DNA of 64,000 bases, from positions 1 through 64,000 of the forward strand of contig CAMDQC010000005.1 of assembly GCA_945905735.1 (NCBI GenBank), given 5' to 3'. This document shows positions 1-64,000 of this stretch, one piece after another. The stretch is from Prosthecobacter debontii (GTDB taxonomy: Bacteria > Verrucomicrobiota > Verrucomicrobiia > Chthoniobacterales > Chthoniobacteraceae). Each line of letters starts with the position of its first letter. Position 1 is the first letter of the stretch. The notes beneath the pieces are model-generated. The model was not told the origin of the DNA. It did no database searches and saw only the letters and a list, made by a program, of their open reading frames with translations. Position numbers and translations under genes: made by a program.

Positions 1-248
1 GCATCCCCCCAAACGCCGCCACCGCCTCCCCGATCGCCCGCTCCGCCGTCGTCGAATCCGTCGCATCCCCGGTAAAAGCCAGCGCCTTCTGCCCCAGCAC
101 CAGCTCCGCCGTCGTCGTCGTCTCCGGGTCCTTCCCCACCACCACCACGCGCCCCCCCGCAGCAATGATCGCCTTCGCCGCCGAAAGCCCCAGCCCCGTA
201 GTTCCCCCGATGATCACGATCGTTTTTCCAGCAAGCGGTAAAGTCATA
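1..248 (-). CDS. SDR-family oxidoreductase, N-terminal part (runs off the left edge)
   Basis: The complement from the ATG at 246-248 reads into the window edge without a stop (82 codons visible). Residues 7-20 read GKTIVIIGGTTGLG, the Gly-rich dinucleotide-binding turn at the start of a Rossmann fold as in short-chain dehydrogenases. A run of beta and alpha segments follows, including VVVVGKDPE after the second strand. Substrate and the catalytic Tyr-Lys lie outside the window, so only a family-level call is possible. It lies 51 bases downstream of the hrpA stop on the same strand and could be co-transcribed with it. Confidence 0.75.
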
Positions 249-299
249 CGCCGCACGATCGCGATTACGCGCCCAGCCTGCAATCAGGAAGTGTCGCGA

Positions 300-3200
300 C
301 TACCCGCCCAACTCCCGCAGCCGTTGCGCGGATGCGGGCTGCGCGGTGCCTAATTCCTGAGCGAAGAGGGAGACGCGGAACTCTTCGAGCATCCAGCGGA
401 ATGCGTCGCGGTTCGCGGCGGGCACGCGTTTTTCCCAGTCGGCGAATGGGGAAATCTGCTTCGCTTTTTCGGCGTCTTTCGCGGGGCTGAGGGCGGCGCG
501 CTCGGCTCGGATTTGCACGGCCTTTAAGTAACGCTGGAGGTGCGCGACTTGCGGGTATGGGGTGCGTGCGAGGAAGTCGGGCGGGAGGATACGCTGCACG
601 TCTTGCTCCATGCCGACGTAGCGTTTCGCGCTGGCGAGGACGGCTTGGCGGAGTGCGAGGAGCTGGCGCGTCCACTCGCCGAGCTGATACGTGAGGCGCG
701 GCAGATCGCGGCGCGCAGTCTCGACGAGCGCGGTGAAGCGCGCGGCGGTGAGCGGGTGCGCGGGCTGCGTGAGCGTGTGGGCGAGGAGGTTCGCGAAGGC
801 GCTTGTTTGCAGGACTTCGGCGGTGACGAACGCGACGGTGGGCGCGAGCTTCGCGCTCATGGCGGAGAGCGCGGCTTGGAAATTGACGGCCTGTTTCGGC
901 GCAGTCGGGATGTGCTTGGCAAACCCGGCGAGGTCTTTCTTTAAGCGCGCGAGGTCGGTGGCCAAGACAAGTTCCGCGAGCCTGCGCACGCCGCGCACGG
1001 AGGCCGCGGCGGCGTCTTCGCGTTTGCGGAAAAGGCGCACGTTCACGGACTTTTCGGCGGCTTCGATGCCGGGGAATGCGAGCAGCGGCACGTCGGCGAT
1101 TTGCTCGACGACGATGCTCTCGGGCAAGTCGCCAAACGACCACACGGCGAGCCCCGTTTGCTCCCATTTGGCGACGGCGGCGTTCCACGACTTCGTGTGC
1201 AAGTCGTGCCCATCCACAGCGGATTGCACGGCGGCGAGTTCGCGGCCTGCGGCGAGCGTTTTATCTTTGTGATCGATGACTTCGACGCGGGGCTGGAGAT
1301 GCGCGGGCAGGCTGTTCGGCGGCCAATCGCTCGCTTGCACGGGGACGCGATAGTTCCGGCTGAGAAATGCGGCCAGCTCGACGAGGAACTCGCCGCGCCC
1401 CGGCGTGAATGCGCCCGCGACTTCGGCGATCTTCGGCTCCAGCGGCATGAGCGGTTTGCGCACGCTCTTTGGGAGAGCGCGGAGGAGCACGGCGATTTGT
1501 TCTTCGCGGAGGCCGGGGACCATCCACTGAATCTGCCCGCTGGTGAGTTGCGCGGCGGCGGGCAGCGGGACTCGCACGGTCACGCCGTCGTTTTCCTCGC
1601 CGGGACTGAACGCATAGACGACGGGCAGCACGGTGTTTCCGAGCGAGACTTTGTCGGGGAAGAGCGTCTTGTCGAACGTGGTGTCGTGGTCGCCGACGAG
1701 GTCGTTTTCCGTCGCGATGAGGAAGTCGGGCTCGCGCACGATGCGCTCGCGGACGAGCTTGTTCAGGTCGTGGACGGACGAGACGGCCTTGATGCGGTCG
1801 GCGTAGAAAAGGAAGAGCGATTCTTCCAAATCATGCGCCCGGCGGCTGCGGACGCGGGTGAGCGCGTTGGCGAGTTTTTCGCGCAGCTTGGCGTTCTCCG
1901 CGAAGAAGCGCAGCGGAATGTGCGCTTCCTCGCCGACGAGTGCGCCTCGGATGAAAAGCTCGGTCGCTTCCTCCATGTTGATGCGTCCGTAATCAATGAG
2001 GTTGCGCATGATTTCCAGCCCGTGAATGAGCACGCGCTCGATGCAGAGGACGCGCTGCGCTTTCGCGCTCCAGTGCGGGTCGGAGTAGCGGTGGCTGCAA
2101 AGATGCGGGCCGACTTCGAGCACCCACTCGGGGTGGATGCCCGCGACGGTGCGCGCGAAAAGCTGGGAGGTTTCTACGATCTCGCCCGCGACGATCCACG
2201 GCGGTTGCGGGAGCTTTTTCTCCTCGGGGGTGCGGCGCTTTTTCTCGAAGCGTTCGTAGAGGTTCGAGCCGGGGAAGAGCGTGACGATGCGGTTGCCGCC
2301 GGCTTTGTAGGTGTTCTTCTCCGTGCGCTGCGCGACTTGCCCGAGCAGCCCGGCGAGGACGCTGCGGTGCATGGCGGCGTAGTAGTCCTTGGGCTCTTTG
2401 GGGTTGCGGTCTTCGATGACGTCGGCGAGCTGCCAGTGAATGTCGCGCCACTCGCGCATCCGGGAGATGGAGAGGAAGTTCGCTTTGCAAAACCGCCGGT
2501 TGGCATTGCCGCCGCCGCGTCCTTCGGGGTTGGGCGCTTCATTCCAAATGTGGAGCAGCGTGAGGAAGTCGGAGTCCACATCCGCGAACGCGCGGTGAGC
2601 CGCAGCGGCGGCTTCTTTTTGCTCCTCGGGCCGCTCGCGTGGGTCCGGTACGCTGAGGCCAGCGGCGATGATGAGCAGCTCCGGCAGCACGCCCTCGATG
2701 CGCGCTTGCAGGAGCATCCGCCCGAGCGTCGGGTCCACGGGGAGCCGCGCCAGCTCTTGCCCGAGCGGCGTGAGCGCGTTCGTGTCGTCAATCGCGCCCA
2801 GCTCGTGCAGCAGCGTGTAGCCCGCCGAAATCGCGGCGGCGTGCGGCGGGTTGATGAACGGGAACGTCTCAATCTCGCCGAGCCGAAACGCCTTCATGCG
2901 CAGGATGACTTCCGCGAGATTTGCGCGCTGGATTTCCGGCTGCGTGAAGGGCGGACGCGCGTCGTATTCCTCCTGCGAGTAAAGGCGGATGCACGTCCCG
3001 GCCTGGATGCGCCCGGCGCGTCCGCAGCGTTGGTTCGCGCTGCTCTGCGAGACGGGCTCGACGGGCAGGCGCTTTGTCCGCGTGCGAGGATTGTAGCGGC
3101 TGATGCGAGAGAGCCCGGCATCAATCACAAAGCGGATGCGAGGCAGCGTGAGCGAGGTTTCGGCGATGTTCGTGGCCACGATGACGCGCCGTTTCGCCCC

Positions 3201-4010
3201 CGGCGAAAAGATGCGCTGCTGCTCGCCAGCGGGCATCCGCCCGAAGAGCCCGATGACCTCGTAGCCCGCGCCGAGCGAGCCTTCGAGAATCTCCCGCGTC
3301 TCCTTGATGTCGCGCTCCGTGGGCATAAATACGAGCACGTCGCCGAAGTCCGATTCGATGAGCGCATTCTCCACCGCCTGCACCGCCGCATCCACATAAT
3401 GAATGTCCTCGCCGTCCGCCACCGCGGGTTCGTAGCGCACTTCGACGGGGAACATGCGCCCCGACACTTCGATGATCGGCGCACCGCCGAACGCTTCGGA
3501 AAACGCCGTCGTATCCAGCGTGGCGGAGGCGATGACGAGCTTCAGCTCAGGCCGCTTTTTCAAAAGGCCGCGCAAGTAGCCGAGGAGAAAATCAATGTTC
3601 AGCGAACGCTCGTGCGCTTCGTCCAGCATGAGCGCCGTGTAGCTGCGCAGCATCGGGTCCGACTGGATTTCCGCCAGCAGGATGCCGTCCGTCATGAACT
3701 TGATTTTGGTATCGCGCCCCGTGTCGTCGTTGAAGCGCATCTTGCACCCGACCTCGCGCCCCCAAGTGACTTGCAGCTCCTCCGCGACGCGCTTGGACAC
3801 GCTCATCGCCGCGACGCGACGCGGCTGAGTGCAGCCGATTTTCCCGCGCTCCGCCGTCCCTGCTTCGAGCAGCATCTTGGGAATCTGCGTCGTCTTCCCC
3901 GAGCCCGTCTCCCCCGCGATGATGAGCACCTGATGCTCGCGAATCGCCGCGATGATCTCCGCACGACGGAGGGAAACCGGGAGGTCTTCGGGATAGCGGA
4001 TGTTCAGCAT
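300..4010 (-). CDS. hrpA: ATP-dependent RNA helicase HrpA (DEAH family)
   Basis: A 1236-residue DEAH-box RNA helicase, near the family's usual length of about 1300. Visible motifs: Walker A GETGSGKT at 33-40, DEAH at 130-133, SAT at 162-164 and motif VI QRCGRAGR at 327-334. The winged-helix/ratchet and OB regions follow, and the long C-terminal half matches the HrpA-specific extension (DUF3418). Family members remodel RNA or ribosome complexes in the cytoplasm, notably stalled or collided ribosomes in E. coli. The ATG at 4010 is the first possible start because a TAG stop lies immediately before it in frame. A GGAG about 11 bases upstream could serve as ribosome binding site and lies inside the remains of a vapC gene. 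The opposite strand carries a very long open frame, which is a composition shadow. Confidence 0.95.
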   Translation of the reverse strand: MLNIRYPEDLPVSLRRAEIIAAIREHQVLIIAGETGSGKTTQIPKMLLEAGTAERGKIGCTQPRRVAAMSVSKRVAEELQVTWGREVGCKMRFNDDTGRDTKIKFMTDGILLAEIQSDPMLRSYTALMLDEAHERSLNIDFLLGYLRGLLKKRPELKLVIASATLDTTAFSEAFGGAPIIEVSGRMFPVEVRYEPAVADGEDIHYVDAAVQAVENALIESDFGDVLVFMPTERDIKETREILEGSLGAGYEVIGLFGRMPAGEQQRIFSPGAKRRVIVATNIAETSLTLPRIRFVIDAGLSRISRYNPRTRTKRLPVEPVSQSSANQRCGRAGRIQAGTCIRLYSQEEYDARPPFTQPEIQRANLAEVILRMKAFRLGEIETFPFINPPHAAAISAGYTLLHELGAIDDTNALTPLGQELARLPVDPTLGRMLLQARIEGVLPELLIIAAGLSVPDPRERPEEQKEAAAAAHRAFADVDSDFLTLLHIWNEAPNPEGRGGGNANRRFCKANFLSISRMREWRDIHWQLADVIEDRNPKEPKDYYAAMHRSVLAGLLGQVAQRTEKNTYKAGGNRIVTLFPGSNLYERFEKKRRTPEEKKLPQPPWIVAGEIVETSQLFARTVAGIHPEWVLEVGPHLCSHRYSDPHWSAKAQRVLCIERVLIHGLEIMRNLIDYGRINMEEATELFIRGALVGEEAHIPLRFFAENAKLREKLANALTRVRSRRAHDLEESLFLFYADRIKAVSSVHDLNKLVRERIVREPDFLIATENDLVGDHDTTFDKTLFPDKVSLGNTVLPVVYAFSPGEENDGVTVRVPLPAAAQLTSGQIQWMVPGLREEQIAVLLRALPKSVRKPLMPLEPKIAEVAGAFTPGRGEFLVELAAFLSRNYRVPVQASDWPPNSLPAHLQPRVEVIDHKDKTLAAGRELAAVQSAVDGHDLHTKSWNAAVAKWEQTGLAVWSFGDLPESIVVEQIADVPLLAFPGIEAAEKSVNVRLFRKREDAAAASVRGVRRLAELVLATDLARLKKDLAGFAKHIPTAPKQAVNFQAALSAMSAKLAPTVAFVTAEVLQTSAFANLLAHTLTQPAHPLTAARFTALVETARRDLPRLTYQLGEWTRQLLALRQAVLASAKRYVGMEQDVQRILPPDFLARTPYPQVAHLQRYLKAVQIRAERAALSPAKDAEKAKQISPFADWEKRVPAANRDAFRWMLEEFRVSLFAQELGTAQPASAQRLRELGG

Positions 4011-4060
4011 CTATCCAGCAGCTCCGAGATGACATTTGTATCGAGCAAATATCCTTTCAC
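4004..4060 (-). pseudogene. Truncated VapC-type PIN toxin (first 18 codons only)
   Basis: Reading from the GTG at 4058-4060 on the complement gives VKGYLLDTNVISELLDRC and then TGA. This is the N-terminal strand of a VapC/PIN ribonuclease, with the first catalytic Asp in LLDTNV. The start overlaps the antitoxin stop as GTGA, the usual vapBC coupling. The frame ends after 18 residues where the hrpA sequence begins: the hrpA ATG lies inside the last codons, one frame away. The other acidic PIN residues and the rest of the domain (about 110 residues) are missing, so no active toxin can be made. A deletion between vapC and hrpA is the simplest explanation. Confidence 0.75.
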
Positions 4061-4272
4061 AGCGGCTCCACATCTCGCGGCATCTCGCGCAGTCTCGCAA
4101 AGTCCGCATCAGTCCCCACGTCTGGGATTTCAAGGAGCAGCCCCTTCAAATCCGGGAACGAGGTATCTCCCGACTCAGACTCCAGCTTTTCCGCGAGAAA
4201 GTCATAGACCTCCCGCTTCTCCTGAAACGCCAATTTCTCAATGGCCGATTCTATTTCCAATACAGTGCTCAT
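4057..4272 (-). CDS. Orphan VapB-like antitoxin
   Basis: A 71-residue acidic protein beginning MSTVLEIESAIEKL, with a predicted helical N-terminal half and a C-terminal tail rich in Asp, Glu and Pro. Size and layout fit small DUF2281/RelB-like antitoxins paired with PIN toxins. The start at 4272 is preferred over an upstream in-frame ATG at 4308 because antitoxins of this type begin close to this motif. Its stop overlaps a GTG that opens a truncated vapC, which supports the antitoxin call. With the toxin broken it is an orphan; it might still bind DNA or neutralise a related toxin elsewhere. A specific antitoxin family is not certain from sequence alone. Confidence 0.65.
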   Translation of the reverse strand: MSTVLEIESAIEKLAFQEKREVYDFLAEKLESESGDTSFPDLKGLLLEIPDVGTDADFARLREMPRDVEPL

Positions 4273-4325
4273 ACGCGAAAAGGTGCCCGATAGAGTCGAG
4301 AGCGTCAACCTACGGACTGAACGGC

Positions 4326-4694
4326 CTACTTCGCCTCGATGAAATCCACGACCATCGGCTCTTCGAGATGCGGCTTCAGCACTTCGACGAATGCGACGTG
4401 CGCGGGATGGACGAGGTAGGCGTCGCGGTCGGCGGCGTTCTTGAAGGTGACGATCCAGCAGTGGGTGAAGCCCTTCGAGAGACCTTCGGGGCTGGAGTTC
4501 GTGCCGTGCAGGAACGTGAGGATGAATGGGATTTTCTCCTTCAGCCCGGCGAAGGCGGTGACGACTTTTTCGACCTCCTCCTTCTTGGCATCCGCTTTGA
4601 ACTTGAAGTGGACGACATGAAAGACGGGACCGTCTGCGGCGATTGTGGACATAGAAAATGCGATGAGTGCGGCGAGGGCGAAGAGATATTTCAT
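4326..4694 (-). CDS. Secreted Dabb (stress-responsive alpha/beta barrel) protein
   Basis: A 122-residue protein. MKYLFALAALIAFSMSTIAA at 1-20 is a Sec signal peptide, so the start is placed at 4694 rather than at an upstream in-frame ATG. The rest is a Dabb domain: the HVVHFKFK strand, a helix with KKEEVEKVVTAFAGL, then SKGFTHCWIVTFKNAADRDAYLVHP, the family's typical signature. Dabb proteins are small dimeric barrels of mostly unknown activity. A second, cytoplasmic Dabb protein is encoded at 42.6 kb and shares the GFTH and AA-RDAYL-HPAH features. It follows the acetylesterase-like gene on the same strand with a 70-base gap, so co-transcription is likely. Confidence 0.8.
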   Translation of the reverse strand: MKYLFALAALIAFSMSTIAADGPVFHVVHFKFKADAKKEEVEKVVTAFAGLKEKIPFILTFLHGTNSSPEGLSKGFTHCWIVTFKNAADRDAYLVHPAHVAFVEVLKPHLEEPMVVDFIEAK

Positions 4695-4764
4695 ACTGCG
4701 CGCTTGGATGCCCGGCGCGGTGGGGAAACTCAATCGCATTCTCGAAAGGTGGCCCCGGCGAAGC

Positions 4765-7719
4765 TTATTGCTTGGGCACGATGGGCACGTTGCAGAACGT
4801 CAGCGCGGCGAGGCCGTTCGTGCCGGTGAGGAGCGTATCTTGGTTCCACTCGATTTCTTTCAAGTAGGTGATCTTCGTCGCGGTGCTTGGCTCTTTGAGT
4901 TTCAGCGTGAGCACGGGTCCGGCGACGCTGCCGCTGGCGATTTTGCCTTTCTCGCCGTCGAGGTAGAACTGGCTGGCGAGCTTGTCGTCCCATGCTACGG
5001 GCTGGTCGAAAGTCAGCGTGATCGTGTCTTTTCCCGCGTAGGTTGCGGATCGCAGGTTTGGCGCGGTGAGCGGGCCGGCGGGCACTTTGCCGTAGTTGTC
5101 GCGCTCGATGAGCGGCTGGACCATGCGTGCGAATTCCGCCCATCCGACGAGCGGGAAATGGCATCCACCGGGAGGTCGCACACCGAGCGTGGAAAGGATG
5201 CTCATTTTGGAAAAGAGCGTCGGGAGTGTGCGCTGCTTCTCGCGGAGCATATCGCCCGACCCGAGGCGTCCACCCATGCTGCATGAGTTTGGCCAGATTT
5301 GGAAAACGTAGTAGTGCTGCACGTTCGGGAAGTCGGTCTTCCACCCCGCGGCCATCTCGATGAAGAATGGATGATACGTCTCCCAGCCGTAGCCGCCTGT
5401 GGGGCCGTCGGAGCCCTGGTCGTTTTCGCCCTGATGCCACAGGATGCTGCGGATTCCGTGCGTGAGCCTTGCCTGCTGCACGCGCCAGAGCATGCGGCCG
5501 TAAATGCTTGTGAGGTCGGTAGGGTTCGCAGCGTCGCGTTGATGGACGTCGATGCGCGTTCCGCCGACTGCGGCGTTGATCATGAAGATGGGCATCTTTT
5601 GGCTTTCGAGCAGGCGCTTTGCGAGTTCCATGCCCCACCAGCCGAGCTCGGCCTTCTCGCCCTTCTGCGCTTTCCAAACAGGCAGCACCCAGCCGTTGCC
5701 GGTGTTGTCCTTCGCGTTTTGCGAAGGTCGCGCGTAGCTGCGAATCCACTCGTTAGTCTCCGGCGGTGATTTTTCGCCGGTGTCGGTCGCGAGCGCGTTG
5801 GATTGGCCGTCGATGATGTAGGCGTCGCCGCAGACAAGATTGCTCACGGTGTTCAGCACGGTGTCTTTGCCGGTGCCGAACTCGACTTTATATTTGATGA
5901 GCCCCGGCTTGAGCTTTGCGGACAGCGCGTAGGACTTGTCGGCGGCGGGCTTTGCGGTCGCAGTGCTCACGAGTTTGTCGTCGGCGTAGAGTTTCAAAAA
6001 GACTGAGTCGGCAGCGGTGTCGAGTGTGCCGTTGTAAAAAAGCGTGCCCTCGTTTTTGTCGTCGCGGGCGTAGAACTGGCCTTCTTCGGGCTTCTCGTCT
6101 TTTGCCGGAACCCGAGCGACCCACGCGTCGCTCTTCGGCTCGGTCACAGCGATTTCGACCGACCGCGAAACGGGCGCGCCGCCATTGCTCATGGTCGCGG
6201 TGACGGTGAGCTTGCCGCTGTTTTGCGCGCGCTTGAGGATGAGTTTGCCCGGCGAGACCTCCTTGATAACCGCGAAAGGTGCGACACTCCACTCCGTCTT
6301 CAACTCGCCCGCATCTTTAGGCGGCATCCAGCTAAGGTTCGCCACCTGCCCCACTTCGATTGTTGCCCGTCCATCCCATGCCGCCGGAGCAATCAGCGTG
6401 TAGTTCGGATCAGAAATCGTCTCCTTGACCGAAATCGCGATGTCCTTCGTTTTCACGCCGTCGGGATAAATCGCGCGGCATTGCAGAGTCACAGCGGTAT
6501 TGCCCGTCACGCGTCCGGCGTCGAACGCGTAAGAAAAGCGATCCACCGCCACCACGCGGTCCGCGCCGGCGCTTTTCAAAACCCAGTAAATCTTCTGCGC
6601 TCCGCCGGCCTGCACAGTAAACGTCGCGCTTTTTCCCTCGGCGACAGTCGCCGACGCGGACGAAACCGTAAACGCATTTCCCGGCTGCACGATCGGCCCG
6701 ACGAGCGTTTGCTGCGCCTTCTGGTTTTCGTGTTGCAGCTTCACCCAATCCGCAGAGCGCGTCACTTTCGAGATCCGCACTTCATCGAGGTCGCCGACGA
6801 AATCGTAGTTGTTGTACCAGCCTCCGATGTAGAGCCGCGCGGGAGTCTTAAGGGCCAGCGGAGCGTTTGGCGTCTTTGAGGTGTTGCTGAGTTCGCCGTT
6901 CACGTAGATTCGCGACTCGCCCTTCTCGTACGTGTGGAAGATGTGAACCCACTCGTTCATCGGCAACCGCCCGACGCTCGCGACGTCCGCGCCGGAAAAG
7001 TAGCACTCCATTTTCACATGCGGCGGGCTCTGGAAATGCATCACCACTTTCCCCTGCCCGTGCTCATTGCCCCAAGCGAGTGTGCGACCGTTCGACTTCT
7101 CCGCGCGCAGCCACGCCTCGGTGCTGTGCGGAGCGGAACCGACCGGATAGTTCTCAATCTTCTCGCCGCAAAAAATCCCCTGCTTTCCTCCAAGATGACG
7201 CGCTGGTCCGACCATGCCCGCCGTCGCTGTCGTGCCGACATCCTTCGTCTGCACCGAGCCCACTTCATCCGAAACGCCGTCGCCCATGTGAAAGACACTC
7301 AGATAGCCGTTCGATTCGCCGAACACCGCCTTGCCATCCGACTCGCTCGCTGCGTCCGGCTTGCCCCAATGCACCTTCAGCTCCTGTCGCGCATTCCCTT
7401 TAATCGTCGGCATGCGCACCCAAATGCTCGCCGCCCCCGCAGCCGCGTCCCATTGCTCGATTTGAAATGCCAGCGGCTTGCCATCGGCGGAAAAACGCAC
7501 GTCATCGCCGTTTGGTTTCGCCGCTGCGAAGTTGAAGAAGTCCTTGTGCAAACGGACGAGCACCGGGAAGCCCTCCTCGCTCGCCGCCGCCGGGATATTC
7601 GCACCATCGGGAGTCGTGTTTAGAAAAAGCGAACCAGTGTTTTTCCAGGCAGGATATTGTGCAAATGTGGACGCAGCAGTTGCTACGAGGAGCGACATGG
7701 AAATCAGAGAATACTTCAT
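4765..7719 (-). CDS. Secreted sialate O-acetylesterase-like protein with DUF2341 and LamG regions
   Basis: A 984-residue secreted protein. Start at 7719 gives a signal peptide MKYSLISMSLLVATAASTFA; longer in-frame starts would hide it. Order: DUF2341-like segment (about 30-130), concanavalin/LamG-like jelly roll (about 145-330, with NEWVHIFHTY and RIYVNGELS), Ig-like linker regions (about 345-600), then a SASA-type SGNH esterase domain (about 630-880). The esterase shows GDAYIIDGQSNA (nucleophile Ser at about 640) and LWHQGEND (about 760-767). Such enzymes remove O-acetyl groups from sialic acids or plant and algal polysaccharides. The lectin-like front half suggests binding of a polymer. Substrate is not deducible. 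It is divergent from ribH. Confidence 0.85.
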   Translation of the reverse strand: MKYSLISMSLLVATAASTFAQYPAWKNTGSLFLNTTPDGANIPAAASEEGFPVLVRLHKDFFNFAAAKPNGDDVRFSADGKPLAFQIEQWDAAAGAASIWVRMPTIKGNARQELKVHWGKPDAASESDGKAVFGESNGYLSVFHMGDGVSDEVGSVQTKDVGTTATAGMVGPARHLGGKQGIFCGEKIENYPVGSAPHSTEAWLRAEKSNGRTLAWGNEHGQGKVVMHFQSPPHVKMECYFSGADVASVGRLPMNEWVHIFHTYEKGESRIYVNGELSNTSKTPNAPLALKTPARLYIGGWYNNYDFVGDLDEVRISKVTRSADWVKLQHENQKAQQTLVGPIVQPGNAFTVSSASATVAEGKSATFTVQAGGAQKIYWVLKSAGADRVVAVDRFSYAFDAGRVTGNTAVTLQCRAIYPDGVKTKDIAISVKETISDPNYTLIAPAAWDGRATIEVGQVANLSWMPPKDAGELKTEWSVAPFAVIKEVSPGKLILKRAQNSGKLTVTATMSNGGAPVSRSVEIAVTEPKSDAWVARVPAKDEKPEEGQFYARDDKNEGTLFYNGTLDTAADSVFLKLYADDKLVSTATAKPAADKSYALSAKLKPGLIKYKVEFGTGKDTVLNTVSNLVCGDAYIIDGQSNALATDTGEKSPPETNEWIRSYARPSQNAKDNTGNGWVLPVWKAQKGEKAELGWWGMELAKRLLESQKMPIFMINAAVGGTRIDVHQRDAANPTDLTSIYGRMLWRVQQARLTHGIRSILWHQGENDQGSDGPTGGYGWETYHPFFIEMAAGWKTDFPNVQHYYVFQIWPNSCSMGGRLGSGDMLREKQRTLPTLFSKMSILSTLGVRPPGGCHFPLVGWAEFARMVQPLIERDNYGKVPAGPLTAPNLRSATYAGKDTITLTFDQPVAWDDKLASQFYLDGEKGKIASGSVAGPVLTLKLKEPSTATKITYLKEIEWNQDTLLTGTNGLAALTFCNVPIVPKQ

Positions 7720-7843
7720 AGAGAACGGCGGTTCTACAGAGCGACCGGGAGGCGTGGCGAGGCTGATGAATCGAAGCGCTCCACTCGAAAATCTAGCAGG
7801 GCTCTTGCGCAAACGCGTGTCGCCGCTACTCTCCGCGCCTCTC

Positions 7844-8335
7844 ATGTCAAAAATACAGCCAAGCAGACCTGCGAAACTGACCGGCCAACGCCGCTTCGGA
7901 ATCGTCGCGAGCCTTTATAATTCTGAATACGTCGAGGGCCTCGTGGAGGCAGCTCGCAAGGAGCTCAAGGCGCTCGCACCCAAGGCACAGGTCGATCTCG
8001 TTTACGTGCCGGGCTCGTATGAAATCCCGCTCGGCGTGAAGGCTTACATAGACTCGGCAGCGGATGTGGATGCCGTGCTCGCTTTTGGCCTCCTCTGGGA
8101 TGGTGAGACGATGCACGCGGGCCTCATCGCAACGGCGGTGACGAACTCGCTGCTCGATATTTCGCTGAACTACGACACGCCCGTCCTCCATGAAGTTCTC
8201 GTGGTGAAAACGGCAGAGCAAGCGAAGGAGCGATGCCTCGGCACGAAGATCAATCGCGGCACAGAAGCCGCCCGCGCCGCTGTCCGCATGGTGCAGACGA
8301 TGGACAGCCTGCCGTCTAACGACATCCCATTTTAA
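7844..8335 (+). CDS. ribH: 6,7-dimethyl-8-ribityllumazine synthase
   Basis: A 163-residue protein of normal length for lumazine synthase, the penultimate step of riboflavin synthesis, which joins a ribityl-aminouracil and a dihydroxybutanone phosphate. Family features: RFGIVASLYN near the N-terminus, VPGSYEIPL (substrate loop), VLAFGLLWDGETMH (the usual G-x-x-I-x-G-x-T-x-H is modified but Gly, Glu, Thr and His are kept), and ALL-type oligomer contacts near NRGTEAARAAV. The start at 7844 gives the standard N-terminus; the longer open frame upstream is non-coding. The stop overlaps the nusB ATG by one base, so ribH-nusB-ftsY forms an operon. No FMN riboswitch was recognised upstream. Confidence 0.95.
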   Translation: MSKIQPSRPAKLTGQRRFGIVASLYNSEYVEGLVEAARKELKALAPKAQVDLVYVPGSYEIPLGVKAYIDSAADVDAVLAFGLLWDGETMHAGLIATAVTNSLLDISLNYDTPVLHEVLVVKTAEQAKERCLGTKINRGTEAARAAVRMVQTMDSLPSNDIPF

Positions 8336-8799
8336 TGAGTAAACGACGCGAGGGCCGCGAAGCAGCGGTGCAATATCTCTACCAACTCGACATCCACGGC
8401 AACCCGGCTGCGGATCTGCGAGCGGACTTCTGGCTCGTCCGCGAGGCCACGGCGGCAGTGAAGGAGTTCACCGAGAGCCTCATCGCGGGCTTCCTCACCA
8501 AACGGGAGGAAGTGGACGTGACTCTGAAACGCCACCTCCGCAACTTTGAAGTCGGGCGGCTGAACACCGTGGACCGCAACATCCTGCGGCTGGCGATTTA
8601 TGAGATGTTTCATCGCCTAGAGACGCCGCCCATCGTGGCGATCAATGAAGCAATCGACCTCGCGAAAAAGTTCGGTGGCGAAGACTCCGGCAAGTTCGTG
8701 AATGGCGTGCTGGACCAAGTGAAGCGCGAACTCACGCGTCCTCTCCGTGATGCCGTGACGCCCTACACGAAAGGGCCGAAACCCGCCGCGAAACCGTAA
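8335..8799 (+). CDS. nusB: Transcription antitermination factor NusB
   Basis: A 154-residue protein with the all-helical NusB fold: REGREAAVQYLYQLDI near the start, then VGRLNTVDRNILRLAIYEM and PPIVAINEAIDLAKKFGGEDSGKFVNGVLD. The last stretch is the best conserved part of the family. NusB binds boxA RNA together with ribosomal protein S10 and promotes antitermination on rRNA operons. It overlaps the ribH stop by one base (TAATG), so the two are translationally coupled, the common ribH-nusB order in bacteria. The next gene, ftsY, begins three bases after its stop. Confidence 0.95.
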   Translation: MSKRREGREAAVQYLYQLDIHGNPAADLRADFWLVREATAAVKEFTESLIAGFLTKREEVDVTLKRHLRNFEVGRLNTVDRNILRLAIYEMFHRLETPPIVAINEAIDLAKKFGGEDSGKFVNGVLDQVKRELTRPLRDAVTPYTKGPKPAAKP

Positions 8800-8802
8800 G
8801 TT

Positions 8803-9654
8803 ATGGCGTTCGGTTTTCTCAAAAATATCTGGCAGAAATTCACCGGAAAACCGGTGGATTGGGACGAGTTAGAGGAGAGCCTGATCCGCGCCGATCTCGG
8901 CCTGCCGATGACAACGCGCATTCTCAAAACCCTGCAAGACAGTGGCGAAAATCTGACCGCTGAGACGGTGGTGAAAGTCGCCCGCGAAGAGATCATTAAA
9001 ATCCTTCCGACCGAGCAGTGGATGCTCCGCCCATTTGCAAACAAGCCGAAAGTCATCCTCGTCGTCGGCGTCAACGGCACGGGGAAAACGACCTCCACGG
9101 CGAAGATGGCCGCCCTTTTGAAAAAGCGCGGGCACAGCGTCCTCCTCGTCGCAGCGGACACGTTCCGCGCTGCGGCCATCGAGCAACTGGGCATCTGGGC
9201 GGACCGCATCGGCGTGGAAATTGTGAAGGGCCAATACAACGGCGACCCCGCCGCGCTTTGCTACGACGCCTACCAAAAAGCGGAGAAGCAGGGCATCGAG
9301 TTCATCCTCTGTGATACCGCAGGCCGCTTGCACACGAAGCACAATTTGATGAACGAACTCGGCAAGGTGAAGCGCGTCCTGCAACGCGCGGACCCCTCCG
9401 CGCCGCACGAGAGTTTGCTCGTCGTAGATGCCACCACCGGCGCAAACGCGCTGGCGCAAGCGCGCGAGTTCAAAGCAGCCGCCGAGCTGACAGGCATCGT
9501 CTGCACGAAGCTCGACGGCAGCGGGAAGGGTGGCGTCATCGTCGCCATCCAAGACGAGCTGAAACTCCCCACACGCTTCATCGGCACAGGCGAGAAGGCG
9601 GAGGACTTCGCCTTCTTCGACAGCCGCGAGTTCGTGGAGCGGATGGTCGAGTAG
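8803..9654 (+). CDS. ftsY: Signal recognition particle receptor FtsY
   Basis: A 283-residue SRP-GTPase consisting almost only of the NG domains; the acidic A domain of E. coli FtsY is absent. The helical N domain spans about 1-75. GTPase motifs: G1 GVNGTGKTT at 89-97, DTFRAAA at about 119-125, G3 DTAGR at 171-175 and G4 TKLDGSGKGG from about 235. It docks ribosome-SRP complexes at the inner membrane for co-translational insertion. The C-terminal signature that is usually DLxPFD reads DFAFFDSREFV here, a mild departure. Membrane binding probably uses the N-terminal helix MAFGFLKNIWQKF. It is last in the ribH-nusB-ftsY operon. Confidence 0.95.
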   Translation: MAFGFLKNIWQKFTGKPVDWDELEESLIRADLGLPMTTRILKTLQDSGENLTAETVVKVAREEIIKILPTEQWMLRPFANKPKVILVVGVNGTGKTTSTAKMAALLKKRGHSVLLVAADTFRAAAIEQLGIWADRIGVEIVKGQYNGDPAALCYDAYQKAEKQGIEFILCDTAGRLHTKHNLMNELGKVKRVLQRADPSAPHESLLVVDATTGANALAQAREFKAAAELTGIVCTKLDGSGKGGVIVAIQDELKLPTRFIGTGEKAEDFAFFDSREFVERMVE

Positions 9655-9656
9655 CT

Positions 9657-10133
9657 TTACTTCAGAGCTTCCAGAACCGCCGCCGCATGGTCGCCGGGCT
9701 TCACTTTGCGCAGTAATGCGTGGAGCGTCCCGTCTGGCCCGATGATGAACGTCGTCCGCTCCGTGCCCATGTATTTTCTCCCGTAGAGGCTCTTCTCCAC
9801 CCACACGCCGAAAGCCTCCACCATCGCGTGCCCCTCATCCACCAGCAGCGGAAACGGCAGCGAATGCTTCGCGATGAACTTCGCGTGGCTCTTCGCAGGA
9901 TCGATGCTCACGCCGAAGAGCACGCATTTTTCCGACACCTCGCTCCACGCATCGCGTAGCCCACACGCCTGCATCGTGCAGCCGGGCGTGTCGTCTTTCG
10001 GGTAAAAATAGAGCACCACATTCTGTCCCGCGAATTCTCCGAGCGAGACCTCCTTTCCCGCGTCACCATACGTCCCGCCCACGGCGAGCGTGCGAAACGC
10101 GGGAGCCTTCATACCGGGTTCGAGAGTCGTCAT
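9657..10133 (-). CDS. bcp: Thioredoxin-dependent peroxiredoxin (Bcp/PrxQ)
   Basis: A 158-residue thiol peroxidase reducing hydrogen peroxide and organic peroxides. The motif [18 protein letters not shown] carries the peroxidatic Cys52 and a resolving Cys57 five residues later, the alpha-2 type arrangement of PrxQ. The downstream [28 protein letters not shown] and the Arg in [13 protein letters not shown] are also standard. Its ATG overlaps the stop of the upstream SPFH gene by four bases (ATGA), so it is probably translated with it. It ends two bases from the convergent ftsY stop. Confidence 0.93.
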
Positions 10134-10993
10134 GCTTTCGGCTGGCCCGCCGACATGACGGGCTGGACGTGGTGCTCGGAGACGAGCGCCAGCATCAGAT
10201 TGTTTACCATCGTCGCGCGGCCATGCTCATCCAGTTTCACCACACCATCTTTTTCCAGCTTAGTGAGGGCCATCTCCACCATCCCCACCGCGCCTTCGAC
10301 GATCATTTGCCGTGCAGCGATGACCGCCTGCGCTTGCTGGCGCCGCAGCATCGCTTGTGCAATCTCCGGGCTGTATGCGAGGTGCGAGAGACTTGCCTCC
10401 GTCACCCGAATGCCCGCGATGGAGACCCGCTTTTGAATCTCCTCGCACAAGTTCTTCGACACTTCCACCGGGTGACTGCGGAGCGCCACTTCGTCAGCGG
10501 TGTGCGGCTCGTAGGGGTAATGAGTGGCGACCTGCCGCAGCGCCGTCTCGCACTGGATGGGCATGAACGCCTCATAGTCATCCACCTCGAACACCGCATC
10601 CGCCGGGCGCTCCACCTGCCACACCACCACTGCCGCGATCTCCACGGGGTTGCCCTGCGCATCATTCACCTTGAGCTGGGGGCTCTGGAAATTGCGCATC
10701 CGCAGCGTCACGCGCCGCCGATTTGCCAGCGGATTGATGAGGGAGAAACCGTTGCGCGTCACCGTGCCCACGTAGTTCCCGAGGAACGTCAAAACGAGCG
10801 ACTCATTCGGCGAAATGACCGCGCACGAGCGCATCGACATAATGAACACGAACACCGCCAAGAAAATCAAACCTGGGCGAAACTCCGCTCCCCCCATCGC
10901 GCAATAGAGCAGCCACAGCACGACCCCAAACGGCACAAACAAAACCGCGCCCGGCAACGCGAGCGACGCACGATCTTTCGGAGAAGTTTCCAT
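10130..10993 (-). CDS. SPFH/band 7 domain membrane protein
   Basis: A 287-residue membrane protein. Start placed at 10993 ([10 protein letters not shown]), followed by two hydrophobic segments: [22 protein letters not shown] and an adjacent [11 protein letters not shown] stretch. An SPFH (stomatin/prohibitin/flotillin/HflK) domain follows: [43 protein letters not shown], the VVWQVERP strand, then helical [27 protein letters not shown] and [15 protein letters not shown]. Relatives form ring-like scaffolds that organise membrane microdomains or control proteases. The coupled bcp gene suggests a link with oxidative damage, which is inference. Confidence 0.85.
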
Positions 10994-11095
10994 GCCTGTT
11001 GGCTTTAGACCTCGTCGCGGGAACGGCAAGCACAACATTCACCAAATACTGACGGATTGCCGCTGCCCATAGCCCCGAAAACGAGAACGGTGCTG

Positions 11096-13288
11096 TTAGC
11101 GCAGAAACGCCTCGTGCAGACCACCGTCCACCGTGATCACCTGGCCGACCGTCTTGCTTAAGCGCTGGGAGATGAGCAGGAAATACGCTTCCGCCTGATC
11201 CGCCGGGGTGATGGGCGACTTGGTCAAGGTGCGGTCGGCGTAAAACTGCGCGAGCTTAGATACGAGTGATTCCGTCGGCTCCTTCTCGGTGTAAGGAATT
11301 TCGTATTTCGCAAGCGAGCCAATTACGCGGTCGCGGGGGAACATCGCTGAGCCTTGGACCACGGTGGCTGGTGCGACAGCATTCACTCGAACCAACGGCG
11401 CGAGTTCAATCGCCAGTTCCCGCACGAGGTGATTCGCCGCCGCCTTTGAAGTATCGTAGGCGAGCGAACCCTTCTTCGCCACGGCGGCATTCGCGCTGGT
11501 CGTCATCACCAGATTTCCGCGCAGCCCTTGTTGCTTCCACGTTTTTGCCGCTTCGTCGGCGACGAGATAACTGCCGGTGACATTGATGTTGAATGTGAGC
11601 GCCCATTTCTCATCGGGGATGCGGCCCGCGGTGTCGGTCGGCACAAAGATGCCAGCGGTGACGCAGATGGAATCGAACCCGCCATAGGCGAGCGCGACTT
11701 GGTCCAGCATGGCGCGAATGCTCGCACGGTCGGTGATGTTCGCCGCTAGGCCGACGGACAGGCCGCAGTTGGAAATCCCCGTGCCGGCGACGCCGATGCC
11801 CGATCCGTATTTGTCGGCGATCTCCTTGGCGGTTGCTTGTGCCGACGCCTCATTCAAATCCACGCACACGACATGCGCGCCCTCTTTCACCAGTCGGTGC
11901 GCGGTTTCCTTGCCGATGCCCGAGCCTGCGCCGATGACGATCACGACCTGCCGGGCCAGTTCCTTTTCCGCCGGCATCCGCTTCAATTTCGCCTCTTCGA
12001 GCAGCCAGTATTCGATGTCGAACGCCTCCTGTTGTGGCAGCGCGATGTATTGGTCAATCGCCTCCGCGCCCCGCATGACTTCGACGGCGCAGTTGTAGAA
12101 CTCCGCCGTGACGCGCGATTCAGATTTGTCCTTGCCCCATGCAATCATGCCCAAGCCGGGAATCAAAACCACGGTCGGGTTCGCGTCGCGGACGGCGGGC
12201 GAATCGGCGTGTTTGCACTTCTCGTAATACGCAAGGTAGTCCCTGCGATACTGCCCGAGGCCGTCGGCGAGCTTCTTCTGCAAAGCCGCGGCATCTTCCT
12301 TTTGCGGATTCCATGCGACATACAGCGGCTTGATCTTCGTGCGCAGAAAATGGTCGGGACAACTCGTGCCCAGTTCGGCGAGCCGCGGTGCGTCTTTGGA
12401 ATTTACGAAACGCAAAATCTTTTCGTCGTCCTGCACCGTGGCGATGAACCGCTTCTGCTGCGAAACCTGCCCGCGCAACCACGGCAAAATCGCGGCCAGT
12501 GTCTGATGGCGCGCTTCCTCGGTCAGCGTTTGGTATTTCTGTCCGCCGAAGGCTTTCGCATCCCCGCCCTTGGCCTGGTATTTCGCCTCGATGAACTGCG
12601 ACGCTTGCTCGATGAACTCCAGCGTGCGCAGGTAGCAATCCTTGTCGTCGTTCGCCCACGAGATGAAGCCGTGCTGCCCCATCATGATGCCCGTGGATTT
12701 CGGGTTTTTCTTCACGATGTCCTGCATCGCGAGGCCAAGCTCAAAGCCTGGCCGCATCCACTTCACGTAGTCCATTGCACCGCCGAAAATCTCCTTGGTG
12801 AGCTTTTGGCAATTCTTGCTGGCCGCGATGGAGATGACCGCGTTCGGGTGCATGTGGTCCACGAACTTTGCCGGAATGAAACTGTGCAGCGGCGTGTCGA
12901 TGGAACTGGCGCGCGGATTGAGATTGAACGTCGTGTGATTGTAAGCCCCCACCATGTCGTCTTCCGCCTGCGACTTGAGGCCCTTGTCCTTGCGGGCGGC
13001 GTAGGATTTTTGCAGGCCGATCAACTTCGTCTGGTAGAGCGATGAGAAGTTTTCGCGGGCGCTGGTACGCAGGTCGCCACCCGAACCTTTGACCCAGAGC
13101 ACTTCCACGGATTCCCCGGTGAGCGGGTCTTTCTCCATGATTTTGGACGAAGTGTTGCCGCCGCCGGTGTTGGTGATGCGCTGGTCGCTCCCGAGTTTGT
13201 TCGACCGGTAAACGAGGCGGTCCACGCCCTTGAGTTTTGCGGCCTCGGCTTCTTTCCAGAGGTTGTTGACGTGTTGGAAGGTTTTCAT
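11096..13288 (-). CDS. Bifunctional rhamnulose-1-phosphate aldolase / short-chain dehydrogenase
   Basis: A 730-residue fusion. Residues 1 to about 430 form a class II aldolase of the rhamnulose-1-phosphate aldolase type: TGGGNTSSK at 41-49, zinc-ligand candidates His145 and His147 in VDHMHPNA and His206 in MGQHGF. Residues about 445-730 are an SDR domain: GAGSGIG at 453-459 and catalytic YDTSK with Tyr611 and Lys615. The aldolase would split L-rhamnulose-1-phosphate to DHAP and L-lactaldehyde, and the SDR would oxidise lactaldehyde or a related product. This known fusion is common in rhamnose- and fucose-degrading soil bacteria. No other rhamnose genes are in view. A 21-base gap separates its start from the mqo stop upstream. 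Confidence 0.92.
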   Translation of the reverse strand: MKTFQHVNNLWKEAEAAKLKGVDRLVYRSNKLGSDQRITNTGGGNTSSKIMEKDPLTGESVEVLWVKGSGGDLRTSARENFSSLYQTKLIGLQKSYAARKDKGLKSQAEDDMVGAYNHTTFNLNPRASSIDTPLHSFIPAKFVDHMHPNAVISIAASKNCQKLTKEIFGGAMDYVKWMRPGFELGLAMQDIVKKNPKSTGIMMGQHGFISWANDDKDCYLRTLEFIEQASQFIEAKYQAKGGDAKAFGGQKYQTLTEEARHQTLAAILPWLRGQVSQQKRFIATVQDDEKILRFVNSKDAPRLAELGTSCPDHFLRTKIKPLYVAWNPQKEDAAALQKKLADGLGQYRRDYLAYYEKCKHADSPAVRDANPTVVLIPGLGMIAWGKDKSESRVTAEFYNCAVEVMRGAEAIDQYIALPQQEAFDIEYWLLEEAKLKRMPAEKELARQVVIVIGAGSGIGKETAHRLVKEGAHVVCVDLNEASAQATAKEIADKYGSGIGVAGTGISNCGLSVGLAANITDRASIRAMLDQVALAYGGFDSICVTAGIFVPTDTAGRIPDEKWALTFNINVTGSYLVADEAAKTWKQQGLRGNLVMTTSANAAVAKKGSLAYDTSKAAANHLVRELAIELAPLVRVNAVAPATVVQGSAMFPRDRVIGSLAKYEIPYTEKEPTESLVSKLAQFYADRTLTKSPITPADQAEAYFLLISQRLSKTVGQVITVDGGLHEAFLR

Positions 13289-13309
13289 GATGGGATTTTG
13301 TAAAAAATG

Positions 13310-14809
13310 TCAGTGGAGTTGTAATATCTCGTCGGCTTTCCTGTTCACTTCGCGGAAGAGATCGGCATGTTCCGGCAGCTTGATGTTCACGTCGTAGGTC
13401 GGGATCATCTCTTTCATCCGCGCGTGGCCTTCGGGGCTTGCGAGCAGTTGCGGGAAGCATTTCTTGATGACTTCGAGCACGATGTTCACCGAGACGGACG
13501 CTCCCGGCGAAGCGCCGAGCAGCGCGGAGATTGTGCGGTTTGCGTCGGTGATGACTTCGGTTCCGTAGTGGACGATTCCAGCCTCGCCGTCGGTCTTCTT
13601 AATCGCCTGCACGCGGATGCCGGCGTCGATGAGTTTCCAATCCTTCGCCTGCGCCGCCGGGTAGAAAACATGCAGCACTTTCATGCGCGCGTTCATGCTC
13701 TGCGTGCCTTGCTGCACGAGGTAGCGGACGAGATCCAGATTGTGGATGCCGATCTTGATCAGCGTCGCGATATTGTCCGGGCGCACGGAAAACGGCAGGT
13801 CGGTCACGCTGCCTTTTTTGTGCAAAAACTTTGTCGTCCACGCTGCGAACGGTCCAAAGAGAAGCGTCTTCTTTCCATCGAGGATGCGCGTATCGAGATG
13901 CGGCACGGCCATCGTCGGCGCGGCGTCCAGCGCCTGCCCGTACACCTTCGCCTGATGTTTCGCGACGATCTCCGGGTTGTCGCAAATGAGCCACTGGCCG
14001 CCGATTGGGAAACCGCCGAGCCCCTTCGCCTCAGCGATACCCGACTTTTGCAAAAGCGGCAGACTCCCGCCGCCCGCACCGACAAATACGAACTTCGTGC
14101 GGTTCTTGCGCACCTCACCCGTCATCACATCTTTCGCGCTCACTTCCCAGCCCGCGCCGTTTTTTTTCAGGCCCACGACACGATGTCCGGTCGCAATCCC
14201 GCAGCCATCCTGCTTTGCCAGCCAGCCGAGGAGCTTGCGCGAGATCTCGCCAAAGTTCACATCCGTCCCCGCGTCCATCTTCGTCGCCGCGATCGGCACC
14301 TCGCCGCGGCCTTCGAGCAGCAGCGGCGCCCAGCTTGCGATCTTCGCGCGGTCCGTCGTGTATTCCATCTCGCGGAAAAAATGGTGCGCCGCCATCCCTG
14401 CATGACGCGCCTTCAAAAAGTCCACCTGCTCGTCGCCGTGCACAAAGCTGATATGCTGCACGGGATTGATGAAATCCTTCGGCCGCTCCGCCATTCCGCT
14501 CGCCACCGCGTAGCTCCAGTACTGCTTCGAGTGCTCGAACTGCTCGAAAATCTCGATGACCTTGTTCACATTCACCGAGCCGTCCGCCTCGCGTTTCGGC
14601 GTGTAGCTCAGCTCGCAAATTCCTGCGTGCCCCGTGCCCGCATTATTCCATCCGTCGGAACTCTCCTGCGAAAGCCCATCGGTCACCTCATACATCTGGA
14701 TGGTCAGCTTCGGGTCGAGCCGCTTCAGCAAAGTCGCGAGGTTCGCGGACATGACGCCGCTGCCGATCAGGACGACGTCGGGATTTTCGATGTGCTTGTT
14801 GGATGTCAT
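13310..14809 (-). CDS. mqo: Malate:quinone oxidoreductase
   Basis: A 499-residue FAD enzyme that oxidises malate to oxaloacetate and passes electrons to quinone at the membrane. Family features: N-terminal FAD loop VVLIGSGVMSANLATLL, ESSDGWNNAGTGHAGICELSYTP, FVFVGAGGGSLPLLQKSGI, GGFPIGGQWL and a C-terminal SVNIVLEVIKKCFP. The start at 14809 (MTSNKH) lies just before the FAD motif; a longer in-frame ATG upstream adds a non-conserved stretch. It is followed on the same strand by the rhamnulose aldolase fusion after 21 bases. Confidence 0.95.
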   Translation of the reverse strand: MTSNKHIENPDVVLIGSGVMSANLATLLKRLDPKLTIQMYEVTDGLSQESSDGWNNAGTGHAGICELSYTPKREADGSVNVNKVIEIFEQFEHSKQYWSYAVASGMAERPKDFINPVQHISFVHGDEQVDFLKARHAGMAAHHFFREMEYTTDRAKIASWAPLLLEGRGEVPIAATKMDAGTDVNFGEISRKLLGWLAKQDGCGIATGHRVVGLKKNGAGWEVSAKDVMTGEVRKNRTKFVFVGAGGGSLPLLQKSGIAEAKGLGGFPIGGQWLICDNPEIVAKHQAKVYGQALDAAPTMAVPHLDTRILDGKKTLLFGPFAAWTTKFLHKKGSVTDLPFSVRPDNIATLIKIGIHNLDLVRYLVQQGTQSMNARMKVLHVFYPAAQAKDWKLIDAGIRVQAIKKTDGEAGIVHYGTEVITDANRTISALLGASPGASVSVNIVLEVIKKCFPQLLASPEGHARMKEMIPTYDVNIKLPEHADLFREVNRKADEILQLH

Positions 14810-14966
14810 TAACGTTGGAATAAAAATGAATATACGCGCCGCTCGGGCTAAACCGATTCCCGCACGGTAAGTGGATCGTTCCGTGCCGCGCAATATTTCG
14901 CGAGACAAATACGAGGACGACGCCCCGCCGCACCCCGAACGCCCCCTGCTCTCGATAACGGAGGTC

Positions 14967-14989
14967 GCGTGCGGGCCTTTTGCGCACGC
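14967..14989. promoter_or_regulatory. Perfect 7-bp inverted repeat in the divergent mqo / beta-helix gene spacer
   Basis: GCGTGCG at 14967-14973 is repeated as CGCACGC at 14983-14989, with a nine-base centre. It lies between two divergently transcribed genes (starts at 14809 and 15081), so it could be an operator. No T-run follows, which argues against a simple terminator. In GC-rich DNA a 7-bp palindrome can arise by chance. Confidence 0.25.
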
Positions 14990-15080
14990 ATATCATCAGC
15001 GGCATTGCGATGTGTGGGCGATGTAATCGCACCCAAGTCACGGTGGACCGACGCAGGAATTGCGCTACGGTCGCTCGCGA

Positions 15081-16982
15081 ATGCGTATTCTTTCTCTGCT
15101 GTTCGCCTTCGCTCTTCCGGTCTTCGGGGCGGAGTATTTTGTGAGCACGACCGGGCTGGACGCCAATGGAGGATCGTCGGGTGCGCCCTGGAGGACGATC
15201 CAGAAAGCTGCGAATACCGTCGTGCCGGGCGATACGGTGAGCATCCTCGCCGGGACGTATTCCGAGCGGGTGACGATCTCGGGGAAGCGGGCGACTGCCG
15301 GACAGCCGATCGTGTTTCGCACGCGGCCTGGCGACGTGATGGCGGCGATCGATCAGACGGGCGTGACGCCGCCGAGCGGGACTAGCGCGGTGTTGACGAT
15401 CGCGAATTGCGATTATGTAACGGTGCAGAATCTGGAGGTCCGCAACTACAAGACGACTGCTGATACGAAGACGCCAATCGGCATTTTGGTGAACGGGGAC
15501 GGGTCGGGCGTGAAGCTGCTGGGCTGCAAGGTCCACGACATCTGGCAGAGCAACACGACGCTGAACAATTTCAATGCGAACGGGTTCGGAATCCTCGTCT
15601 ATGGGGATGCGACGCTGCCGATTGCGGACTTCGTGCTCGATGGCTGCGAGGTCTCGGCGCTGCGAACGGGTGCGAGTGAATCGGTGGTGCTGAATGGAAA
15701 CGTCACGGGCTTTTCCGTGACGAACAACCTCGTTCACGATTGCAACAATATCGGGATCGATTTCATCGGCTTCGAAGGCACTGCGCCAACTGTGGCGCTC
15801 GATCAGGCCCGCAACGGTGTGTGCTCGGGCAATACGGTCTGGAACATCGATTCGAAGTTTAATCCCGCGTACGGCGGGAACTTCGGAGCGGGCGGTGGCA
15901 ACGCGACGCGCTCGGCACCGGGGCTGTATGTGGACGGCGGGCGGGACATCGTCTTGGAAAGAAACCACGTCTATTCGAGCAACTTCGCTGTGTCGCTCGG
16001 CAGCGAGCATCTCGGAAAAGTCACGAGCAACGTAACCGTCCGCAACAACTTGCTCCACCACTGCCACGTCGGCGGAATCGTGCTGGGCGGCTCGGACAAT
16101 CTCCAAAACGGTGGGGCGACGGGCTGCACGATCACGAACAACACGCTGTACGAAAACGACACGACCGGAACCGGCGGCGGGCAGGTGAGCATCCAGAATT
16201 TCGTCACGGCGACGACGATTCGGCAGAACATTATGGTGTGCAACGCATCGACCGCGCAGTTCGTGTTGAAGGACAATACGACGGGTTCTTTTTCCGCGAA
16301 TGCGATCGACTGGAATCTCTACAGCGGCGCGGCATCGAATGCGGTGGAGTTTATCTGGAACAACAGTGCGAAGGCCACGTTTACGGCGTGGAAGACGGCG
16401 TCGGCGCAGGATGCGAACTCGTTTTTTGCCGCGAGCGCTGGGCTCGTCGGGCCGGCTTTTACGGCGGCATCTCCGGCGGCGAACTTCGGTCTGCTGTCAG
16501 CGTCGCTGGCGGTAAATGCCGGGGAGCCAGCGTTCGCTGCGCAGTCGGCCGAACGGGATTTTGGTGGGCAGAGTCGTGTGGCTTCGGCGCGTGTGGATAT
16601 CGGGGCAGACGAGTTCCTTTCCGCGTGGCAGGCTTGGCGCGACCAGTATTTCGCGCTGCCCGACGGCGGGGCGGGGGCAAATGCGGGCGATGATACCGAT
16701 GGAGACGGTGTGGGGAATCTGCTGGAGTTCGCGCTCGGCGGAAACCCGTTGGCACCGGATGCGATGCGGCTGCCGACGCTCTCGCCTGTGGGAGCGGCGT
16801 TTCGTTTCCAATACCGGAAGGACGGCAGCGGGCTCTCGTATAGCGTGGAGAAGACGAGTGCGCTGGCGAGCCCTTGGAGTGCGGCTGTCGAGGCGGAGCA
16901 GACCGATGGCGCAGGGAACTACTGGCGTGAGTTCACGGGGCCGTCGCCGCTTTTCGTCCGCTTGCGAGTCGCGCTGCCGTAG
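15081..16982 (+). CDS. Secreted right-handed parallel beta-helix protein
   Basis: A 633-residue secreted protein. Start at 15081 gives a signal peptide MRILSLLFAFALPVFGA. Then comes a DUF1565-like entry, YFVSTTGLDANGGSSGAPWRTIQKAANTVVPGD, and a run of irregular beta-helix coils with Asn-rich turns (NNLVHDCNNIGIDF, VRNNLLHHCHVGGIVLGG, ITNNTLYENDTTG). The C-terminal 110 residues carry DDTDGDGVGNLLEFALGGNP, a Ca-binding-like Asp loop, and a small beta domain. Beta-helix proteins of this type are polysaccharide lyases or adhesins; no catalytic residues can be assigned. Its tail resembles that of the convergent CotH protein, seven bases away. Confidence 0.8.
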   Translation: MRILSLLFAFALPVFGAEYFVSTTGLDANGGSSGAPWRTIQKAANTVVPGDTVSILAGTYSERVTISGKRATAGQPIVFRTRPGDVMAAIDQTGVTPPSGTSAVLTIANCDYVTVQNLEVRNYKTTADTKTPIGILVNGDGSGVKLLGCKVHDIWQSNTTLNNFNANGFGILVYGDATLPIADFVLDGCEVSALRTGASESVVLNGNVTGFSVTNNLVHDCNNIGIDFIGFEGTAPTVALDQARNGVCSGNTVWNIDSKFNPAYGGNFGAGGGNATRSAPGLYVDGGRDIVLERNHVYSSNFAVSLGSEHLGKVTSNVTVRNNLLHHCHVGGIVLGGSDNLQNGGATGCTITNNTLYENDTTGTGGGQVSIQNFVTATTIRQNIMVCNASTAQFVLKDNTTGSFSANAIDWNLYSGAASNAVEFIWNNSAKATFTAWKTASAQDANSFFAASAGLVGPAFTAASPAANFGLLSASLAVNAGEPAFAAQSAERDFGGQSRVASARVDIGADEFLSAWQAWRDQYFALPDGGAGANAGDDTDGDGVGNLLEFALGGNPLAPDAMRLPTLSPVGAAFRFQYRKDGSGLSYSVEKTSALASPWSAAVEAEQTDGAGNYWREFTGPSPLFVRLRVALP

Positions 16983-16989
16983 TTTGCGT

Positions 16990-19900
16990 CTATTTCTGCG
17001 TCACGCGGAGGCGGTAGAAGATGCACGGCGCGTTCGCGGGGACGCGATACGAGCGGGTCTGCTGGCTTCCGACTAGGGTCATCGGGTAGGCGTCCACTTG
17101 CGTCCACGTTTGCAAGTCGGCGGAGCATTCGAGCACGTAGTCGATGTCGGGGAACAGCGTGTTTACGCTGTAGCTTACCAAGCCTTGGCCGAGCGCGGGC
17201 CATGGGGTGAGCGATGGCCCGTTGGGATCAAGTCCGAGGGCGTATTCGATGAGGTTGTTGATTCCGTCGCCGTCCTCGTCGCCGTTGCCGCCGGAGACGC
17301 CGTAGGTAGTGGCCCATGTGGCGAAGCGGTTGCCGGGGGCGAATCCGCCGGGCGATGCACCCGCGGCCATCCAGTTGATGAAGTCGTTGCCGTAGTCGTG
17401 CTCGGAGATTTTTGTGAGCGATGGGCCGCTGCCGTCGGGGGTGGTGGGCCATGGGGCGGTGTCGTCGAAGTTCACGCGATCTTGGCGGACATACTGGATG
17501 ACGTTGAACGCATCGACTGCGCCGGGACGGTCGAGCTGGAGGCTTTCGCCGCCGTTCGAGAGCCCGCCCGTGCCCCACTCGAAGACCTTGGTCCCGACGG
17601 GCATGAGTGCGCCGAAGCTGTTGTTGAAAAGGGTGAGGTTCTTCGTGATGACGACGCGCTCGCCGGGCTGCATGGTGAGCGGCGAGGCGGCTGGGAACTC
17701 GAAGTCGATGCCGTCGCTGATGCGCCAGGCTTTTGCTTTCGCCGCGTCGTAAAGCGTGACGGGCGCAGCGCTGACGTTGAGCAGTTCGAGATACTCGGCG
17801 TCACCGGGGCCGCTTGGGTTATACATGATCTCGGAGATGACGATGGGGCCGACGCGCGGGCCGCTGTTTTGGGCATTGGGCGTCGGGGTTTTCATGGCGA
17901 CGAAATTATACGAGTCGGTGCTCGGTTTGTAATAAGCGCCGAGCGTTTCGCCTTCGGTGCTCGGGCCGACGTCTTCTTTGCTTTGGTAGTCGGTGAGTTG
18001 GTCGTTCACGGCGGAGCTGACGTAGAGGGTTTCGCCGATGTCGCTGAGGGCGAATGCGGTGACCTTGTTCACGTCGATGCTCGCCGCACCGAAGTTCGTG
18101 CCCTCGTAGAAAGTGACGTAGCCGCCTGCGGGGATGATCGTGCCGACGGGGATGCGGTATTTTTGAAGGTCCGCGCCGCTGTCGCTAAGGAACCAGCCGC
18201 CGACATTGATGGATGAGGTGGTGCGGTTGTGGAGCTCGATCCAGTCGGTCGCAGCACCAGAGTTGGCGAGGACTTCGTTGATGACGACGGTCTCGCCGAT
18301 GGTGAACGGGTAGTCGGCGGCATTGTAAATGTACTGCGCCCCGATATCGACGCGCGTGGTGTCCGGGTCGAGCGCGTGGGCCGGGTCGCCGTTGTCGATG
18401 GCGGGCGAGGTAGAGCGGAGTTGGTAGTTCAGCACGACGGGATCGACGAACTGCGGATCGAGCAAGAGGTTGCCGGTGCCGGGCAGCGCGGCGGTATCGC
18501 TGAGGCAGTAGTTTGCCGTGAGTGTGGAGAAGGCGTCGTAGCTCACGGGCGTAATGGTGGACTTGGAAAGGATGGTATTCGTGATGGTCGCATTGCCGCC
18601 GCCGTCGCCGAAATTTTTCTCGTAAACGGAGACGCTTGTTTCGCAGTTCACGAATGTATTTTGGTCGATGAGCACGGTGGAGCCCGCGTCTTTCACGCCC
18701 ACGCCGAGCACGCAGCCGACGACCATGTTTTTGCGTAGCGTGACGCTGGAGCCTTGGCCGATGGAGAAGCCTTTGTCGGAGTTGAAATAGATGAGGTTCC
18801 GCTGGATGAGCGTGTTCACGCATGCTTCGCCGAGGTCGATGCCGTCGCTGTTGCTGCCTTGGAACCGGTAGATTTTGCAGTCTTCGATGGTGCCGTTGAT
18901 CACGCCGTCGAAGTCGATGGCGTCGGTGTCCGGCGCGTTGTTTCCGGGGAAGACGCAGCGCTGGACGAGTGCGGTTCCCTTTTTGATGTGGAGGCCGTCG
19001 CCCGTGTAGGGAATGTGGAAGCGGCAGTCGCGCAGGATGGCGGTGCCGTTGTAATTGTAGAACGTGGAGTCGCACTCGGCGATGTCGAGGAAGTCGGCGG
19101 TGATGGTCGCGTTCCGACCCATGACGGTGTTGATGTAGAGCGCGGGGTTTGCACCATTGGTGCCGTGGCGGACGTTCATGTGTGTGAGGGTCGATGCGCC
19201 GCTCGGGAACTCAAAACTCAAGCCGCCCCAGCGCTCTCCGTTGCGTCCGACGAGGTTTACTTTTTGCGCGGCGGTGCCGTTCACATTCAGCACGCCGAGC
19301 ACGCGGAAGTGGCGGCGCGTGGTCATCTGAATGGTGACGCCCGCATCCACGTTGAGCGTGATGCCCGCAGGCACGATAAGGTCGTCGTTCACGACGTAAG
19401 GCGAGCCAGCGAGTGTGAGCGTCGTGTCGCTCGCGAGTGTGCCGCCGATGGGCGTTTCTGCCACGGGCACGAAGGTCGCGGTGATGCTCGCTGCGCCGGT
19501 GATTGTCGCCGTCGTGCTCGCTCCGCCGGTCGCGCCGGTCCAACTGCTGAACGCGTATCCGGGCGCGGGTTTCGCGGTGAGCGTGAATGCGATATTCGGG
19601 AACATTTTGAACGTCCCTGGCTCCACGGGAACGCCCTGCACGAGCACTTTCCCGTGCGCGGCATTGGCGATGAGCGTGAGGTTTACCGCGGTGCCGACGC
19701 CGAGTTGCGTGGCGACTTCGGCGGCGAAGTTTGCAGTCCGCTGCACGGCGTAATCTTTGATGTTTTGGATGTTCGCATTTCGCGTCGCGACGGTCGTGCC
19801 ATCCGGTGCCCAGCGCGTGACGTGGCGCGGGATGGACGCGGAGACTTCCGCATCCATCGCCGAGACGATGGCGTCCACTCGCGATGCCTTGAACGTGCCC

Positions 19901-22221
19901 GCGACATGCGCGGCGTAGCGTTGCGCGAGGCGTTGTTTGAACGGGACGTTTGTCTTCAGCCGCACGAGCACATCTTCGCTGGCGAGCATGGCGGACAGGA
20001 TGCCCGTGAGCGTGCTGGTGGAGAACGTGCGGTCCATATCCGTGAGGAACCAGCGGAACTTTCCGCCGGGCGTTTTCGGTTTCCAAAACTCGCGATTGTG
20101 AAACCAGCTCGTGTTGTTGCCGTAGGATTCGGCGATGACGAAATCCATGAAGCTATCAACGTCGATCTTCGATTCCACGTAGTCCCAGTTCGCTTGCACG
20201 GTGAGGTCCGCCGTATTGATGAAAGCCATGAGCGCGAGCCAGTCTGTGTTCGTTCCTTTATCCACGCCGAGCGTCACGGATGAGCTCGTGATGTGGCCGT
20301 AGAGGAGGTGGTCGATTTTGTCCGAAGGCAGATGATACGTCTGCGCAAACCACATGTCGTCCCACCGCTGGCGGATGTCGTGGATGCCGTAGTAATCACC
20401 GTTGATGAACACGACGCTCGGCATGTAAAGCGCAGTGTCCACATTCATAAATCCGGTCACCAATCGTGGGTAGATACAGTCGCGCAACATGTCCTTGTTC
20501 CAGTTATCGCCGCCGTCGCGCAGCGCGAAGCCCGTGTGCAGCGCGATGCCGCTGTTTGGGAATACGTCGTAAGCCACATCGTCGTTTCCATACTTCCCGC
20601 GAATCGCGATGTTCAGCGCCTTTTGCGGATGCACCCAGTTGTTCTCTCCGCCAATGCGGATGCCGCATCCCGCAGAAAAAGCAAGCCCGCCGCCCGGTGC
20701 GAAATACTCGATATTTCCCGGTGCATCTTTGCCTTTGTAAACGTCCTTCAGCCCGTAGGTGCCGCTCACCGTCTCGTGCTCATTTTTGTAAATGCCGATC
20801 GTGTCTCCAAACATCGTCTCCGGGTCCGCGACGACGGAAATGTAAGGCAGGTTTTCCTGCGTCTCGCCCCGGAAATAAGTACGCGTGACAATCGGCCCCG
20901 GCGCTTTTCCTGTCTCGAAAACCTGCGCCCGCACGACCGTCGTCGCGGTGATGCTCAGCGGCGCGGAGTAAACCGGCGACGTGAGGCGAGGGTTGCTGCC
21001 GTCCAGCGTGTAATGAATCGCACCACTCGGCGCAGACATCGTCACCGTCTGGTCCGTCGCGTAAACCCCGCTCGCTGGAGACACCGAGACATTCGTCCCA
21101 TCCACGCGCAGATTGTTCACGAGCGGCGTCGTATTTTCCGCCCCCGGAGTCGGCACCGCGAACTGCCGCAGGGTCGTCGGCGTCGTGGCATCGCGTCCGA
21201 AAGAAACGTCCGTGACTTGCTGCGGATAGCCGACGGTATCCACAAGCGTCGAGCCCGTATGCTGTGAAGCGGTGAGGCCGAGATCGAAGCTGATGTCGGC
21301 GTTGTTTGCCTCAAATTGATGCAACTCCACCGCGATCACGTTGTCGCCCGCCACGAGGGCGGACGCCGGGACTTGGAAAACCCAGAACGTCTGCTCCGTG
21401 GAAGCCGTCAGATTTGTCAGCGCCTGCGTCTTATAGTCCACGTCCGTCGTCGGCAGATTCCGCCGCGCGACTTCCGTGCCGTTGAGATAAATCACCGCGC
21501 CGTCGTCGAGCACCGCGCGAATGGTCAGGCCGTGATACAGCGCCGGGTCCGCGACGTTGAAGTGATGCCGGAAATACGTGGTGATGTATTTGTTGCTCGC
21601 ATCCGGTCCGTAGCTCACCACCGTGGCTTGCGTATCGCCGTAGCCGAGTTCCGCCGGACCCGTGGCCCACGACGAGTCATCGAAACTCCGCGCTCTCCAC
21701 TGCGTGCTCTGGTCCGTGCCGTTATCGAGATACTTCCACACTGCCACCGTCGCCGGAGCGACGGGTGCCGGAATTGAAGCGTTGATGAGCGTCACCGTGC
21801 TCAATCCGGTCGCATGAGTGAGCGTCAGCGTCTCGCCTAGCGAATCGAGGCTGAAGTTTGTGTGATACCGCTCCGTCACGAAGTTTTTCCACGGCCAGTA
21901 GCCTCGCGGATGTGTCTCCCCCGGCCCCGCGTCGTGGCCATCTGCCATGAAAAGCAGGAAGCCGTTCGCCGGGATCGTGGCACCAGTGGGAACCTGCCAT
22001 TTGAAGGGATTTCCTGAGTCGTCGCTGATAAAGTACCCGTCCAGACTCACCGGAGCGCCCGTGGTATTCTTGAGCTCAAACCAATCCGGGTAATCCTCGA
22101 AGTCCGTGATGTCCGGGAAAGCGCGCGTGTTCGAAGCCATCACTTCGTTGATGATGACCTGTGATTGGGACTGTGCGACGCCGAGCAATAGCGCGGTGAA
22201 GAGTGTGCTGATGAATTTCAT
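16990..22221 (-). CDS. Giant secreted lamin-tail / CotH / beta-helix protein
   Basis: A 1743-residue secreted protein; start at 22221 gives a signal peptide MKFISTLFTALLLGVAQSQS. Approximate order: lamin-tail domain (19-130), galactose-binding-like module (205-320), chitobiase C-terminal-like module (375-440, HYTLDGSNP), CotH kinase-like domain (455-830, with FGDTIGIYKN, RGKYGNDD and FLTDMDRTF), an InlB-like beta repeat (870-945), a right-handed beta-helix (1000-1290), two further lamin-tail domains (1310-1590), and a tail with DEDGDGINNLIEYALGLDP. CotH proteins can phosphorylate proteins or act as host-binding surface proteins; kinase activity here is inference. The domain mix points to an extracellular adhesive or polymer-processing protein. 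Confidence 0.85.
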   Translation of the reverse strand: MKFISTLFTALLLGVAQSQSQVIINEVMASNTRAFPDITDFEDYPDWFELKNTTGAPVSLDGYFISDDSGNPFKWQVPTGATIPANGFLLFMADGHDAGPGETHPRGYWPWKNFVTERYHTNFSLDSLGETLTLTHATGLSTVTLINASIPAPVAPATVAVWKYLDNGTDQSTQWRARSFDDSSWATGPAELGYGDTQATVVSYGPDASNKYITTYFRHHFNVADPALYHGLTIRAVLDDGAVIYLNGTEVARRNLPTTDVDYKTQALTNLTASTEQTFWVFQVPASALVAGDNVIAVELHQFEANNADISFDLGLTASQHTGSTLVDTVGYPQQVTDVSFGRDATTPTTLRQFAVPTPGAENTTPLVNNLRVDGTNVSVSPASGVYATDQTVTMSAPSGAIHYTLDGSNPRLTSPVYSAPLSITATTVVRAQVFETGKAPGPIVTRTYFRGETQENLPYISVVADPETMFGDTIGIYKNEHETVSGTYGLKDVYKGKDAPGNIEYFAPGGGLAFSAGCGIRIGGENNWVHPQKALNIAIRGKYGNDDVAYDVFPNSGIALHTGFALRDGGDNWNKDMLRDCIYPRLVTGFMNVDTALYMPSVVFINGDYYGIHDIRQRWDDMWFAQTYHLPSDKIDHLLYGHITSSSVTLGVDKGTNTDWLALMAFINTADLTVQANWDYVESKIDVDSFMDFVIAESYGNNTSWFHNREFWKPKTPGGKFRWFLTDMDRTFSTSTLTGILSAMLASEDVLVRLKTNVPFKQRLAQRYAAHVAGTFKASRVDAIVSAMDAEVSASIPRHVTRWAPDGTTVATRNANIQNIKDYAVQRTANFAAEVATQLGVGTAVNLTLIANAAHGKVLVQGVPVEPGTFKMFPNIAFTLTAKPAPGYAFSSWTGATGGASTTATITGAASITATFVPVAETPIGGTLASDTTLTLAGSPYVVNDDLIVPAGITLNVDAGVTIQMTTRRHFRVLGVLNVNGTAAQKVNLVGRNGERWGGLSFEFPSGASTLTHMNVRHGTNGANPALYINTVMGRNATITADFLDIAECDSTFYNYNGTAILRDCRFHIPYTGDGLHIKKGTALVQRCVFPGNNAPDTDAIDFDGVINGTIEDCKIYRFQGSNSDGIDLGEACVNTLIQRNLIYFNSDKGFSIGQGSSVTLRKNMVVGCVLGVGVKDAGSTVLIDQNTFVNCETSVSVYEKNFGDGGGNATITNTILSKSTITPVSYDAFSTLTANYCLSDTAALPGTGNLLLDPQFVDPVVLNYQLRSTSPAIDNGDPAHALDPDTTRVDIGAQYIYNAADYPFTIGETVVINEVLANSGAATDWIELHNRTTSSINVGGWFLSDSGADLQKYRIPVGTIIPAGGYVTFYEGTNFGAASIDVNKVTAFALSDIGETLYVSSAVNDQLTDYQSKEDVGPSTEGETLGAYYKPSTDSYNFVAMKTPTPNAQNSGPRVGPIVISEIMYNPSGPGDAEYLELLNVSAAPVTLYDAAKAKAWRISDGIDFEFPAASPLTMQPGERVVITKNLTLFNNSFGALMPVGTKVFEWGTGGLSNGGESLQLDRPGAVDAFNVIQYVRQDRVNFDDTAPWPTTPDGSGPSLTKISEHDYGNDFINWMAAGASPGGFAPGNRFATWATTYGVSGGNGDEDGDGINNLIEYALGLDPNGPSLTPWPALGQGLVSYSVNTLFPDIDYVLECSADLQTWTQVDAYPMTLVGSQQTRSYRVPANAPCIFYRLRVTQK

Positions 22222-22651
22222 GAAAAGGCGGTGAAGTTGTAAGGTGCTGCTGGAGAGACGGTCTGGAACACGCGGGCACGTGTTCGGGCGTTTTCTCCTA
22301 TGTCTCGGACATGTCACAAAAGCATTACATCTTTACGCTGCGAGTAATTACGTTCCGTTTATCGCACGGTGTTGGGAGCCGTGGCCACAACCCGCACCGT
22401 CGGCCGCCGCAGCCGAGAATCTCCAGCATTCATCAGCATCTCCAAGGGTGTCTGGCGCAAAATGCTCGGCAGCACAGCGCTTGCGCTGGTCACTCAAATC
22501 CAAGCGTGCTGTTACGTTTTGCTGCCGTCATCGACGCGTCACAATTCCCCCACACGCCCACCTGCTGATGGATGTCGGGTTTCGCGCAGTGTCTATAACC
22601 GCCGACTGCGGCTCGCGCAGAGTTCTTCGACGATTCGCCGCTGTGGGGGCG
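22222..22651. other. 430-base spacer without a recognisable gene
   Basis: Between the start of the CotH gene and the stop of the next gene on the same strand. Open frames here show no family features and are not supported. A short palindrome, CAGCGC-TT-GCGCTG, occurs near 22,480. The spacer presumably holds the promoter of the CotH gene, but no clear -35/-10 pair was seen. Confidence 0.4.
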
Positions 22652-23479
22652 TTATGGGAAGTCCCGGCGATATCTGGCGGTGAGGGCGGCTTCGTTGTTG
22701 GGGACGATGTATATTTTGCCGTGAATGGTTTTCTTTTCTCCGGGTGCGAGGCCGCCGATGCGGAAGTCGCTGTGGAGGCATCTGGCGACGCCTTGGAAGA
22801 GTTCTTGGTAGGGCTCCCATGCGGTGGCCCATATCCATTTGTCGTCGGCGCTGAAGCAGCCGATGAGGCCGCTGCTGGGGACGAGGGGGCTGAGTGGGCG
22901 TGGGTTCACGTCTGTGCGCGGGACGTGCGCGGGTGCCCAGACTTGGCCGGGGGTGTAGCGGGCGGTGGTGGCCCAGTTGCGCGTGGGCATTCGCTCGAGT
23001 TTGCCGTCGAGGAAGAGGAAGCATTTGCCGAGGTAATCCTCGGGGGCTCCTTTGGGGGCGGGCTCGGTGCTGGTGTAGCCGGTAAATGGGCCGAGGCGGA
23101 CGCAGGGTTGGGCCCAGTGGGCTTCGCTGGCTTTGACGGTGGGGTTGTGGGCGGTGAGTTGAAAATCTACCTCGTCGGTCTTGGCGGTGATGGTGTGTTC
23201 GACGGTGACGCCGTCTTCCAGTGTGTCGCGAAGTTTGAGCGTCTTGCGGTCGTCGCTGAGGGAGAGGAGTTCGCAGCGGTGGTGGATGACGGTTTTGGCC
23301 CATTCCTCATCGGTGGAGCGAGGGCGGCAGTATGCCTCTAGGTAGTTGATGCGGATTTCACCGCCGGGGATGTGGGGGGCGTGGATGATGAGCCAGTTTT
23401 GCTCGCGTGAAAGTGTGAGCGTGGGCTCGGCGGCGGCGGCGGTGAGTGTGAAGAGGGAGAGGATGGTCCTGAGGTTCAT
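22652..23479 (-). CDS. Secreted protein of unknown function behind an ECF sigma gene
   Basis: A 275-residue protein with an N-terminal signal peptide (MNLRTILSLFTLTAAAA) and a mature part that looks all-beta: TLTLSREQNWLIIHAP, HTITAKTDEVDFQLTAHN, LGPFTGYTST, ATAWEPYQELFQG. Ends with a strand-rich segment HGKIYIVPNN. I do not recognise a named domain. It begins three bases after the stop of the sigma factor gene on the same strand, so the two are very likely one transcript; the sigma factor may control production of this secreted protein, which is inference. GC-rich codons are typical of the region. Confidence 0.7.
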   Translation of the reverse strand: MNLRTILSLFTLTAAAAEPTLTLSREQNWLIIHAPHIPGGEIRINYLEAYCRPRSTDEEWAKTVIHHRCELLSLSDDRKTLKLRDTLEDGVTVEHTITAKTDEVDFQLTAHNPTVKASEAHWAQPCVRLGPFTGYTSTEPAPKGAPEDYLGKCFLFLDGKLERMPTRNWATTARYTPGQVWAPAHVPRTDVNPRPLSPLVPSSGLIGCFSADDKWIWATAWEPYQELFQGVARCLHSDFRIGGLAPGEKKTIHGKIYIVPNNEAALTARYRRDFP

Positions 23480-23482
23480 GGT

Positions 23483-24082
23483 TTATTTATCGAGCGAGAG
23501 GATTTGTTTTTTGAGCAGGGATTTGAAGCGGTGTTTGATGAGATAGACTTGGGCGATGTTCACGCCGAGGCGCTTGGCGGTTTCCATGGCCGTCCAGCCT
23601 TTGATGGCGACGCAGTCGAAGATTTGGAACTGTTTCGCGTCCACCTTGCGCTTGAGTTGGGCGATGGCGGCGTCGAGGAGGTTGTGCTGCCATTCTTCTT
23701 CCCATGTGGCTTCCATTTTGTGCTCCGGGTCGGCGAATTCTTCGATTCCGGAGGTGGTGGGGGTGAGGCGCTCGCGGAGTCGTTTGCGGAGTTGGTCGTT
23801 GATGCGCCAGCGGGTCATGGTCATGAGCCACGCTTTGAAGGAGCCGAGCTTTGCGTCGTAGCGGGCGATGTTCTTGGCGACGTTGATACACGTCTCTTGG
23901 ACGACTTCTTGCGCCTCGTGGTCGCGCAGGCCAGCGCGGGTGGCGACGGTGTAGATGAGCTTCCAGTAGGTCTCGAAAAACTCCTGCCACTTGAGCTGGT
24001 CGTCCCAATTCGTGAGCCGCGCGATGAGGCTCTGCCGGGTGAGTAGGAGCGGGTCGGCGTCGGCTTTCTTGGGGCCACGCAT
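23483..24082 (-). CDS. ECF-type RNA polymerase sigma-70 factor
   Basis: A 199-residue sigma factor. The region 2 core reads FFETYWKLIYTVATRAGLRDHEAQEVVQETCINVAKN, with YDAKLGSFKAWLMTMTRWRINDQLR forming the rest of sigma-2. Region 4 is the helix-turn-helix near the C-terminus: TAMETAKRLGVNIAQVYLIKHRFKSLLKKQ. No sigma-3 domain is present, as expected for ECF factors. No anti-sigma factor gene lies next to it. It sits between pdhC (6-base gap upstream) and a secreted protein of unknown function (3-base gap downstream) on the same strand. Confidence 0.9.
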   Translation of the reverse strand: MRGPKKADADPLLLTRQSLIARLTNWDDQLKWQEFFETYWKLIYTVATRAGLRDHEAQEVVQETCINVAKNIARYDAKLGSFKAWLMTMTRWRINDQLRKRLRERLTPTTSGIEEFADPEHKMEATWEEEWQHNLLDAAIAQLKRKVDAKQFQIFDCVAIKGWTAMETAKRLGVNIAQVYLIKHRFKSLLKKQILSLDK

Positions 24083-24088
24083 GGGTGG

Positions 24089-25336
24089 CTAGAGGAGCAT
24101 GAGCGCGGGGCTCTCGATGAGCTTTTTCAACTCGCCGAGGTAGGTGGCTGCCACAGCGCCATCGACGACGCGGTGGTCGCCGCTCAGGGTGATCTTCATG
24201 CGCTGTCCGACGACGATGGCGTCGCCTGCTCCTACGACGGGCTTTTTGACGATGGCTCCGACGGCGATGATCATGGCTTGCGGCGGGTTGATGATGGCGC
24301 AGAAGTCTTCGATGCCGTATGCGCCGAGGTTCGAGACCGTGATGGTGCCGCCTGCAAATTCGTTGGGCAGGAGCTTCTTGCTGCGGGCGCGTCCGGCGAG
24401 GTCTTTGACGCCTTCGCTGATTTCGCGGATGGATTTTTTCTGCGCGTCGCGGATGACGGGGGTGACGAGGCCGTCGTCAACGGAGATGGCGACGCTGAGG
24501 TTCACGCTGCCATATTGGATGATGGAGTCGCCGGTGAAGCTGGCGTTCACGGCGGGCACTTTGGTGGCGGCGACGACGACGGCTTTGAGGACGAAGTCGT
24601 TCACGGTGAGCTTCGGCCCGCCGGAGGATTCGCTGGCTGCATTTGCTGCGGCGCGGAAGCTCATGAGCGGGGCTGCATCCACCTCAATGGTGAGGTAGAA
24701 ATGCGGGATGGTCGTCTTACTCGCGAGCAGTCGCTCGGCGATGATGCGGCGCATCCCGGAGAGTGCGATGGTCGTATCGCCGGGGCCTGCGGGCGTGGAT
24801 GGGATGCCCTTGGGCGCTGCTGCCGGAGCCGCTGCTGGGGCCGTGCCCGCTGCGGGAACGTCGCGTGCGATGATGCGTCCGCCGGGGCCGGTGCCCGCGA
24901 CTCCTGCCAGGCTGACGCCTGCTGCCGAGGCGACTTTCTTCGCGAGCGGCGAAGCCTTGATGCGCGCGCCGCTGACTGCTGGGCCGGAGCTTTTCGCTGC
25001 GACTGGAGCCGCTGCTGCTGCTGCTGCGACCGCTGCGACCGGGGCTGCTTTGCCGCTGGCGACGACGGGGAGCGAGCCGTCGGCAGGGGCGACTTCGCCT
25101 TTCATCAAAAGGAGCGCGATGGCGGTGCCGCACGGGACTTTCTGCCCGGCTGGGACGAGGATTTTGTGGACGGTGCCGGAGTCAAACGCCTCCATGCCCA
25201 TCGTCGCTTTGTCGGTCTCGACTTCCGCGACTTCGTCTCCCGTGGAAACCTTGTCACCTTCTTTGATGAGCCACTTCACGACGGTCCCTTCGGTCATCGT
25301 GTCGGCGAGTTTGGGCATTTCGATATATTTGGCCAT
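24089..25336 (-). CDS. pdhC: Pyruvate dehydrogenase complex E2, dihydrolipoamide acetyltransferase
   Basis: A 415-residue 2-oxo acid dehydrogenase E2. Residues 1-76 form one lipoyl domain with the lipoylated Lys43 in VETDKATMGMEAF. An Ala/Pro-rich linker follows, then the E3/E1-binding domain (IKASPLAKKVASAAGVSLAGVAGTGPGG), a second Ala/Pro-rich linker and the catalytic domain ending in SGDHRVVDGAVAA, with catalytic His388 and Asp392. The start at 25336 (MAKYIEMPKLADTMTEG) is the conserved N-terminus; the open frame continues upstream without coding features. The E1 and E3 genes are not in view. Transfers acetyl groups from lipoate to CoA in the cytoplasm. Confidence 0.92.
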   Translation of the reverse strand: MAKYIEMPKLADTMTEGTVVKWLIKEGDKVSTGDEVAEVETDKATMGMEAFDSGTVHKILVPAGQKVPCGTAIALLLMKGEVAPADGSLPVVASGKAAPVAAVAAAAAAAPVAAKSSGPAVSGARIKASPLAKKVASAAGVSLAGVAGTGPGGRIIARDVPAAGTAPAAAPAAAPKGIPSTPAGPGDTTIALSGMRRIIAERLLASKTTIPHFYLTIEVDAAPLMSFRAAANAASESSGGPKLTVNDFVLKAVVVAATKVPAVNASFTGDSIIQYGSVNLSVAISVDDGLVTPVIRDAQKKSIREISEGVKDLAGRARSKKLLPNEFAGGTITVSNLGAYGIEDFCAIINPPQAMIIAVGAIVKKPVVGAGDAIVVGQRMKITLSGDHRVVDGAVAATYLGELKKLIESPALMLL

Positions 25337-25435
25337 GTGTGTGAAAAATCGGCTGCGGTTTAGCGGGAAACGGCGGGATGGGAAATGGAAAGTTGGAAAA
25401 TGGAGGGGAAGAGTTACCCTCCGCCCATACATCCG

Positions 25436-25636
25436 ATGAAAAAACTGCCCGACTGGCTCGACTTGAACCTCCCCAATGCCCCCGGCGTGGACCTCCCGCC
25501 GCCGGTGCTGACGGTGGAGGAGCGCGACCTTTTTCTCACACAGATGCACGAGGAAAACGTGCGGACTGGTGCCTATCGCCGCCCGCTGATTTCGCTGAAC
25601 CAGCCGTTCTCTGGGATGTTCGTGCTGCTCGATTGA
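25436..25636 (+). CDS. Small hypothetical protein
   Basis: A 66-residue frame from the ATG at 25436, beginning MKKLPDWLDLNLPNAPGVDL and ending SLNQPFSGMFVLLD. It is divergent from pdhC. Composition is protein-like, Leu/Pro-rich with a short acidic helix (TVEERDLFLTQMHEENV). I do not recognise the family. The ATG follows a purine-rich stretch, GGAGGGGAAGAG, around 25,413, rather far upstream for a ribosome binding site. It ends only seven bases before the left direct repeat of the toxin-antitoxin cassette. Confidence 0.45.
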   Translation: MKKLPDWLDLNLPNAPGVDLPPPVLTVEERDLFLTQMHEENVRTGAYRRPLISLNQPFSGMFVLLD

Positions 25637-25643
25637 GGCGCCT

Positions 25644-25675
25644 TACTTTTGCTGCGCCTTGAGCCAGCGGAGGGC
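25644..25675. repeat. Left 32-bp direct repeat flanking the DUF433-DUF5615 cassette
   Basis: Identical over 32 bases to 26294-26325. It starts TACTTTTGCTGCG and ends AGCGGAGGGC. Read on the complement, it encodes PALRWLKAQQK and most of a stop codon, the C-terminus of the neighbouring TPR-like protein, but here without the rest of the gene. The partly similar bases outside (AGGCGC versus AAGCGC on the left, GTATTCGC versus AGTTCGC on the right) hint at a slightly longer ancestral repeat. Confidence 0.9.
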
Positions 25676-25724
25676 AGGCGTATTCGCAGATTGATTACGA
25701 CGCACAGTACGGTAGTCTCGCGCC

Positions 25725-25943
25725 ATGGTTGATTGGACTAATTGCAACTCAGTCGAGCGTGTCGCGGACCGTGTGAGCGGAGCGTGGGTTTTCAAAGGAA
25801 CCCGGCTGCCGGTGCGCACGTTGTTTGAAAACCTTGAGGAGGGCGCGACGATTGATGACTTCATCGAGTGGTATGAGGGCGTGACTCGCGAGCAAGTGCT
25901 CGACGTGCTGCGGCAGGCGGAACAAAGCCTCTTGGTTGCCTGA
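25725..25943 (+). CDS. DUF433-family antitoxin
   Basis: A 72-residue DUF433 protein with the family signature: VFKGTRLPVRTLFENLEEGATIDDFIEWYEGVTREQVLDVL. It is a small winged-helix-like DNA-binding protein, typically the antitoxin partner of a PIN-like toxin, and likely represses the operon. Its TGA overlaps the ATG of the next gene by one base (TGATG), so the two are translationally coupled. The pair lies between two perfect 32-bp direct repeats and on the opposite strand to the TPR-like gene whose end they copy. Confidence 0.9.
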   Translation: MVDWTNCNSVERVADRVSGAWVFKGTRLPVRTLFENLEEGATIDDFIEWYEGVTREQVLDVLRQAEQSLLVA

Positions 25944-26269
25944 TGCGGATTCTGTTCGATCAAGGCACGCCGGTCCCTCACAAGCGTTGGCTGGCAAAGC
26001 ATACGGTTGAGACTGCGTGGCAGCGCGGCTGGGCAGAGCTTTCCAACGGGAATCTCCTTGCAACCGCCGAAGCTGCGGGCTTCGAGCTTCTCATTACCAC
26101 GGACCAGAATCTGCGGTATCAGCAAAATCTTGCAGCACGCCAAATCGCCATATTGGTCATCACAGTATCGAACTGGCCTGCGCTGCAACCTCACGCCGCC
26201 GATGTCGCTGCAACCGTCGAGGCGATGCGCGAAGGCAGCTATGTGGAATGGACACCGCCGATCTCGTAG
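25943..26269 (+). CDS. DUF5615 PIN-like toxin
   Basis: A 108-residue protein beginning MRILFDQGTPVPHKRWL, the DUF5615 PIN-like N-terminus with its first acidic residue in LFDQ. ELLITTDQNLRYQQNLAARQIAILVI holds the second acidic cluster (TTDxN) and the typical central strand. DUF5615 proteins pair with DUF433 antitoxins and are presumed RNases. The antitoxin gene overlaps its ATG by one base. It ends in TPPIS at 26269, 24 bases before the right direct repeat. It appears intact, unlike the vapC remnant at 4.0 kb. Confidence 0.88.
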   Translation: MRILFDQGTPVPHKRWLAKHTVETAWQRGWAELSNGNLLATAEAAGFELLITTDQNLRYQQNLAARQIAILVITVSNWPALQPHAADVAATVEAMREGSYVEWTPPIS

Positions 26270-26292
26270 CGGGCAGCGCGCTTTCCCAAGCG

Positions 26293-27333
26293 CTACTTTT
26301 GCTGCGCCTTGAGCCAGCGGAGGGCGGGGAGTTCGCCTTCGGTGCGGAGGCGGCGGAGGTATTCGGCGACTTGTTTCTCGTTGCTTGAGTCGGTGATTTG
26401 GACTGCTTGGGTGAGGGTTTTGATCTCGGCTTTCTGCGCTTCGAGTTGGGCAGTCCGCATTTCTTGGAAGTCCGGCGGGCGGGAGGTGAGCCCTTTAGTT
26501 TCGAGGGCGACGCCCACGAGTTGCCCGATGATTAGACGCGAGGCTTCCGGGGTCTGGAACATGCGTCCGAGGTTGTATTGGATGCGCCCGGCGTCGGCGA
26601 TGGTGCTGGCTTCGGCGGTTTCCGGCGCTTTGAGCAATTGGAGCCCTTTGCTGATTCCCATCGCGACGCCCAAGAGGGGCATTTTGAGGGTCATGGTGCC
26701 GAGCAATTCGGCCTCCAGCGGATGCAGCCCGCTTTCCTCAAAGAGCGCCCGCGCGGCGGCGATGCGTTCGCTACTGTAGGTGTAAAATGCGGGGCGGTCC
26801 AGCGCTGCGGAGGCTTCCGCCATCGCTTCTTCTGGGCGGTTTCCGTTGAAAAGCAAGTTGGCAGAAAGGAGCCACGGCACAGGGTTGTTGGGATCGACGG
26901 ACTTGAACTTGTCGAGCCACGCGGCGCGCTGCTCGGCAGTGGCGTCTGGGCTCTCAGCGAGTACGCTGAAGAGGACTGCCGGGGAGTCGGGGAATGTCGC
27001 GAGGGCGCGCTCCAGCCATTTGCGATCTCCGGTTTGGTCGAAGACCGCGAGGAGATTGGCGGGCGTCTCCCCATGCTTCGCGAGGAAGCGCTCGCAGTCG
27101 GCGAGCGTAACTTTCGGCACGACGCCCGTTTCGAACGCGCGGATGTGCTTCCACTCGACCTTGGAAAGCGCGGGCTGGTTGCCGTCGGGCGCTGTTTCGC
27201 CGGGTGAAATATTCGCAGCCTCGGCTGGCGGCGCGGCATTGGTGATGGGCGCGGGAGTCCCCGGCGAGAGCAGCGACCACGCGATGATGGCGATGACGAT
27301 GCACAGGAAGATGGCGAGACGGCGGAGATTCAT
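26293..27333 (-). CDS. Membrane-anchored TPR-like protein of unknown function
   Basis: A 346-residue protein; start at 27333 (MNLRRLAIFL) gives a hydrophobic N-terminal anchor, RRLAIFLCIVIAIIAWSLLSP, then a Pro/Ala-rich spacer. The rest is helical with TPR-like or HEAT-like pairs: FLAKHGETPANLLAVFDQTGDRKWLERALATFPDSPAVLFSVLA, NPVPWLLSANLLFNGNRPEEAMAEASAAL. A probable periplasmic scaffold. Its C-terminal codons form one copy of a 32-bp direct repeat that also occurs beyond the adjacent toxin-antitoxin genes, so its 3' end was the site of an insertion or duplication. No catalytic motif seen. Confidence 0.7.
   Translation of the reverse strand: MNLRRLAIFLCIVIAIIAWSLLSPGTPAPITNAAPPAEAANISPGETAPDGNQPALSKVEWKHIRAFETGVVPKVTLADCERFLAKHGETPANLLAVFDQTGDRKWLERALATFPDSPAVLFSVLAESPDATAEQRAAWLDKFKSVDPNNPVPWLLSANLLFNGNRPEEAMAEASAALDRPAFYTYSSERIAAARALFEESGLHPLEAELLGTMTLKMPLLGVAMGISKGLQLLKAPETAEASTIADAGRIQYNLGRMFQTPEASRLIIGQLVGVALETKGLTSRPPDFQEMRTAQLEAQKAEIKTLTQAVQITDSSNEKQVAEYLRRLRTEGELPALRWLKAQQK
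26294..26325. repeat. Right 32-bp direct repeat (native 3' end of the TPR-like gene)
   Basis: Perfect copy of 25644-25675, 650 bases apart. Here it is the real end of the neighbouring gene on the complement strand: it encodes its last ten or so residues and most of its stop. The two-gene toxin-antitoxin operon lies wholly between the two copies. Confidence 0.9.
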
Positions 27334-27425
27334 ACGGTGGAGATGTTTAGCTGCCAATCACCTGAGCGCCACCACAAGTTCCTCGCCCTCCGCTCGCACC
27401 TTCGCTACAGACGCGGGCTCTTTCC

Positions 27426-28523
27426 ATGACCATGAAAACCACACCACACATTTCCCGCCGTCGTTTTATCGCCACCAGTGCCGCTGCCTTTGCGGCGCCG
27501 CATATCCTCACCGCGCAGAAAGGCAGCGCGCCGCTCATCATCGGCAGCGGCGAGCATCGCTACGAGGTGCTGCACAACTGGCCGCAGCTCCCGGATAAAT
27601 ACTCGTGGCAGACCACGCACAATGTCGCCGTGGATGCCGAGGGGCTGCTCTACGTCATCCACGAAGGGCGGGAGAATCTGAAGGACCATCCGTCCATTTT
27701 CGTCTTCGATGCGGAGGGTAAATTCGTGCGCGCTTTTGGGAATCAATTTCAAGGCGGCGGGCATGGGTTGGAAGTGCGGACGGAGGGCGCGCAGCAGTTT
27801 CTTTATGTCTCGGCCTATCAGCAGGTGAAGAGCTTCGCGAAGCTTACGCTCAAGGGCGAAACGGTGTGGCAGAAATATGCGCCGATGGACTCGAAGCTCT
27901 ACGCTGTCGGCGAGGATACTGCGCCGAAGAAACGCTGGGGCGCCGATGCGTTTATGCCGACGAATTTCGCGTTTCTACCGGACGGCGGGTTCTTTCTCGC
28001 AGACGGCTACGGCTCGTTCCGCATCCACCGCTACGACAAGGATGGGAACTGGCTCTCGATGTTCGGCGAGCGGGGAAAAGGCGCGGGCCAATTACAGACG
28101 CCGCACGGCATCTGGATGGATACTCGTCCGGGCCGCGAGGCGTCCGTCGTCGTCGCCGACCGCGCGAATAAGCGGCTCCAGTGGTTCACGCTGGAAGGCA
28201 AGCACCTCAAGACCCTCGACGGCTTCATCCTCCCCGCCAATGTGGACAGTCGGGGCGACGTGCTCCTCGTCCCCGACCTCAGCGCCCGCGTGACGTTGCT
28301 GGGCAAAAACGACGAGGTCCTCGTCCACCTCGGCGAAGACCCCGAGTGGCGGGCGCAGGTGACGAAAGACGGAAACAAAATGCGCCGCAGCACGACTCGC
28401 GAAGAGTGGGTGGCGGGAAAATTCCTGCACCCCCACGACGCGTGCTTCGACGCCGCCGGGAACATCCACGTCGCTGAGTGGGTGGACTCGGGCCGCATCA
28501 CGAAACTGCGCAAGGTGAGCTGA
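27426..28523 (+). CDS. Tat-exported NHL-repeat beta-propeller protein
   Basis: A 365-residue protein with a twin-arginine leader (SRRRFIATSAAAFAAPHILTA, residues 10-30). Then come NHL/six-bladed propeller strands: NVAVDAEGLLYVIHEG, FVFDAEGKFVRAFGNQF, NFAFLPDGGFFLADGYG, IHRYDKDGNWLSMFGERG, GIWMDTRPGREASVVVADRANKRLQWF and a closing blade HPHDACFDAAGNIHVAEW. Relatives in Planctomycetes and Verrucomicrobia are annotated as peptidylglycine-amidating-lyase-like or NHL proteins; the activity is unknown. An alternative start two codons downstream would not alter the call. It is divergent from the TPR-like gene. Confidence 0.82.
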   Translation: MTMKTTPHISRRRFIATSAAAFAAPHILTAQKGSAPLIIGSGEHRYEVLHNWPQLPDKYSWQTTHNVAVDAEGLLYVIHEGRENLKDHPSIFVFDAEGKFVRAFGNQFQGGGHGLEVRTEGAQQFLYVSAYQQVKSFAKLTLKGETVWQKYAPMDSKLYAVGEDTAPKKRWGADAFMPTNFAFLPDGGFFLADGYGSFRIHRYDKDGNWLSMFGERGKGAGQLQTPHGIWMDTRPGREASVVVADRANKRLQWFTLEGKHLKTLDGFILPANVDSRGDVLLVPDLSARVTLLGKNDEVLVHLGEDPEWRAQVTKDGNKMRRSTTREEWVAGKFLHPHDACFDAAGNIHVAEWVDSGRITKLRKVS

Positions 28524-28651
28524 GCGAGGGCGTTCTTTTTCCTGCCATTCTAGTAACCAGTCGCTAAAGAGGAGCGTCCAAGGGAGCTCCACCGGCACAA
28601 GAAACGCTTAGGGCGTGCTCCATTTGTCTCACTAAAACATTCAGAAAAACT

Positions 28652-30895
28652 ATGAAACTTAACCTTAACAAGGCACTCATTCCCGTCACCGCGCTCGCGG
28701 TTTCGTGGTCATTCGTCGCGTGTGAAAAGCCCGCGGATAAACCAGCCGAACCGCCCAAAGCACCGGCGACAGAACAGCCCGCAAAGGCCGCTGATGCTAC
28801 GAAGCCCGCCGAGACTCCGGTGAAGGCTGTCGCTGTGGTGACGCCTGCCGCAAATGTGGCGAACCTGGCCGCCACCTACGGCTTTGCCGCACGGTTGCCG
28901 AAGGATGTGGAGATGTTCTCCGATACTTACCGGCTCCACGAATTGTGGACCTCCGTCGCGAAAAGCAAGTGGGCCGCTACGCTCGTGGACCTCCTGAAGA
29001 AGGAGCCCGAAGCGAACCAAATGCTGGAGCGCTGGAATACCGACCCCGGCGTTCAGAAGGGTAAGGAGATGGCAGAAGCATTTCTGGGAAATGAGTTTTT
29101 CACCGCTGGCACCGCTGGTGCCAGCGCGAAGCTCGGCCCGTGGGTCGAGTTTGCCCAGCAGTTCGTAGAGCTTTACTACCAAGCCGCAATCACGGGCGGA
29201 ATGCTGGGTGGAAATCCAGCCGACACGCAGAAGGCGATGATGCGGATGTTCAAGGACAACGCTGACGAACTACTCCCCAAGGTCGCGAAGCTCGAAATCC
29301 CGCCAGTCCTCATGGGATTCAAGGCAGGCAAAGTCCGAGCAGAGTTTGATGCCTTCATTAAGCAGGGCCTCGATTCCGGCAACCTCCCGCCATTCGTGGA
29401 AAGCAGCACCTTTAAGGTCGCCGATAAATACAGCTTCCAGTCCCTCGGCGTTACGGTCCGCAAAGCCGTCCCGTCATCGGCAGAAGAAGGCATGGTCGTG
29501 CAGCTCAAAGAACTCATCGGCGACGAGGCGAAGGCAAAATCGCTCGTGGCAGCACTCATGGCCAAGCGCTTTGAAGTCTCATGGGGCTGGGTGGACGAAT
29601 ACCTCGTCATCTCCCTCGGCAGCGACCACGCGCATGTGAAGTTCGCCAGCAGCGAAGCCGACAGCGCGCTCTCCATCCCCGAAGTCGCCGCTCGCGCCGC
29701 GATGTTTGCAGGCAAGAAGCCCATCGGCATCGAATACTACAGCAAGGCGCTGTTCGATCAACTCTCTCACCCGATGGAACTCGCCGGGCCCTTCGCGAAA
29801 ATCACCGAGTCCATCAAAGGGATCGTCTCCCCGGCAGCACTCGCCAGCATGAACTCCGATGTGAAGCGCTTTGAGGGCAAAGTGCAGGCGCTTTTCAAAA
29901 TGGTGAACTCCTCGCAAGTGAGCGTCTCGTACGTGGACGGTGGCCTGCGCGCCGACCTCTTCGGCGGCCCACACTCGGCAAACGCAAAGCCGTCGCAGCC
30001 GCTCGTTTTCTCCACGCTCGCCACGCCGACCACCGTGATGTCCCTCATCGCCAATGACAGCAGCGGCGAGTCCGCGAAAACGAATGAACTCATCGAGGAA
30101 GGTGCCGCGATGCTCTTTGGCTGGTACAAGACGCACGGTGCGGCGATGATGCCACCGGACGGCAAGCAAAGCGCCGCCACGATGGAAGCCATAGCCGTCC
30201 CGATGGTGAAGGATTTATGGAAATCCATCAACCTGCTCGGCACCGCATTCGGCGATAATCTCGCCATGCTTGTGGACCTGAACGGAGCCATGCCGCCCGT
30301 CCCCGGAGCGCCGAAAACCGCACTCGAAGGCGGCAAAATCCCACGCGCTGCGCTCGTCATGGACATCAAAAACCGCGCCGCGTTGAGCGAAGCATGGAAG
30401 GGCTTTGATAAGCTCGTGAAGCAGGGCATCGCGCTCATCCCGCAAGGAGCCGACGCCCCTCCAATCCCTGAGCCACAGATGCGCAAAGACGGCGACGTGG
30501 AGATTCACTACGTCGAACTGCCGGTGAAAATGGGCGACCTTCTCCCGCACATCGCCATCTCGAAGGATAAGTGGATTATGAGCACCTCGCCCACCTACAG
30601 TGTGGAACTCGCCAAGCTCCCCACCACAGGCACTGCAAAGGCGGATGGTGAGATGACCATGGGCTTTGGAGCCATCGCGAACTTCGCTGACCATTGGCTG
30701 AAGCTCGCAAGCTCGAACCCGTCGGACTTTTTCGCCGGGAAGGCCGATGAGATCGAGATGTTCAACAAGGCCAAACCGATGATCGAAGCAGGCATCAAAC
30801 TCGTCCGCGCGATCAAGTCCATGAGCATTCAAATGGGTGAAGAAGGCGGACAGAACCACATGAGCATGTCCCTTCTCGTCGAAGACCTGAAGTAA
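28652..30895 (+). CDS. Large lipoprotein of unknown function
   Basis: A 747-residue protein. The N-terminus MKLNLNKALIPVTALAVSWSFVAC ends in a lipobox-like FVAC with Cys24 as lipid acceptor, followed by a Pro/Ala/Lys-rich linker (about 25-65) and a mixed alpha/beta body. Two body segments have a similar feel (VEMFSDTYRLHELWTSV near 90, FGAIANFADHWLKLAS near 690), as in DUF3352-like proteins. I cannot assign a function. A hairpin with a T-run follows its stop. The spacer before it holds no clear ribosome binding site close to the ATG. Confidence 0.65.
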   Translation: MKLNLNKALIPVTALAVSWSFVACEKPADKPAEPPKAPATEQPAKAADATKPAETPVKAVAVVTPAANVANLAATYGFAARLPKDVEMFSDTYRLHELWTSVAKSKWAATLVDLLKKEPEANQMLERWNTDPGVQKGKEMAEAFLGNEFFTAGTAGASAKLGPWVEFAQQFVELYYQAAITGGMLGGNPADTQKAMMRMFKDNADELLPKVAKLEIPPVLMGFKAGKVRAEFDAFIKQGLDSGNLPPFVESSTFKVADKYSFQSLGVTVRKAVPSSAEEGMVVQLKELIGDEAKAKSLVAALMAKRFEVSWGWVDEYLVISLGSDHAHVKFASSEADSALSIPEVAARAAMFAGKKPIGIEYYSKALFDQLSHPMELAGPFAKITESIKGIVSPAALASMNSDVKRFEGKVQALFKMVNSSQVSVSYVDGGLRADLFGGPHSANAKPSQPLVFSTLATPTTVMSLIANDSSGESAKTNELIEEGAAMLFGWYKTHGAAMMPPDGKQSAATMEAIAVPMVKDLWKSINLLGTAFGDNLAMLVDLNGAMPPVPGAPKTALEGGKIPRAALVMDIKNRAALSEAWKGFDKLVKQGIALIPQGADAPPIPEPQMRKDGDVEIHYVELPVKMGDLLPHIAISKDKWIMSTSPTYSVELAKLPTTGTAKADGEMTMGFGAIANFADHWLKLASSNPSDFFAGKADEIEMFNKAKPMIEAGIKLVRAIKSMSIQMGEEGGQNHMSMSLLVEDLK

Positions 30896-30916
30896 CACAG
30901 CAATCGCCCGAATTAC

Positions 30917-30952
30917 CAAGCGAGCCTGGGGTGAAAACTCCAGGCTCGTTTG
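30917..30952. terminator. Rho-independent-type hairpin between convergent genes
   Basis: CGAGCCTGG at 30921-30929 pairs with CCAGGCTCG at 30940-30948 over a ten-base loop. The stem extends outward by A-T, A-T and C-G pairs past one G-T wobble (30917-30920 with 30949-30952). It is placed 22 bases after the lipoprotein stop and 30 bases from the convergent acyl carrier protein stop, so it could end both transcripts. The T-run (TTTG, then CGTT) is short. Confidence 0.65.
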
Positions 30953-30981
30953 CGTTCACGACCGAGGCGAGCCCGCTTGGG

Positions 30982-31242
30982 CTACTTCCGATTCGCCACG
31001 ATGTAGTCGTGAATCGTGTTCACGGTCGCCAGCGCTTGGCGCGCTGCTTCGGAGTTGGGCACGCCCACTCCGAACGTCCGCTCCATCCCCACCACGAGTT
31101 CCAGGGCGTCGATAGAATCGAGCCCGAGCCCGGCGGGATCGAACAACGGCATATCGTCGCGGATTTCCTCTTTCGGGATTTTGAGCATCAGGCTTTCGAC
31201 CATCATGGCTTTGATCGCGTCGCGTAAATTAGGATCAGACAT
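30982..31242 (-). CDS. Acyl carrier protein
   Basis: An 86-residue carrier protein of normal length. The phosphopantetheine attachment motif reads GLDSIDALEL, with Ser43. Helices fit the fold: MSDPNLRDAIKAMMVESLML, LELVVGMERTFGVGV, TVNTIHDYIV. It would carry acyl chains as 4'-phosphopantetheine thioesters. No fatty acid or polyketide genes are beside it, so it is either the housekeeping ACP placed apart from fab genes or a specialised copy; the neighbourhood does not decide between them. Confidence 0.9.
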   Translation of the reverse strand: MSDPNLRDAIKAMMVESLMLKIPKEEIRDDMPLFDPAGLGLDSIDALELVVGMERTFGVGVPNSEAARQALATVNTIHDYIVANRK

Positions 31243-31311
31243 GCGCGCCGTGTAGCAGCCACAGCGCAGGCCGCAAGTTTCTCCTGCCGCGCACTCAGGA
31301 ATGGAGCCCCG

Positions 31312-31926
31312 CTATTTCGTCTTTTTCTTCGCTGGCTCGGCCTTTGTGGTGGTCGTCTTTTTCACGGGTGCCTTCTCCGTGGTCTTCTTTTTTGTTGGCT
31401 CGGGCTCCGTCGTCTTCTTTGTAAAGGTGAGCACGATGACCAATTCGCGCGTCTTCGTTTCTGCGTCCTTGGCAGATCCTTTCGTGACGGCGGGGGCTGT
31501 GTGGAGCACCACCGTCTCGCCGCTGCTGGCCGTGCCGCTGAAATAGACTTCGCGCGTCGCAAACTCCACCACGCTGATCTTCCCTTCGCTGCGCTTGCCG
31601 TGCATCGCGCGGTCTGTCGCGCGGCCAGAGAAGGCGATGCCTTTCTCCGCAAGCGTCGGTGTGATGTCGAGTTTGAGACCCAGCGGCACGGAGGCTCCGC
31701 CCGGCGCGGACTGCTCTTGCGTGACTTCGATGATGCCATTTTTTCCCGGCTCCACGATGATAGTCGGCGCGCTTAAAACGTTTACGCCTTTGATCTTCTC
31801 CAGCTTCGGCGTCGTGGGTGAAATCTCAGTGCCCACTGGGACATCCGCAAACTTTGCGGAGACCACGATGGTAGTTGCGGAATGGAGTGGCAGTGCGGCG
31901 GCAAAAAAGAGGAGTAGTCGTTTCAT
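31312..31926 (-). CDS. Small secretin-like domain protein with a Lys/Thr-rich tail
   Basis: A 204-residue exported protein; start at 31926 gives a signal peptide MKRLLLFFAAALPLHSA. The middle resembles the C-terminal domain of secretins: VNVLSAPTIIVEPGKNGIIEV (typically LSAPxVxxxxGxxAxI), LKLDITPTLAEKGIAFSG and VYFSGTASSGETVVLHT (typically ESGETVVLGG). A low-complexity tail of KKTT, KKK and PAKK repeats (about 160-204) follows. It has only one domain, so it cannot form a complete secretin channel by itself. It may pair with type II secretion/type IV pilus parts such as the GspF-like gene 1.5 kb away, which is inference. Confidence 0.6.
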   Translation of the reverse strand: MKRLLLFFAAALPLHSATTIVVSAKFADVPVGTEISPTTPKLEKIKGVNVLSAPTIIVEPGKNGIIEVTQEQSAPGGASVPLGLKLDITPTLAEKGIAFSGRATDRAMHGKRSEGKISVVEFATREVYFSGTASSGETVVLHTAPAVTKGSAKDAETKTRELVIVLTFTKKTTEPEPTKKKTTEKAPVKKTTTTKAEPAKKKTK

Positions 31927-32069
31927 CGGTCTGCGACTTATCACGCTGTCGCAGGATGTGCGAGCGCTTCCCTTGGGGAAAATCACTCCGCCTTCCCGCC
32001 GTCTATTTTCACCCGCCACGACAATGGACATTGCCGCGCAGACTTTCGCCCGTAGAGTCCGCCGCCTTT

Positions 32070-33192
32070 ATGGCATTTGATCCCGCTTCCGTTGACACCT
32101 CTGCATTGAAGGCCCGCGTGGCCGAGATGCGGAGGTTCCTTTGACTTACCGAAACTCCAATCCCGGCTCGATGAGCTAGAGGGACTGATGGGCGAGCAGG
32201 ACTTCTGGACGAACCAAGAGCGTGCGCAGGCGCAGGTGGAAGAAGTCTCCCTTTTGCGCAAGAAAGTGCATCCATTTCTGGAGCTAGAGAAGCGCCCCGA
32301 CGACATCGCGATCCTCGTGGAGTTTGCCAAAGAGGACGCCGCTTCCGTGCTCGACCTTGAGCGGGAGCACGCGGCCTTTTTGAAAGACATGAACGCCTTC
32401 GAGCTTGCGCAGTTCCTGAACGGAGCGAACGACCGCTGCAACTGCTTCCTCACCATCAACAGCGGCGCGGGCGGGACGGAGGCGCAGGACTGGGCCGACA
32501 TGCTCATGCGCATGTATGTGCGCTGGGCCGAGCGCAACGAATTCAAAGTCTCCACCGTGGACATCCAGCTCGGCGAAGGCGCGGGCATCAAGAGCGCCAC
32601 GCTGAAAATTGATGGCGAACACGCATTCGGCTACCTGGCGTGCGAGCGCGGCGTGCATCGGCTCGTGCGCATCAGCCCGTTCGACTCGAACAAGCGGCGG
32701 CACACCTCCTTTGCCAGCCTCGACGCGGTGCCGGAGCTGAAGGAAGACGCGCCCATCGAAATCAGAATCGAAGACATCAACGTGGACACCTACCGCGCAG
32801 GCGGAAAGGGCGGGCAAAACGTGAACAAAGTGGAGACAGCAGTCCGCATCACCCATCTCCCCACCGGCCTCGTCGCAGCCTGCCAAGTCGAGCGCAGCCA
32901 AGCGCAAAACAAGGCGACGGCGATGAAGATGCTCACCGCCAAACTCTACCAAATGGAGCAGGACAAAAAGCGCGCCGACCTCAACGCCGCCTACGGCGAA
33001 AAGCTCGACATCAGCTTCGGCAGCCAGATTCGCAGCTACGTCTTCCAGCCCTACCAAAAGGTCCTCGACCTACGCACCGGCGTAGCCACGAGCGACATCC
33101 AAGGCGTGATGGATGGAGACATCAGCGGCTTCATCGAGGGAAAACTGCGCGGCCTCGTGCGGGTGAAAGGTGCGAGCGACGAAGAAGAATAA
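32070..33192 (+). CDS. prfB: Peptide chain release factor 2, with programmed +1 frameshift
   Basis: The reading frame starts at ATG 32070 ([20 protein letters not shown]), reaches CTT TGA at 32139-32144 after 24 codons, and continues in the +1 frame from GAC at 32143 to the stop at 33192, giving 373 residues. The TGA is the target of RF2 itself, so the shift autoregulates its level. The downstream frame shows the RF2-specific SPF recognition triplet at about 202-204 and the catalytic GGQ at about 247-249. RF2 releases peptides at UGA and UAA. The frame downstream of the shift also contains a Met at 32188, which naive gene callers would choose as start; the joined form is preferred. Confidence 0.95.
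32131..32145 (+). promoter_or_regulatory. prfB programmed +1 frameshift signal
   Basis: GGAGG at 32131-32135, three bases, then CTT TGA C (32139-32145). A Shine-Dalgarno-like element three bases before CTT followed by TGA C is the classical RF2 autoregulatory slip site. Confidence 0.95.
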
Positions 33193-33387
<195 letters not shown>

Positions 33388-34737
33388 CTAATGCGTCTTG
33401 ATGCCGGAGGTGAGGTTGAAGACTGCGACGAGGATGCCGTAGATCACGACGCCGATGACGGCGGCGATGACGACCATGACCATCGGCGGGATGAGCGTGC
33501 TGACGACTTGCACTTGCTTGTCGAGTTCGCGCTCATACACGTCGGCGATGAGGTTCATCGTGTCGGAGAATTTGCCGGTTTGCTCGCCGACGCCCATCAT
33601 GTCCACGAACATCTCGGGGAAGATATTCTGCGGAGCGGCTGCGCCTGAGAGCGTCGCGCCGTCCACGACGGAGGCGCGGAGTTCCACCATGCGGAGGCGC
33701 ACGAACTCATTGTCGGCGACATCTTCGAGCAGCTCTAGCGCGCGGAGAAGCGTCACGCCATTCTCCGTGAGCGTGCCGAGCGTGCGGGCAAATTGTGCGT
33801 AAAAGCGGTAGCGCGGGATGCGGCTGAAGACGGGGATGTGCCACTTGAATTTGTGCCACGCCAGCTTCCCGGCTGGGCTGGAGACTGCGGCCTTGAACAG
33901 CACGACTGCGCCGATGATGCCGCCGAGCATCGCCCACCAGTAGCTCGTGAGGAGGTCGTTCGCATCAATGAGCATCTTCGTCACCGCTGGCAGCTTGGAG
34001 TTCGTGTCTTTGAAAAAGCTGGTGAGCTGGGGCACCATCGTCGTCATGAAAACGAGGATGAGGCCGATGCCCGCGACGACGAGAAACGCGGGATACATGA
34101 GCGCCTGCTGCACTTTATCGCGGAGGGATTTGATGTCGGCGAGATACACCGTGAGCCGCCGCAAAATCACCGACAGCGAGCCCGACGCCTCGCCTGCGGA
34201 AATCATGTTCACGAAGAGCGAGTTGAAGATTTTTGGGAAGTCCTTCATCGCCTGCGAGAGGCTCCGGCCATCGAGCAGCGATTGATGGAGCGACTGCGAG
34301 AGCGCCCGGAGTTTCGGCTGTTTCAGACGCTTCACGAGCACCCCGAGTGATTCGTCGAGCGTCATCCCCGCGCTGAGCAAATGGGCGAGCTGTTCGCAAA
34401 AAAGATACTGCTGGGAATGGCTGATGGTCGTCACCACGACAGGTGGGTTGGCAGCCGAGGAGGTCGTCCCATTTTTCGCGGACGAAGCGGAGCTTTTCGT
34501 AGCCACCTGCTTTTGCTCCACCTTTGCCAGCGTCTTCTCTCCTTTGTCCGCGCCCGTGGCTGGCAGAGCCTTCACCGGCGACTCCGCGGTGGATGGACCG
34601 TCCGCCGCCACGATCTTGATGGGCGTGAATTTCTTCTGCTCGACTTGGGCGATCGCGTTGGGGCGATCGTTGGCAGTAATGACTCCATCGACGAGTTGTC
34701 CACTGGAGTCACGAGCGGTGTAGCGAAATTGCGGCAT
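33388..34737 (-). CDS. Type II secretion system F / PilC-like inner membrane protein
   Basis: A 449-residue T2SSF protein. N-terminal MPQFRYTARDSSGQLVDGVI is the typical GspF/PilC start. A polar Ser/Ala/Lys-rich segment at about 45-100 is an insertion relative to most family members. Two T2SSF modules follow (about 108-230 and 310-435), with conserved FCEQLAHLLSAGMTLDESL and FARTLGTLTENGVTLLRALELL, and hydrophobic segments (ALMYPAFLVVAGIGLILVF, PMVMVVIAAVIGVVIYGILVAV). It would be the platform protein of a pilus or type II secretion machine. No ATPase, pilin or other secretion genes lie beside it. Confidence 0.88.
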   Translation of the reverse strand: MPQFRYTARDSSGQLVDGVITANDRPNAIAQVEQKKFTPIKIVAADGPSTAESPVKALPATGADKGEKTLAKVEQKQVATKSSASSAKNGTTSSAANPPVVVTTISHSQQYLFCEQLAHLLSAGMTLDESLGVLVKRLKQPKLRALSQSLHQSLLDGRSLSQAMKDFPKIFNSLFVNMISAGEASGSLSVILRRLTVYLADIKSLRDKVQQALMYPAFLVVAGIGLILVFMTTMVPQLTSFFKDTNSKLPAVTKMLIDANDLLTSYWWAMLGGIIGAVVLFKAAVSSPAGKLAWHKFKWHIPVFSRIPRYRFYAQFARTLGTLTENGVTLLRALELLEDVADNEFVRLRMVELRASVVDGATLSGAAAPQNIFPEMFVDMMGVGEQTGKFSDTMNLIADVYERELDKQVQVVSTLIPPMVMVVIAAVIGVVIYGILVAVFNLTSGIKTH

Positions 34738-34933
34738 TGGCGATGGTTGTAGATGGAAAGAAGCAGTCTTCGCGGAACGAACGCAAGCCTTCGCATCGCG
34801 CCGTCATTGGACCGTGGGCGGGCGATTTCGTTCGATGTATCGTGTGTGCCAAGTCGAATGCGAGCGATGTGCTTTCTTCCGATCATCGTCCTGCCAGCTT
34901 GACCCTGCGTGCCGCTTCAGTGACCTTCCGTGC

Positions 34934-35176
34934 ATGGAAACCACGGTCCAATATGCCGAGACACACCTTGCCCAACTGCTCATCTGCGTGGAGCAGGGCG
35001 AGGAAGTTATCCTACGAAAAGGAGCCGATGCGGTCGCTCGTATCGTGCCTTTTCCGCCCTTGCCAAAGCATCGTCGCCCGCAAGTCGGCGAAATCACTTC
35101 AGCTCCGGTTGGCTGGAACGAAGACTCGTTTGCCCCACTCGACGAGGCAGGAATGAAAGCCCTTGGTTTGCTGTGA
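34934..35176 (+). CDS. Phd/YefM-type antitoxin
   Basis: An 80-residue protein: METTVQYAETHLAQLLICVEQGEEVILRKGADAVARIVPFP fits the Phd/YefM antitoxin pattern of a DNA-binding N-terminal domain, followed by a toxin-binding tail (VGWNEDSFAPLDEAGMKALGLL). The start at 34934 is chosen because the preceding open frame has no matching features. Its TGA overlaps the GTG of the next gene (GTGA). This pair is the third PIN-associated antitoxin in the window. Confidence 0.85.
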   Translation: METTVQYAETHLAQLLICVEQGEEVILRKGADAVARIVPFPPLPKHRRPQVGEITSAPVGWNEDSFAPLDEAGMKALGLL

Positions 35177-35559
35177 ACCTGCTCCTCGATACCTGTGCGC
35201 TCATCTGGCTGGCGAGCGAACCTGCTCGGTTGCCGCACGCCGCTACCACCGCAATCAATGACCCTGCCACCGTTCTCCACATCAGCCACGCGAGCCTTTG
35301 GGAAATCACCCTCAAACATGGCGCGGGCAAACTCACCCTACCTGACCCGCCCCGGAAATGGTGGACCGATCAAATTGCTAAGTGGGGAATTACCGAGCTA
35401 CCGCTTACCGCCGAATCCCTCCTGCGTGGGTCCGAACTTCCGCCCCATCACAAAGACCCGTTCGACCGCGTCATCCTCGCCCAAGCGCAATCCGAAAGCC
35501 TGCAAATCGTTTCTTCTGACGCTGAGTTCCCGCCATACGGGATTCCGCTGATTTGGTGA
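35173..35559 (+). CDS. PIN-domain toxin (VapC-like)
   Basis: A 128-residue protein starting at GTG 35173 (VNLLLDTCALIWLASEP). The first Asp of the PIN site is in LLDTC. The second acidic cluster is in LWEITLKHGAGKL (Glu), and the remainder is in PFDRVILAQAQ and VSSDAEF. The fold would be a Mg-dependent ribonuclease. A GTGA overlap joins it to the Phd-type antitoxin gene. It appears complete, and no direct repeats were seen at its borders. It ends seven bases before the convergent D-threonine aldolase-like stop. Confidence 0.85.
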   Translation: MNLLLDTCALIWLASEPARLPHAATTAINDPATVLHISHASLWEITLKHGAGKLTLPDPPRKWWTDQIAKWGITELPLTAESLLRGSELPPHHKDPFDRVILAQAQSESLQIVSSDAEFPPYGIPLIW

Positions 35560-35566
35560 ACCAGCC

Positions 35567-36643
35567 TCACCGTCTCCCTCTCGTAACCGGGCAGCGTTCT
35601 ACGGCTGCGCCGTCGCGGACAATCCATGCTTCGTTGTGCAGGGCGACGGTGGGGCAGATGTGCTTGGGGAGGGCGTGGAGGGGCTGGCCTATGAAGCATT
35701 CGCGGGCTTGGGCGGTCTCGATGACGAGGTGCTCTTCGCTTTGCATGATGGTGACGGCGTCGGGGAGTTCGGCGATGCGGACGCGCTCGGTGAGTGGGTT
35801 TTCGGCGGCGACGGATTTGTGGCCGAGGTCGAGCGTGAGGCGATCTTTGCCGGGCTTGCTGACGACGCGGGTGAGCACGACGGCGGCGATCTCGAAGGGC
35901 AAATCGGGGAACTTTTCGGCGTAGCCAAAGTCCCACAGCACGGTGGTTCCCGGTGAGCATTCGCGGTCGGCGTGGGCGGCGTGGATGGGGAATGTCGGTG
36001 TCCCGCCAGCGATGAGCGTCGGGGCGTCCAGACTGCGGCGCAGCTCCAGCACAGGCGCAAACGCGGCATCGCACGCAGAGCGCCGAGTTTCCGGGTTCAG
36101 GTCTTGAATGTGCCCATCGTAGGCGTGCAGACCAGCGGCGATGAGTGAGGGGCTTTCGGTGATCAATTTATACAGGACGGCGGCTCGCTCGATGGATGCG
36201 CCCGTGCGGTGCATCCCGCAATCGAGGTCGAGGAAAACGTGGAGCTTCACCCCGGCGATGCGCGCGGCGACGCTGAGGCCGCGAATGGCCTGCGAGCTGT
36301 CGGCAGTGGTGGAGAGCCGCACGTCGGGAAATCGCGCGACGAGCCCGCAAAAGCGCGCCATCGCAGGCCCGGCGATCGGGTAAGCGACGAGCACATCGCG
36401 CGCGCCCGCCGCCACGCACATCTCGGCTTCGGCGAGGGTGGCGGTTTTGAATTTGGTGATGCCGAGCGCGAGCTGCCGCTGCACGAGCGGGGCGAGCTTG
36501 TGCGTCTTGACGTGGGGACGCAGCCGCTCCGGGCCGCCCGCCATGGCGAGCATCCGAGCGAGGTTGCGCTCCACCTTTTCGTGGAAAATGAGCAGGGCAG
36601 GGGACTCGATGGCGGCTTCGTTGCCGATGGTGAAAGGCGTCAT
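35567..36643 (-). CDS. D-threonine aldolase-like PLP enzyme (alanine racemase N-terminal fold)
   Basis: A 358-residue enzyme of the D-TA/D-serine dehydratase-like family. The PLP Lys46 is in RPHVKTHK, within the alanine racemase-type barrel (TPALLIFHEKVERNLARM, KLHVFLDLDCGMHRTG, GLHAYDGHIQ). The C-terminal beta domain ends with LPKHICPTVALHNEAW, the place of the divalent-metal ligands in D-threonine aldolases. It would cleave D-3-hydroxy amino acids or dehydrate D-serine. The RidA gene upstream overlaps its start by four bases (ATGA), suggesting that RidA removes the reactive enamine/imine from such chemistry. Substrate is inferred. Confidence 0.85.
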   Translation of the reverse strand: MTPFTIGNEAAIESPALLIFHEKVERNLARMLAMAGGPERLRPHVKTHKLAPLVQRQLALGITKFKTATLAEAEMCVAAGARDVLVAYPIAGPAMARFCGLVARFPDVRLSTTADSSQAIRGLSVAARIAGVKLHVFLDLDCGMHRTGASIERAAVLYKLITESPSLIAAGLHAYDGHIQDLNPETRRSACDAAFAPVLELRRSLDAPTLIAGGTPTFPIHAAHADRECSPGTTVLWDFGYAEKFPDLPFEIAAVVLTRVVSKPGKDRLTLDLGHKSVAAENPLTERVRIAELPDAVTIMQSEEHLVIETAQARECFIGQPLHALPKHICPTVALHNEAWIVRDGAAVERCPVTRGRR

Positions 36644-37104
36644 CCCTCGACCTCAAAAATCGCCTCGATTTCCACGGCGATGTTCCCCGGTAGCGGGCCC
36701 ATGCCCACGGCGCTGCGGGCTCCGATGCCGTGATCGGGGCCCCACACTTCGGCGAACAGTTCGGAGCAGCCGTTGATGACTTTTGGGTGGTCGTAAAAGT
36801 CGGGCGCGGAGTTGACCATGCCGAGGACTTTGATGATCCGCTTCACGCGGTCGAGACTGCCAAAGTGCGCTCGCAAGGTCGCCAAAATCGCGAGGCCAAC
36901 TTGCCGCGCGGCGAGCTTCCCTGCGTCGAGGTCGAGGTCGCGCCCGACGACGCCGGTGATGAGCGATTTATCCACCCGCAACGGGCCGTGCCCGGAGACG
37001 TAGGCGAGATTTCCCGTCACGACGACGGGCTTGTAAACAGCGACTGGCTTGGGCGCGGGCGGGAGTTCGACGTTGAGTGAGGCGAGACGAGATTCAGGTG
37101 ACAT
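36640..37104 (-). CDS. RidA/YjgF-family enamine/imine deaminase
   Basis: A 154-residue RidA-family protein, a little longer than the usual 125-130 residues. Conserved pieces: VVVTGNLAYVSGHGPL, AARQVGLAILATLRAHFGSLDRVKRIIKVLGMVNS, and GIGARSAVGMGPLPGNIAVEIEAIFEVE, where the Arg of GARSAV is the residue that holds the substrate carboxylate. RidA hydrolyses 2-aminoacrylate-type products of PLP enzymes. Its stop overlaps the start of the D-threonine aldolase-like gene by four bases (ATGA). Divergent from the cupredoxin-PA14 gene. Confidence 0.9.
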   Translation of the reverse strand: MSPESRLASLNVELPPAPKPVAVYKPVVVTGNLAYVSGHGPLRVDKSLITGVVGRDLDLDAGKLAARQVGLAILATLRAHFGSLDRVKRIIKVLGMVNSAPDFYDHPKVINGCSELFAEVWGPDHGIGARSAVGMGPLPGNIAVEIEAIFEVEG

Positions 37105-37210
37105 GCGCCGCTTCTATCGCCTCCGCGTGGTAATGGGAAAGTGGGAAAGCAGTCTAACGTAGTTTCTTTCTCGTGGTTGCAGAGAACTCAATCGCCACTT
37201 CGCCGCTCGC

Positions 37211-38824
37211 ATGAAATCACACATTGTCACTTTGTCTCTTCTTACGCTTTCACCGTGGCTTTGTGCCCAAGACAAGCCGCTGGAGATCACCATCAAGACT
37301 CTCGCGGCGCAGATGAAATACGACACGCAGGACTTCCTCGTCGCGCCGGGCGCGAAGGTGAAGCTGACCCTCGTGAACGACGACGAAATGCCGCACAATC
37401 TGGTCGTTACGAAACCTGCGCCGGACAAAGGCATGGCGCTCGCGCAGACGGCTTGGGCACTGGGCGAGAAGGGCATGGAGATGCACTGGATTCCGAACGA
37501 CCCGCGCGTTCTCGCCGCGACGAAAACCCTCGCGCCCCACGCGAAGGAGGAACTCACTTTCACCGCGCCGACCGAGCCGGGCGACTATCCGTATGTGTGC
37601 ACTTTTCCCGGCCACGCGGCGGCGATGAACGGTGTAATGCAAGTGCGCCCCGGCGGGCTGAACATGCCGGCGGGGCCAAAGCTCACCGATGGCAAGTTCC
37701 AGCTTTTCCTCGGAAAATGGGAGATGCTCCCGGACTTCGGGCAGCTCAAGCCGTTGCGCGAAGGTGCGCTGGAGAAAGAGCTCATCGCTTGGAAATTCGA
37801 CGACTACAAAAACGAATACGGCATCCGTTTCACCGGCAAGCTGGAGGTGAAGAAAGCAGGCGAGCACACGTTCCGCCTGGCTTCCGATGACGGATCGCGC
37901 ATCCGCATCGACGGCAAGACGGTCGTCGCTCAGGACGGCGTCCATCCTCCCGGCTCCGGCAAGACGGCGAGTGTGAAACTCGCGCCGGGCATGCACGATT
38001 TTCAGCTCGATTACTTCCAAGGTGGAGGTGGCGCGGAGTTGTATGTTTCGTGGACGGGGCCGGATTTTTCCGAGACGTGGCTCACGAAAACGACGCTCGA
38101 CGCTTCGCCGAAAAAGAAGAAGAGCGAGAGCCAGACGGGCATCCCGCTTGTCGTAAAAGATGAGGCGATTATCTACCGCAATTTCATCACCGGCGTCGGC
38201 TCGCGCGGCATCGCCGTGGGGCTTCCCGGTGGAGTGAATGCGGCTTACGACGCCGAGCTTTGCAACGTCTCCCTCGTCTGGCGCGGCGCATTTATTGACG
38301 CCAAGCGGCACTGGACCGACCGAGGCACGGGCACGCAGCCGCCGCTGGGCTACGCGGTGGTCGCGCTGGACCGAAACGTCCCGCTCGCAGTCCTCGCCGG
38401 ATCCGATGCGCAGTGGCCCGCCGCGCCGAAAGACCTCCCGTGGGGCGACTGGCCTGCGGGCTACAAGTTTGGCGGCTACACGCTGGATAAAAGGGGCATC
38501 CCGACGTTCCGCTATTCGTTCATGGGCATCGAAGTCGAGGACCGCATGGAAGCCGCGCCCGTTTCGGCCTCGCACAGCGGTCACACTGGCGCGACCATGC
38601 AGCGTGTCGTCACACTTCGCGCAAACAAATCGTCCGAGGGCCTGCACTTCCGGCTCGCTTCTGGAAAGCCCGTGGCTGCGGGGAAAAATGGCGTCTTCCC
38701 GCTCGATGAAGGCGTTTCTCTGAAAGCGGTCGGCGCGGTTGTTCGCGGCACCGATTTGCTCGTGCCGGTCACTTTCAAAGACGGCGTCGCCCGCATCGAA
38801 GTCAGCTACGTCTGGAACCACTAA
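37211..38824 (+). CDS. Secreted cupredoxin-PA14 fusion protein
   Basis: A 537-residue exported protein with a signal peptide (MKSHIVTLSLLTLSPWLCA). Residues about 22-148 form an azurin/plastocyanin-like type I copper domain: His62 in EMPHNLVV, Cys130, His135 and Met139 in VCTFPGHAAAM, the canonical spacing. Residues about 150-285 form a PA14-type carbohydrate-binding module (ITWKFDDYKNEYGIRFTGKLEVKKAGEHTF, RIRIDGKTVV, HDFQLDYFQGGGGAELYVSW). A C-terminal beta region of about 230 residues (VGSRGIAVGLPGGVNAAYDAELCNVSLVW) has no named domain. A propeller protein follows after 15 bases, so electron transfer between the two is plausible but unproved. Confidence 0.82.
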   Translation: MKSHIVTLSLLTLSPWLCAQDKPLEITIKTLAAQMKYDTQDFLVAPGAKVKLTLVNDDEMPHNLVVTKPAPDKGMALAQTAWALGEKGMEMHWIPNDPRVLAATKTLAPHAKEELTFTAPTEPGDYPYVCTFPGHAAAMNGVMQVRPGGLNMPAGPKLTDGKFQLFLGKWEMLPDFGQLKPLREGALEKELIAWKFDDYKNEYGIRFTGKLEVKKAGEHTFRLASDDGSRIRIDGKTVVAQDGVHPPGSGKTASVKLAPGMHDFQLDYFQGGGGAELYVSWTGPDFSETWLTKTTLDASPKKKKSESQTGIPLVVKDEAIIYRNFITGVGSRGIAVGLPGGVNAAYDAELCNVSLVWRGAFIDAKRHWTDRGTGTQPPLGYAVVALDRNVPLAVLAGSDAQWPAAPKDLPWGDWPAGYKFGGYTLDKRGIPTFRYSFMGIEVEDRMEAAPVSASHSGHTGATMQRVVTLRANKSSEGLHFRLASGKPVAAGKNGVFPLDEGVSLKAVGAVVRGTDLLVPVTFKDGVARIEVSYVWNH

Positions 38825-38839
38825 TCGAATTCACTTTCC

Positions 38840-40330
38840 ATGAAACGCATCACATTTTCTATCGCTCTCGCAGCACTCAGCGGCGTCGCATTTGCCCAAA
38901 AAGGAGCGTCGTCAGCCGAGCTCATCAAAGCCGAGCGCGAGTTCTACAACGTCACTAGCCTCCCGATGCCGGAAGGCGAAGTGCTGGAAGTCTCCGGGCT
39001 TGAACTGCTGCCCGACGGCAAACTCGCCGTCGCTACGCGTCGCGGCGAGATCTGGACCGCTGCAAGCCCCGGCGATACCGCTCCGAAGTGGACGCGCTTC
39101 GCCGCCGGCCTGCATGAGCCGCTCGGCATTTCGTTCAAAGACGGCTGGCTGTGGGCCACGCAGCGCCCCGAAGTCACCCGGATGAAAGACAGCGATGGCG
39201 ATGGAAAAGCCGACGTCTTCGAGACCGTCGCCGCGCCTTGGGGCATCAATGGCGACTACCACGAATACGCATTTGGCGCCCGCTCGCCGAAGGATGGCTC
39301 GATTTGGAATGTGCTCTGCCTCACGGGTTCCGGCGGCTCCAGCAGCCTTTTTCGCGGTTGGGTCATGCGTGTTTCCCCCGATGGAAAATCCGAGCCCGTC
39401 GCCAGCGGCATCCGCTCGCCGGGCGGCATCGGCTTTGCACCGGACGGCGAAGCTTTTTACACCGACAACCAAGGGCCGTGGAACGGCAGTTCGTCGCTGA
39501 AGCATCTCAAAGTGGGCTCATTCCAAGGCAACCCGACGGGCTTCAATTCATTCGAAGCCGCAGCCAAGCGCGGCATTGCCACAGGACCGGTGGCCAAAAA
39601 GCCAGCCGTGCCAAAGAGCGGCAGTCGCATCGACACCGAGCGCGGCAACGTCGAGGAATTCGTCCCTCCGGCAGTCGTCTTGCCGCATGGAATCGTCGGA
39701 CATTCACCGACCGGGATGTGCTTCGATCTCACCGGGAAGTTCGGCCCGTTTAAGGGCCAGCTCTTCGTCGGCGAACAGACGTTCTCAAACGTCCAACGCG
39801 TCTTTCTCGACAAAGTGAACGGTGTTTATCAGGGCGCAGTCTTCCACTTCCTCAGCGGATTTGGCAGCGGGAATATCGCCACGCTTATGACGCCCGACGG
39901 CGTGCTCTACACGGGTGGGAGCGACCGCGGTTGGGGCGCGAAAGGCGGCAAACCGTTCGCCCTTGAGCGCGCCGCTTGGAGCGGCAAGGTGCCATTCGAG
40001 ATTCACGAGATGCGCGCAAAGCCCGACGGCTTCGAGCTGACATTCACCCAGCCCGCCGACGCCAAAACTGCCGCCGACCCTGCGAGCTACAGCGCCTCAT
40101 CGTGGACGTATATTTACCAGTCCAGCTACGGCAGCCCCGAAGTGGATAAGAGCGACGTGAAAGTCGTCTCCGCCACCGTCGCCGCAGACGGCAAAAGCGT
40201 GGTGCTGAAACTCGACAAGCTGACGAAAGGGCACGTCCACGCCATCACCGCCGCCGGAGTGAAAAACGCGGACGGCAAAGGACTGCTGCACAACGCTGGG
40301 TATTACACGCTCAACGAGATTCCGAAGTAA
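38840..40330 (+). CDS. Secreted beta-propeller protein (PQQ sugar dehydrogenase-like)
   Basis: A 496-residue protein with a signal peptide (MKRITFSIALAALSGVAFA). Propeller blades show LELLPDGKLAVATRRGEIW, LGISFKDGWLWATQRPEVTRM, DSDGDGKADVFETV, GGIGFAPDGEAFYTDNQGPWN and MTPDGVLYTGGSDRGWG. It resembles the DUF7133/PQQ-dependent glucose dehydrogenase-like group of Planctomycetes and Verrucomicrobia, often fused to heme-binding parts, although no CxxCH is present here. A C-terminal Ig-like segment ends the protein. It begins 15 bases after the cupredoxin-PA14 stop and probably uses the same mRNA. Its end overlaps the convergent coaB-like gene by 28 bases. Confidence 0.82.
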   Translation: MKRITFSIALAALSGVAFAQKGASSAELIKAEREFYNVTSLPMPEGEVLEVSGLELLPDGKLAVATRRGEIWTAASPGDTAPKWTRFAAGLHEPLGISFKDGWLWATQRPEVTRMKDSDGDGKADVFETVAAPWGINGDYHEYAFGARSPKDGSIWNVLCLTGSGGSSSLFRGWVMRVSPDGKSEPVASGIRSPGGIGFAPDGEAFYTDNQGPWNGSSSLKHLKVGSFQGNPTGFNSFEAAAKRGIATGPVAKKPAVPKSGSRIDTERGNVEEFVPPAVVLPHGIVGHSPTGMCFDLTGKFGPFKGQLFVGEQTFSNVQRVFLDKVNGVYQGAVFHFLSGFGSGNIATLMTPDGVLYTGGSDRGWGAKGGKPFALERAAWSGKVPFEIHEMRAKPDGFELTFTQPADAKTAADPASYSASSWTYIYQSSYGSPEVDKSDVKVVSATVAADGKSVVLKLDKLTKGHVHAITAAGVKNADGKGLLHNAGYYTLNEIPK

Positions 40331-40932
40331 TCGCAGAGTTCGGCGCGGGTGGCGAGTTCGCGGGTGGTGCCGTCGCGGGAGACGATGCCGAAGCCGCTGC
40401 CCCACGCTCTGCCGTTGAGTACACAGGCGTCCGTCGAGCAGTCGCGTAGTTGTTGTGCTGCCTTTTCAAGGACGTCGGCGCGAGTGCCATCAAGCTCGAA
40501 CTTCCAGCCGATGATGCGCGCTTTGGGGAAGAGGGCGCGGAGCTGCGGGAGCACCTTCGTCGTAGGCTCTAGCGTGAGGGCGAGGTCGCCGGAGCGCGTG
40601 GGGAGTTTCGCGACGGCGGAGAGCGCGCCGTCGGCGGTGCGCGCTTCTTTTACGCGGAAATCGCAGAGCGCGGCGGCGTGAAAAATGACGTCTGCGGGTA
40701 AAGTGCGCAGCTTGGCGAGGAGGTCGTCGTTCGTGGAAAAAGGAAGGACTTCCGCGTTGCCGTGCGGGTGTTGGCTGGTGGCCATCTCGCCTTTCAGGAC
40801 GGTGACGCTGTGGCCGGCGGCGGCGAGGGTTTGCGCGAGCATCAGGCCGAGTTCGCCGGTCGAGGCGTTGGTGATGCGGCGCATCTCGTCGATGGGCTCG
40901 TAGCTAGGGCCGCATGTGATGATGACTTTCAT
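40303..40932 (-). CDS. coaB: Phosphopantothenate-cysteine ligase (stand-alone CoaB)
   Basis: A 209-residue protein with the CoaB half of bacterial CoaBC: KVIITCGPSYEPIDEMRRITNASTGELGLMLA at the start, the FHAAALCDFRVKE segment and KVLPQLRALFPKARIIGWKFE near the ATP site, ending with NGRAWGSG. It would join 4'-phosphopantothenate and cysteine in coenzyme A synthesis. The flavin decarboxylase half (CoaC) is absent from the gene and window, so it must be encoded elsewhere. The 3' end overlaps that of the convergent propeller gene by 28 bases. Confidence 0.88.
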   Translation of the reverse strand: MKVIITCGPSYEPIDEMRRITNASTGELGLMLAQTLAAAGHSVTVLKGEMATSQHPHGNAEVLPFSTNDDLLAKLRTLPADVIFHAAALCDFRVKEARTADGALSAVAKLPTRSGDLALTLEPTTKVLPQLRALFPKARIIGWKFELDGTRADVLEKAAQQLRDCSTDACVLNGRAWGSGFGIVSRDGTTRELATRAELCDYFGISLSV

Positions 40933-40993
40933 GGTGGGGAGATTGTGCTGCGTCTGTGCTGGAAATCGAACGGTTTATTTCCCACAAAGCGCC

Positions 40994-41206
40994 ATGACAC
41001 GAGCCGAAGCCACCGAGCAAATCCGCGAACACTGCAACGCCACGGGCCTTGTGGTGATGAAAATGCACCCTCTTCTCAACGCGCTGGAGGACGATGCGAC
41101 GAAGGGCGAAGTCGTTCGGGCGCTCTACGAAGTCACGAAGAACATTGAGGTCGTGAAGAAGCAGCTTATGCGCTTGGAGAAGCGCGACGATAACGCGCTG
41201 GTGTAG
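40994..41206 (+). CDS. Small conserved-looking protein of unknown function
   Basis: A 70-residue frame starting at ATG 40994 (MTRAEATEQIREHCNATGLVV). Predicted mostly helical and soluble: LLNALEDDATKGEVVRALYEVTKNIEVVKKQLMRLEKRDDNALV looks like a helical hairpin with a coiled-coil end. Charge and codon use are protein-like and match neighbours. I do not recognise a family. It is divergent from the coaB gene and ends five bases before the convergent ComEA-like stop. Confidence 0.6.
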   Translation: MTRAEATEQIREHCNATGLVVMKMHPLLNALEDDATKGEVVRALYEVTKNIEVVKKQLMRLEKRDDNALV

Positions 41207-41211
41207 CCTCG

Positions 41212-41553
41212 CTATTTGTCGGAGACGACGACTTTGTCGCGCAGCTTGGCGAGCTTTTTCTCGCCGATGCCTTTTACTTTCAGGAGGTCTTCCACGGTTT
41301 TGAAGGGGCGCTTTTTCACGATGTCTTCGGCGATCGCCTCGTTCACGTCCGGGAGGGCGATGAGTTGCTCCATCGTTGCGGTATTCACGTTCAAGGGGCC
41401 GCGTTGGGTGTGCTTGTCGAGGAGCCCCATCTTCCACGCGCCGAAGCCTGCGAGGATGAGGACGCAGACGATGATCATCCACGGCGCAATACCGGTGGTG
41501 GTGGATTTCGGTTGGTCCGGAGTGGGCGAGTTGTCGTGGATGTCGGTGCTCAT
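41212..41553 (-). CDS. ComEA-like helix-hairpin-helix membrane protein
   Basis: A 113-residue protein: a polar N-terminus, one membrane segment (APWMIIVCVLILAGFGAW, about 23-41), then a helix-hairpin-helix domain (LNVNTATMEQLIALPDVNEAIAEDIVKKRPFKTVEDLLKVKGIGEKKLAKLRDKV). The layout matches the DNA receptor ComEA, which binds double-stranded DNA outside the inner membrane during uptake, though this copy lacks the N-terminal SLBB region of larger members. It might equally be a minor HhH protein of other use. It ends close to the small helical gene and lies next to the AraC gene. Confidence 0.75.
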   Translation of the reverse strand: MSTDIHDNSPTPDQPKSTTTGIAPWMIIVCVLILAGFGAWKMGLLDKHTQRGPLNVNTATMEQLIALPDVNEAIAEDIVKKRPFKTVEDLLKVKGIGEKKLAKLRDKVVVSDK

Positions 41554-41627
41554 GCGCAGAGCGAAGCAGGTTCCTTTGAAACCTCAATCTACCGTTCAAG
41601 GTACACGGTGGATTTCAGAATTCCGAA

Positions 41628-42473
41628 CTACCTCCGCGCGCGATACTCGGTTGGGTTTACGCCGATCCAGCGTTTGAAGGCGCGGGAGAAGACGAGTGCG
41701 CTCTCGTAGCCGACGAGCGGAGCCACGACTTCTAGTTTGTCGTCGGTCGTCTCCAGCAGTCGCTGCGCGTGCTGCATTCGCAGATACGTGACGTGGTGCA
41801 TCGGGGAACGGCCGAGTTCTTTCATGCAGAGCCGCCGGAGGTGTTCGGCGCTGAGGTGTGCGCGGGTTGCAAGTGTGGTGAGCGACCATGCTGCTGCGGG
41901 CTCTTGGGCGACTTGGTCCCAAAGTTTCCACAGCCGGTCGCCACGCTGCCACGGACTGGCGAGGCGGGAGGCGAATGCGTGGACGAGGCTCACCCAGTGG
42001 TGCAGCACTTTGGGGTCGTGCGCATTTTCCCACTCTTGGCGCAGTCCCGCGATGGCGCGCACGAGTTCGCCAGCGCCGGAGGTGCGAACGGGCGATGCTG
42101 CGCCGATGAGCGGCTTTACCCAAACAGGCTCTTCGTAGCGGACCCACGCGAAAATGAAGCGCTTTCCGGTCGCGGCGTGAAAGGCATTCAGCACTCGCGG
42201 CGGAGCCATCCAAACGGTCCCCGCGGCGACGCGCTGCCAGCGTCCGTCGAGAAGGATTCGGCCTTCGCCCTCGATGCATGCGAGGACGAAACTGCCCGTG
42301 GGCTGAAGCCGCACGCGGTTGTAGCGCGGCCCGGCGTCGTCCCATCCGAGACGCCCGATGCGGTGGGAAGCGAGCTCGGGGCACTCGTGCGCGTGGAGTT
42401 TCCAGACCTTCGTTCGCGGTCCGTCCACGGTAGTTTCTTTGAAAACGGGATCAGGCACGGTGCGAAGATGCAC
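41628..42473 (-). CDS. AraC-family transcriptional regulator
   Basis: A 281-residue regulator. N-terminal cupin-like sensor (RVRLQPTGSFVLACIEGEGRILLDGRWQRVAAGTVWMAPPRVLNAF), a middle linker and a C-terminal AraC double helix-turn-helix: LTTLATRAHLSAEHLRRLCMKELGRSPMHHVTYLRMQHAQRLLETT and VAPLVGYESALVFSRAFKRWIGVNPTEYR. It is divergent from the Dabb gene that follows, and 108 bases lie between their starts, so it may control that gene or the PSD1 block beyond. No palindrome strong enough to call an operator was seen. Confidence 0.88.
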   Translation of the reverse strand: MHLRTVPDPVFKETTVDGPRTKVWKLHAHECPELASHRIGRLGWDDAGPRYNRVRLQPTGSFVLACIEGEGRILLDGRWQRVAAGTVWMAPPRVLNAFHAATGKRFIFAWVRYEEPVWVKPLIGAASPVRTSGAGELVRAIAGLRQEWENAHDPKVLHHWVSLVHAFASRLASPWQRGDRLWKLWDQVAQEPAAAWSLTTLATRAHLSAEHLRRLCMKELGRSPMHHVTYLRMQHAQRLLETTDDKLEVVAPLVGYESALVFSRAFKRWIGVNPTEYRARR

Positions 42474-42581
42474 GGTCTGCGCGAATGGTCACGACGTCGT
42501 TTTTTGAATGTGGAGAATCATCGGCAGGATGTGCGTCGGAAGCGCTTCCCTATCCGGGCTGCGGTATGCGATGCTGCGCGG

Positions 42582-42890
42582 ATGAAACGCGTCAAACACA
42601 TCGCCTTTTTCCAATTCAAAGACACCTGCACCGCCGCCGACATCGTCGACGTGTGGCGCATCATGGAAGACCTGCCGCGCAAAATCCCCGGCATCCTCGG
42701 GCTGACGTGGGGCGTGAATACGAGCACGGAAGGTCTGAGCGAAGGCTTCACGCACAGCTTTGTGATGCTCTTTGAGAACGCCGCCGCCCGCGACGCGTAT
42801 CTACCGCACCCTGCGCATCAAGAAGCTGTCGGTCTTGTGGTCCCGAGACTTGCGCGAGTCGTGGTGTGCGACCACGAGTACGAGGGCTGA
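42582..42890 (+). CDS. Cytoplasmic Dabb-domain protein
   Basis: A 102-residue protein without a signal peptide: VKHIAFFQFKDTCTAADIVDVWRIMEDLPRKIPGILGLTWGVNTSTEGLSEGFTHSFVMLFENAAARDAYLPHPAHQEAV. This is the Dabb barrel with its His in VKHIAFFQF and the conserved GFTH and HPAH parts. It shares these with the secreted Dabb protein at 4.3-4.7 kb. The start at 42582 was chosen because longer frames upstream lack domain content. It is divergent from the AraC gene and possibly regulated by it. Confidence 0.85.
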   Translation: MKRVKHIAFFQFKDTCTAADIVDVWRIMEDLPRKIPGILGLTWGVNTSTEGLSEGFTHSFVMLFENAAARDAYLPHPAHQEAVGLVVPRLARVVVCDHEYEG

Positions 42891-43004
42891 TGCATCCGTC
42901 GCCACGGGACGAATGCTGACAGGTTGAGGATTGGTAATGTCAACTTTCGCAGTGTCTCATGGCGCTGGGCTAAGATTCGCGCACACGGTAGATACTCCGG
43001 TGGT

Positions 43005-45296
43005 ATGTCCGCACTCCATCAGACGATCCGTAGAACCACGCCGCTTTTTGTGGCTGCGTCGTTGGGCGTCTCGGTGATGGCTGCGGCTCCCACTCCCGAG
43101 CAGGCGGAGTTTTTTGAAAACAAGATCCGTCCGATTTTGTCGAACGAGTGTTTCAAATGCCACAGCGCGGACGCCAAGAAGATCAAAGGCGAGTTGCGCC
43201 TCGACTCCCACGCCGCCGTTTTGAAAGGCGGCGAGAGCGGTCCCTCCATTGTTCCGGGAAAGCCCGACGAAAGTCTCGTCATCAAAGCCGTGCGCTACAA
43301 AGACGAGGACACCGCGATGCCGCCGGACAAGCGGCTCACGGATGCGCAAATCGCCGATATGGAGGCGTGGGTGCGCATGGGCAGCCCGTGGCCGGAGAAC
43401 GGTGCCTCTGCCGCGGTCGCAGAGAAAAAGGGATACGATTTCGCAAAGTGGCGCACCGATCACTGGGCGTTTCGCAAAGTCGAAAAACACGCTCCGCCCG
43501 TTGTGCAAAACGCCGGTTGGATTCGCAATCCCGTGGACGCCTTTGTCCTCGCGCGGTTGGAGGCTGCCGGGCTGAAACCGTCGTCTGCTGCGGAAAAGCA
43601 CGCGCTCGTCCGCCGTGCCTATCTCGACATCACGGGTCTCCCGCCGACTCCCGGACAAGCCGAGGCTTTCCTCGCCGACGCCTCGCCCGATGCCTTTGAA
43701 AAAGTCGTCGATTCCCTCCTCGCTTCTCCGCAGTACGGCGAACGCTGGGGGCGTCACTGGCTGGACGTCGCGCGCTACAGCGACGGCCTCGGCGGTGCTC
43801 TCGATCCTGCGGCGTTGCCCGAGGCTTGGCGGTATCGCGACTGGGTCGTCGCGGCGCTGAATCGCGACATGCCTTACGATCAGTTTGTGCGTGCGCAAAT
43901 TGCCGGCGACCTCATCCCTGGCGATGCGGATTCCAAAGTCGGCACAGGCTTCTTCGCCGTCGGCCCCACGTATGTCGGCGACGGCGGTGATCCCGAGGCG
44001 ACCGCCCAGACACGCGCCGAGACGCTCGCCGATCGCGTCGATACTTTCTCCCGTGCTTTTCTCGGGCTCACCGTCGCGTGCGCCCGTTGCCACGACCACA
44101 AATTCGACCCCATCCCCACCCGCGACTACTACGCCATTGCCGGCGTTTTTAATAACACCTCCACCAACGACATCCCCCTCGCATCGCCGGAAGTCGTCGC
44201 CGCATTTGACAGCGCAAAAAAGGCCGTAAAGGAGCAGGAGCAAAAACTAAAAGCCGCCGACAAAGACAAGCTCGACACCACCGCAATAAAGGCCGAGCTC
44301 GAGCTTCTCCGCAAAGCCGTCCCGCCCGCCATTCCCCGCGCCCACGGCCTCGCCGACAGCGGCAACAAAGACATGCCCGTCGCCATCCGCGGCGATTTGC
44401 GCAAGCCCGGCGAGAACGCCCCGCGCCGCTTCCTCCAAATCGTCGCTGGAGAAAACGCGCCGCTTTTCACCGAAGGCAGCGGACGCCGCCAGCTCGCCGA
44501 TGCCGTTGCCGACCCTGCGAATCCGCTCACCGCCCGCGTCATCGTGAACCGCGTTTGGAAACACCACTTCGGCCACGCCCTCGCACGCACCCCCAGCAAC
44601 TTCGGAATCATCGGTGACAAGCCCACCCACCCCGAATTGCTCGACTGGCTCGCCGCCACATTCGTCGAGCAAGGCTGGTCGCTCAAAAAGCTCCACCGCA
44701 CCATCCTCCTCTCCGCCACCTGGCAAATGACCAGCCGCTACAACGCCGCATCCTTCGCCACCGACGGCGACAACCACCTCCTCTGGCGCATGAACCCCCG
44801 CAACGCCGAAGTCGAGTCCTGGCGCGACAGCCTCCTCTCCGTCACCGGCGAGCTCGACCTCACCCTCGGCGGCCCCCCCACCGACCGCATCCTCGAAACC
44901 AACCGCCGCACCCTCTACGGCACCGTCAGCCGCAACGGCGACCGCTTCCTCTCCGACGAATTCCTGCGCATGTTCGACTTCCCCGCGCCCCGCTCCACCA
45001 GCGAAGCCCGCACCGCCAGCACCGTCCCGCAGCAATACCTCTTCATGATGAACAGCTCCTTCATGACCGCCCGCGCAAAAGCATTCGCCGAGCGCCTTAC
45101 GCGCGAAGCCAGCGACGACCGCGCCCGCATCGGCCGCGCCTACGTCCTCCTCTACAGCCGCCCCGCCGACCCGCGCGAAACCGACCTCGGCATCGCCTTC
45201 CTAGCCGGCGCCGCCAACGACCCCGACCCCCAAGCCCGCTGGAAATCCTACGCCCAAGTCCTCCTCTCCGCCCACGAGTTCCGGCAGATTCAGTAG
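43005..45296 (+). CDS. PSCyt1-DUF1549-DUF1553 (PSD1) secreted cytochrome-like protein
   Basis: A 763-residue exported protein with signal region TTPLFVAASLGVSVMAAAP. The planctomycete cytochrome C domain shows ECFKCH, with Cys49, Cys52 and His53 as a c-type heme site (CxxCH). It is followed by SADAKKIKGELRLDSHAAVLKGGE and IKAVRYKDEDTAMPP. DUF1549 (PSCyt2, about 140-350: LARLEAAGLKPSS, GRHWLDVARYSDGLGG) and DUF1553 (about 480-750: NPLTARVIVNRVWKHHFG, NSSFMTARAKAFAERL) follow. These proteins are typical of Planctomycetes and Verrucomicrobia and have no proven activity. DUF1501 follows 268 bases later, the usual partner. Confidence 0.92.
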   Translation: MSALHQTIRRTTPLFVAASLGVSVMAAAPTPEQAEFFENKIRPILSNECFKCHSADAKKIKGELRLDSHAAVLKGGESGPSIVPGKPDESLVIKAVRYKDEDTAMPPDKRLTDAQIADMEAWVRMGSPWPENGASAAVAEKKGYDFAKWRTDHWAFRKVEKHAPPVVQNAGWIRNPVDAFVLARLEAAGLKPSSAAEKHALVRRAYLDITGLPPTPGQAEAFLADASPDAFEKVVDSLLASPQYGERWGRHWLDVARYSDGLGGALDPAALPEAWRYRDWVVAALNRDMPYDQFVRAQIAGDLIPGDADSKVGTGFFAVGPTYVGDGGDPEATAQTRAETLADRVDTFSRAFLGLTVACARCHDHKFDPIPTRDYYAIAGVFNNTSTNDIPLASPEVVAAFDSAKKAVKEQEQKLKAADKDKLDTTAIKAELELLRKAVPPAIPRAHGLADSGNKDMPVAIRGDLRKPGENAPRRFLQIVAGENAPLFTEGSGRRQLADAVADPANPLTARVIVNRVWKHHFGHALARTPSNFGIIGDKPTHPELLDWLAATFVEQGWSLKKLHRTILLSATWQMTSRYNAASFATDGDNHLLWRMNPRNAEVESWRDSLLSVTGELDLTLGGPPTDRILETNRRTLYGTVSRNGDRFLSDEFLRMFDFPAPRSTSEARTASTVPQQYLFMMNSSFMTARAKAFAERLTREASDDRARIGRAYVLLYSRPADPRETDLGIAFLAGAANDPDPQARWKSYAQVLLSAHEFRQIQ

Positions 45297-45564
45297 GTGC
45301 TGCGTGGGATTCGTCGACTTCGCGCGTTACAGCTCATCATTTTGTAATGACAACTATTTGCAGCGACGGGTGGTCGATGTTTGCTCGGAGTCGGCGATGG
45401 CGCAGAATGCAGTGCATGAGAAGCACGCATCTCGTCCCCACTCCATCAGCACTTTCGCAGCAATTCATAGCGCGTAGGGCGGTGTGGTGTGGTCAAAGAA
45501 GTAGGCCGTCCGGGGCTCTATCTTGCAGGGGCGTCACTCTCGAACTCCGCCAAAACTAACCGCC

Positions 45565-47007
45565 ATGCTTTTTCAACAACACGAAGCTGCTTTTCGCCGC
45601 GCTGCCGCGCAGCTTTCTCGTCGGGATTTTTTGAATCGGCTGGGGGCGGGGATGGGGTCGATCGGACTGGCTTCTTTAATGGGGCAGAATGCGGCGATGG
45701 GGGAGGCGGTTTCGGCGTCGCCGCTGGGGGTGAAGGCTCCGCATTTTGCGCCGAAGGCGAAGCGCGTAATTCAGCTCTTTATGCCGGGCGGGCCATCGCA
45801 GGTGGATACGTTCGATTATAAGCCGTCGCTCGCGAAACACGCGGGAGAGCGGCCGGAAGCGGTGAATCGCAAGACGCTGCGGAATACGAAAAACGGGCTG
45901 ATGCCTTCGCCGTTCGCCTTTAAGCAATACGGGCAGTCGGGGAAGTGGGTGAGCGATATCTTTCCTCACGTCGGCGGGTGCGCGGACGATATTAGTTTCA
46001 TCCATTCGATGTATACGGACATCCCGGAGCACGCGGGGGCGATGATGATGATGAACGTCGGGGCGCTTCAGCCGAATCGCCCGAGCATGGGGTCATGGCT
46101 GGTGTATGGACTGGGCACGGAGAATCAGGATTTGCCGGGTTTCATCGCGATGTCGCCGCGTGCGCAGCCGAGATGCACGCTGGCAAATTGGGGGAATGCT
46201 TTTCTCCCCGGCGCTTATGCGGGGAGCTATGTGAATATCGCGGAGATGAAGCCGGATGCGGTGATGAGGGATTTGAAAAATGCGCGTCTCTCGACGGTGG
46301 AGCAGCGCAGGCAGATGGATTTGCTGGCGAAGCTGAACCAAGAGCAGCTCGTCCGCGCGGAACGCGACCAGGGACTGGAGGCGGGAATCGCGGCGATGGA
46401 GATGGCGTTTCGGATGCAGTTCTCGGTGCCGGAGGTTTTTGACATCAGCAAGGAAACGCAGGCGACGCGGGACCTTTATGGCGACAGTGAATTTGGGAAG
46501 GGCTGCCTGCTTGCGCGAAGGCTCATCGAGCAGGGCGTGAGGGTGGTGCAATTGTCGCATTCCATCGACGGATACGACATCGCGTGGGACACGGGGCACG
46601 ACGATATTGTGGGCGGTCATGCAAAGCTCGCGAAGGCGTGCGATCAAGGAATCGCGGCGCTCATTCATGATCTGAAAGCGCGCGGTCTTTTCGAGGATAC
46701 GCTGATTGTGTGGGGCGGAGAGTTCGGACGCGCGCCGACTTCGGAGGGAGCGAAGGGGCGCGACCATAATCACTACGGCTACACGAACTGGCTCGCGGGC
46801 GGCGGAGTGAAATCGGGGTTCAGCTACGGCGCGACGGATGAGTTTGGCTGCACGGCGGTGGAGGATCGCGTCCACGTCCACGACTTGCATGCGACCATCC
46901 TGCACCTGATGGGGCTCGACCACGAGAGGCTGACGTATCGCTACTCGGGGCGTGACTATCGCCTCACCGATGTGTCTGGGAGCGTCGTCCGCGGCATCAT
47001 CGCCTGA
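45565..47007 (+). CDS. DUF1501 Tat-exported sulfatase-like protein (first copy)
   Basis: A 480-residue protein starting at ATG 45565. SRRDFLNRLGAGMGSIGLASLM near residue 20 is a twin-arginine signal. DUF1501 features: KRVIQLFMPGGPSQVDTFDYKPSL, SIMYTDIPEHAGAMMMMNVGALQPNRPSMGSW, GYDIAWDTGHDDIVGGHAKLA, DTLIVWGGEFGRAPTSEGAKGRDHNHYGYTNWLAGGGVKSGFSYGATDEFG. The family is related in fold to alkaline phosphatase/sulfatases, but its activity is unknown. It follows the PSD1 gene and precedes the DUF1552 gene on the same strand. Third codon positions here favour G, unlike the preceding gene's C-rich end. Confidence 0.93.
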   Translation: MLFQQHEAAFRRAAAQLSRRDFLNRLGAGMGSIGLASLMGQNAAMGEAVSASPLGVKAPHFAPKAKRVIQLFMPGGPSQVDTFDYKPSLAKHAGERPEAVNRKTLRNTKNGLMPSPFAFKQYGQSGKWVSDIFPHVGGCADDISFIHSMYTDIPEHAGAMMMMNVGALQPNRPSMGSWLVYGLGTENQDLPGFIAMSPRAQPRCTLANWGNAFLPGAYAGSYVNIAEMKPDAVMRDLKNARLSTVEQRRQMDLLAKLNQEQLVRAERDQGLEAGIAAMEMAFRMQFSVPEVFDISKETQATRDLYGDSEFGKGCLLARRLIEQGVRVVQLSHSIDGYDIAWDTGHDDIVGGHAKLAKACDQGIAALIHDLKARGLFEDTLIVWGGEFGRAPTSEGAKGRDHNHYGYTNWLAGGGVKSGFSYGATDEFGCTAVEDRVHVHDLHATILHLMGLDHERLTYRYSGRDYRLTDVSGSVVRGIIA

Positions 47008-47115
47008 TCGATTTTCAACCACGATGTACACCGATCCATTTCACCCGGCTCAAGCCCGCGCTGCGCACTTCCCGGCTTGCCTCCTCCCGTCGTCGAACCC
47101 AAGGTGCGCGGCGCT

Positions 47116-48498
47116 ATGACAAGAAGCTATCTGATGGATCGCCGCACGTGCATCAAAGGGATCGGAGCCACGCTCGCGCTTCCGCTTTTGGAAACGATGG
47201 GCTGGGCGGAGCCGGGGAAGCGCGCGGCTGTCAAACCGCCGGTGCGCCTCGGGTTCATGTATATGCCGCACGGGGTGATCATGGATCAGTTCTGGCCCGC
47301 AACGCCGGAGACTTTCCTGTCCGCGCCACCGCCGGCTTTGGAATCGCTGCGTCCCGTGCTCGAACACTGTCTGCTGGTGAAGGGGATATCGGGGGTTCCG
47401 ATCGCTCCGTTTAATGGCGCGCCTCACGCGCTGGAACTTTCGACGTGGCTCACGGCGATGCTGCCGGATGCTGCCAAACGCAATCGAATCCACATCGGGA
47501 TTTCTGCGGACCAGATCGCTGCAAACTATCTCGGCGTCGCGACCGCGTTGCCGTCGCTGGAGCTGGCCACGATGCCGCAGACGCACAAGGAAAACCAGGA
47601 GGGGCTAAACGAAGGATACTACTCGCACTGTAGCTTTCGCTCGGCCACGCAGGCCGTGCCCGCCGAGATCGATCCGCGCAGCGTGCTGAAGCGGCTCTTT
47701 GGAAAATCGGACAAAGCGGGACTCGCGGGAAAGGCGGACCCGCTGGATCGACAGATGTTGGATTTGGTCATCGGCGGCGCGAAAGACTTGCGCCGGAAGT
47801 TGCCGCAGGACGATCAGCACAAACTCGATGAATACCTCGACAGCGTGCGCTCCGTGGAGCGCCGCATCGCCGCAATCGAGTATCGTCAAAAAGAGGCGGC
47901 GCTGGAGGCTTCCGGAGTGAGCGTGAGCAAGCGCAATGCTTCCGATTCGCCGCCGATCGAAATCAAGATTCCCGATGGCGACAAACGCAGCGAATACATG
48001 CAGGTGATGTGCGATCTCAACGTGCTCGCATTTCAGACCGACACGACCCGCGTGAGCACCTACATCGGCTCCACGCCGAACGGCGTTTCGTATCCCGAAC
48101 TCGGGTTCAAGGACGAGCATCACTCGCAGACGCACCACAACAACAAGCCCGAGCAGGTCGGAAAAGTCGCCGCGATCACCGCGTTCAACATTTCGCAATT
48201 TGCCTACATGGTGAAGAAGATGCACAGCCTGCGCGAAGGCAACGGCACGTTGCTCGACAACTGCATCATGATGTGGGGCTCCGGTCTCGAAGACGGAAAC
48301 AAGCACGCCCGGGAAAACCTGCCGTTCATCATCGCAGGGAAAGGCGGCGGCTCCATCAACACCGGACGCTTTCTCGCGAATACGAAAGGCAATCAAGGCG
48401 ACCTGCTCACCACGTTGCTTGCGTGTGCAGGTGTTCCGCTGGACCGCCCGGTCGGTATCGCGACGAAGCAGATCACAGAGATGATGGCCATCCGTTGA
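47116..48498 (+). CDS. DUF1552 Tat-exported protein
   Basis: A 460-residue protein; [22 protein letters not shown] near the start is a Tat-like leader (DRRT), so the ATG at 47116 is preferred. DUF1552 features: [77 protein letters not shown]-type region, [31 protein letters not shown]1552 and DUF1501/PSD1 proteins often travel together; they are thought to act on polysaccharides or other polymers outside the cytoplasm, which is inference. It ends 51 bases before the convergent DUF1501 stop. Confidence 0.92.
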
Positions 48499-48549
48499 GC
48501 TGCGGGAGAAACAGCCGCGCAGATAAGGAACGGCGTTTTGCTACACGAG

Positions 48550-49968
48550 CTACGCCACGACGCTCTTCACGACCTTACTCGACTCGACACCCGTGAGTCG
48601 CTGGTCGAGGCCGGAGTAGTGGAAGGTGAGCTTCTCGTGGTCGATGCCCATGAGGTGCAGCAGCGTGGCGTGGAAATCGTGCACGCTCACGCGGTCCACG
48701 ACGGACTTGAAGCCGACTTCGTCGGTCGCGCCGTGGTGGACGCCCGCCTTTACGCCCGCTCCGGCGAGCCATGCGGTGAAGGCGTGCGGGTTGTGATCGC
48801 GTCCTGGTTTCGCGCCCTTTTGCGAGATGGGGAGTCGGCCAAACTCGCCCGCACAGACGACGAGCGTGTCTTTTAAAAGCCCGCGCTGTTCGAGGTCGGC
48901 GAGGAGTGCGGCGAAGGGCTGATCCACCTCGCTGGCAAAGCCGCTGTGATTTCCGACGATGTCGGCGTGTCCGTCCCACGAGAGCTGGTTGTCCATGCCG
49001 CCGCTGTAGATTTGGACGAAGCGGACGCCGCGCTCCACGAGCCGCCGCGCGGTGAGGCATTGCAGGGCCATGTGCTGGCAGTTCGGCTGGTCGAGGCCGT
49101 ACAGCTTACGGATGCTCTCGGGCTCTTTCGCTACGTCGAAAGCCTCGGGCGCGGCGGTCTGCATCCGATACGCCAGCTCGAAGCTGTTGATGCGCGCCGC
49201 CAGTTCGCTCTCGGCTGCGGAGCCCGCCATTTGCTCGCGGTTTAGCGTGGCTAAAAAGTCGAGCTGCTCCCGTTGCCGCGCGTCCGTGAGGTCGGCGGGC
49301 CGCTTCATATTTGCGATGGGCTCGCCCTGCGGTTTCAACCATGTCCCTTGATACACGCCGGGCAAAAAGCCAGCCGTCCAGTTGCTCGCGTTGCCTTTGG
49401 GGAGGCCGCGATTTTTCGGGTCGGACATGACCATGAAGCTCGGTAAATCTTCGCTCTCCGAGCCCAGCCCGTATGTCACCCACGAGCCAACACTCGGGTG
49501 ACCCATGCGTGTTGTTCCTGTGTTCATCATGAAGAGGGCAGGGGAGTGATTGTTTGACTCCGTGAAGCACGAGTGGATGAACGCCATCTTGTCCACCTGC
49601 CCGCAGAGCTTCGGAAAAAGACTACTCCCCCACGAGCCTGTCTGCCCGTGCTGCGCAAAGGCGAACGGAGACTTCATCAACCCGCCAACCGCATCGGGAA
49701 AAAAGCCTGTCTTCGGGTCGAAGCCGGGCATCGGTTGCCCGTCGCGCTTTTCCAGCTCCGGCTTGTAATCCCATGTATCCACATGGCTCGGGCCACCATT
49801 CATAAAGAGCCAGATGATCGCCTTCGCCTTCGCGGGAAAGTGCCCCGCTTTTGGCGCGAGCGGATTCCCCGCCGATGCGCCAAAGCCCGCCTGCGCAAGC
49901 ATAGACTGGAGCGCCACCCAGCCGAACCCGGCTCCGGCGCGTTGAAACATTTGTCGGCGTGTGAACAT
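48550..49968 (-). CDS. DUF1501 Tat-exported protein (second copy)
   Basis: A 472-residue protein starting at 49968 (MFTRRQMFQRAGAGFGWVALQSMLAQAGF), a Tat-like leader with TRRQMF. DUF1501 pieces: KAIIWLFMNGGPSHVDTWDYKPELEK, NHSPALFMMNTGTTRMGHPSVGSW, GMDNQLSWDGHADIVGNHSGFA, GRLPISQKGAKPGRDHNPHAFTAWLAGAGVKAGVHHGATDE. It is a paralogue of the protein at 45.6 kb. It is divergent from the second PSD1 gene, with an 88-base shared upstream region. The usual arrangement is PSD1 and DUF1501 adjacent on one strand. Confidence 0.92.
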   Translation of the reverse strand: MFTRRQMFQRAGAGFGWVALQSMLAQAGFGASAGNPLAPKAGHFPAKAKAIIWLFMNGGPSHVDTWDYKPELEKRDGQPMPGFDPKTGFFPDAVGGLMKSPFAFAQHGQTGSWGSSLFPKLCGQVDKMAFIHSCFTESNNHSPALFMMNTGTTRMGHPSVGSWVTYGLGSESEDLPSFMVMSDPKNRGLPKGNASNWTAGFLPGVYQGTWLKPQGEPIANMKRPADLTDARQREQLDFLATLNREQMAGSAAESELAARINSFELAYRMQTAAPEAFDVAKEPESIRKLYGLDQPNCQHMALQCLTARRLVERGVRFVQIYSGGMDNQLSWDGHADIVGNHSGFASEVDQPFAALLADLEQRGLLKDTLVVCAGEFGRLPISQKGAKPGRDHNPHAFTAWLAGAGVKAGVHHGATDEVGFKSVVDRVSVHDFHATLLHLMGIDHEKLTFHYSGLDQRLTGVESSKVVKSVVA

Positions 49969-50056
49969 ACGGCAAAGAAACTCAGCGAACGCGAACGGCT
50001 TAGTCGAATAGCAGACTCCTTGCAAATTCCCCCGCCTCAGCCCAATGCTCGCGGCC

Positions 50057-52744
50057 ATGAAGTTCGCGCTCTTTTTACTCGCTCCTTTTGCCGCGCTCGC
50101 TGTGGAATTGCCGCCGCCTGCGGGCAGGGCGGTCGATTTCTCCAAGGACATCCAGCCGTTGCTGGAGGCGGCTTGTGTGAAGTGTCACGCGAAGGGGAAG
50201 GAGAAGGGCGGCTTTTCATTGGAGACGCGCGCGATGTTCCTAAAGGGCGGCGATACGAGTGCGGCGGCGGTGATCGGGAAGAGCGCGGAGAGTCTCATCG
50301 TGAAGCTGGTGGCAAGCGACGATCCCGACGAGCGCATGCCGAAAAAGGGCTCGCACTGGACGCCGGAGCAAGTGGGGCTTTTGCGGGCGTGGATCGACCA
50401 GGGGGCGGCGTGGCCGGATGGCGTGAATTTTGCGAAGCCGGTGCCGGAGAATCTTGCGCCGCGCGTCGTGGTTGCGCCGGCGGGTGATGGGAACCCGATC
50501 GACCGCGTGCTGGGCGGGAAAGCGGCGGGACGCGAGGTGGTTTCGGATGCGGTGTTCGCGCGGCGGGTGTGGCTGGATACGATCGGGCTGCTGCCCTCGG
50601 CAGAGCAACTGGTCGCTTTCGATGCGGATGCAACGCCGGGGAAACGCGAGGCGCTGGTGGACCGTCTGCTGGCGGACTCACGGGGTTACGCGGACCATTG
50701 GCTGAACTTCTGGAATGATTTGCTGAGGAATGATTATCGCGGGACGGGGTTCATCGACGGCGGGCGCAAGCAGGTGAGCGGCTGGCTGTATTCGGCGCTG
50801 AAGTCGAACATGCCGTATGATCAGTTTGTGCGGGAGCTGACGAACCCGAGCCCGGCGACGGAGGGATTCACGAGCGGAATCCTGTGGCGGGGAAATGTGA
50901 ATGCGTCCGAGCGGGCACCGATGCAGGCCGCGCAGTCGGTGTCGCAGGTGTTCATGGGGATTAACCTTAAGTGCGCGAGCTGCCACGATAGCTTTATTAA
51001 CGATTGGGCGCTGGCCGATGCCTACGGGCTGGCGGCGGTTTACTCGGACGATGTGCTGGAGCTGGTGCTGTGCGATAAGCCGACGGGGAAGAAGGCGGAG
51101 GTGCGTTTTCTTTACCCCGAAATCGGGACGATCGCGGCGGGGTTGCCCAAGGCGGAGCGGACGAAGCGGCTGGCGGAATTGCTGACCTCGGACAAGAACG
51201 GGCGGCTGTCGCGAACGCTCGTAAATCGTCTATGGGCACGGCTGCTCGGGCGCGGGCTCGTGGAGCCGCTGGATGACATGGACAAGCCGGCGTGGAGCCC
51301 GGAATTGCTGGATTGGCTGGCGACGGACCTCATCGCTTCCAAGTGGGACATGAAGCGGACACTGCGGGCGATCCTGACTTCGCGGGCGTATGCGCTGCCG
51401 AGTGTGGAGGGGCCGAAGGAAGGCGAGAAGACGTTCGCTTTCACCGGGCCGCTGACGCGCCGCCTGAGCGCAGAGCAGTTCGCGGATGCACTCAATCTAC
51501 TCGCGGCGGATTGGCCGTCGCTTCCGGGGTCGATGGAGTTTGATTTCGGCACGGAGGGTCTTGCGATGCCGAAGTGGATCTGGACGACGGAGCCCACGGA
51601 CGCAGGCCCGCAGCGCGATGCACTCCGCGCCGCACACGCGCAACTCGACGCGGCCACGGCGAAGATCGCAGCGGCGCGCACGGCCCCGGATGCCGCTGCT
51701 GCGGTGTTGGCCACGAGTGAAGCGGTCATCATATTAAATGACGCGAAGACGAAGCTCCGCGCAGCGAAGGACAAGCAGGCGACGGGTGAGCCGGGGCAGA
51801 TCGTGGAGCGGCCCGCATCGGACAGGCACCAGGTGGTATTCAGGAAGACGTTCGAGCTGGCGGCGGCTCCCACAAAGGCGCGCGCGCTGTTGGTGGCCAC
51901 GCAAGGCATCCAGATATTTGTAAACGGCAAGGAGGCGAAAGCGGCGATGTCGGATGGGTTCCGCAACGGCCGCGCCAAGCTCTACGACCTCACGGCGCTG
52001 CTGGCAAAAGGGAAGAACGTGGTGGCCATCAGCGTCGCGAGCCACACGGAAAAAGGGATGAACTCAACGGAGCGCGCGCTGTTTCCGCAGAGCATCAACC
52101 ACGAGAACAAGACGCCCGGAATGGCGTTCTACGCACACATCGCGGACGGCGTGGATATCATCTCTGATGCGACATGGAAGTCGCGCCGTGCGGCAGACTT
52201 GCCGTGGACTGGCGGGGATGTCGCCGATGCGACTTGGGCGGGGGTGACGGTGCTGCCGGATGGAACGTCGCCGGTGGATGAAGGGCCGTCGCTGGAGCCC
52301 ATCAAGCGGCAGGATTTTGCAAACATCCCGGTCGATTTGACCCCGACGCTGCGCCCCGGAATCAGCACCGCCGCGCGCTCGGCGAACATCCGTGCGTCGA
52401 TGATTGCCGCAGACCCGCTGCAAACCGCGCTGGAGCGTCCGAACCGCGAGGTGACGACCGCATCGCGCCCGGTGCTCGCGACGACGATCCAAGCGCTGGA
52501 GCTGACCAACGGCGCGACGCTCGACGACGAGCTGAAGCGCATCGCCACGCGCCATTTACCCGCCGTGGCAAAGGACGCGGGAGCTTGGACAACGGACTTT
52601 TACCGCGCCACGCTGGGCCGCGTGCCCTCGCCGGAGGAGAGCGCGGTGGCAAAGGAAATCCTCGGCGCAACGCCTGGTGCGGAGCACGTAGCCGACTTCG
52701 TCTGGATGGTGGTGAATCATCCGGAATTCCAACTCATCCGATAG
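50057..52744 (+). CDS. PSCyt1-DUF1549-DUF1553 protein with an inserted beta domain (second copy)
   Basis: An 895-residue exported protein; signal peptide MKFALFLLAPFAALA. An alternative ATG four codons upstream exists. PSCyt1 shows ACVKCHAK with Cys40, Cys43 and His44. DUF1549 follows (about 110-310: LPSAEQLVAF, NFWNDLLRNDYRGTGFIDGG). DUF1553 shows LSRTLVNRLWARLLGRGLVEPLDDMDKPAW and a C-terminal LGRVPSPEESAVAKEILGATPGAEHVADFVWMVVNHPEFQLIR. Between the two halves of DUF1553, about 495-740, lie a helical Ala-rich segment and a galactose-binding-like beta part (KARALLVATQGIQIFVNGKEAKAAMSDG, GKNVVAISVASHTEKG) not present in the first copy. moaD begins eight bases after its stop. Confidence 0.92.
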   Translation: MKFALFLLAPFAALAVELPPPAGRAVDFSKDIQPLLEAACVKCHAKGKEKGGFSLETRAMFLKGGDTSAAAVIGKSAESLIVKLVASDDPDERMPKKGSHWTPEQVGLLRAWIDQGAAWPDGVNFAKPVPENLAPRVVVAPAGDGNPIDRVLGGKAAGREVVSDAVFARRVWLDTIGLLPSAEQLVAFDADATPGKREALVDRLLADSRGYADHWLNFWNDLLRNDYRGTGFIDGGRKQVSGWLYSALKSNMPYDQFVRELTNPSPATEGFTSGILWRGNVNASERAPMQAAQSVSQVFMGINLKCASCHDSFINDWALADAYGLAAVYSDDVLELVLCDKPTGKKAEVRFLYPEIGTIAAGLPKAERTKRLAELLTSDKNGRLSRTLVNRLWARLLGRGLVEPLDDMDKPAWSPELLDWLATDLIASKWDMKRTLRAILTSRAYALPSVEGPKEGEKTFAFTGPLTRRLSAEQFADALNLLAADWPSLPGSMEFDFGTEGLAMPKWIWTTEPTDAGPQRDALRAAHAQLDAATAKIAAARTAPDAAAAVLATSEAVIILNDAKTKLRAAKDKQATGEPGQIVERPASDRHQVVFRKTFELAAAPTKARALLVATQGIQIFVNGKEAKAAMSDGFRNGRAKLYDLTALLAKGKNVVAISVASHTEKGMNSTERALFPQSINHENKTPGMAFYAHIADGVDIISDATWKSRRAADLPWTGGDVADATWAGVTVLPDGTSPVDEGPSLEPIKRQDFANIPVDLTPTLRPGISTAARSANIRASMIAADPLQTALERPNREVTTASRPVLATTIQALELTNGATLDDELKRIATRHLPAVAKDAGAWTTDFYRATLGRVPSPEESAVAKEILGATPGAEHVADFVWMVVNHPEFQLIR

Positions 52745-52751
52745 CCAAACC

Positions 52752-52985
52752 ATGCAAGTCAAAGTCCTCGCTTTCGCCCACGCCGCCGACGCCCTCGGCT
52801 GGCGGGAATCACTCGCCGAATGCTCGCCCTCCTCGACACCGCGGGAGATCGTGAGCTCGGTCGCACCGGGCTTTTCCCCCGGCTCGTGGCGCGTCGCCGT
52901 GGACTGCGACTACCGCCCGTGGGACGAAGCCGTGGGCGCGCTGGCGCAAGAGATTGCAATCATCCCGCCCGTGAGCGGAGGGTAG
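52752..52985 (+). CDS. moaD: Molybdopterin synthase small subunit MoaD
   Basis: A 77-residue ubiquitin-like protein starting MQVKVLAFAHAADALGW and ending in VSGG. The C-terminal Gly-Gly is thiocarboxylated and donates sulfur to precursor Z (cPMP) in molybdopterin synthase. Length and fold (IIPPVSGG end) match MoaD. It begins eight bases after the PSD1 stop and is followed six bases later by moaE, the usual partner order. Confidence 0.93.
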   Translation: MQVKVLAFAHAADALGWRESLAECSPSSTPREIVSSVAPGFSPGSWRVAVDCDYRPWDEAVGALAQEIAIIPPVSGG

Positions 52986-52991
52986 GTCATC

Positions 52992-53363
52992 ATGCACATC
53001 GACATCACATTTACCCGCACGCCGATCGTCATCCCGCCGCAGACTCTGCCGTCGAGGGAGATTGGGGCGGTGGTGGAGTTTCACGGGATCGTGAGGGAGA
53101 CGGAAGGAGCCAAGGCAATCGCGGGGCTGGACTATGAGGCGTATGAGCCGATGGCGGTGCGGCAATTGGAGGGGCATCTGTGGGAACTCAATGCGCTGCA
53201 CCCATGCTCGGCGGTCACGTTGATCCACCGGCTCGGGCGTGTCGCGGTGGGCGAGGCTTCGCTGTATGTGCGCGTGGCGTCGAAGCATCGCGGGCCGGCA
53301 CTGGCGCTGTGCGGGGCGCTGATCGACCGGATGAAAGACGATGTGCCGATCTGGAAACGATGA
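52992..53363 (+). CDS. moaE: Molybdopterin synthase catalytic subunit MoaE
   Basis: A 123-residue Moa[73 protein letters not shown] and a C-terminal KDDVPIWKR, containing the catalytic Lys of the family. With MoaD it converts cPMP to molybdopterin. Its TGA overlaps the glcD ATG by four bases (ATGA), so translation is coupled to a glycolate oxidase subunit. No other molybdenum cofactor genes are in view. Confidence 0.93.
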
Positions 53364-54796
53364 GCCTTTCGCGCTTCGCCCAGATCTTTCCGCCGGAGCG
53401 GCTGCTGACTTCGGCGGCGCATCTCTCGGCGTATGAAAGTGACGCGCTTACGGCGTTTCATTCGCGGCCTGTGGCTGTGGTGGTGCCGGAGTCGGCGGAT
53501 GAGGTGATTGCGGCGGTGCGGCTTTGCCGGGAACTCGGGATGCCGTTTGTGGCGCGCGGTTCGGGGACGAGCCTGAGCGGCGGTTCGCTGCCGGTCGCGG
53601 GTGGAATTGTGATCGCGCTGAACCGCCTGAATCGCATCCTGAAGCTCGATGCAACGGAACGAATCGCAGTGGTGGAGCCGGGCGTCGTGAATACGCAAGT
53701 GACGCTGGCGGCGCAGCCATTCGGGCTGCATTACGCGCCCGATCCGTCGTCGCAGACGATCTGCACAATCGGCGGAAATGTGGCGTTTAACAGCGGCGGT
53801 GCGCATTGCCTGAAATACGGGATGACGAGCAATCACGTGCTGGGAATCAAGGCCGTGCTAGCGACGGGCGAGGTCGTGGAATTTGGCGGCCCGAGTCGCG
53901 AGTCGATCGGGCCGGACTACACGGGGCTGTTCGTCGGGAGCGAAGGTCTGTTCGGCATCGCGCTGGAAATCACGCTGCAACTTCTGCCGCGCGCGGAGTG
54001 CTTTCACACTGTGCTCGCGGGCTATCGCACGCTGGAGGAGGCGGGCGATGCGGTGAGCGCCGTGGTGGCGAGCGGGCTCTTGCCGGGCGCGCTGGAAATC
54101 ATGGATGCGCTGGCGATTCAGGCGGCGGAGGCTGCGGTGCAATCGGGGTATCCGAAAGGCTGCGAGGCGGTGCTCATCGTCGAGCTGGAAGGCCCGCGCG
54201 AAAAGGTCGCCGCGGAGCGTCCCGCGCTGGATGCGCTGCTCGCGGCGAGCAAGCCGATCGAGAGTCGCGTGGCTGCGAATGCGGCGGAGCGCGCGAAGAT
54301 TTGGAAGGGCCGCAAGTCGGCGTTCAGCGCAGTGGGGCGACTGTCGCCGGACTTCATCGTGCAGGACGGCGTTGTCCCACGCCAGCGTCTCGGTGAAGCA
54401 CTGCGCCGCATCAGCGAAATGGCGCGCGAGGCCGGCATTCGTGTGGCGAATGTCTTCCACGCGGGCGACGGGAATTTGCACCCGCTCATCCTATACGATG
54501 GTCGCGAATCCGGCGCGCTGGAGCGGGCCGAGGAGCTCGCCGGACGCATCCTCAAAATGTGTGTCGCGATGGGCGGCTCGCTGACTGGCGAACACGGCAT
54601 CGGAGTGGAGAAACGCGCGTATTTGCCGGACATGTTTTCGGCGGACGAGATCGCGCTGATGCACCGTATCCGTGCGGCGTTCGACCCGCTCGGTATCGCA
54701 AATCCCGGCAAGATGTTCCCCGGCGGAGACGCACCCGCGCTCGTGCAACACGGCCTGCATCCGCTGGAGAAAAGCGGGGTCATTTCACGCGAATGA
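53360..54796 (+). CDS. glcD: Glycolate oxidase subunit GlcD (FAD-linked oxidase)
   Basis: A 478-residue FAD-linked oxidase. The start at 53360 ([30 protein letters not shown]) overlaps moaE by four bases. FAD-binding part: [43 protein letters not shown] and [31 protein letters not shown]. The C-terminal FAD-oxidase domain includes [66 protein letters not shown]. GlcD, GlcE and GlcF together oxidise glycolate to glyoxylate with transfer to quinone. GlcE follows with an ATGA overlap; GlcF is not found. Confidence 0.93.
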
Positions 54797-55845
54797 AGAC
54801 ACCTTCCACCGTCGCGGAAGTCGCGGACATTATCCGCTCGTCGAAGCGCGTGCTCGCCGTCGGGGCGCAGACAAAACCGCGGCTGTCGCAGGTGCCGGAC
54901 GAGGTGACGCTGATCTCGATGCGCAATCTCAGCGGCATCGTGGAATACGATCCCGGCGAGTTCACATTCACCGCATTTGCCGGAACGCCACTGCGCGAGA
55001 TCGTCGCCACGCTCGCGGCGCAGGGGCAGTATTTGCCGTTCGATCCGCCGCTCGTGGAATCCGGCGCAACCATCGGCGGCACCGTCGCCGCGGGGCTCAG
55101 CGGGCCGGGGCGCTTCCGCTACGGCGGGCTGCGCGATTTTATTTTGGCCGTCCGTTTTCTCGACGGGAACGGGACACAACTCCGCGGCGGCGCGAAGGTA
55201 GTGAAAAACGCGGCGGGATTCGACATTCCGAAATTTCTCGTCGGAAGCCTCGGGCGATTCGGCGTGCTCACAGAGGTGACGTTCAAAGTATTTCCCTGCC
55301 CGCCCGCCTTGATGACCTTCGAGATTCCCTGCGCAAACGCCGCGGAGGCCGCAGCGCACATCGCGAAAGCCGCGAGCGGACGCTGGGAGTTCGACGCGCT
55401 CGATTACGATGGCACCCGTATCCTCGCGAGACTTCGCGGACCGCAGGAGGCACTTGATTTACTGGCCGCGGATATTTTGAACTGCTGGCCCGCCGCGAAA
55501 CGCGCCGACAATGCCGTGTGGGATGGGATTCGGGAATGGCGGTTCGTGGGGGCCGATGGTTTGCTCGTGAAAATTCCCGTAACGCTTCGGAAACTTCCGG
55601 CTCTCGAAGCGATCCTTCAGGCGAGAAATATGGCGCTCCATGTGGTCGGCGGCAGTGTGGCCTACGCGTATCATTCTAACGTCAGTTATTCCGAAACTCT
55701 CAATGAAGCCCTTGTGGAAGTCTCGCTGGGCGGGCTGACTCTCAGAGGGTTTGGAGCGAGATTGTGTCATGGAGATTCTCACCATTCCGCTGTGGCACAA
55801 TCGCTCAAACTGGCGTTCGACCCGTGTCATCGCTTGGGCGCGTAA
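54793..55845 (+). CDS. glcE: Glycolate oxidase FAD-binding subunit GlcE
   Basis: A 350-residue protein sharing the PCMH-type FAD fold: [97 protein letters not shown] and [33 protein letters not shown]. It ends in [14 protein letters not shown], close to the usual family end. The ATG at 54793 overlaps the glcD stop by four bases. It would pass electrons between GlcD and the iron-sulfur subunit GlcF, which is not beside it. The 113 bases after its stop contain no clear gene. Confidence 0.9.
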
Positions 55846-55958
55846 CCCTTGCCGGCCTTGTGTCGCTGTCCGTCCTGCGGAAAGAAGTTGCCGACGTTTA
55901 CAAATCCTGATTTAACGCTGCGGCCTTAACCACGATCTACTTCGGGAAATCATTTTTC

Positions 55959-56276
55959 ATGAGCGAATTTTTCAGCCGCTTCAACTTTCAAGAATCCAGC
56001 CTCACTTTTCAAGTATGGGCGGCAGCAGCCGTCATCTGGATTGCTGTGCTGGCGTGCTGCGTCACGAGCATTGTCAGCCAACCGTTTAGCGTACGCCAAC
56101 GAGCCGTTTGGATTGCGCTCGTGGTATGTGTACCCCTCCTTGGATTGCTCGCGTATCTGCCATTTTCGATTCGGCGTGACGAATTGCCAACTGCTTTTCT
56201 GATGCGTGGGCAGAGTAAGAATCGGGACAAAAAAAACCGCAAATCGGCGCCTACGATTACCATTCAAGGGAAATAA
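55959..56276 (+). CDS. Small two-helix membrane protein at the start of the polysaccharide locus
   Basis: A 105-residue protein with two hydrophobic segments (VWAAAAVIWIAVLACCVTSIV and AVWIALVVCVPLLGLLAYLPF) and a basic, Lys-rich tail. The second segment with Pro and Leu/Tyr is reminiscent of PLDc_N-type membrane domains, a tentative resemblance. It begins the AT-richer region and is followed after 16 bases by the outer-membrane barrel gene on the same strand. Function unknown; it may belong to the export system. Confidence 0.6.
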   Translation: MSEFFSRFNFQESSLTFQVWAAAAVIWIAVLACCVTSIVSQPFSVRQRAVWIALVVCVPLLGLLAYLPFSIRRDELPTAFLMRGQSKNRDKKNRKSAPTITIQGK

Positions 56277-56292
56277 TCACTCGACAGCCTAA

Positions 56293-57954
56293 ATGACTCA
56301 GAAAACCGCCTTACCGTTTTTAGCCGCGATTGCTTTTTCCGCACATGGGGCGACCCCATTGGATTCTTCAACGCCCAATCAGGCGAATCCTTCGCTCCCG
56401 ACGGACGAAGTGATCGGGATTCCCGGTGATGCCTATGGAGCCGCGCCGACGAGGGATATTCCCTACCGTGACCTTTTTCGAAATACGGGGGTAACCCGCG
56501 GGTTGACCACGAGCGACCCTCGGCTCACGCCCACGATACGTCCTGCGGATAACATTCGCGTGAAGGGGAATCTTGATCTTCCCGATTTGCGTGGTCGATT
56601 CCCGTTATTGCAACGGGGATTTGCACCGGAGGATGCTGATTTGAAGGTCGGACCTTTATACTTCAATCTCCGACAATTCTCAGTCGGCGTGCAGTGGACG
56701 GACAACGCTCGCCGGGATAACCAAAATCGAGAGTCCGAAACGCGGGGATTTGCGAGTATCGGTGCGCAGGTGATTTGGCAAATCTCTGAGGTTACTCGAC
56801 TTTCGGCATCCGGCAATTTTGTCTGGTTCCCTTTTGAAAATCGAGGCGGCCTGTCGGGGTTTGCGCTTCGGTCTCCACTGTCGTTCGGCCTCGCCTCGGC
56901 ACCCGATGCCCAAGTTCAGGCGTCTTGGGAGCCTACGATCTTTGGCGTTCCGTGGGTCATTGCAGACGAGTTACGCACAACCGTCGGCCGTTACACAAAC
57001 GGCGTTCGCGACGATACTGAAATTTTTGAAGGCTTTTCGATCGACAACAGCGACGGACAGAGTGGCGGCAACTACCTATTCCGCTCACCCACAGGACGCC
57101 AATCGCGAGGTTTTCGTCAGGAAACCACCAATAGCAACAACGAGGTGCTGCTTTTGACCAACATCGTCAGTGCCACCACCACCGCCAAAGTGCCGGGGGA
57201 CTTCAACCTTCACTTTCGCGCTGCGCACGAGAATATTTGGTATATCGACGACAATGACAGAAGCCTGCCGCCAGAACGGAATACGGTATCCTCCGAGCTT
57301 GCGTCATACCGCGAATCGCTCCGCTTCAAGCCGTATCTCCGGTATAAACTCGATCAACATCCGGACCCAGAGCGCCTTTATCAATCAGTGCGAATTGGCG
57401 TCCGTGGCCCTGTCACCGATTTGATTAATTTTGACGGAAATGTCGGACATCTTTGGGAGGAGCAAAGTGGTCGTGAGAGTATGCTGTGGAGAGCCCACTT
57501 TGACCATGTGATCAATCCCCGCACGCGCCACACGATCGACTGGTCGCGCAACCTTGACGACCTTTCCGACCAACTCGTCCAACACGTGCGATACCAGTTT
57601 CATCACGTTCTCGGCCCTGGATTGAGCGGCGATCTTTACGGCGGCTACAACTGGGTTGAAGACCTCGATGGCGTGTTCGCTGATCGCGAGGAACTCAATT
57701 CAGGACTTCGTTTGAGCTGGCGCGTTAGCCCGAAGACGACTGCCCGCTTTTTGGGACAATACGCAGATACGGTTTTCAGTAGCGGTTCGTTCGATACCCA
57801 AGTGTGGAGGGGCCGCTTTGAGCTCAGTCATCGATTCGGTGACCGAATCAACACCCGGATTATCTACCAACACACAAAACAGGAATCAAGTAACGGGGCC
57901 GCTCAATATGACGAAAACCTCTTGTATTTTTCGATGTCGTATATCTTCGAATAA
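56293..57954 (+). CDS. Outer-membrane beta-barrel protein of the polysaccharide locus
   Basis: A 553-residue protein with an N-terminal signal (MTQKTALPFLAAIAFSAHGA) and a mature part made of many alternating amphipathic strands. Examples are YFNLRQFSVGVQWTDNARRDN, VIWQISEVTRLSASGNFVWFPF, LRFKPYLRYKLDQHPDPE and NTRIIYQHTKQESSNGAAQYDENLLYFSMSYIF, and it ends at IFE. This is the pattern of outer-membrane barrels found beside exopolysaccharide exporters, with a likely role in outer-membrane passage. It precedes the Wza-like and Wzc-like genes on the same strand. Specific family not assigned. Confidence 0.72.
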   Translation: MTQKTALPFLAAIAFSAHGATPLDSSTPNQANPSLPTDEVIGIPGDAYGAAPTRDIPYRDLFRNTGVTRGLTTSDPRLTPTIRPADNIRVKGNLDLPDLRGRFPLLQRGFAPEDADLKVGPLYFNLRQFSVGVQWTDNARRDNQNRESETRGFASIGAQVIWQISEVTRLSASGNFVWFPFENRGGLSGFALRSPLSFGLASAPDAQVQASWEPTIFGVPWVIADELRTTVGRYTNGVRDDTEIFEGFSIDNSDGQSGGNYLFRSPTGRQSRGFRQETTNSNNEVLLLTNIVSATTTAKVPGDFNLHFRAAHENIWYIDDNDRSLPPERNTVSSELASYRESLRFKPYLRYKLDQHPDPERLYQSVRIGVRGPVTDLINFDGNVGHLWEEQSGRESMLWRAHFDHVINPRTRHTIDWSRNLDDLSDQLVQHVRYQFHHVLGPGLSGDLYGGYNWVEDLDGVFADREELNSGLRLSWRVSPKTTARFLGQYADTVFSSGSFDTQVWRGRFELSHRFGDRINTRIIYQHTKQESSNGAAQYDENLLYFSMSYIFE

Positions 57955-58068
57955 AAGTTGCCGATTTTTCTTAATAAACTCCAACAAACCATTGACCGCT
58001 CCGGAGGCGATCCCTATACCGTCCGCCGGGCTCCAAGAAAACATTTCACAACCTCGTTACCAGCTCAC

Positions 58069-59349
58069 ATGAACCAGCAACATTCCATCAAAAGACTACT
58101 CTTAACTTCACTCCTGTTTGTCGTATCCTTGCCTACGGGCATTCGTGCCCAGACGGTGGCGGCCGATCCGACGGGGAACAACTCGACGATTTCGGCAGAT
58201 GGTGCGAAACAAGTAAACTTTCGCGCACCGAATGCAGACCTGAAGCCCAACGAAACAGCCCTTCAGCCGGGTGGTGTTCAAAACGAAAAAATCAGTGACT
58301 TGGAAACATTAATTGACCGTCGGGACAGTCTCACTGGTGAGGTCGACGACAACAGGAAGCGCATTGAAGCAGATCGGAGCCGAGTTCGCGTGTTGCAAAA
58401 CCTCGGTCAAGCGGAAGAATCTGATCGGCTCATTCTTCAAATTCGCGATGCCGAGGCGCGGATACGGAATAGCCGAACACAACTCGCCCAAGTGGAGGAA
58501 GAAATTGAGAAACTTCAACGCCACGCTAACAGTTCTAGCCCGGAAATCGTGGGTGAAGAAGTGATTCTTCCCGGTGAAAACCTAGATGTCATTGTCAACG
58601 AAGACGGCGCTTTCAACGGGCGATACGTCGTTCGCCGAGGTGGCTATATCATTATGCCTGGAATTGGGCGTGTGGCCGTTGCTGGCAAATCCGTCGGGCA
58701 AGCTGAACAAGACATCAGCCGCTCCTTGAGGCAGACTCAATTGAAGCGCGCAACGGTTACTGTCGAACGCTTTCAGGGTATTGATGTCGAAACTGGGAGC
58801 GTTGTTTACCTTTCAGGCGAGTTCCGAAATCCCCGACCCTATCGTATCCCGGCTGGCACTGCCCCGACGCTTATTTCCGTATTGCTCAGTTCCGGCGGAT
58901 GGACAGACCGTGCAGACCTTACTCGTGTCAGAATCATGCGTATGGCGCGCAACAAGCAAGTCGCCGACGAGGTGAACGTAAAACGTATTCTTGATGGAAA
59001 CATCGGAGGAGCAGGACTCGGCGCGGATATTACCTTGACCGAAGGCGATGTGATCGTGCTTCCGTCGGGCTCATTGAACCTCGTCTATGTCACGGGTCGC
59101 GTTAAAAGTCCTGGCAGCTATCGAATTACTGAAGGTGAAAAACTCACTGTATATGGGGCCATCCTACAAAGTGGTGGTTTTGATCACTTTGCCAGCAAGT
59201 CGCGCACGCACATCCTTCGTGCAATGCCTGACGGTACAAAAGCGAAGATTCCGGTTAATCTTGAAGAGGTGCAGAAGGGCCGTAAGCCCGATGTGATTCT
59301 TCAGCCAAGTGATATCATCGTCGTTCCAGAGAAGTGGTTTAGCTGGTAA
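58069..59349 (+). CDS. Wza-like polysaccharide export protein with SLBB repeats
   Basis: A 426-residue protein. Start at 58069 (MNQQHSIKRLLLTSLLFVVSLPTGIRAQT) gives a signal peptide. A helical coiled-coil segment follows (about 85-150: VDDNRKRIEADRSRVRVLQNLGQAEESDRLILQIRDAEARIRNSRTQLAQVEEEIEKLQ). The Poly_export domain (about 165-250) has GENLDVIVNEDGAFNGRYVVRRGGYIIMPGIGRVAVAGKSVGQAE. Two SLBB segments follow (VYLSGEFRNPRPYRIPAGTAPTLISVLLSSGGW and VYVTGRVKSPGSYRITEGEKLTVYGAILQSGGF). No lipid-acceptor Cys was seen. It forms the outer part of the capsule export channel with the downstream kinase. Confidence 0.9.
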   Translation: MNQQHSIKRLLLTSLLFVVSLPTGIRAQTVAADPTGNNSTISADGAKQVNFRAPNADLKPNETALQPGGVQNEKISDLETLIDRRDSLTGEVDDNRKRIEADRSRVRVLQNLGQAEESDRLILQIRDAEARIRNSRTQLAQVEEEIEKLQRHANSSSPEIVGEEVILPGENLDVIVNEDGAFNGRYVVRRGGYIIMPGIGRVAVAGKSVGQAEQDISRSLRQTQLKRATVTVERFQGIDVETGSVVYLSGEFRNPRPYRIPAGTAPTLISVLLSSGGWTDRADLTRVRIMRMARNKQVADEVNVKRILDGNIGGAGLGADITLTEGDVIVLPSGSLNLVYVTGRVKSPGSYRITEGEKLTVYGAILQSGGFDHFASKSRTHILRAMPDGTKAKIPVNLEEVQKGRKPDVILQPSDIIVVPEKWFSW

Positions 59350-59451
59350 GCTCCGAAACAGTTGTTATTTTCCCCGACTTTCGATTGTGAAGTGTATGCC
59401 TTTCAGTAAGGTGGCATCTCACCTCGTCGATATTTAACTCAAGATCAATCA

Positions 59452-61755
59452 ATGCTGCCCGGACTAAAGAAACGCGTCGTCAATTTACATGACGTAATAA
59501 TGTACGTCGCAATCGCCCGGAGGCATATCCGGTTGATGGTGTTGCTACTCTGTTTCTGCTGGCTGGGTGCTCTCGTTTTTTACGTTTATTCACGCCCCGT
59601 TTATATGTCTCGCGCCTTGATCAAGACGGACACAATCGACCTAAATAAAACCGCGGAACGAGCATTCGGCGAACGCTCTCGAGTTTCTGGATTAGCTGGC
59701 GAGATGACACTTCCCCATATTATTGAGCGAACCGCAGCCCGCCTCGGAGTGAGAGCGGGTGCACGCGACATTCAAAAGTACTACGTGAAGAAACTCGTTG
59801 CGAGAAGAGACGCAGAAGACAATATCGAGATCGAAGTATATTTATATTCTTACGACTGGGCGAAACGCTGGCCTGAGACGCTAACAAGAACATATCTTGA
59901 CTATCGCGCCCAGCGGAGGAAAGACGAGATGGATCAAAGGACGGAGACCCGCGATTTGGACCGCAAAAAGCTGCTCAAAATGATTGAGGATTATCGCTCG
60001 ACGATAGCGAAATCCGAAGTGAATGACGAGGTGACAAAGGCGGGTATTGCGTATTCGGTTCTTGCAAATACACCCGTAGCCCTTGGCGATGCGCGACGAA
60101 AGGTGGATACGATTCGAACTGTCAGAATTCAAGTAACCAGCCCGGAGCTGGATACGATAGGAAGGTTGTCGCTCATTTCCTCCGCGACAGCGAACCTAGT
60201 AGTCGGGACATCGGTTCCACAAATCCCGAATGCGACGCCGCCTGCAGCTCCATCAAATACGATTATCCTCCAAAACTCATTCCCTGCTTCTCCCCAAGTC
60301 GCTCCTGCGACTCAGCCTCATCCTGCTCCCGAAGGACAGAACACGCCCAATTTAGAGACTCCCCAGGCTCGGCGTGAGCCTTTATCTGTGGTCACTCCTG
60401 ATTTAGCGAGCGAGAGCACTTGGAAAAACGAAGTCCGCCAAATCAACCTCCTTCATGCACAGAGGTCTGAGTTGCTCCAAACAAAACAGCCCGGTCATAA
60501 GTCGGTGCTTGATTTGGATGAGCAGATTAACGCTTTAAAAATAAAGCTCGAAGGTGAATTAACGACAGAACTTGAGAGACTGGATCTCAACTATCGTGAA
60601 CTTACGGAGCGGATTATTGACTTGGAGAAAAAGCTTCCTGAACTGGAGAAGGCGAAGCAGTCGGTAAGGAAGGCCACCGAGGAGCAAGGTCTTGTTGGCG
60701 GGAGTTTGCAACAGTGGTTGGCGCAACTTCGAAGGATCGAACTGGAGTATGAGAACGACGCATATGCATTTGATCGAGATAAACTCAAACTTTTTTTCCA
60801 CGGCATTACCCAGATTAATGAAAATCCAATGTCTCCAAACCGACTTTCATTACTCATTTACGCAACTGCATTAGGTTTGATGCTTGCAATTGGTGTTCCG
60901 TTTCTTATCGAATATCTGGATCACACCTTATCAAACATGGAAGAAGTCGAGGCGACTTTCCAATTGCGAGGCCTCGGTATTATCCCGAAGTTGGCTACAT
61001 CTGATGAGCAGACCGGGTTGCTTGATCGCCATTCCGCCAAGGAGACGAACTTACTTGAGAACTTTCGGGTCATTAGAACAAATCTCCTGAGCATGGGAGC
61101 CGTCACTAAGCCGCCTCAGGTTGTCATTGTGACAAGCGCGATGCCGAAAGAAGGGAAGACGTTTGTCTCGTCAAACTTGGCTCTATCGTTCGCCCAGACG
61201 GGCGCCAAAACCTTATTGATGGACACGGATCTTCGTCGTGGCCGATTGCATCGTCTCTTTGGCTATCGCAAGCAGCCGGGTCTGAGCGGTGTTCTTTTGG
61301 ATCAAGTTTCACTGGATGAGGCGATCCGCCCTACATCGAGTGAGAACCTCTTCATGCTGTCCGCTGGGCAGCATCTCGAGACCGGGACGGAGTTATTGGG
61401 GTCGCAGAAGTTTATCGATATTCTCGCTGAGTTGAAGAAGCGTTTTGACCGTATCGTGATGGATACGCCACCAGTTTTGGGGCTATCTGAAACCTCAATT
61501 CTTCAAAACCACGTCGATGGAGTTCTGTTTGTGATTTGGAGCGGGCAAACGCCGATTAAAAGCGTTAAAGCTGCGATTGAAATCCTTCAATCGAACGGCG
61601 CGAACTTTTATGGATTCGTGCTCAATCGCCTAGATTTGAGCGCGACCGTGAATTACTATCAGTATTATTACTACTCGCACGACTACTATTATCAGTATCA
61701 ACCATCAGGCCGGATCGAGAATAGTTTATCCCCTCCGTCCAATTCTGGCACTTAG
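59452..61755 (+). CDS. Wzc-like polysaccharide co-polymerase with tyrosine kinase domain
   Basis: A 767-residue inner-membrane protein. Wzz-like part: membrane segment 28-46, periplasmic region with Pro-rich stretch (about 255-310) and coiled coil (about 326-440), second membrane segment 466-485. The C-terminal BY-kinase has Walker A TSAMPKEGKT near 561-570, Walker A' LLMDTDLRRG from about 588 and Walker B IVMDTPPV from about 668. The last 34 residues hold a Tyr cluster (NYYQYYYYSHDYYYQYQP, ten Tyr), the autophosphorylation site that controls chain length. No cognate phosphatase is in view. A 102-base spacer with no gene separates it from the Wza-like gene. Confidence 0.92.
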   Translation: MLPGLKKRVVNLHDVIMYVAIARRHIRLMVLLLCFCWLGALVFYVYSRPVYMSRALIKTDTIDLNKTAERAFGERSRVSGLAGEMTLPHIIERTAARLGVRAGARDIQKYYVKKLVARRDAEDNIEIEVYLYSYDWAKRWPETLTRTYLDYRAQRRKDEMDQRTETRDLDRKKLLKMIEDYRSTIAKSEVNDEVTKAGIAYSVLANTPVALGDARRKVDTIRTVRIQVTSPELDTIGRLSLISSATANLVVGTSVPQIPNATPPAAPSNTIILQNSFPASPQVAPATQPHPAPEGQNTPNLETPQARREPLSVVTPDLASESTWKNEVRQINLLHAQRSELLQTKQPGHKSVLDLDEQINALKIKLEGELTTELERLDLNYRELTERIIDLEKKLPELEKAKQSVRKATEEQGLVGGSLQQWLAQLRRIELEYENDAYAFDRDKLKLFFHGITQINENPMSPNRLSLLIYATALGLMLAIGVPFLIEYLDHTLSNMEEVEATFQLRGLGIIPKLATSDEQTGLLDRHSAKETNLLENFRVIRTNLLSMGAVTKPPQVVIVTSAMPKEGKTFVSSNLALSFAQTGAKTLLMDTDLRRGRLHRLFGYRKQPGLSGVLLDQVSLDEAIRPTSSENLFMLSAGQHLETGTELLGSQKFIDILAELKKRFDRIVMDTPPVLGLSETSILQNHVDGVLFVIWSGQTPIKSVKAAIEILQSNGANFYGFVLNRLDLSATVNYYQYYYYSHDYYYQYQPSGRIENSLSPPSNSGT

Positions 61756-61767
61756 AGGAGCTGGAGA

Positions 61768-62754
61768 ATGGCCTTCGCTGAAACAGCCAATCCCCGAATT
61801 TCGGAAGACGGGGTAACAGTTATTATTCCGGCGTATAACTACGCTCGTTTTCTCCCGGACGCGCTTAAATCGGCGCTAGCCCAAAATTACTCACCACTCG
61901 AAATCATCGTCGTGGACGATGGCTCCACAGACGAAACCCCCAGCGTTCTTCGCAGCATCACGGACCCGCGACTGCGTATCATCCGGCAGGAAAACGCGGG
62001 CCTTTCTGCTGCGAGGAATACCGGCATTCGCGAGGCGCAGTACGGGTTAATCGCCTTTCTTGATGCGGATGACCGATGGGACGTTGACTTTCTGCGGATT
62101 GTAGCTGGGAGATTTGTAGAGCTTTCGGAAGAATTTGCTATTTCAGCGAGTGGATCGAGGATGATGACGCACGATGGATTCCTGGTTGTGCAGCCGAATC
62201 GAGTTCGGGCACCCGCCTCCGTTCTTACCGCGCGCGATTTCATCATCCGCAATCGGGTGTTTCCGTCGGCAGTCGTCGTGCGAAAATCAGCATTTGCGGT
62301 TTGTGGGGACTTTGACATCACGTTGCGGAGCTCGGAGGACCGCGATATGTGGATTCGCATCACCGCACGCTATCGGGCTGCGTATATAGATAAGCCGCTC
62401 GTCCATATCCGCCGGCATGGAGACAACATGAGCAAAAATGCTGCTCGGATGCGGCATAACACAGGCCGGACACTCGGGAAAGCATGGAGAGCTGGGATTG
62501 TCAGTCGGCTGAATTTGTTGTTTTGGGCGCGCACCCGAGCGGTGTTTGAGTATTCCAGTGCGTGGACTCACTTCAGCGCGGGACTGCGAGGCACGGCGCT
62601 CCGGTATCTCGCGTATTCCATTATACTTTGTCCGTGGTTTTTTCGACCTTCGGCACTGGGCGAGTGTTCTCTGTTCCGGCTGAGGGCTCTGAGGAACTTT
62701 CTCATCTCCAAGGCTTCCCCTCCAACACTCACACCCATCGCATCGCCCAAGTGA
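61768..62754 (+). CDS. Family 2 glycosyltransferase
   Basis: A 328-residue GT-A fold enzyme: VTVIIPAYNYARFLPDALKSALAQNYSPLEIIVVDDGSTDET at about 16-57 and the metal-binding FLDADD at about 97-102. ENAGLSAARNTGIREA is the usual nucleotide-sugar pocket. SEDRDMWIRI follows, with a C-terminal hydrophobic segment (TALRYLAYSIILCPWFFRPSALG). It would transfer a sugar onto the lipid-linked repeat of the exopolysaccharide. A ribosome site GAGGAG lies about eight bases before its ATG. Its TGA overlaps the GTG of the next gene (GTGA). Confidence 0.92.
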   Translation: MAFAETANPRISEDGVTVIIPAYNYARFLPDALKSALAQNYSPLEIIVVDDGSTDETPSVLRSITDPRLRIIRQENAGLSAARNTGIREAQYGLIAFLDADDRWDVDFLRIVAGRFVELSEEFAISASGSRMMTHDGFLVVQPNRVRAPASVLTARDFIIRNRVFPSAVVVRKSAFAVCGDFDITLRSSEDRDMWIRITARYRAAYIDKPLVHIRRHGDNMSKNAARMRHNTGRTLGKAWRAGIVSRLNLLFWARTRAVFEYSSAWTHFSAGLRGTALRYLAYSIILCPWFFRPSALGECSLFRLRALRNFLISKASPPTLTPIASPK

Positions 62755-63824
62755 GGATCGTCCACCTCGTCAATTCGCTGGAGCCCGGCGGCATGGAAAA
62801 CGGCGTATGTAATATTGCTAATGGGCTCGCCTCCCGAAAGTTCGACACACATGTCGCGTGCCTAGAGCGGCGCGGTTCTTTTGCGGAGAGGCTATCGGGA
62901 TCGGTGCATGTCCTAGGGAAAAGCGGCGGTTTCAGCCCAAGGGCGGTGTTCAATCTTGCGTGCCTTTTGCTCCGCCTGCGACCGGCGGTGCTGCACACGC
63001 ACAACCTCGGCCCGCTTATATACGCCAACCTCGCGACGCTGGGCGGAAGGACCTGTCGCATCATCCACGGGGAGCACGCGCAACTTGCTCCATGGGAGCG
63101 GGAGCAGCGCCGCATCCGACAGCGGCATCGCTTGTATCGCGGGTGCCGCGCGATCCATACCGTCTCGCGGGGGCAGGTGGATGATCTGGTTCGACACGGA
63201 TTTGCGCATGAAAAGATTCGCTCCATCCCGAACGGCGTGGATACGGTGCGCTTCACTCCCGGCGACCGCTCAGAGGCGAAGCGCGCACTCGGACTTCCTG
63301 AGAATGAGCCTGTCGTCGGCCTTGTTGCCCGCTTTGGACCGTACAAACGGCACGATGCGCTGATCGCCGCACGACCAGACGCGCAGCTCCTTTTCGTCGG
63401 CAGTGGCGGCAGTGAAGAGGCGCGCATCCGACAACTCGCGGAGGGCAATGCGCGACTACATTTCACAGGCTTTCGCCGTGACCCAGAAACGTGCTACCGC
63501 GCGATGGATTTGCTGGCGATTCCATCAATCAACGAAGGGATGTCGAACGCCGCGCTGGAGGCCATGTCCTGCGGAGTCGCGGCACTCGGAAATCTTGGCT
63601 GCGGCCTCGATGAAATCATCACTAGCGGGGAGAACGGAGTCATCGCCGACCTCACACAGCCTGCCGAACTCGCGCGGGAAATCTCCGCACTACTCGCAAA
63701 GCCTAGTGAGCTCGTTGACATAGGGAGGCGGGCACGCATGACTGTGGAGACCCGTTTCTCTATCACCGCAATGCTCGACGCATACGAACAACTTTACCGC
63801 CCCGCGCGCGATGGCAACTCATGA
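62751..63824 (+). CDS. Family 4 (GT-B) glycosyltransferase
   Basis: A 357-residue GT-B enzyme starting at GTG 62751 (VRIVHLVNSLEPGGMENGVCNIANGLASR). The acceptor half includes RPAVLHTHNLGPLIYANLATL and HGEHAQLAPW. The donor half includes VVGLVARFGPYKRHDALIAARPDAQLLFVGSG and the E-x7-E-like segment INEGMSNAALEAMSCGVAALG. It is coupled to the preceding GT2 gene by a GTGA overlap. Substrate not deducible; a role in exopolysaccharide repeat synthesis fits the neighbours. Confidence 0.92.
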   Translation: MRIVHLVNSLEPGGMENGVCNIANGLASRKFDTHVACLERRGSFAERLSGSVHVLGKSGGFSPRAVFNLACLLLRLRPAVLHTHNLGPLIYANLATLGGRTCRIIHGEHAQLAPWEREQRRIRQRHRLYRGCRAIHTVSRGQVDDLVRHGFAHEKIRSIPNGVDTVRFTPGDRSEAKRALGLPENEPVVGLVARFGPYKRHDALIAARPDAQLLFVGSGGSEEARIRQLAEGNARLHFTGFRRDPETCYRAMDLLAIPSINEGMSNAALEAMSCGVAALGNLGCGLDEIITSGENGVIADLTQPAELAREISALLAKPSELVDIGRRARMTVETRFSITAMLDAYEQLYRPARDGNS

Positions 63825-63901
63825 AGGCATCCTATATCTGCGCCGCGGCTTCCTCCTTCTTGATAAAATGTGCGCCAATATGCAGTGATGCACCTTGAAG
63901 T

Positions 63902-64000
63902 ATGGACTTTATTTGCATCGTTTTATTTCTGGCGCTCTACTACCTAAAGCCGCAAGAGTGGACCTCGCTCTTCGCGACGATTCGCTTCGTCCAGCTCGTC
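63902..64000 (+). CDS. Start of a polytopic membrane protein (possible polysaccharide ligase/polymerase), cut by the window edge
   Basis: From ATG 63902, 33 codons run to the edge: MDFICIVLFLALYYLKPQEW then TSLFATIRFVQLV. A hydrophobic helix followed by LKPQEW resembles the start of O-antigen ligase/polymerase-like proteins of exosortase-associated polysaccharide loci, which often begin with (Y/R)xRPQEW. It lies 77 bases after the GT4 stop on the same strand. The evidence is short, so this is a tentative call. Confidence 0.45.
   Translation, partial: MDFICIVLFLALYYLKPQEWTSLFATIRFVQLV

Follow-up and report, generated by a model that had tools for sequence, protein, structure and literature searches.

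A recurrent C-terminal domain of secreted Verrucomicrobiota proteins, probably a folded sorting or anchoring signal

By what means Verrucomicrobiota export enzymes and adhesins of very large size across the outer membrane, or place them on it, is, to our knowledge, largely open. In Bacteroidota, the T9SS C-terminal domain (Por secretion tail) is a beta-domain which ends many Sec-exported proteins, dozens per genome. PEP-CTERM is described, in the available text of PMC1569441, as a motif of ~24 residues with a membrane helix and a basic end. GlyGly-CTERM/rhombosortase was published on the same kind of evidence as that given below, and the accessible part of PMC3237569, by Haft and Varghese, describes GlyGly-CTERM families with alternative tails. 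Unlike the tail studied here, GlyGly-CTERM is presented there as a motif, a membrane helix and a basic end, found mostly in Proteobacteria and with a proposed cognate protease.

We studied two genes in a stretch of 64,000 nucleotides (the window) from Prosthecobacter debontii, whose genome is 5.19 Mb. As originally predicted, genes A (15081-16982, plus strand) and B (16990-22221, minus strand) lie tail to tail, with stop codons seven bases apart. The features are listed below, with their basis in brackets.

15081-16982, plus strand: gene A, secreted DUF1565-like right-handed beta-helix protein of 633 aa (ORF)
16464-16616, plus strand: choice-of-anchor Q domain (NF041518), adjoining tail A on its upstream side (body residues 462-512)
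16623-16979, plus strand: tail A, C-terminal module with helix, EF-type loop and beta-sandwich (profile match and AF2)
16692-16727, plus strand: EF-hand-type loop of tail A, DTDGDGVGNLLE (sequence)
16776-16979, plus strand: predicted Ig/Fn3-like beta-sandwich of tail A (AF2 strands 52-117)
16983-16989, no strand: seven bases separating the stop codons of genes A and B (sequence)
16990-22221, minus strand: gene B, secreted LTD/CotH/CHB_HEX_C/InlB-repeat/beta-helix protein of 1743 aa (ORF and Pfam)
16993-17340, minus strand: tail B, C-terminal module (profile match and AF2)
16996-17196, minus strand: predicted Ig/Fn3-like beta-sandwich of tail B (AF2 strands 49-115)
17245-17280, minus strand: EF-hand-type loop of tail B, DEDGDGINNLIE (sequence)

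The sole Pfam match of the gene A protein, which has a hydrophobic N-terminus (MRILSLLFAFALPVFGAEY), was a sub-threshold DUF1565 (19.3 bits, cut-off 20.3). NF041518 scored 26.6 bits when the body was scanned alone (cut-off 25) and 24.1 bits, just under the cut-off, in the full protein. The gene B protein, whose last residues are FYRLRVTQK, matched LTD (138.3 bits, three stretches), CotH (81.5 bits), CHB_HEX_C_1 (60.7 bits), Beta_helix (37.4 bits) and Flg_new_2 (34.3 bits). Pfam and NCBIfam gave no match to tail A or tail B, and the whole tail domain is without a model in either library. A direct BLASTP comparison of the two tails was weak (E=0.041 over 24 residues), and the pair alone was therefore insufficient to prove a common domain. 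However, a profile of 63 further tails from the P. debontii genome, from which both window tails were excluded, scored tail B at 73.2 bits and tail A at 68.0 bits, while none of 1000 shuffled versions scored above 6.5 bits, confirming that A and B share a C-terminal module. The DNA pattern NLxE[YF]ALG, with one mismatch allowed, was matched 16 times in the P. debontii genome, and its reversed control gave 0 matches. The module is ~105-120 residues long (~110). Its predicted extent, an Asp-rich loop followed by a beta domain, was borne out for these two parts but not for the start, as a helix begins ~15-20 residues before the loop.

AF2 models of tails A and B gave the order helix, Asp loop, short helix and beta-sandwich, with the last strand closing the protein. 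Both tails were confidently modelled as one unit (mean pLDDT 93.8 and pTM 0.84 for tail A; 90.0 and 0.79 for tail B). The sandwich is predicted to be Ig/Fn3-like, a widespread fold that includes carbohydrate-binding modules. The best structural matches by VIA-align had Z 7.7, rmsd 2.4 and 69 aligned positions for the sandwich of tail A, and Z 7.3, rmsd 2.5 and 70 aligned for that of tail B. Z values up to 7.7 are at a common level, and Foldseek returned nothing at E<=0.001 for tail A or tail B; we therefore propose no particular structural relative. When the profile was compared with solved structures, five sequences were obtained, none below E=0.16 and mostly EF-hand proteins. L140 (48 sequences) and L142 (best 60 of 75) also gave matches to solved structures, but upstream of the tail, and these were set aside. 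A pilus link via the Amuc_1099 family, which matched 10 of the 63 tails, was dropped since the match, in the members with positions inspected, is confined to the loop.

Like the T9SS C-terminal domain, the tail is predicted to be a folded beta-domain, comparable in size, with which many unrelated exported proteins end; unlike it, the tail has an EF-type loop and is found sometimes at the mature N-terminus. Any of the 63 tails was matched (E<=0.1) by 16 families of Pfam and 15 of NCBIfam, and none of these was a T9SS C-terminal-domain model, of the kind that we presume both libraries contain. PEP-CTERM is likewise C-terminal and many-to-one, and it occurs on exported proteins with homologous bodies in nearly the same genomes. 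However, the tail is a folded domain of ~110 residues without a membrane helix, PEP-CTERM models were absent among the families matching the 63 tails, and no Pro-Glu-Pro/helix/basic end was seen in the alignment. As it shows no transmembrane segment, the tail by itself does not belong to the known type of exosortase substrate.

The loop follows the pattern DxDxDGxxxxxE, with the EF-hand spacing D1, D3, D5, G6 and E12. Canonical spacing was found in 63 of the 75 distinct strong C-terminal matches of P. debontii, in 20/29 tails of the other phylum-scan genomes and in 47/49 named-locus tails. A looser loop pattern was present in 63 of 77 P. debontii tails at E<1e-5; by eye, the remaining 14 comprised five near-canonical loops and nine tails which had no clear loop but were matched over the beta-domain. 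Such a loop could also belong to a Ca2+-dependent, dockerin-like plug for a cohesin-like surface receptor, with no part in export. Dockerins may sit at either end of a protein, and this module, too, is terminal at either end. However, a dockerin has two loops and lacks a beta-sandwich, whereas the alignment showed one loop per tail and not the two of dockerin type I, Dockerin_1 matched only 1/63 tails (E=0.018), and the nine tails without a clear loop are also at odds with such a plug; we regard it as improbable. TSP3/dockerin-type calcium loops share the DxDGDG sequence, and TSP3_bac (PF18884) matched 10/63 tails at E<=0.1 (best E=2.8e-5) but neither window protein. Unlike those loops, that of the tail is usually single and joined to a beta-sandwich, which also occurs without a clear loop. 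At the other end of the module, 142 of the 153 C-terminal tails carry [FYW]-x-[RHQ] at a distance of 4-8 residues from the stop, and proline is the last residue in 77 of the 153.

Tail B as a single query identified 69 places (E<=1) in the P. debontii genome, including two inside the window, and the 63-row profile gave at least 88 matches at E<=0.01, with 150 of 179 candidates scored. The profile rows had been selected as C-terminal (matches within 60 residues of the stop), while position played no part in the choice of the 59 stretches that we fetched to cover the 67 places lying beyond the window. The grown profile comprised 65 closed reading frames, with all matches ending 0-5 residues before the stop. 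At E<1e-3, the fetched set also contained an internal match in an open frame (L101), one with an open end (L079) and a second, partial match inside L068. We then defined a strong match as one at E<1e-6 that covers 66 or more model positions, and counted the duplicate locus L113 (identical to L105) once. Of 157 distinct strong matches, 153 were C-terminal, ending within 12 residues of the stop: 75 in P. debontii (2 not), 29/29 in the other phylum-scan genomes and 49 at named loci (2 not). Of the four exceptions, three had the module at the mature N-terminus and one was an interrupted tail. Inspection by eye placed the module just after the signal peptide in L101 (3-2051, minus strand), L204 (2297-4300, plus strand) and L172 (5812-6876, plus strand), the reading frames of L101 and L204 being cut at the far end; in L178 (1-2253, plus strand), the tail is interrupted by an inserted domain, yet FVRLRVTE stands at the stop. 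Loop-only matches were also internal, in L092 and L173. Thus the expectation that the module is C-terminal and not internal stood for the great majority of copies but not for the three N-terminal ones or the loop-only matches. The copies at the mature N-terminus fit poorly with a signal that needs a free C-terminus. We also observed adjacent genes that each carry a tail, three in L156 and two in L089.

To describe the proteins bearing the tail, we scanned 44 of the 62 P. debontii bodies of at least 60 aa, leaving aside the 16 longest and two others. Pfam assigned 41 families to these bodies, with details from 25 of the 41; the commonest were LTD (24), CotH (20), CHB_HEX_C_1 (13) and Laminin_G_3 (7), and single bodies carried GH9, PL8, PL14, subtilase, Endonuclease I, metallophosphatase, heparinase-like and PATR domains. 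Among 25 of 33 NCBIfam families, choice-of-anchor domains were found in six of the 44 bodies, namely X (NF041940) in four, Q (NF041518) in one and GloVer (TIGR03803) in one; the Q case is gene A, where the domain lies just upstream of the tail. We take the choice-of-anchor names to be linked with variable anchors. As the original prediction required, the profile is not limited to beta-helix proteins: its carriers include CotH/LTD, GH9, PL8, PL14, subtilase, Endonuclease I, sialidase and GH18 proteins, among others. A strict signal-peptide pattern was matched by 61/83 long carriers compared with 11/83 internal control stretches, and a lenient one by 77/83 compared with 34/83; a crude count without control gave 49/54. 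Two CotH proteins of P. debontii without the tail (L193, 640-5976, and L195, 512-7942, both minus strand) end in another module, roughly GxFxGSFxxPxTGKxxxFxGxLL...GGxVxLxP, which is possibly a second terminal signal of the lineage.

Several of the bodies are polysaccharide lyases or glycoside hydrolases, and the tail might accordingly be a carbohydrate- or matrix-binding module which keeps enzymes on polysaccharide or exopolysaccharide after secretion, without any sorting. The Ig/Fn3-like fold, weak CBM21 matches (E=5.9e-3) and the three mature-N-terminal copies would suit this function. However, LTD and CotH are found in 24/44 and 20/44 bodies, and there are also protease, nuclease or phosphatase-like ones. 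Furthermore, binding modules are often internal or tandem, whereas the tail is nearly always terminal and, in L188, occupies the position that a sorting signal has on a homologous body. We therefore consider a binding module unlikely, even with the tie between PEP-CTERM proteins and exopolysaccharide that is reported in the available text of PMC1569441.

Exchange with PEP-CTERM on homologous bodies is the best evidence for a sorting role. In L188 (contig JAFLEH010000003.1), two adjacent frames (1999-6339 and 6346-10485) encode PATR-type paralogues that are 48-87% identical per 60-column block up to about column 1200 and 17-23% identical in the next two blocks; the first frame ends in the tail and the second in VPEPSSAWLVLGGSLGLALRRRRER. 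The latter scored 19 bits with TIGR02595, passing its cut-off of 16, and 19.1 bits with PF07589, below its cut-off of 20.7. Similarly, an Opitutia MAG (L168) encodes two tail proteins and one PEP-CTERM-type protein ending in IPEPGTYALFAGFGALGGVLLLRRWRLAKSS, which share a domain of ~250 residues directly before their ends (47-49% identical); this partner scored 17.9 bits with PF07589, below the cut-off of 20.7, and was absent from the TIGR02595 matches. A weaker candidate for exchange is found in P. debontii, where the last body segment of the tail protein L106 is 35-36% identical to those of L218 and L240, which scored 28.7 bits and, just under the cut-off, 20.3 bits with PF07589. At L070/L225 (G000:C10, 49343-53902 and 55398-56108), a PEP-CTERM protein of 237 aa lies near a tail-bearing CotH/LTD protein and is 69.6% identical over 191 aa to its N-terminal region; this is weak evidence for exchange because the common domain lies far from the tail. 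Apparently, the tail can replace the PEP-CTERM address tag. The general marks of a sorting signal given by Haft and colleagues were also found here: C-terminal position, a signal peptide (by pattern), several unrelated families per genome and, in L188 and L168, exchange on homologous bodies with partners below the Pfam PEP-CTERM cut-off.

We surveyed 115 Verrucomicrobiota genomes, evenly drawn, and detected the tail at E<=1e-6 in 57 genomes and 35 of 62 genera, with a highest copy number per genome of at least 40. A scan of Bacteria and Archaea with one genome per species gave at least 47 confirmed loci; of those listed, 46 were titled as members of Verrucomicrobiota, and the odd one of the 47, a Gammaproteobacteria MAG, matched over the loop only. 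In this sample, the tail is restricted to Verrucomicrobiota. In genus g5, which we take to be Akkermansia, it ends a sialidase (L140, G063) and a GH18 chitinase (L142, G021) and, as assigned by eye, sulfatases (L138, G030; L141, G027) and glycosidase-like proteins (L125, G033; L133, G082). Of these six mucin-type enzymes of the putative Akkermansia, L138, L140, L141 and L142 have a degenerate Asp loop. We recognised no description of this tail and found no experiment on the tail itself in the literature covered, which leaves out most subscription papers and bioRxiv preprints; the available portions of PMC11790493 and PMC4960237 do not mention it.

PEP-CTERM (PF07589) was found in 55/57 genomes with the tail and 12/58 without it (Fisher 2.7e-18), and exosortase (PF09721) in 55/57 and 25/58. 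These PEP-CTERM genome counts are rough: according to the text available of PMC1569441, PF07589 in its 2006 form picked up no more than 22% of PEP-CTERM instances, and the Verrucomicrobium set escaped it. When the genomes were collapsed to 33 families, the figures were 21/22 versus 4/11 for PEP-CTERM (p=5e-4) and 22/22 versus 5/11 for exosortase (p=4e-4). Permutation within families gave a weak p=0.036 for PEP-CTERM and a non-significant p=0.099 for exosortase, and ancestry thus accounts for much of the co-occurrence. Copy numbers of tail and PEP-CTERM, which are partly lower bounds, were not correlated (Spearman 0.21, p=0.11). In P. debontii, PEP-CTERM was matched 34 times (E<=0.05) and exosortase once (G000:C52:11789-12526, minus strand). 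That lineage largely explains the co-occurrence would also agree with a tail that only stabilises the ends of long beta-rich proteins and is kept by descent and duplication, and many carriers are indeed large and beta-rich. Nevertheless, enzymes (GH9, PL8, subtilase) also carry the tail, and a mere end cap would hardly be swapped for a transmembrane PEP-CTERM on a 48-87% identical body; we think this very unlikely.

The predicted linked export or sorting gene was sought with exosortase, GspD and SprA profiles and by neighbour clustering, and was not found. None of the three profiled families was specific to the tail in the 115 genomes. A GspD-type secretin was nearly universal (57/57 tail genomes and 54/58 others, 111/115 in all), and 11/57 tail genomes had only a weak GspD (best E above 1e-40), which weakens a T2SS requirement. 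SprA (TIGR04189) was found in 0/115 genomes, and since no control genome gave a match either, this search had no positive control; on this result, with that limit, a T9SS explanation was set aside. Clustering the neighbours of the 47 named loci brought out no recurrent gene: a sulfatase occurred at 5 loci, one further family at 4 and another at 3. Fractionation of A. muciniphila gave higher values for three mucin-enzyme activities in the intracellular fraction, which includes the periplasm, than in the outer-membrane fraction (available text of PMC4960237); the enzymes concerned may or may not carry the tail, but this distribution does not favour outer-membrane attachment.

Taken together, the variety of bodies, the terminal position of 153/157 strong matches and the exchange with PEP-CTERM support the original view of the tail as a sorting- or secretion-type signal rather than a catalytic part, and we consider it probable that the tail is a lineage-specific folded sorting or anchoring domain. 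We read it as functioning like a T9SS-type sorting domain, yet fitting neither the T9SS nor the PEP-CTERM sequence models. In such a mechanism, cargo would exit through Sec, the tail would fold in the periplasm and its loop would take up Ca2+. One common receptor or matrix might then recognise the beta-sandwich and the short fixed C-terminal end, and this putative receptor would carry the cargo to the outer surface or hold it there, as T9SS does in Bacteroidota. The destination of the cargo would be the cell surface or the medium.

More tentatively, and short of an even chance in our estimate, Verrucomicrobiota may possess an unnamed dedicated secretion or surface-attachment route which recognises a terminal domain that is Ig-like and binds Ca2+. 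Such a route, a functional T9SS-equivalent without SprA, would operate beside exosortase/PEP-CTERM and serve a large share of the extracellular enzymes of the phylum, probably including the mucin-degrading ones of Akkermansia-like gut species. Once the tail is named, the predicted extracellular proteins of the phylum could be listed from sequence alone, and the ends of many giant 'hypothetical' proteins would be explained. The presence or absence of the tail would provide a precise pattern for phylogenetic profiling of its partner, and a direct test could be made in a tractable species, Akkermansia-like ones included if the genus assignment holds.
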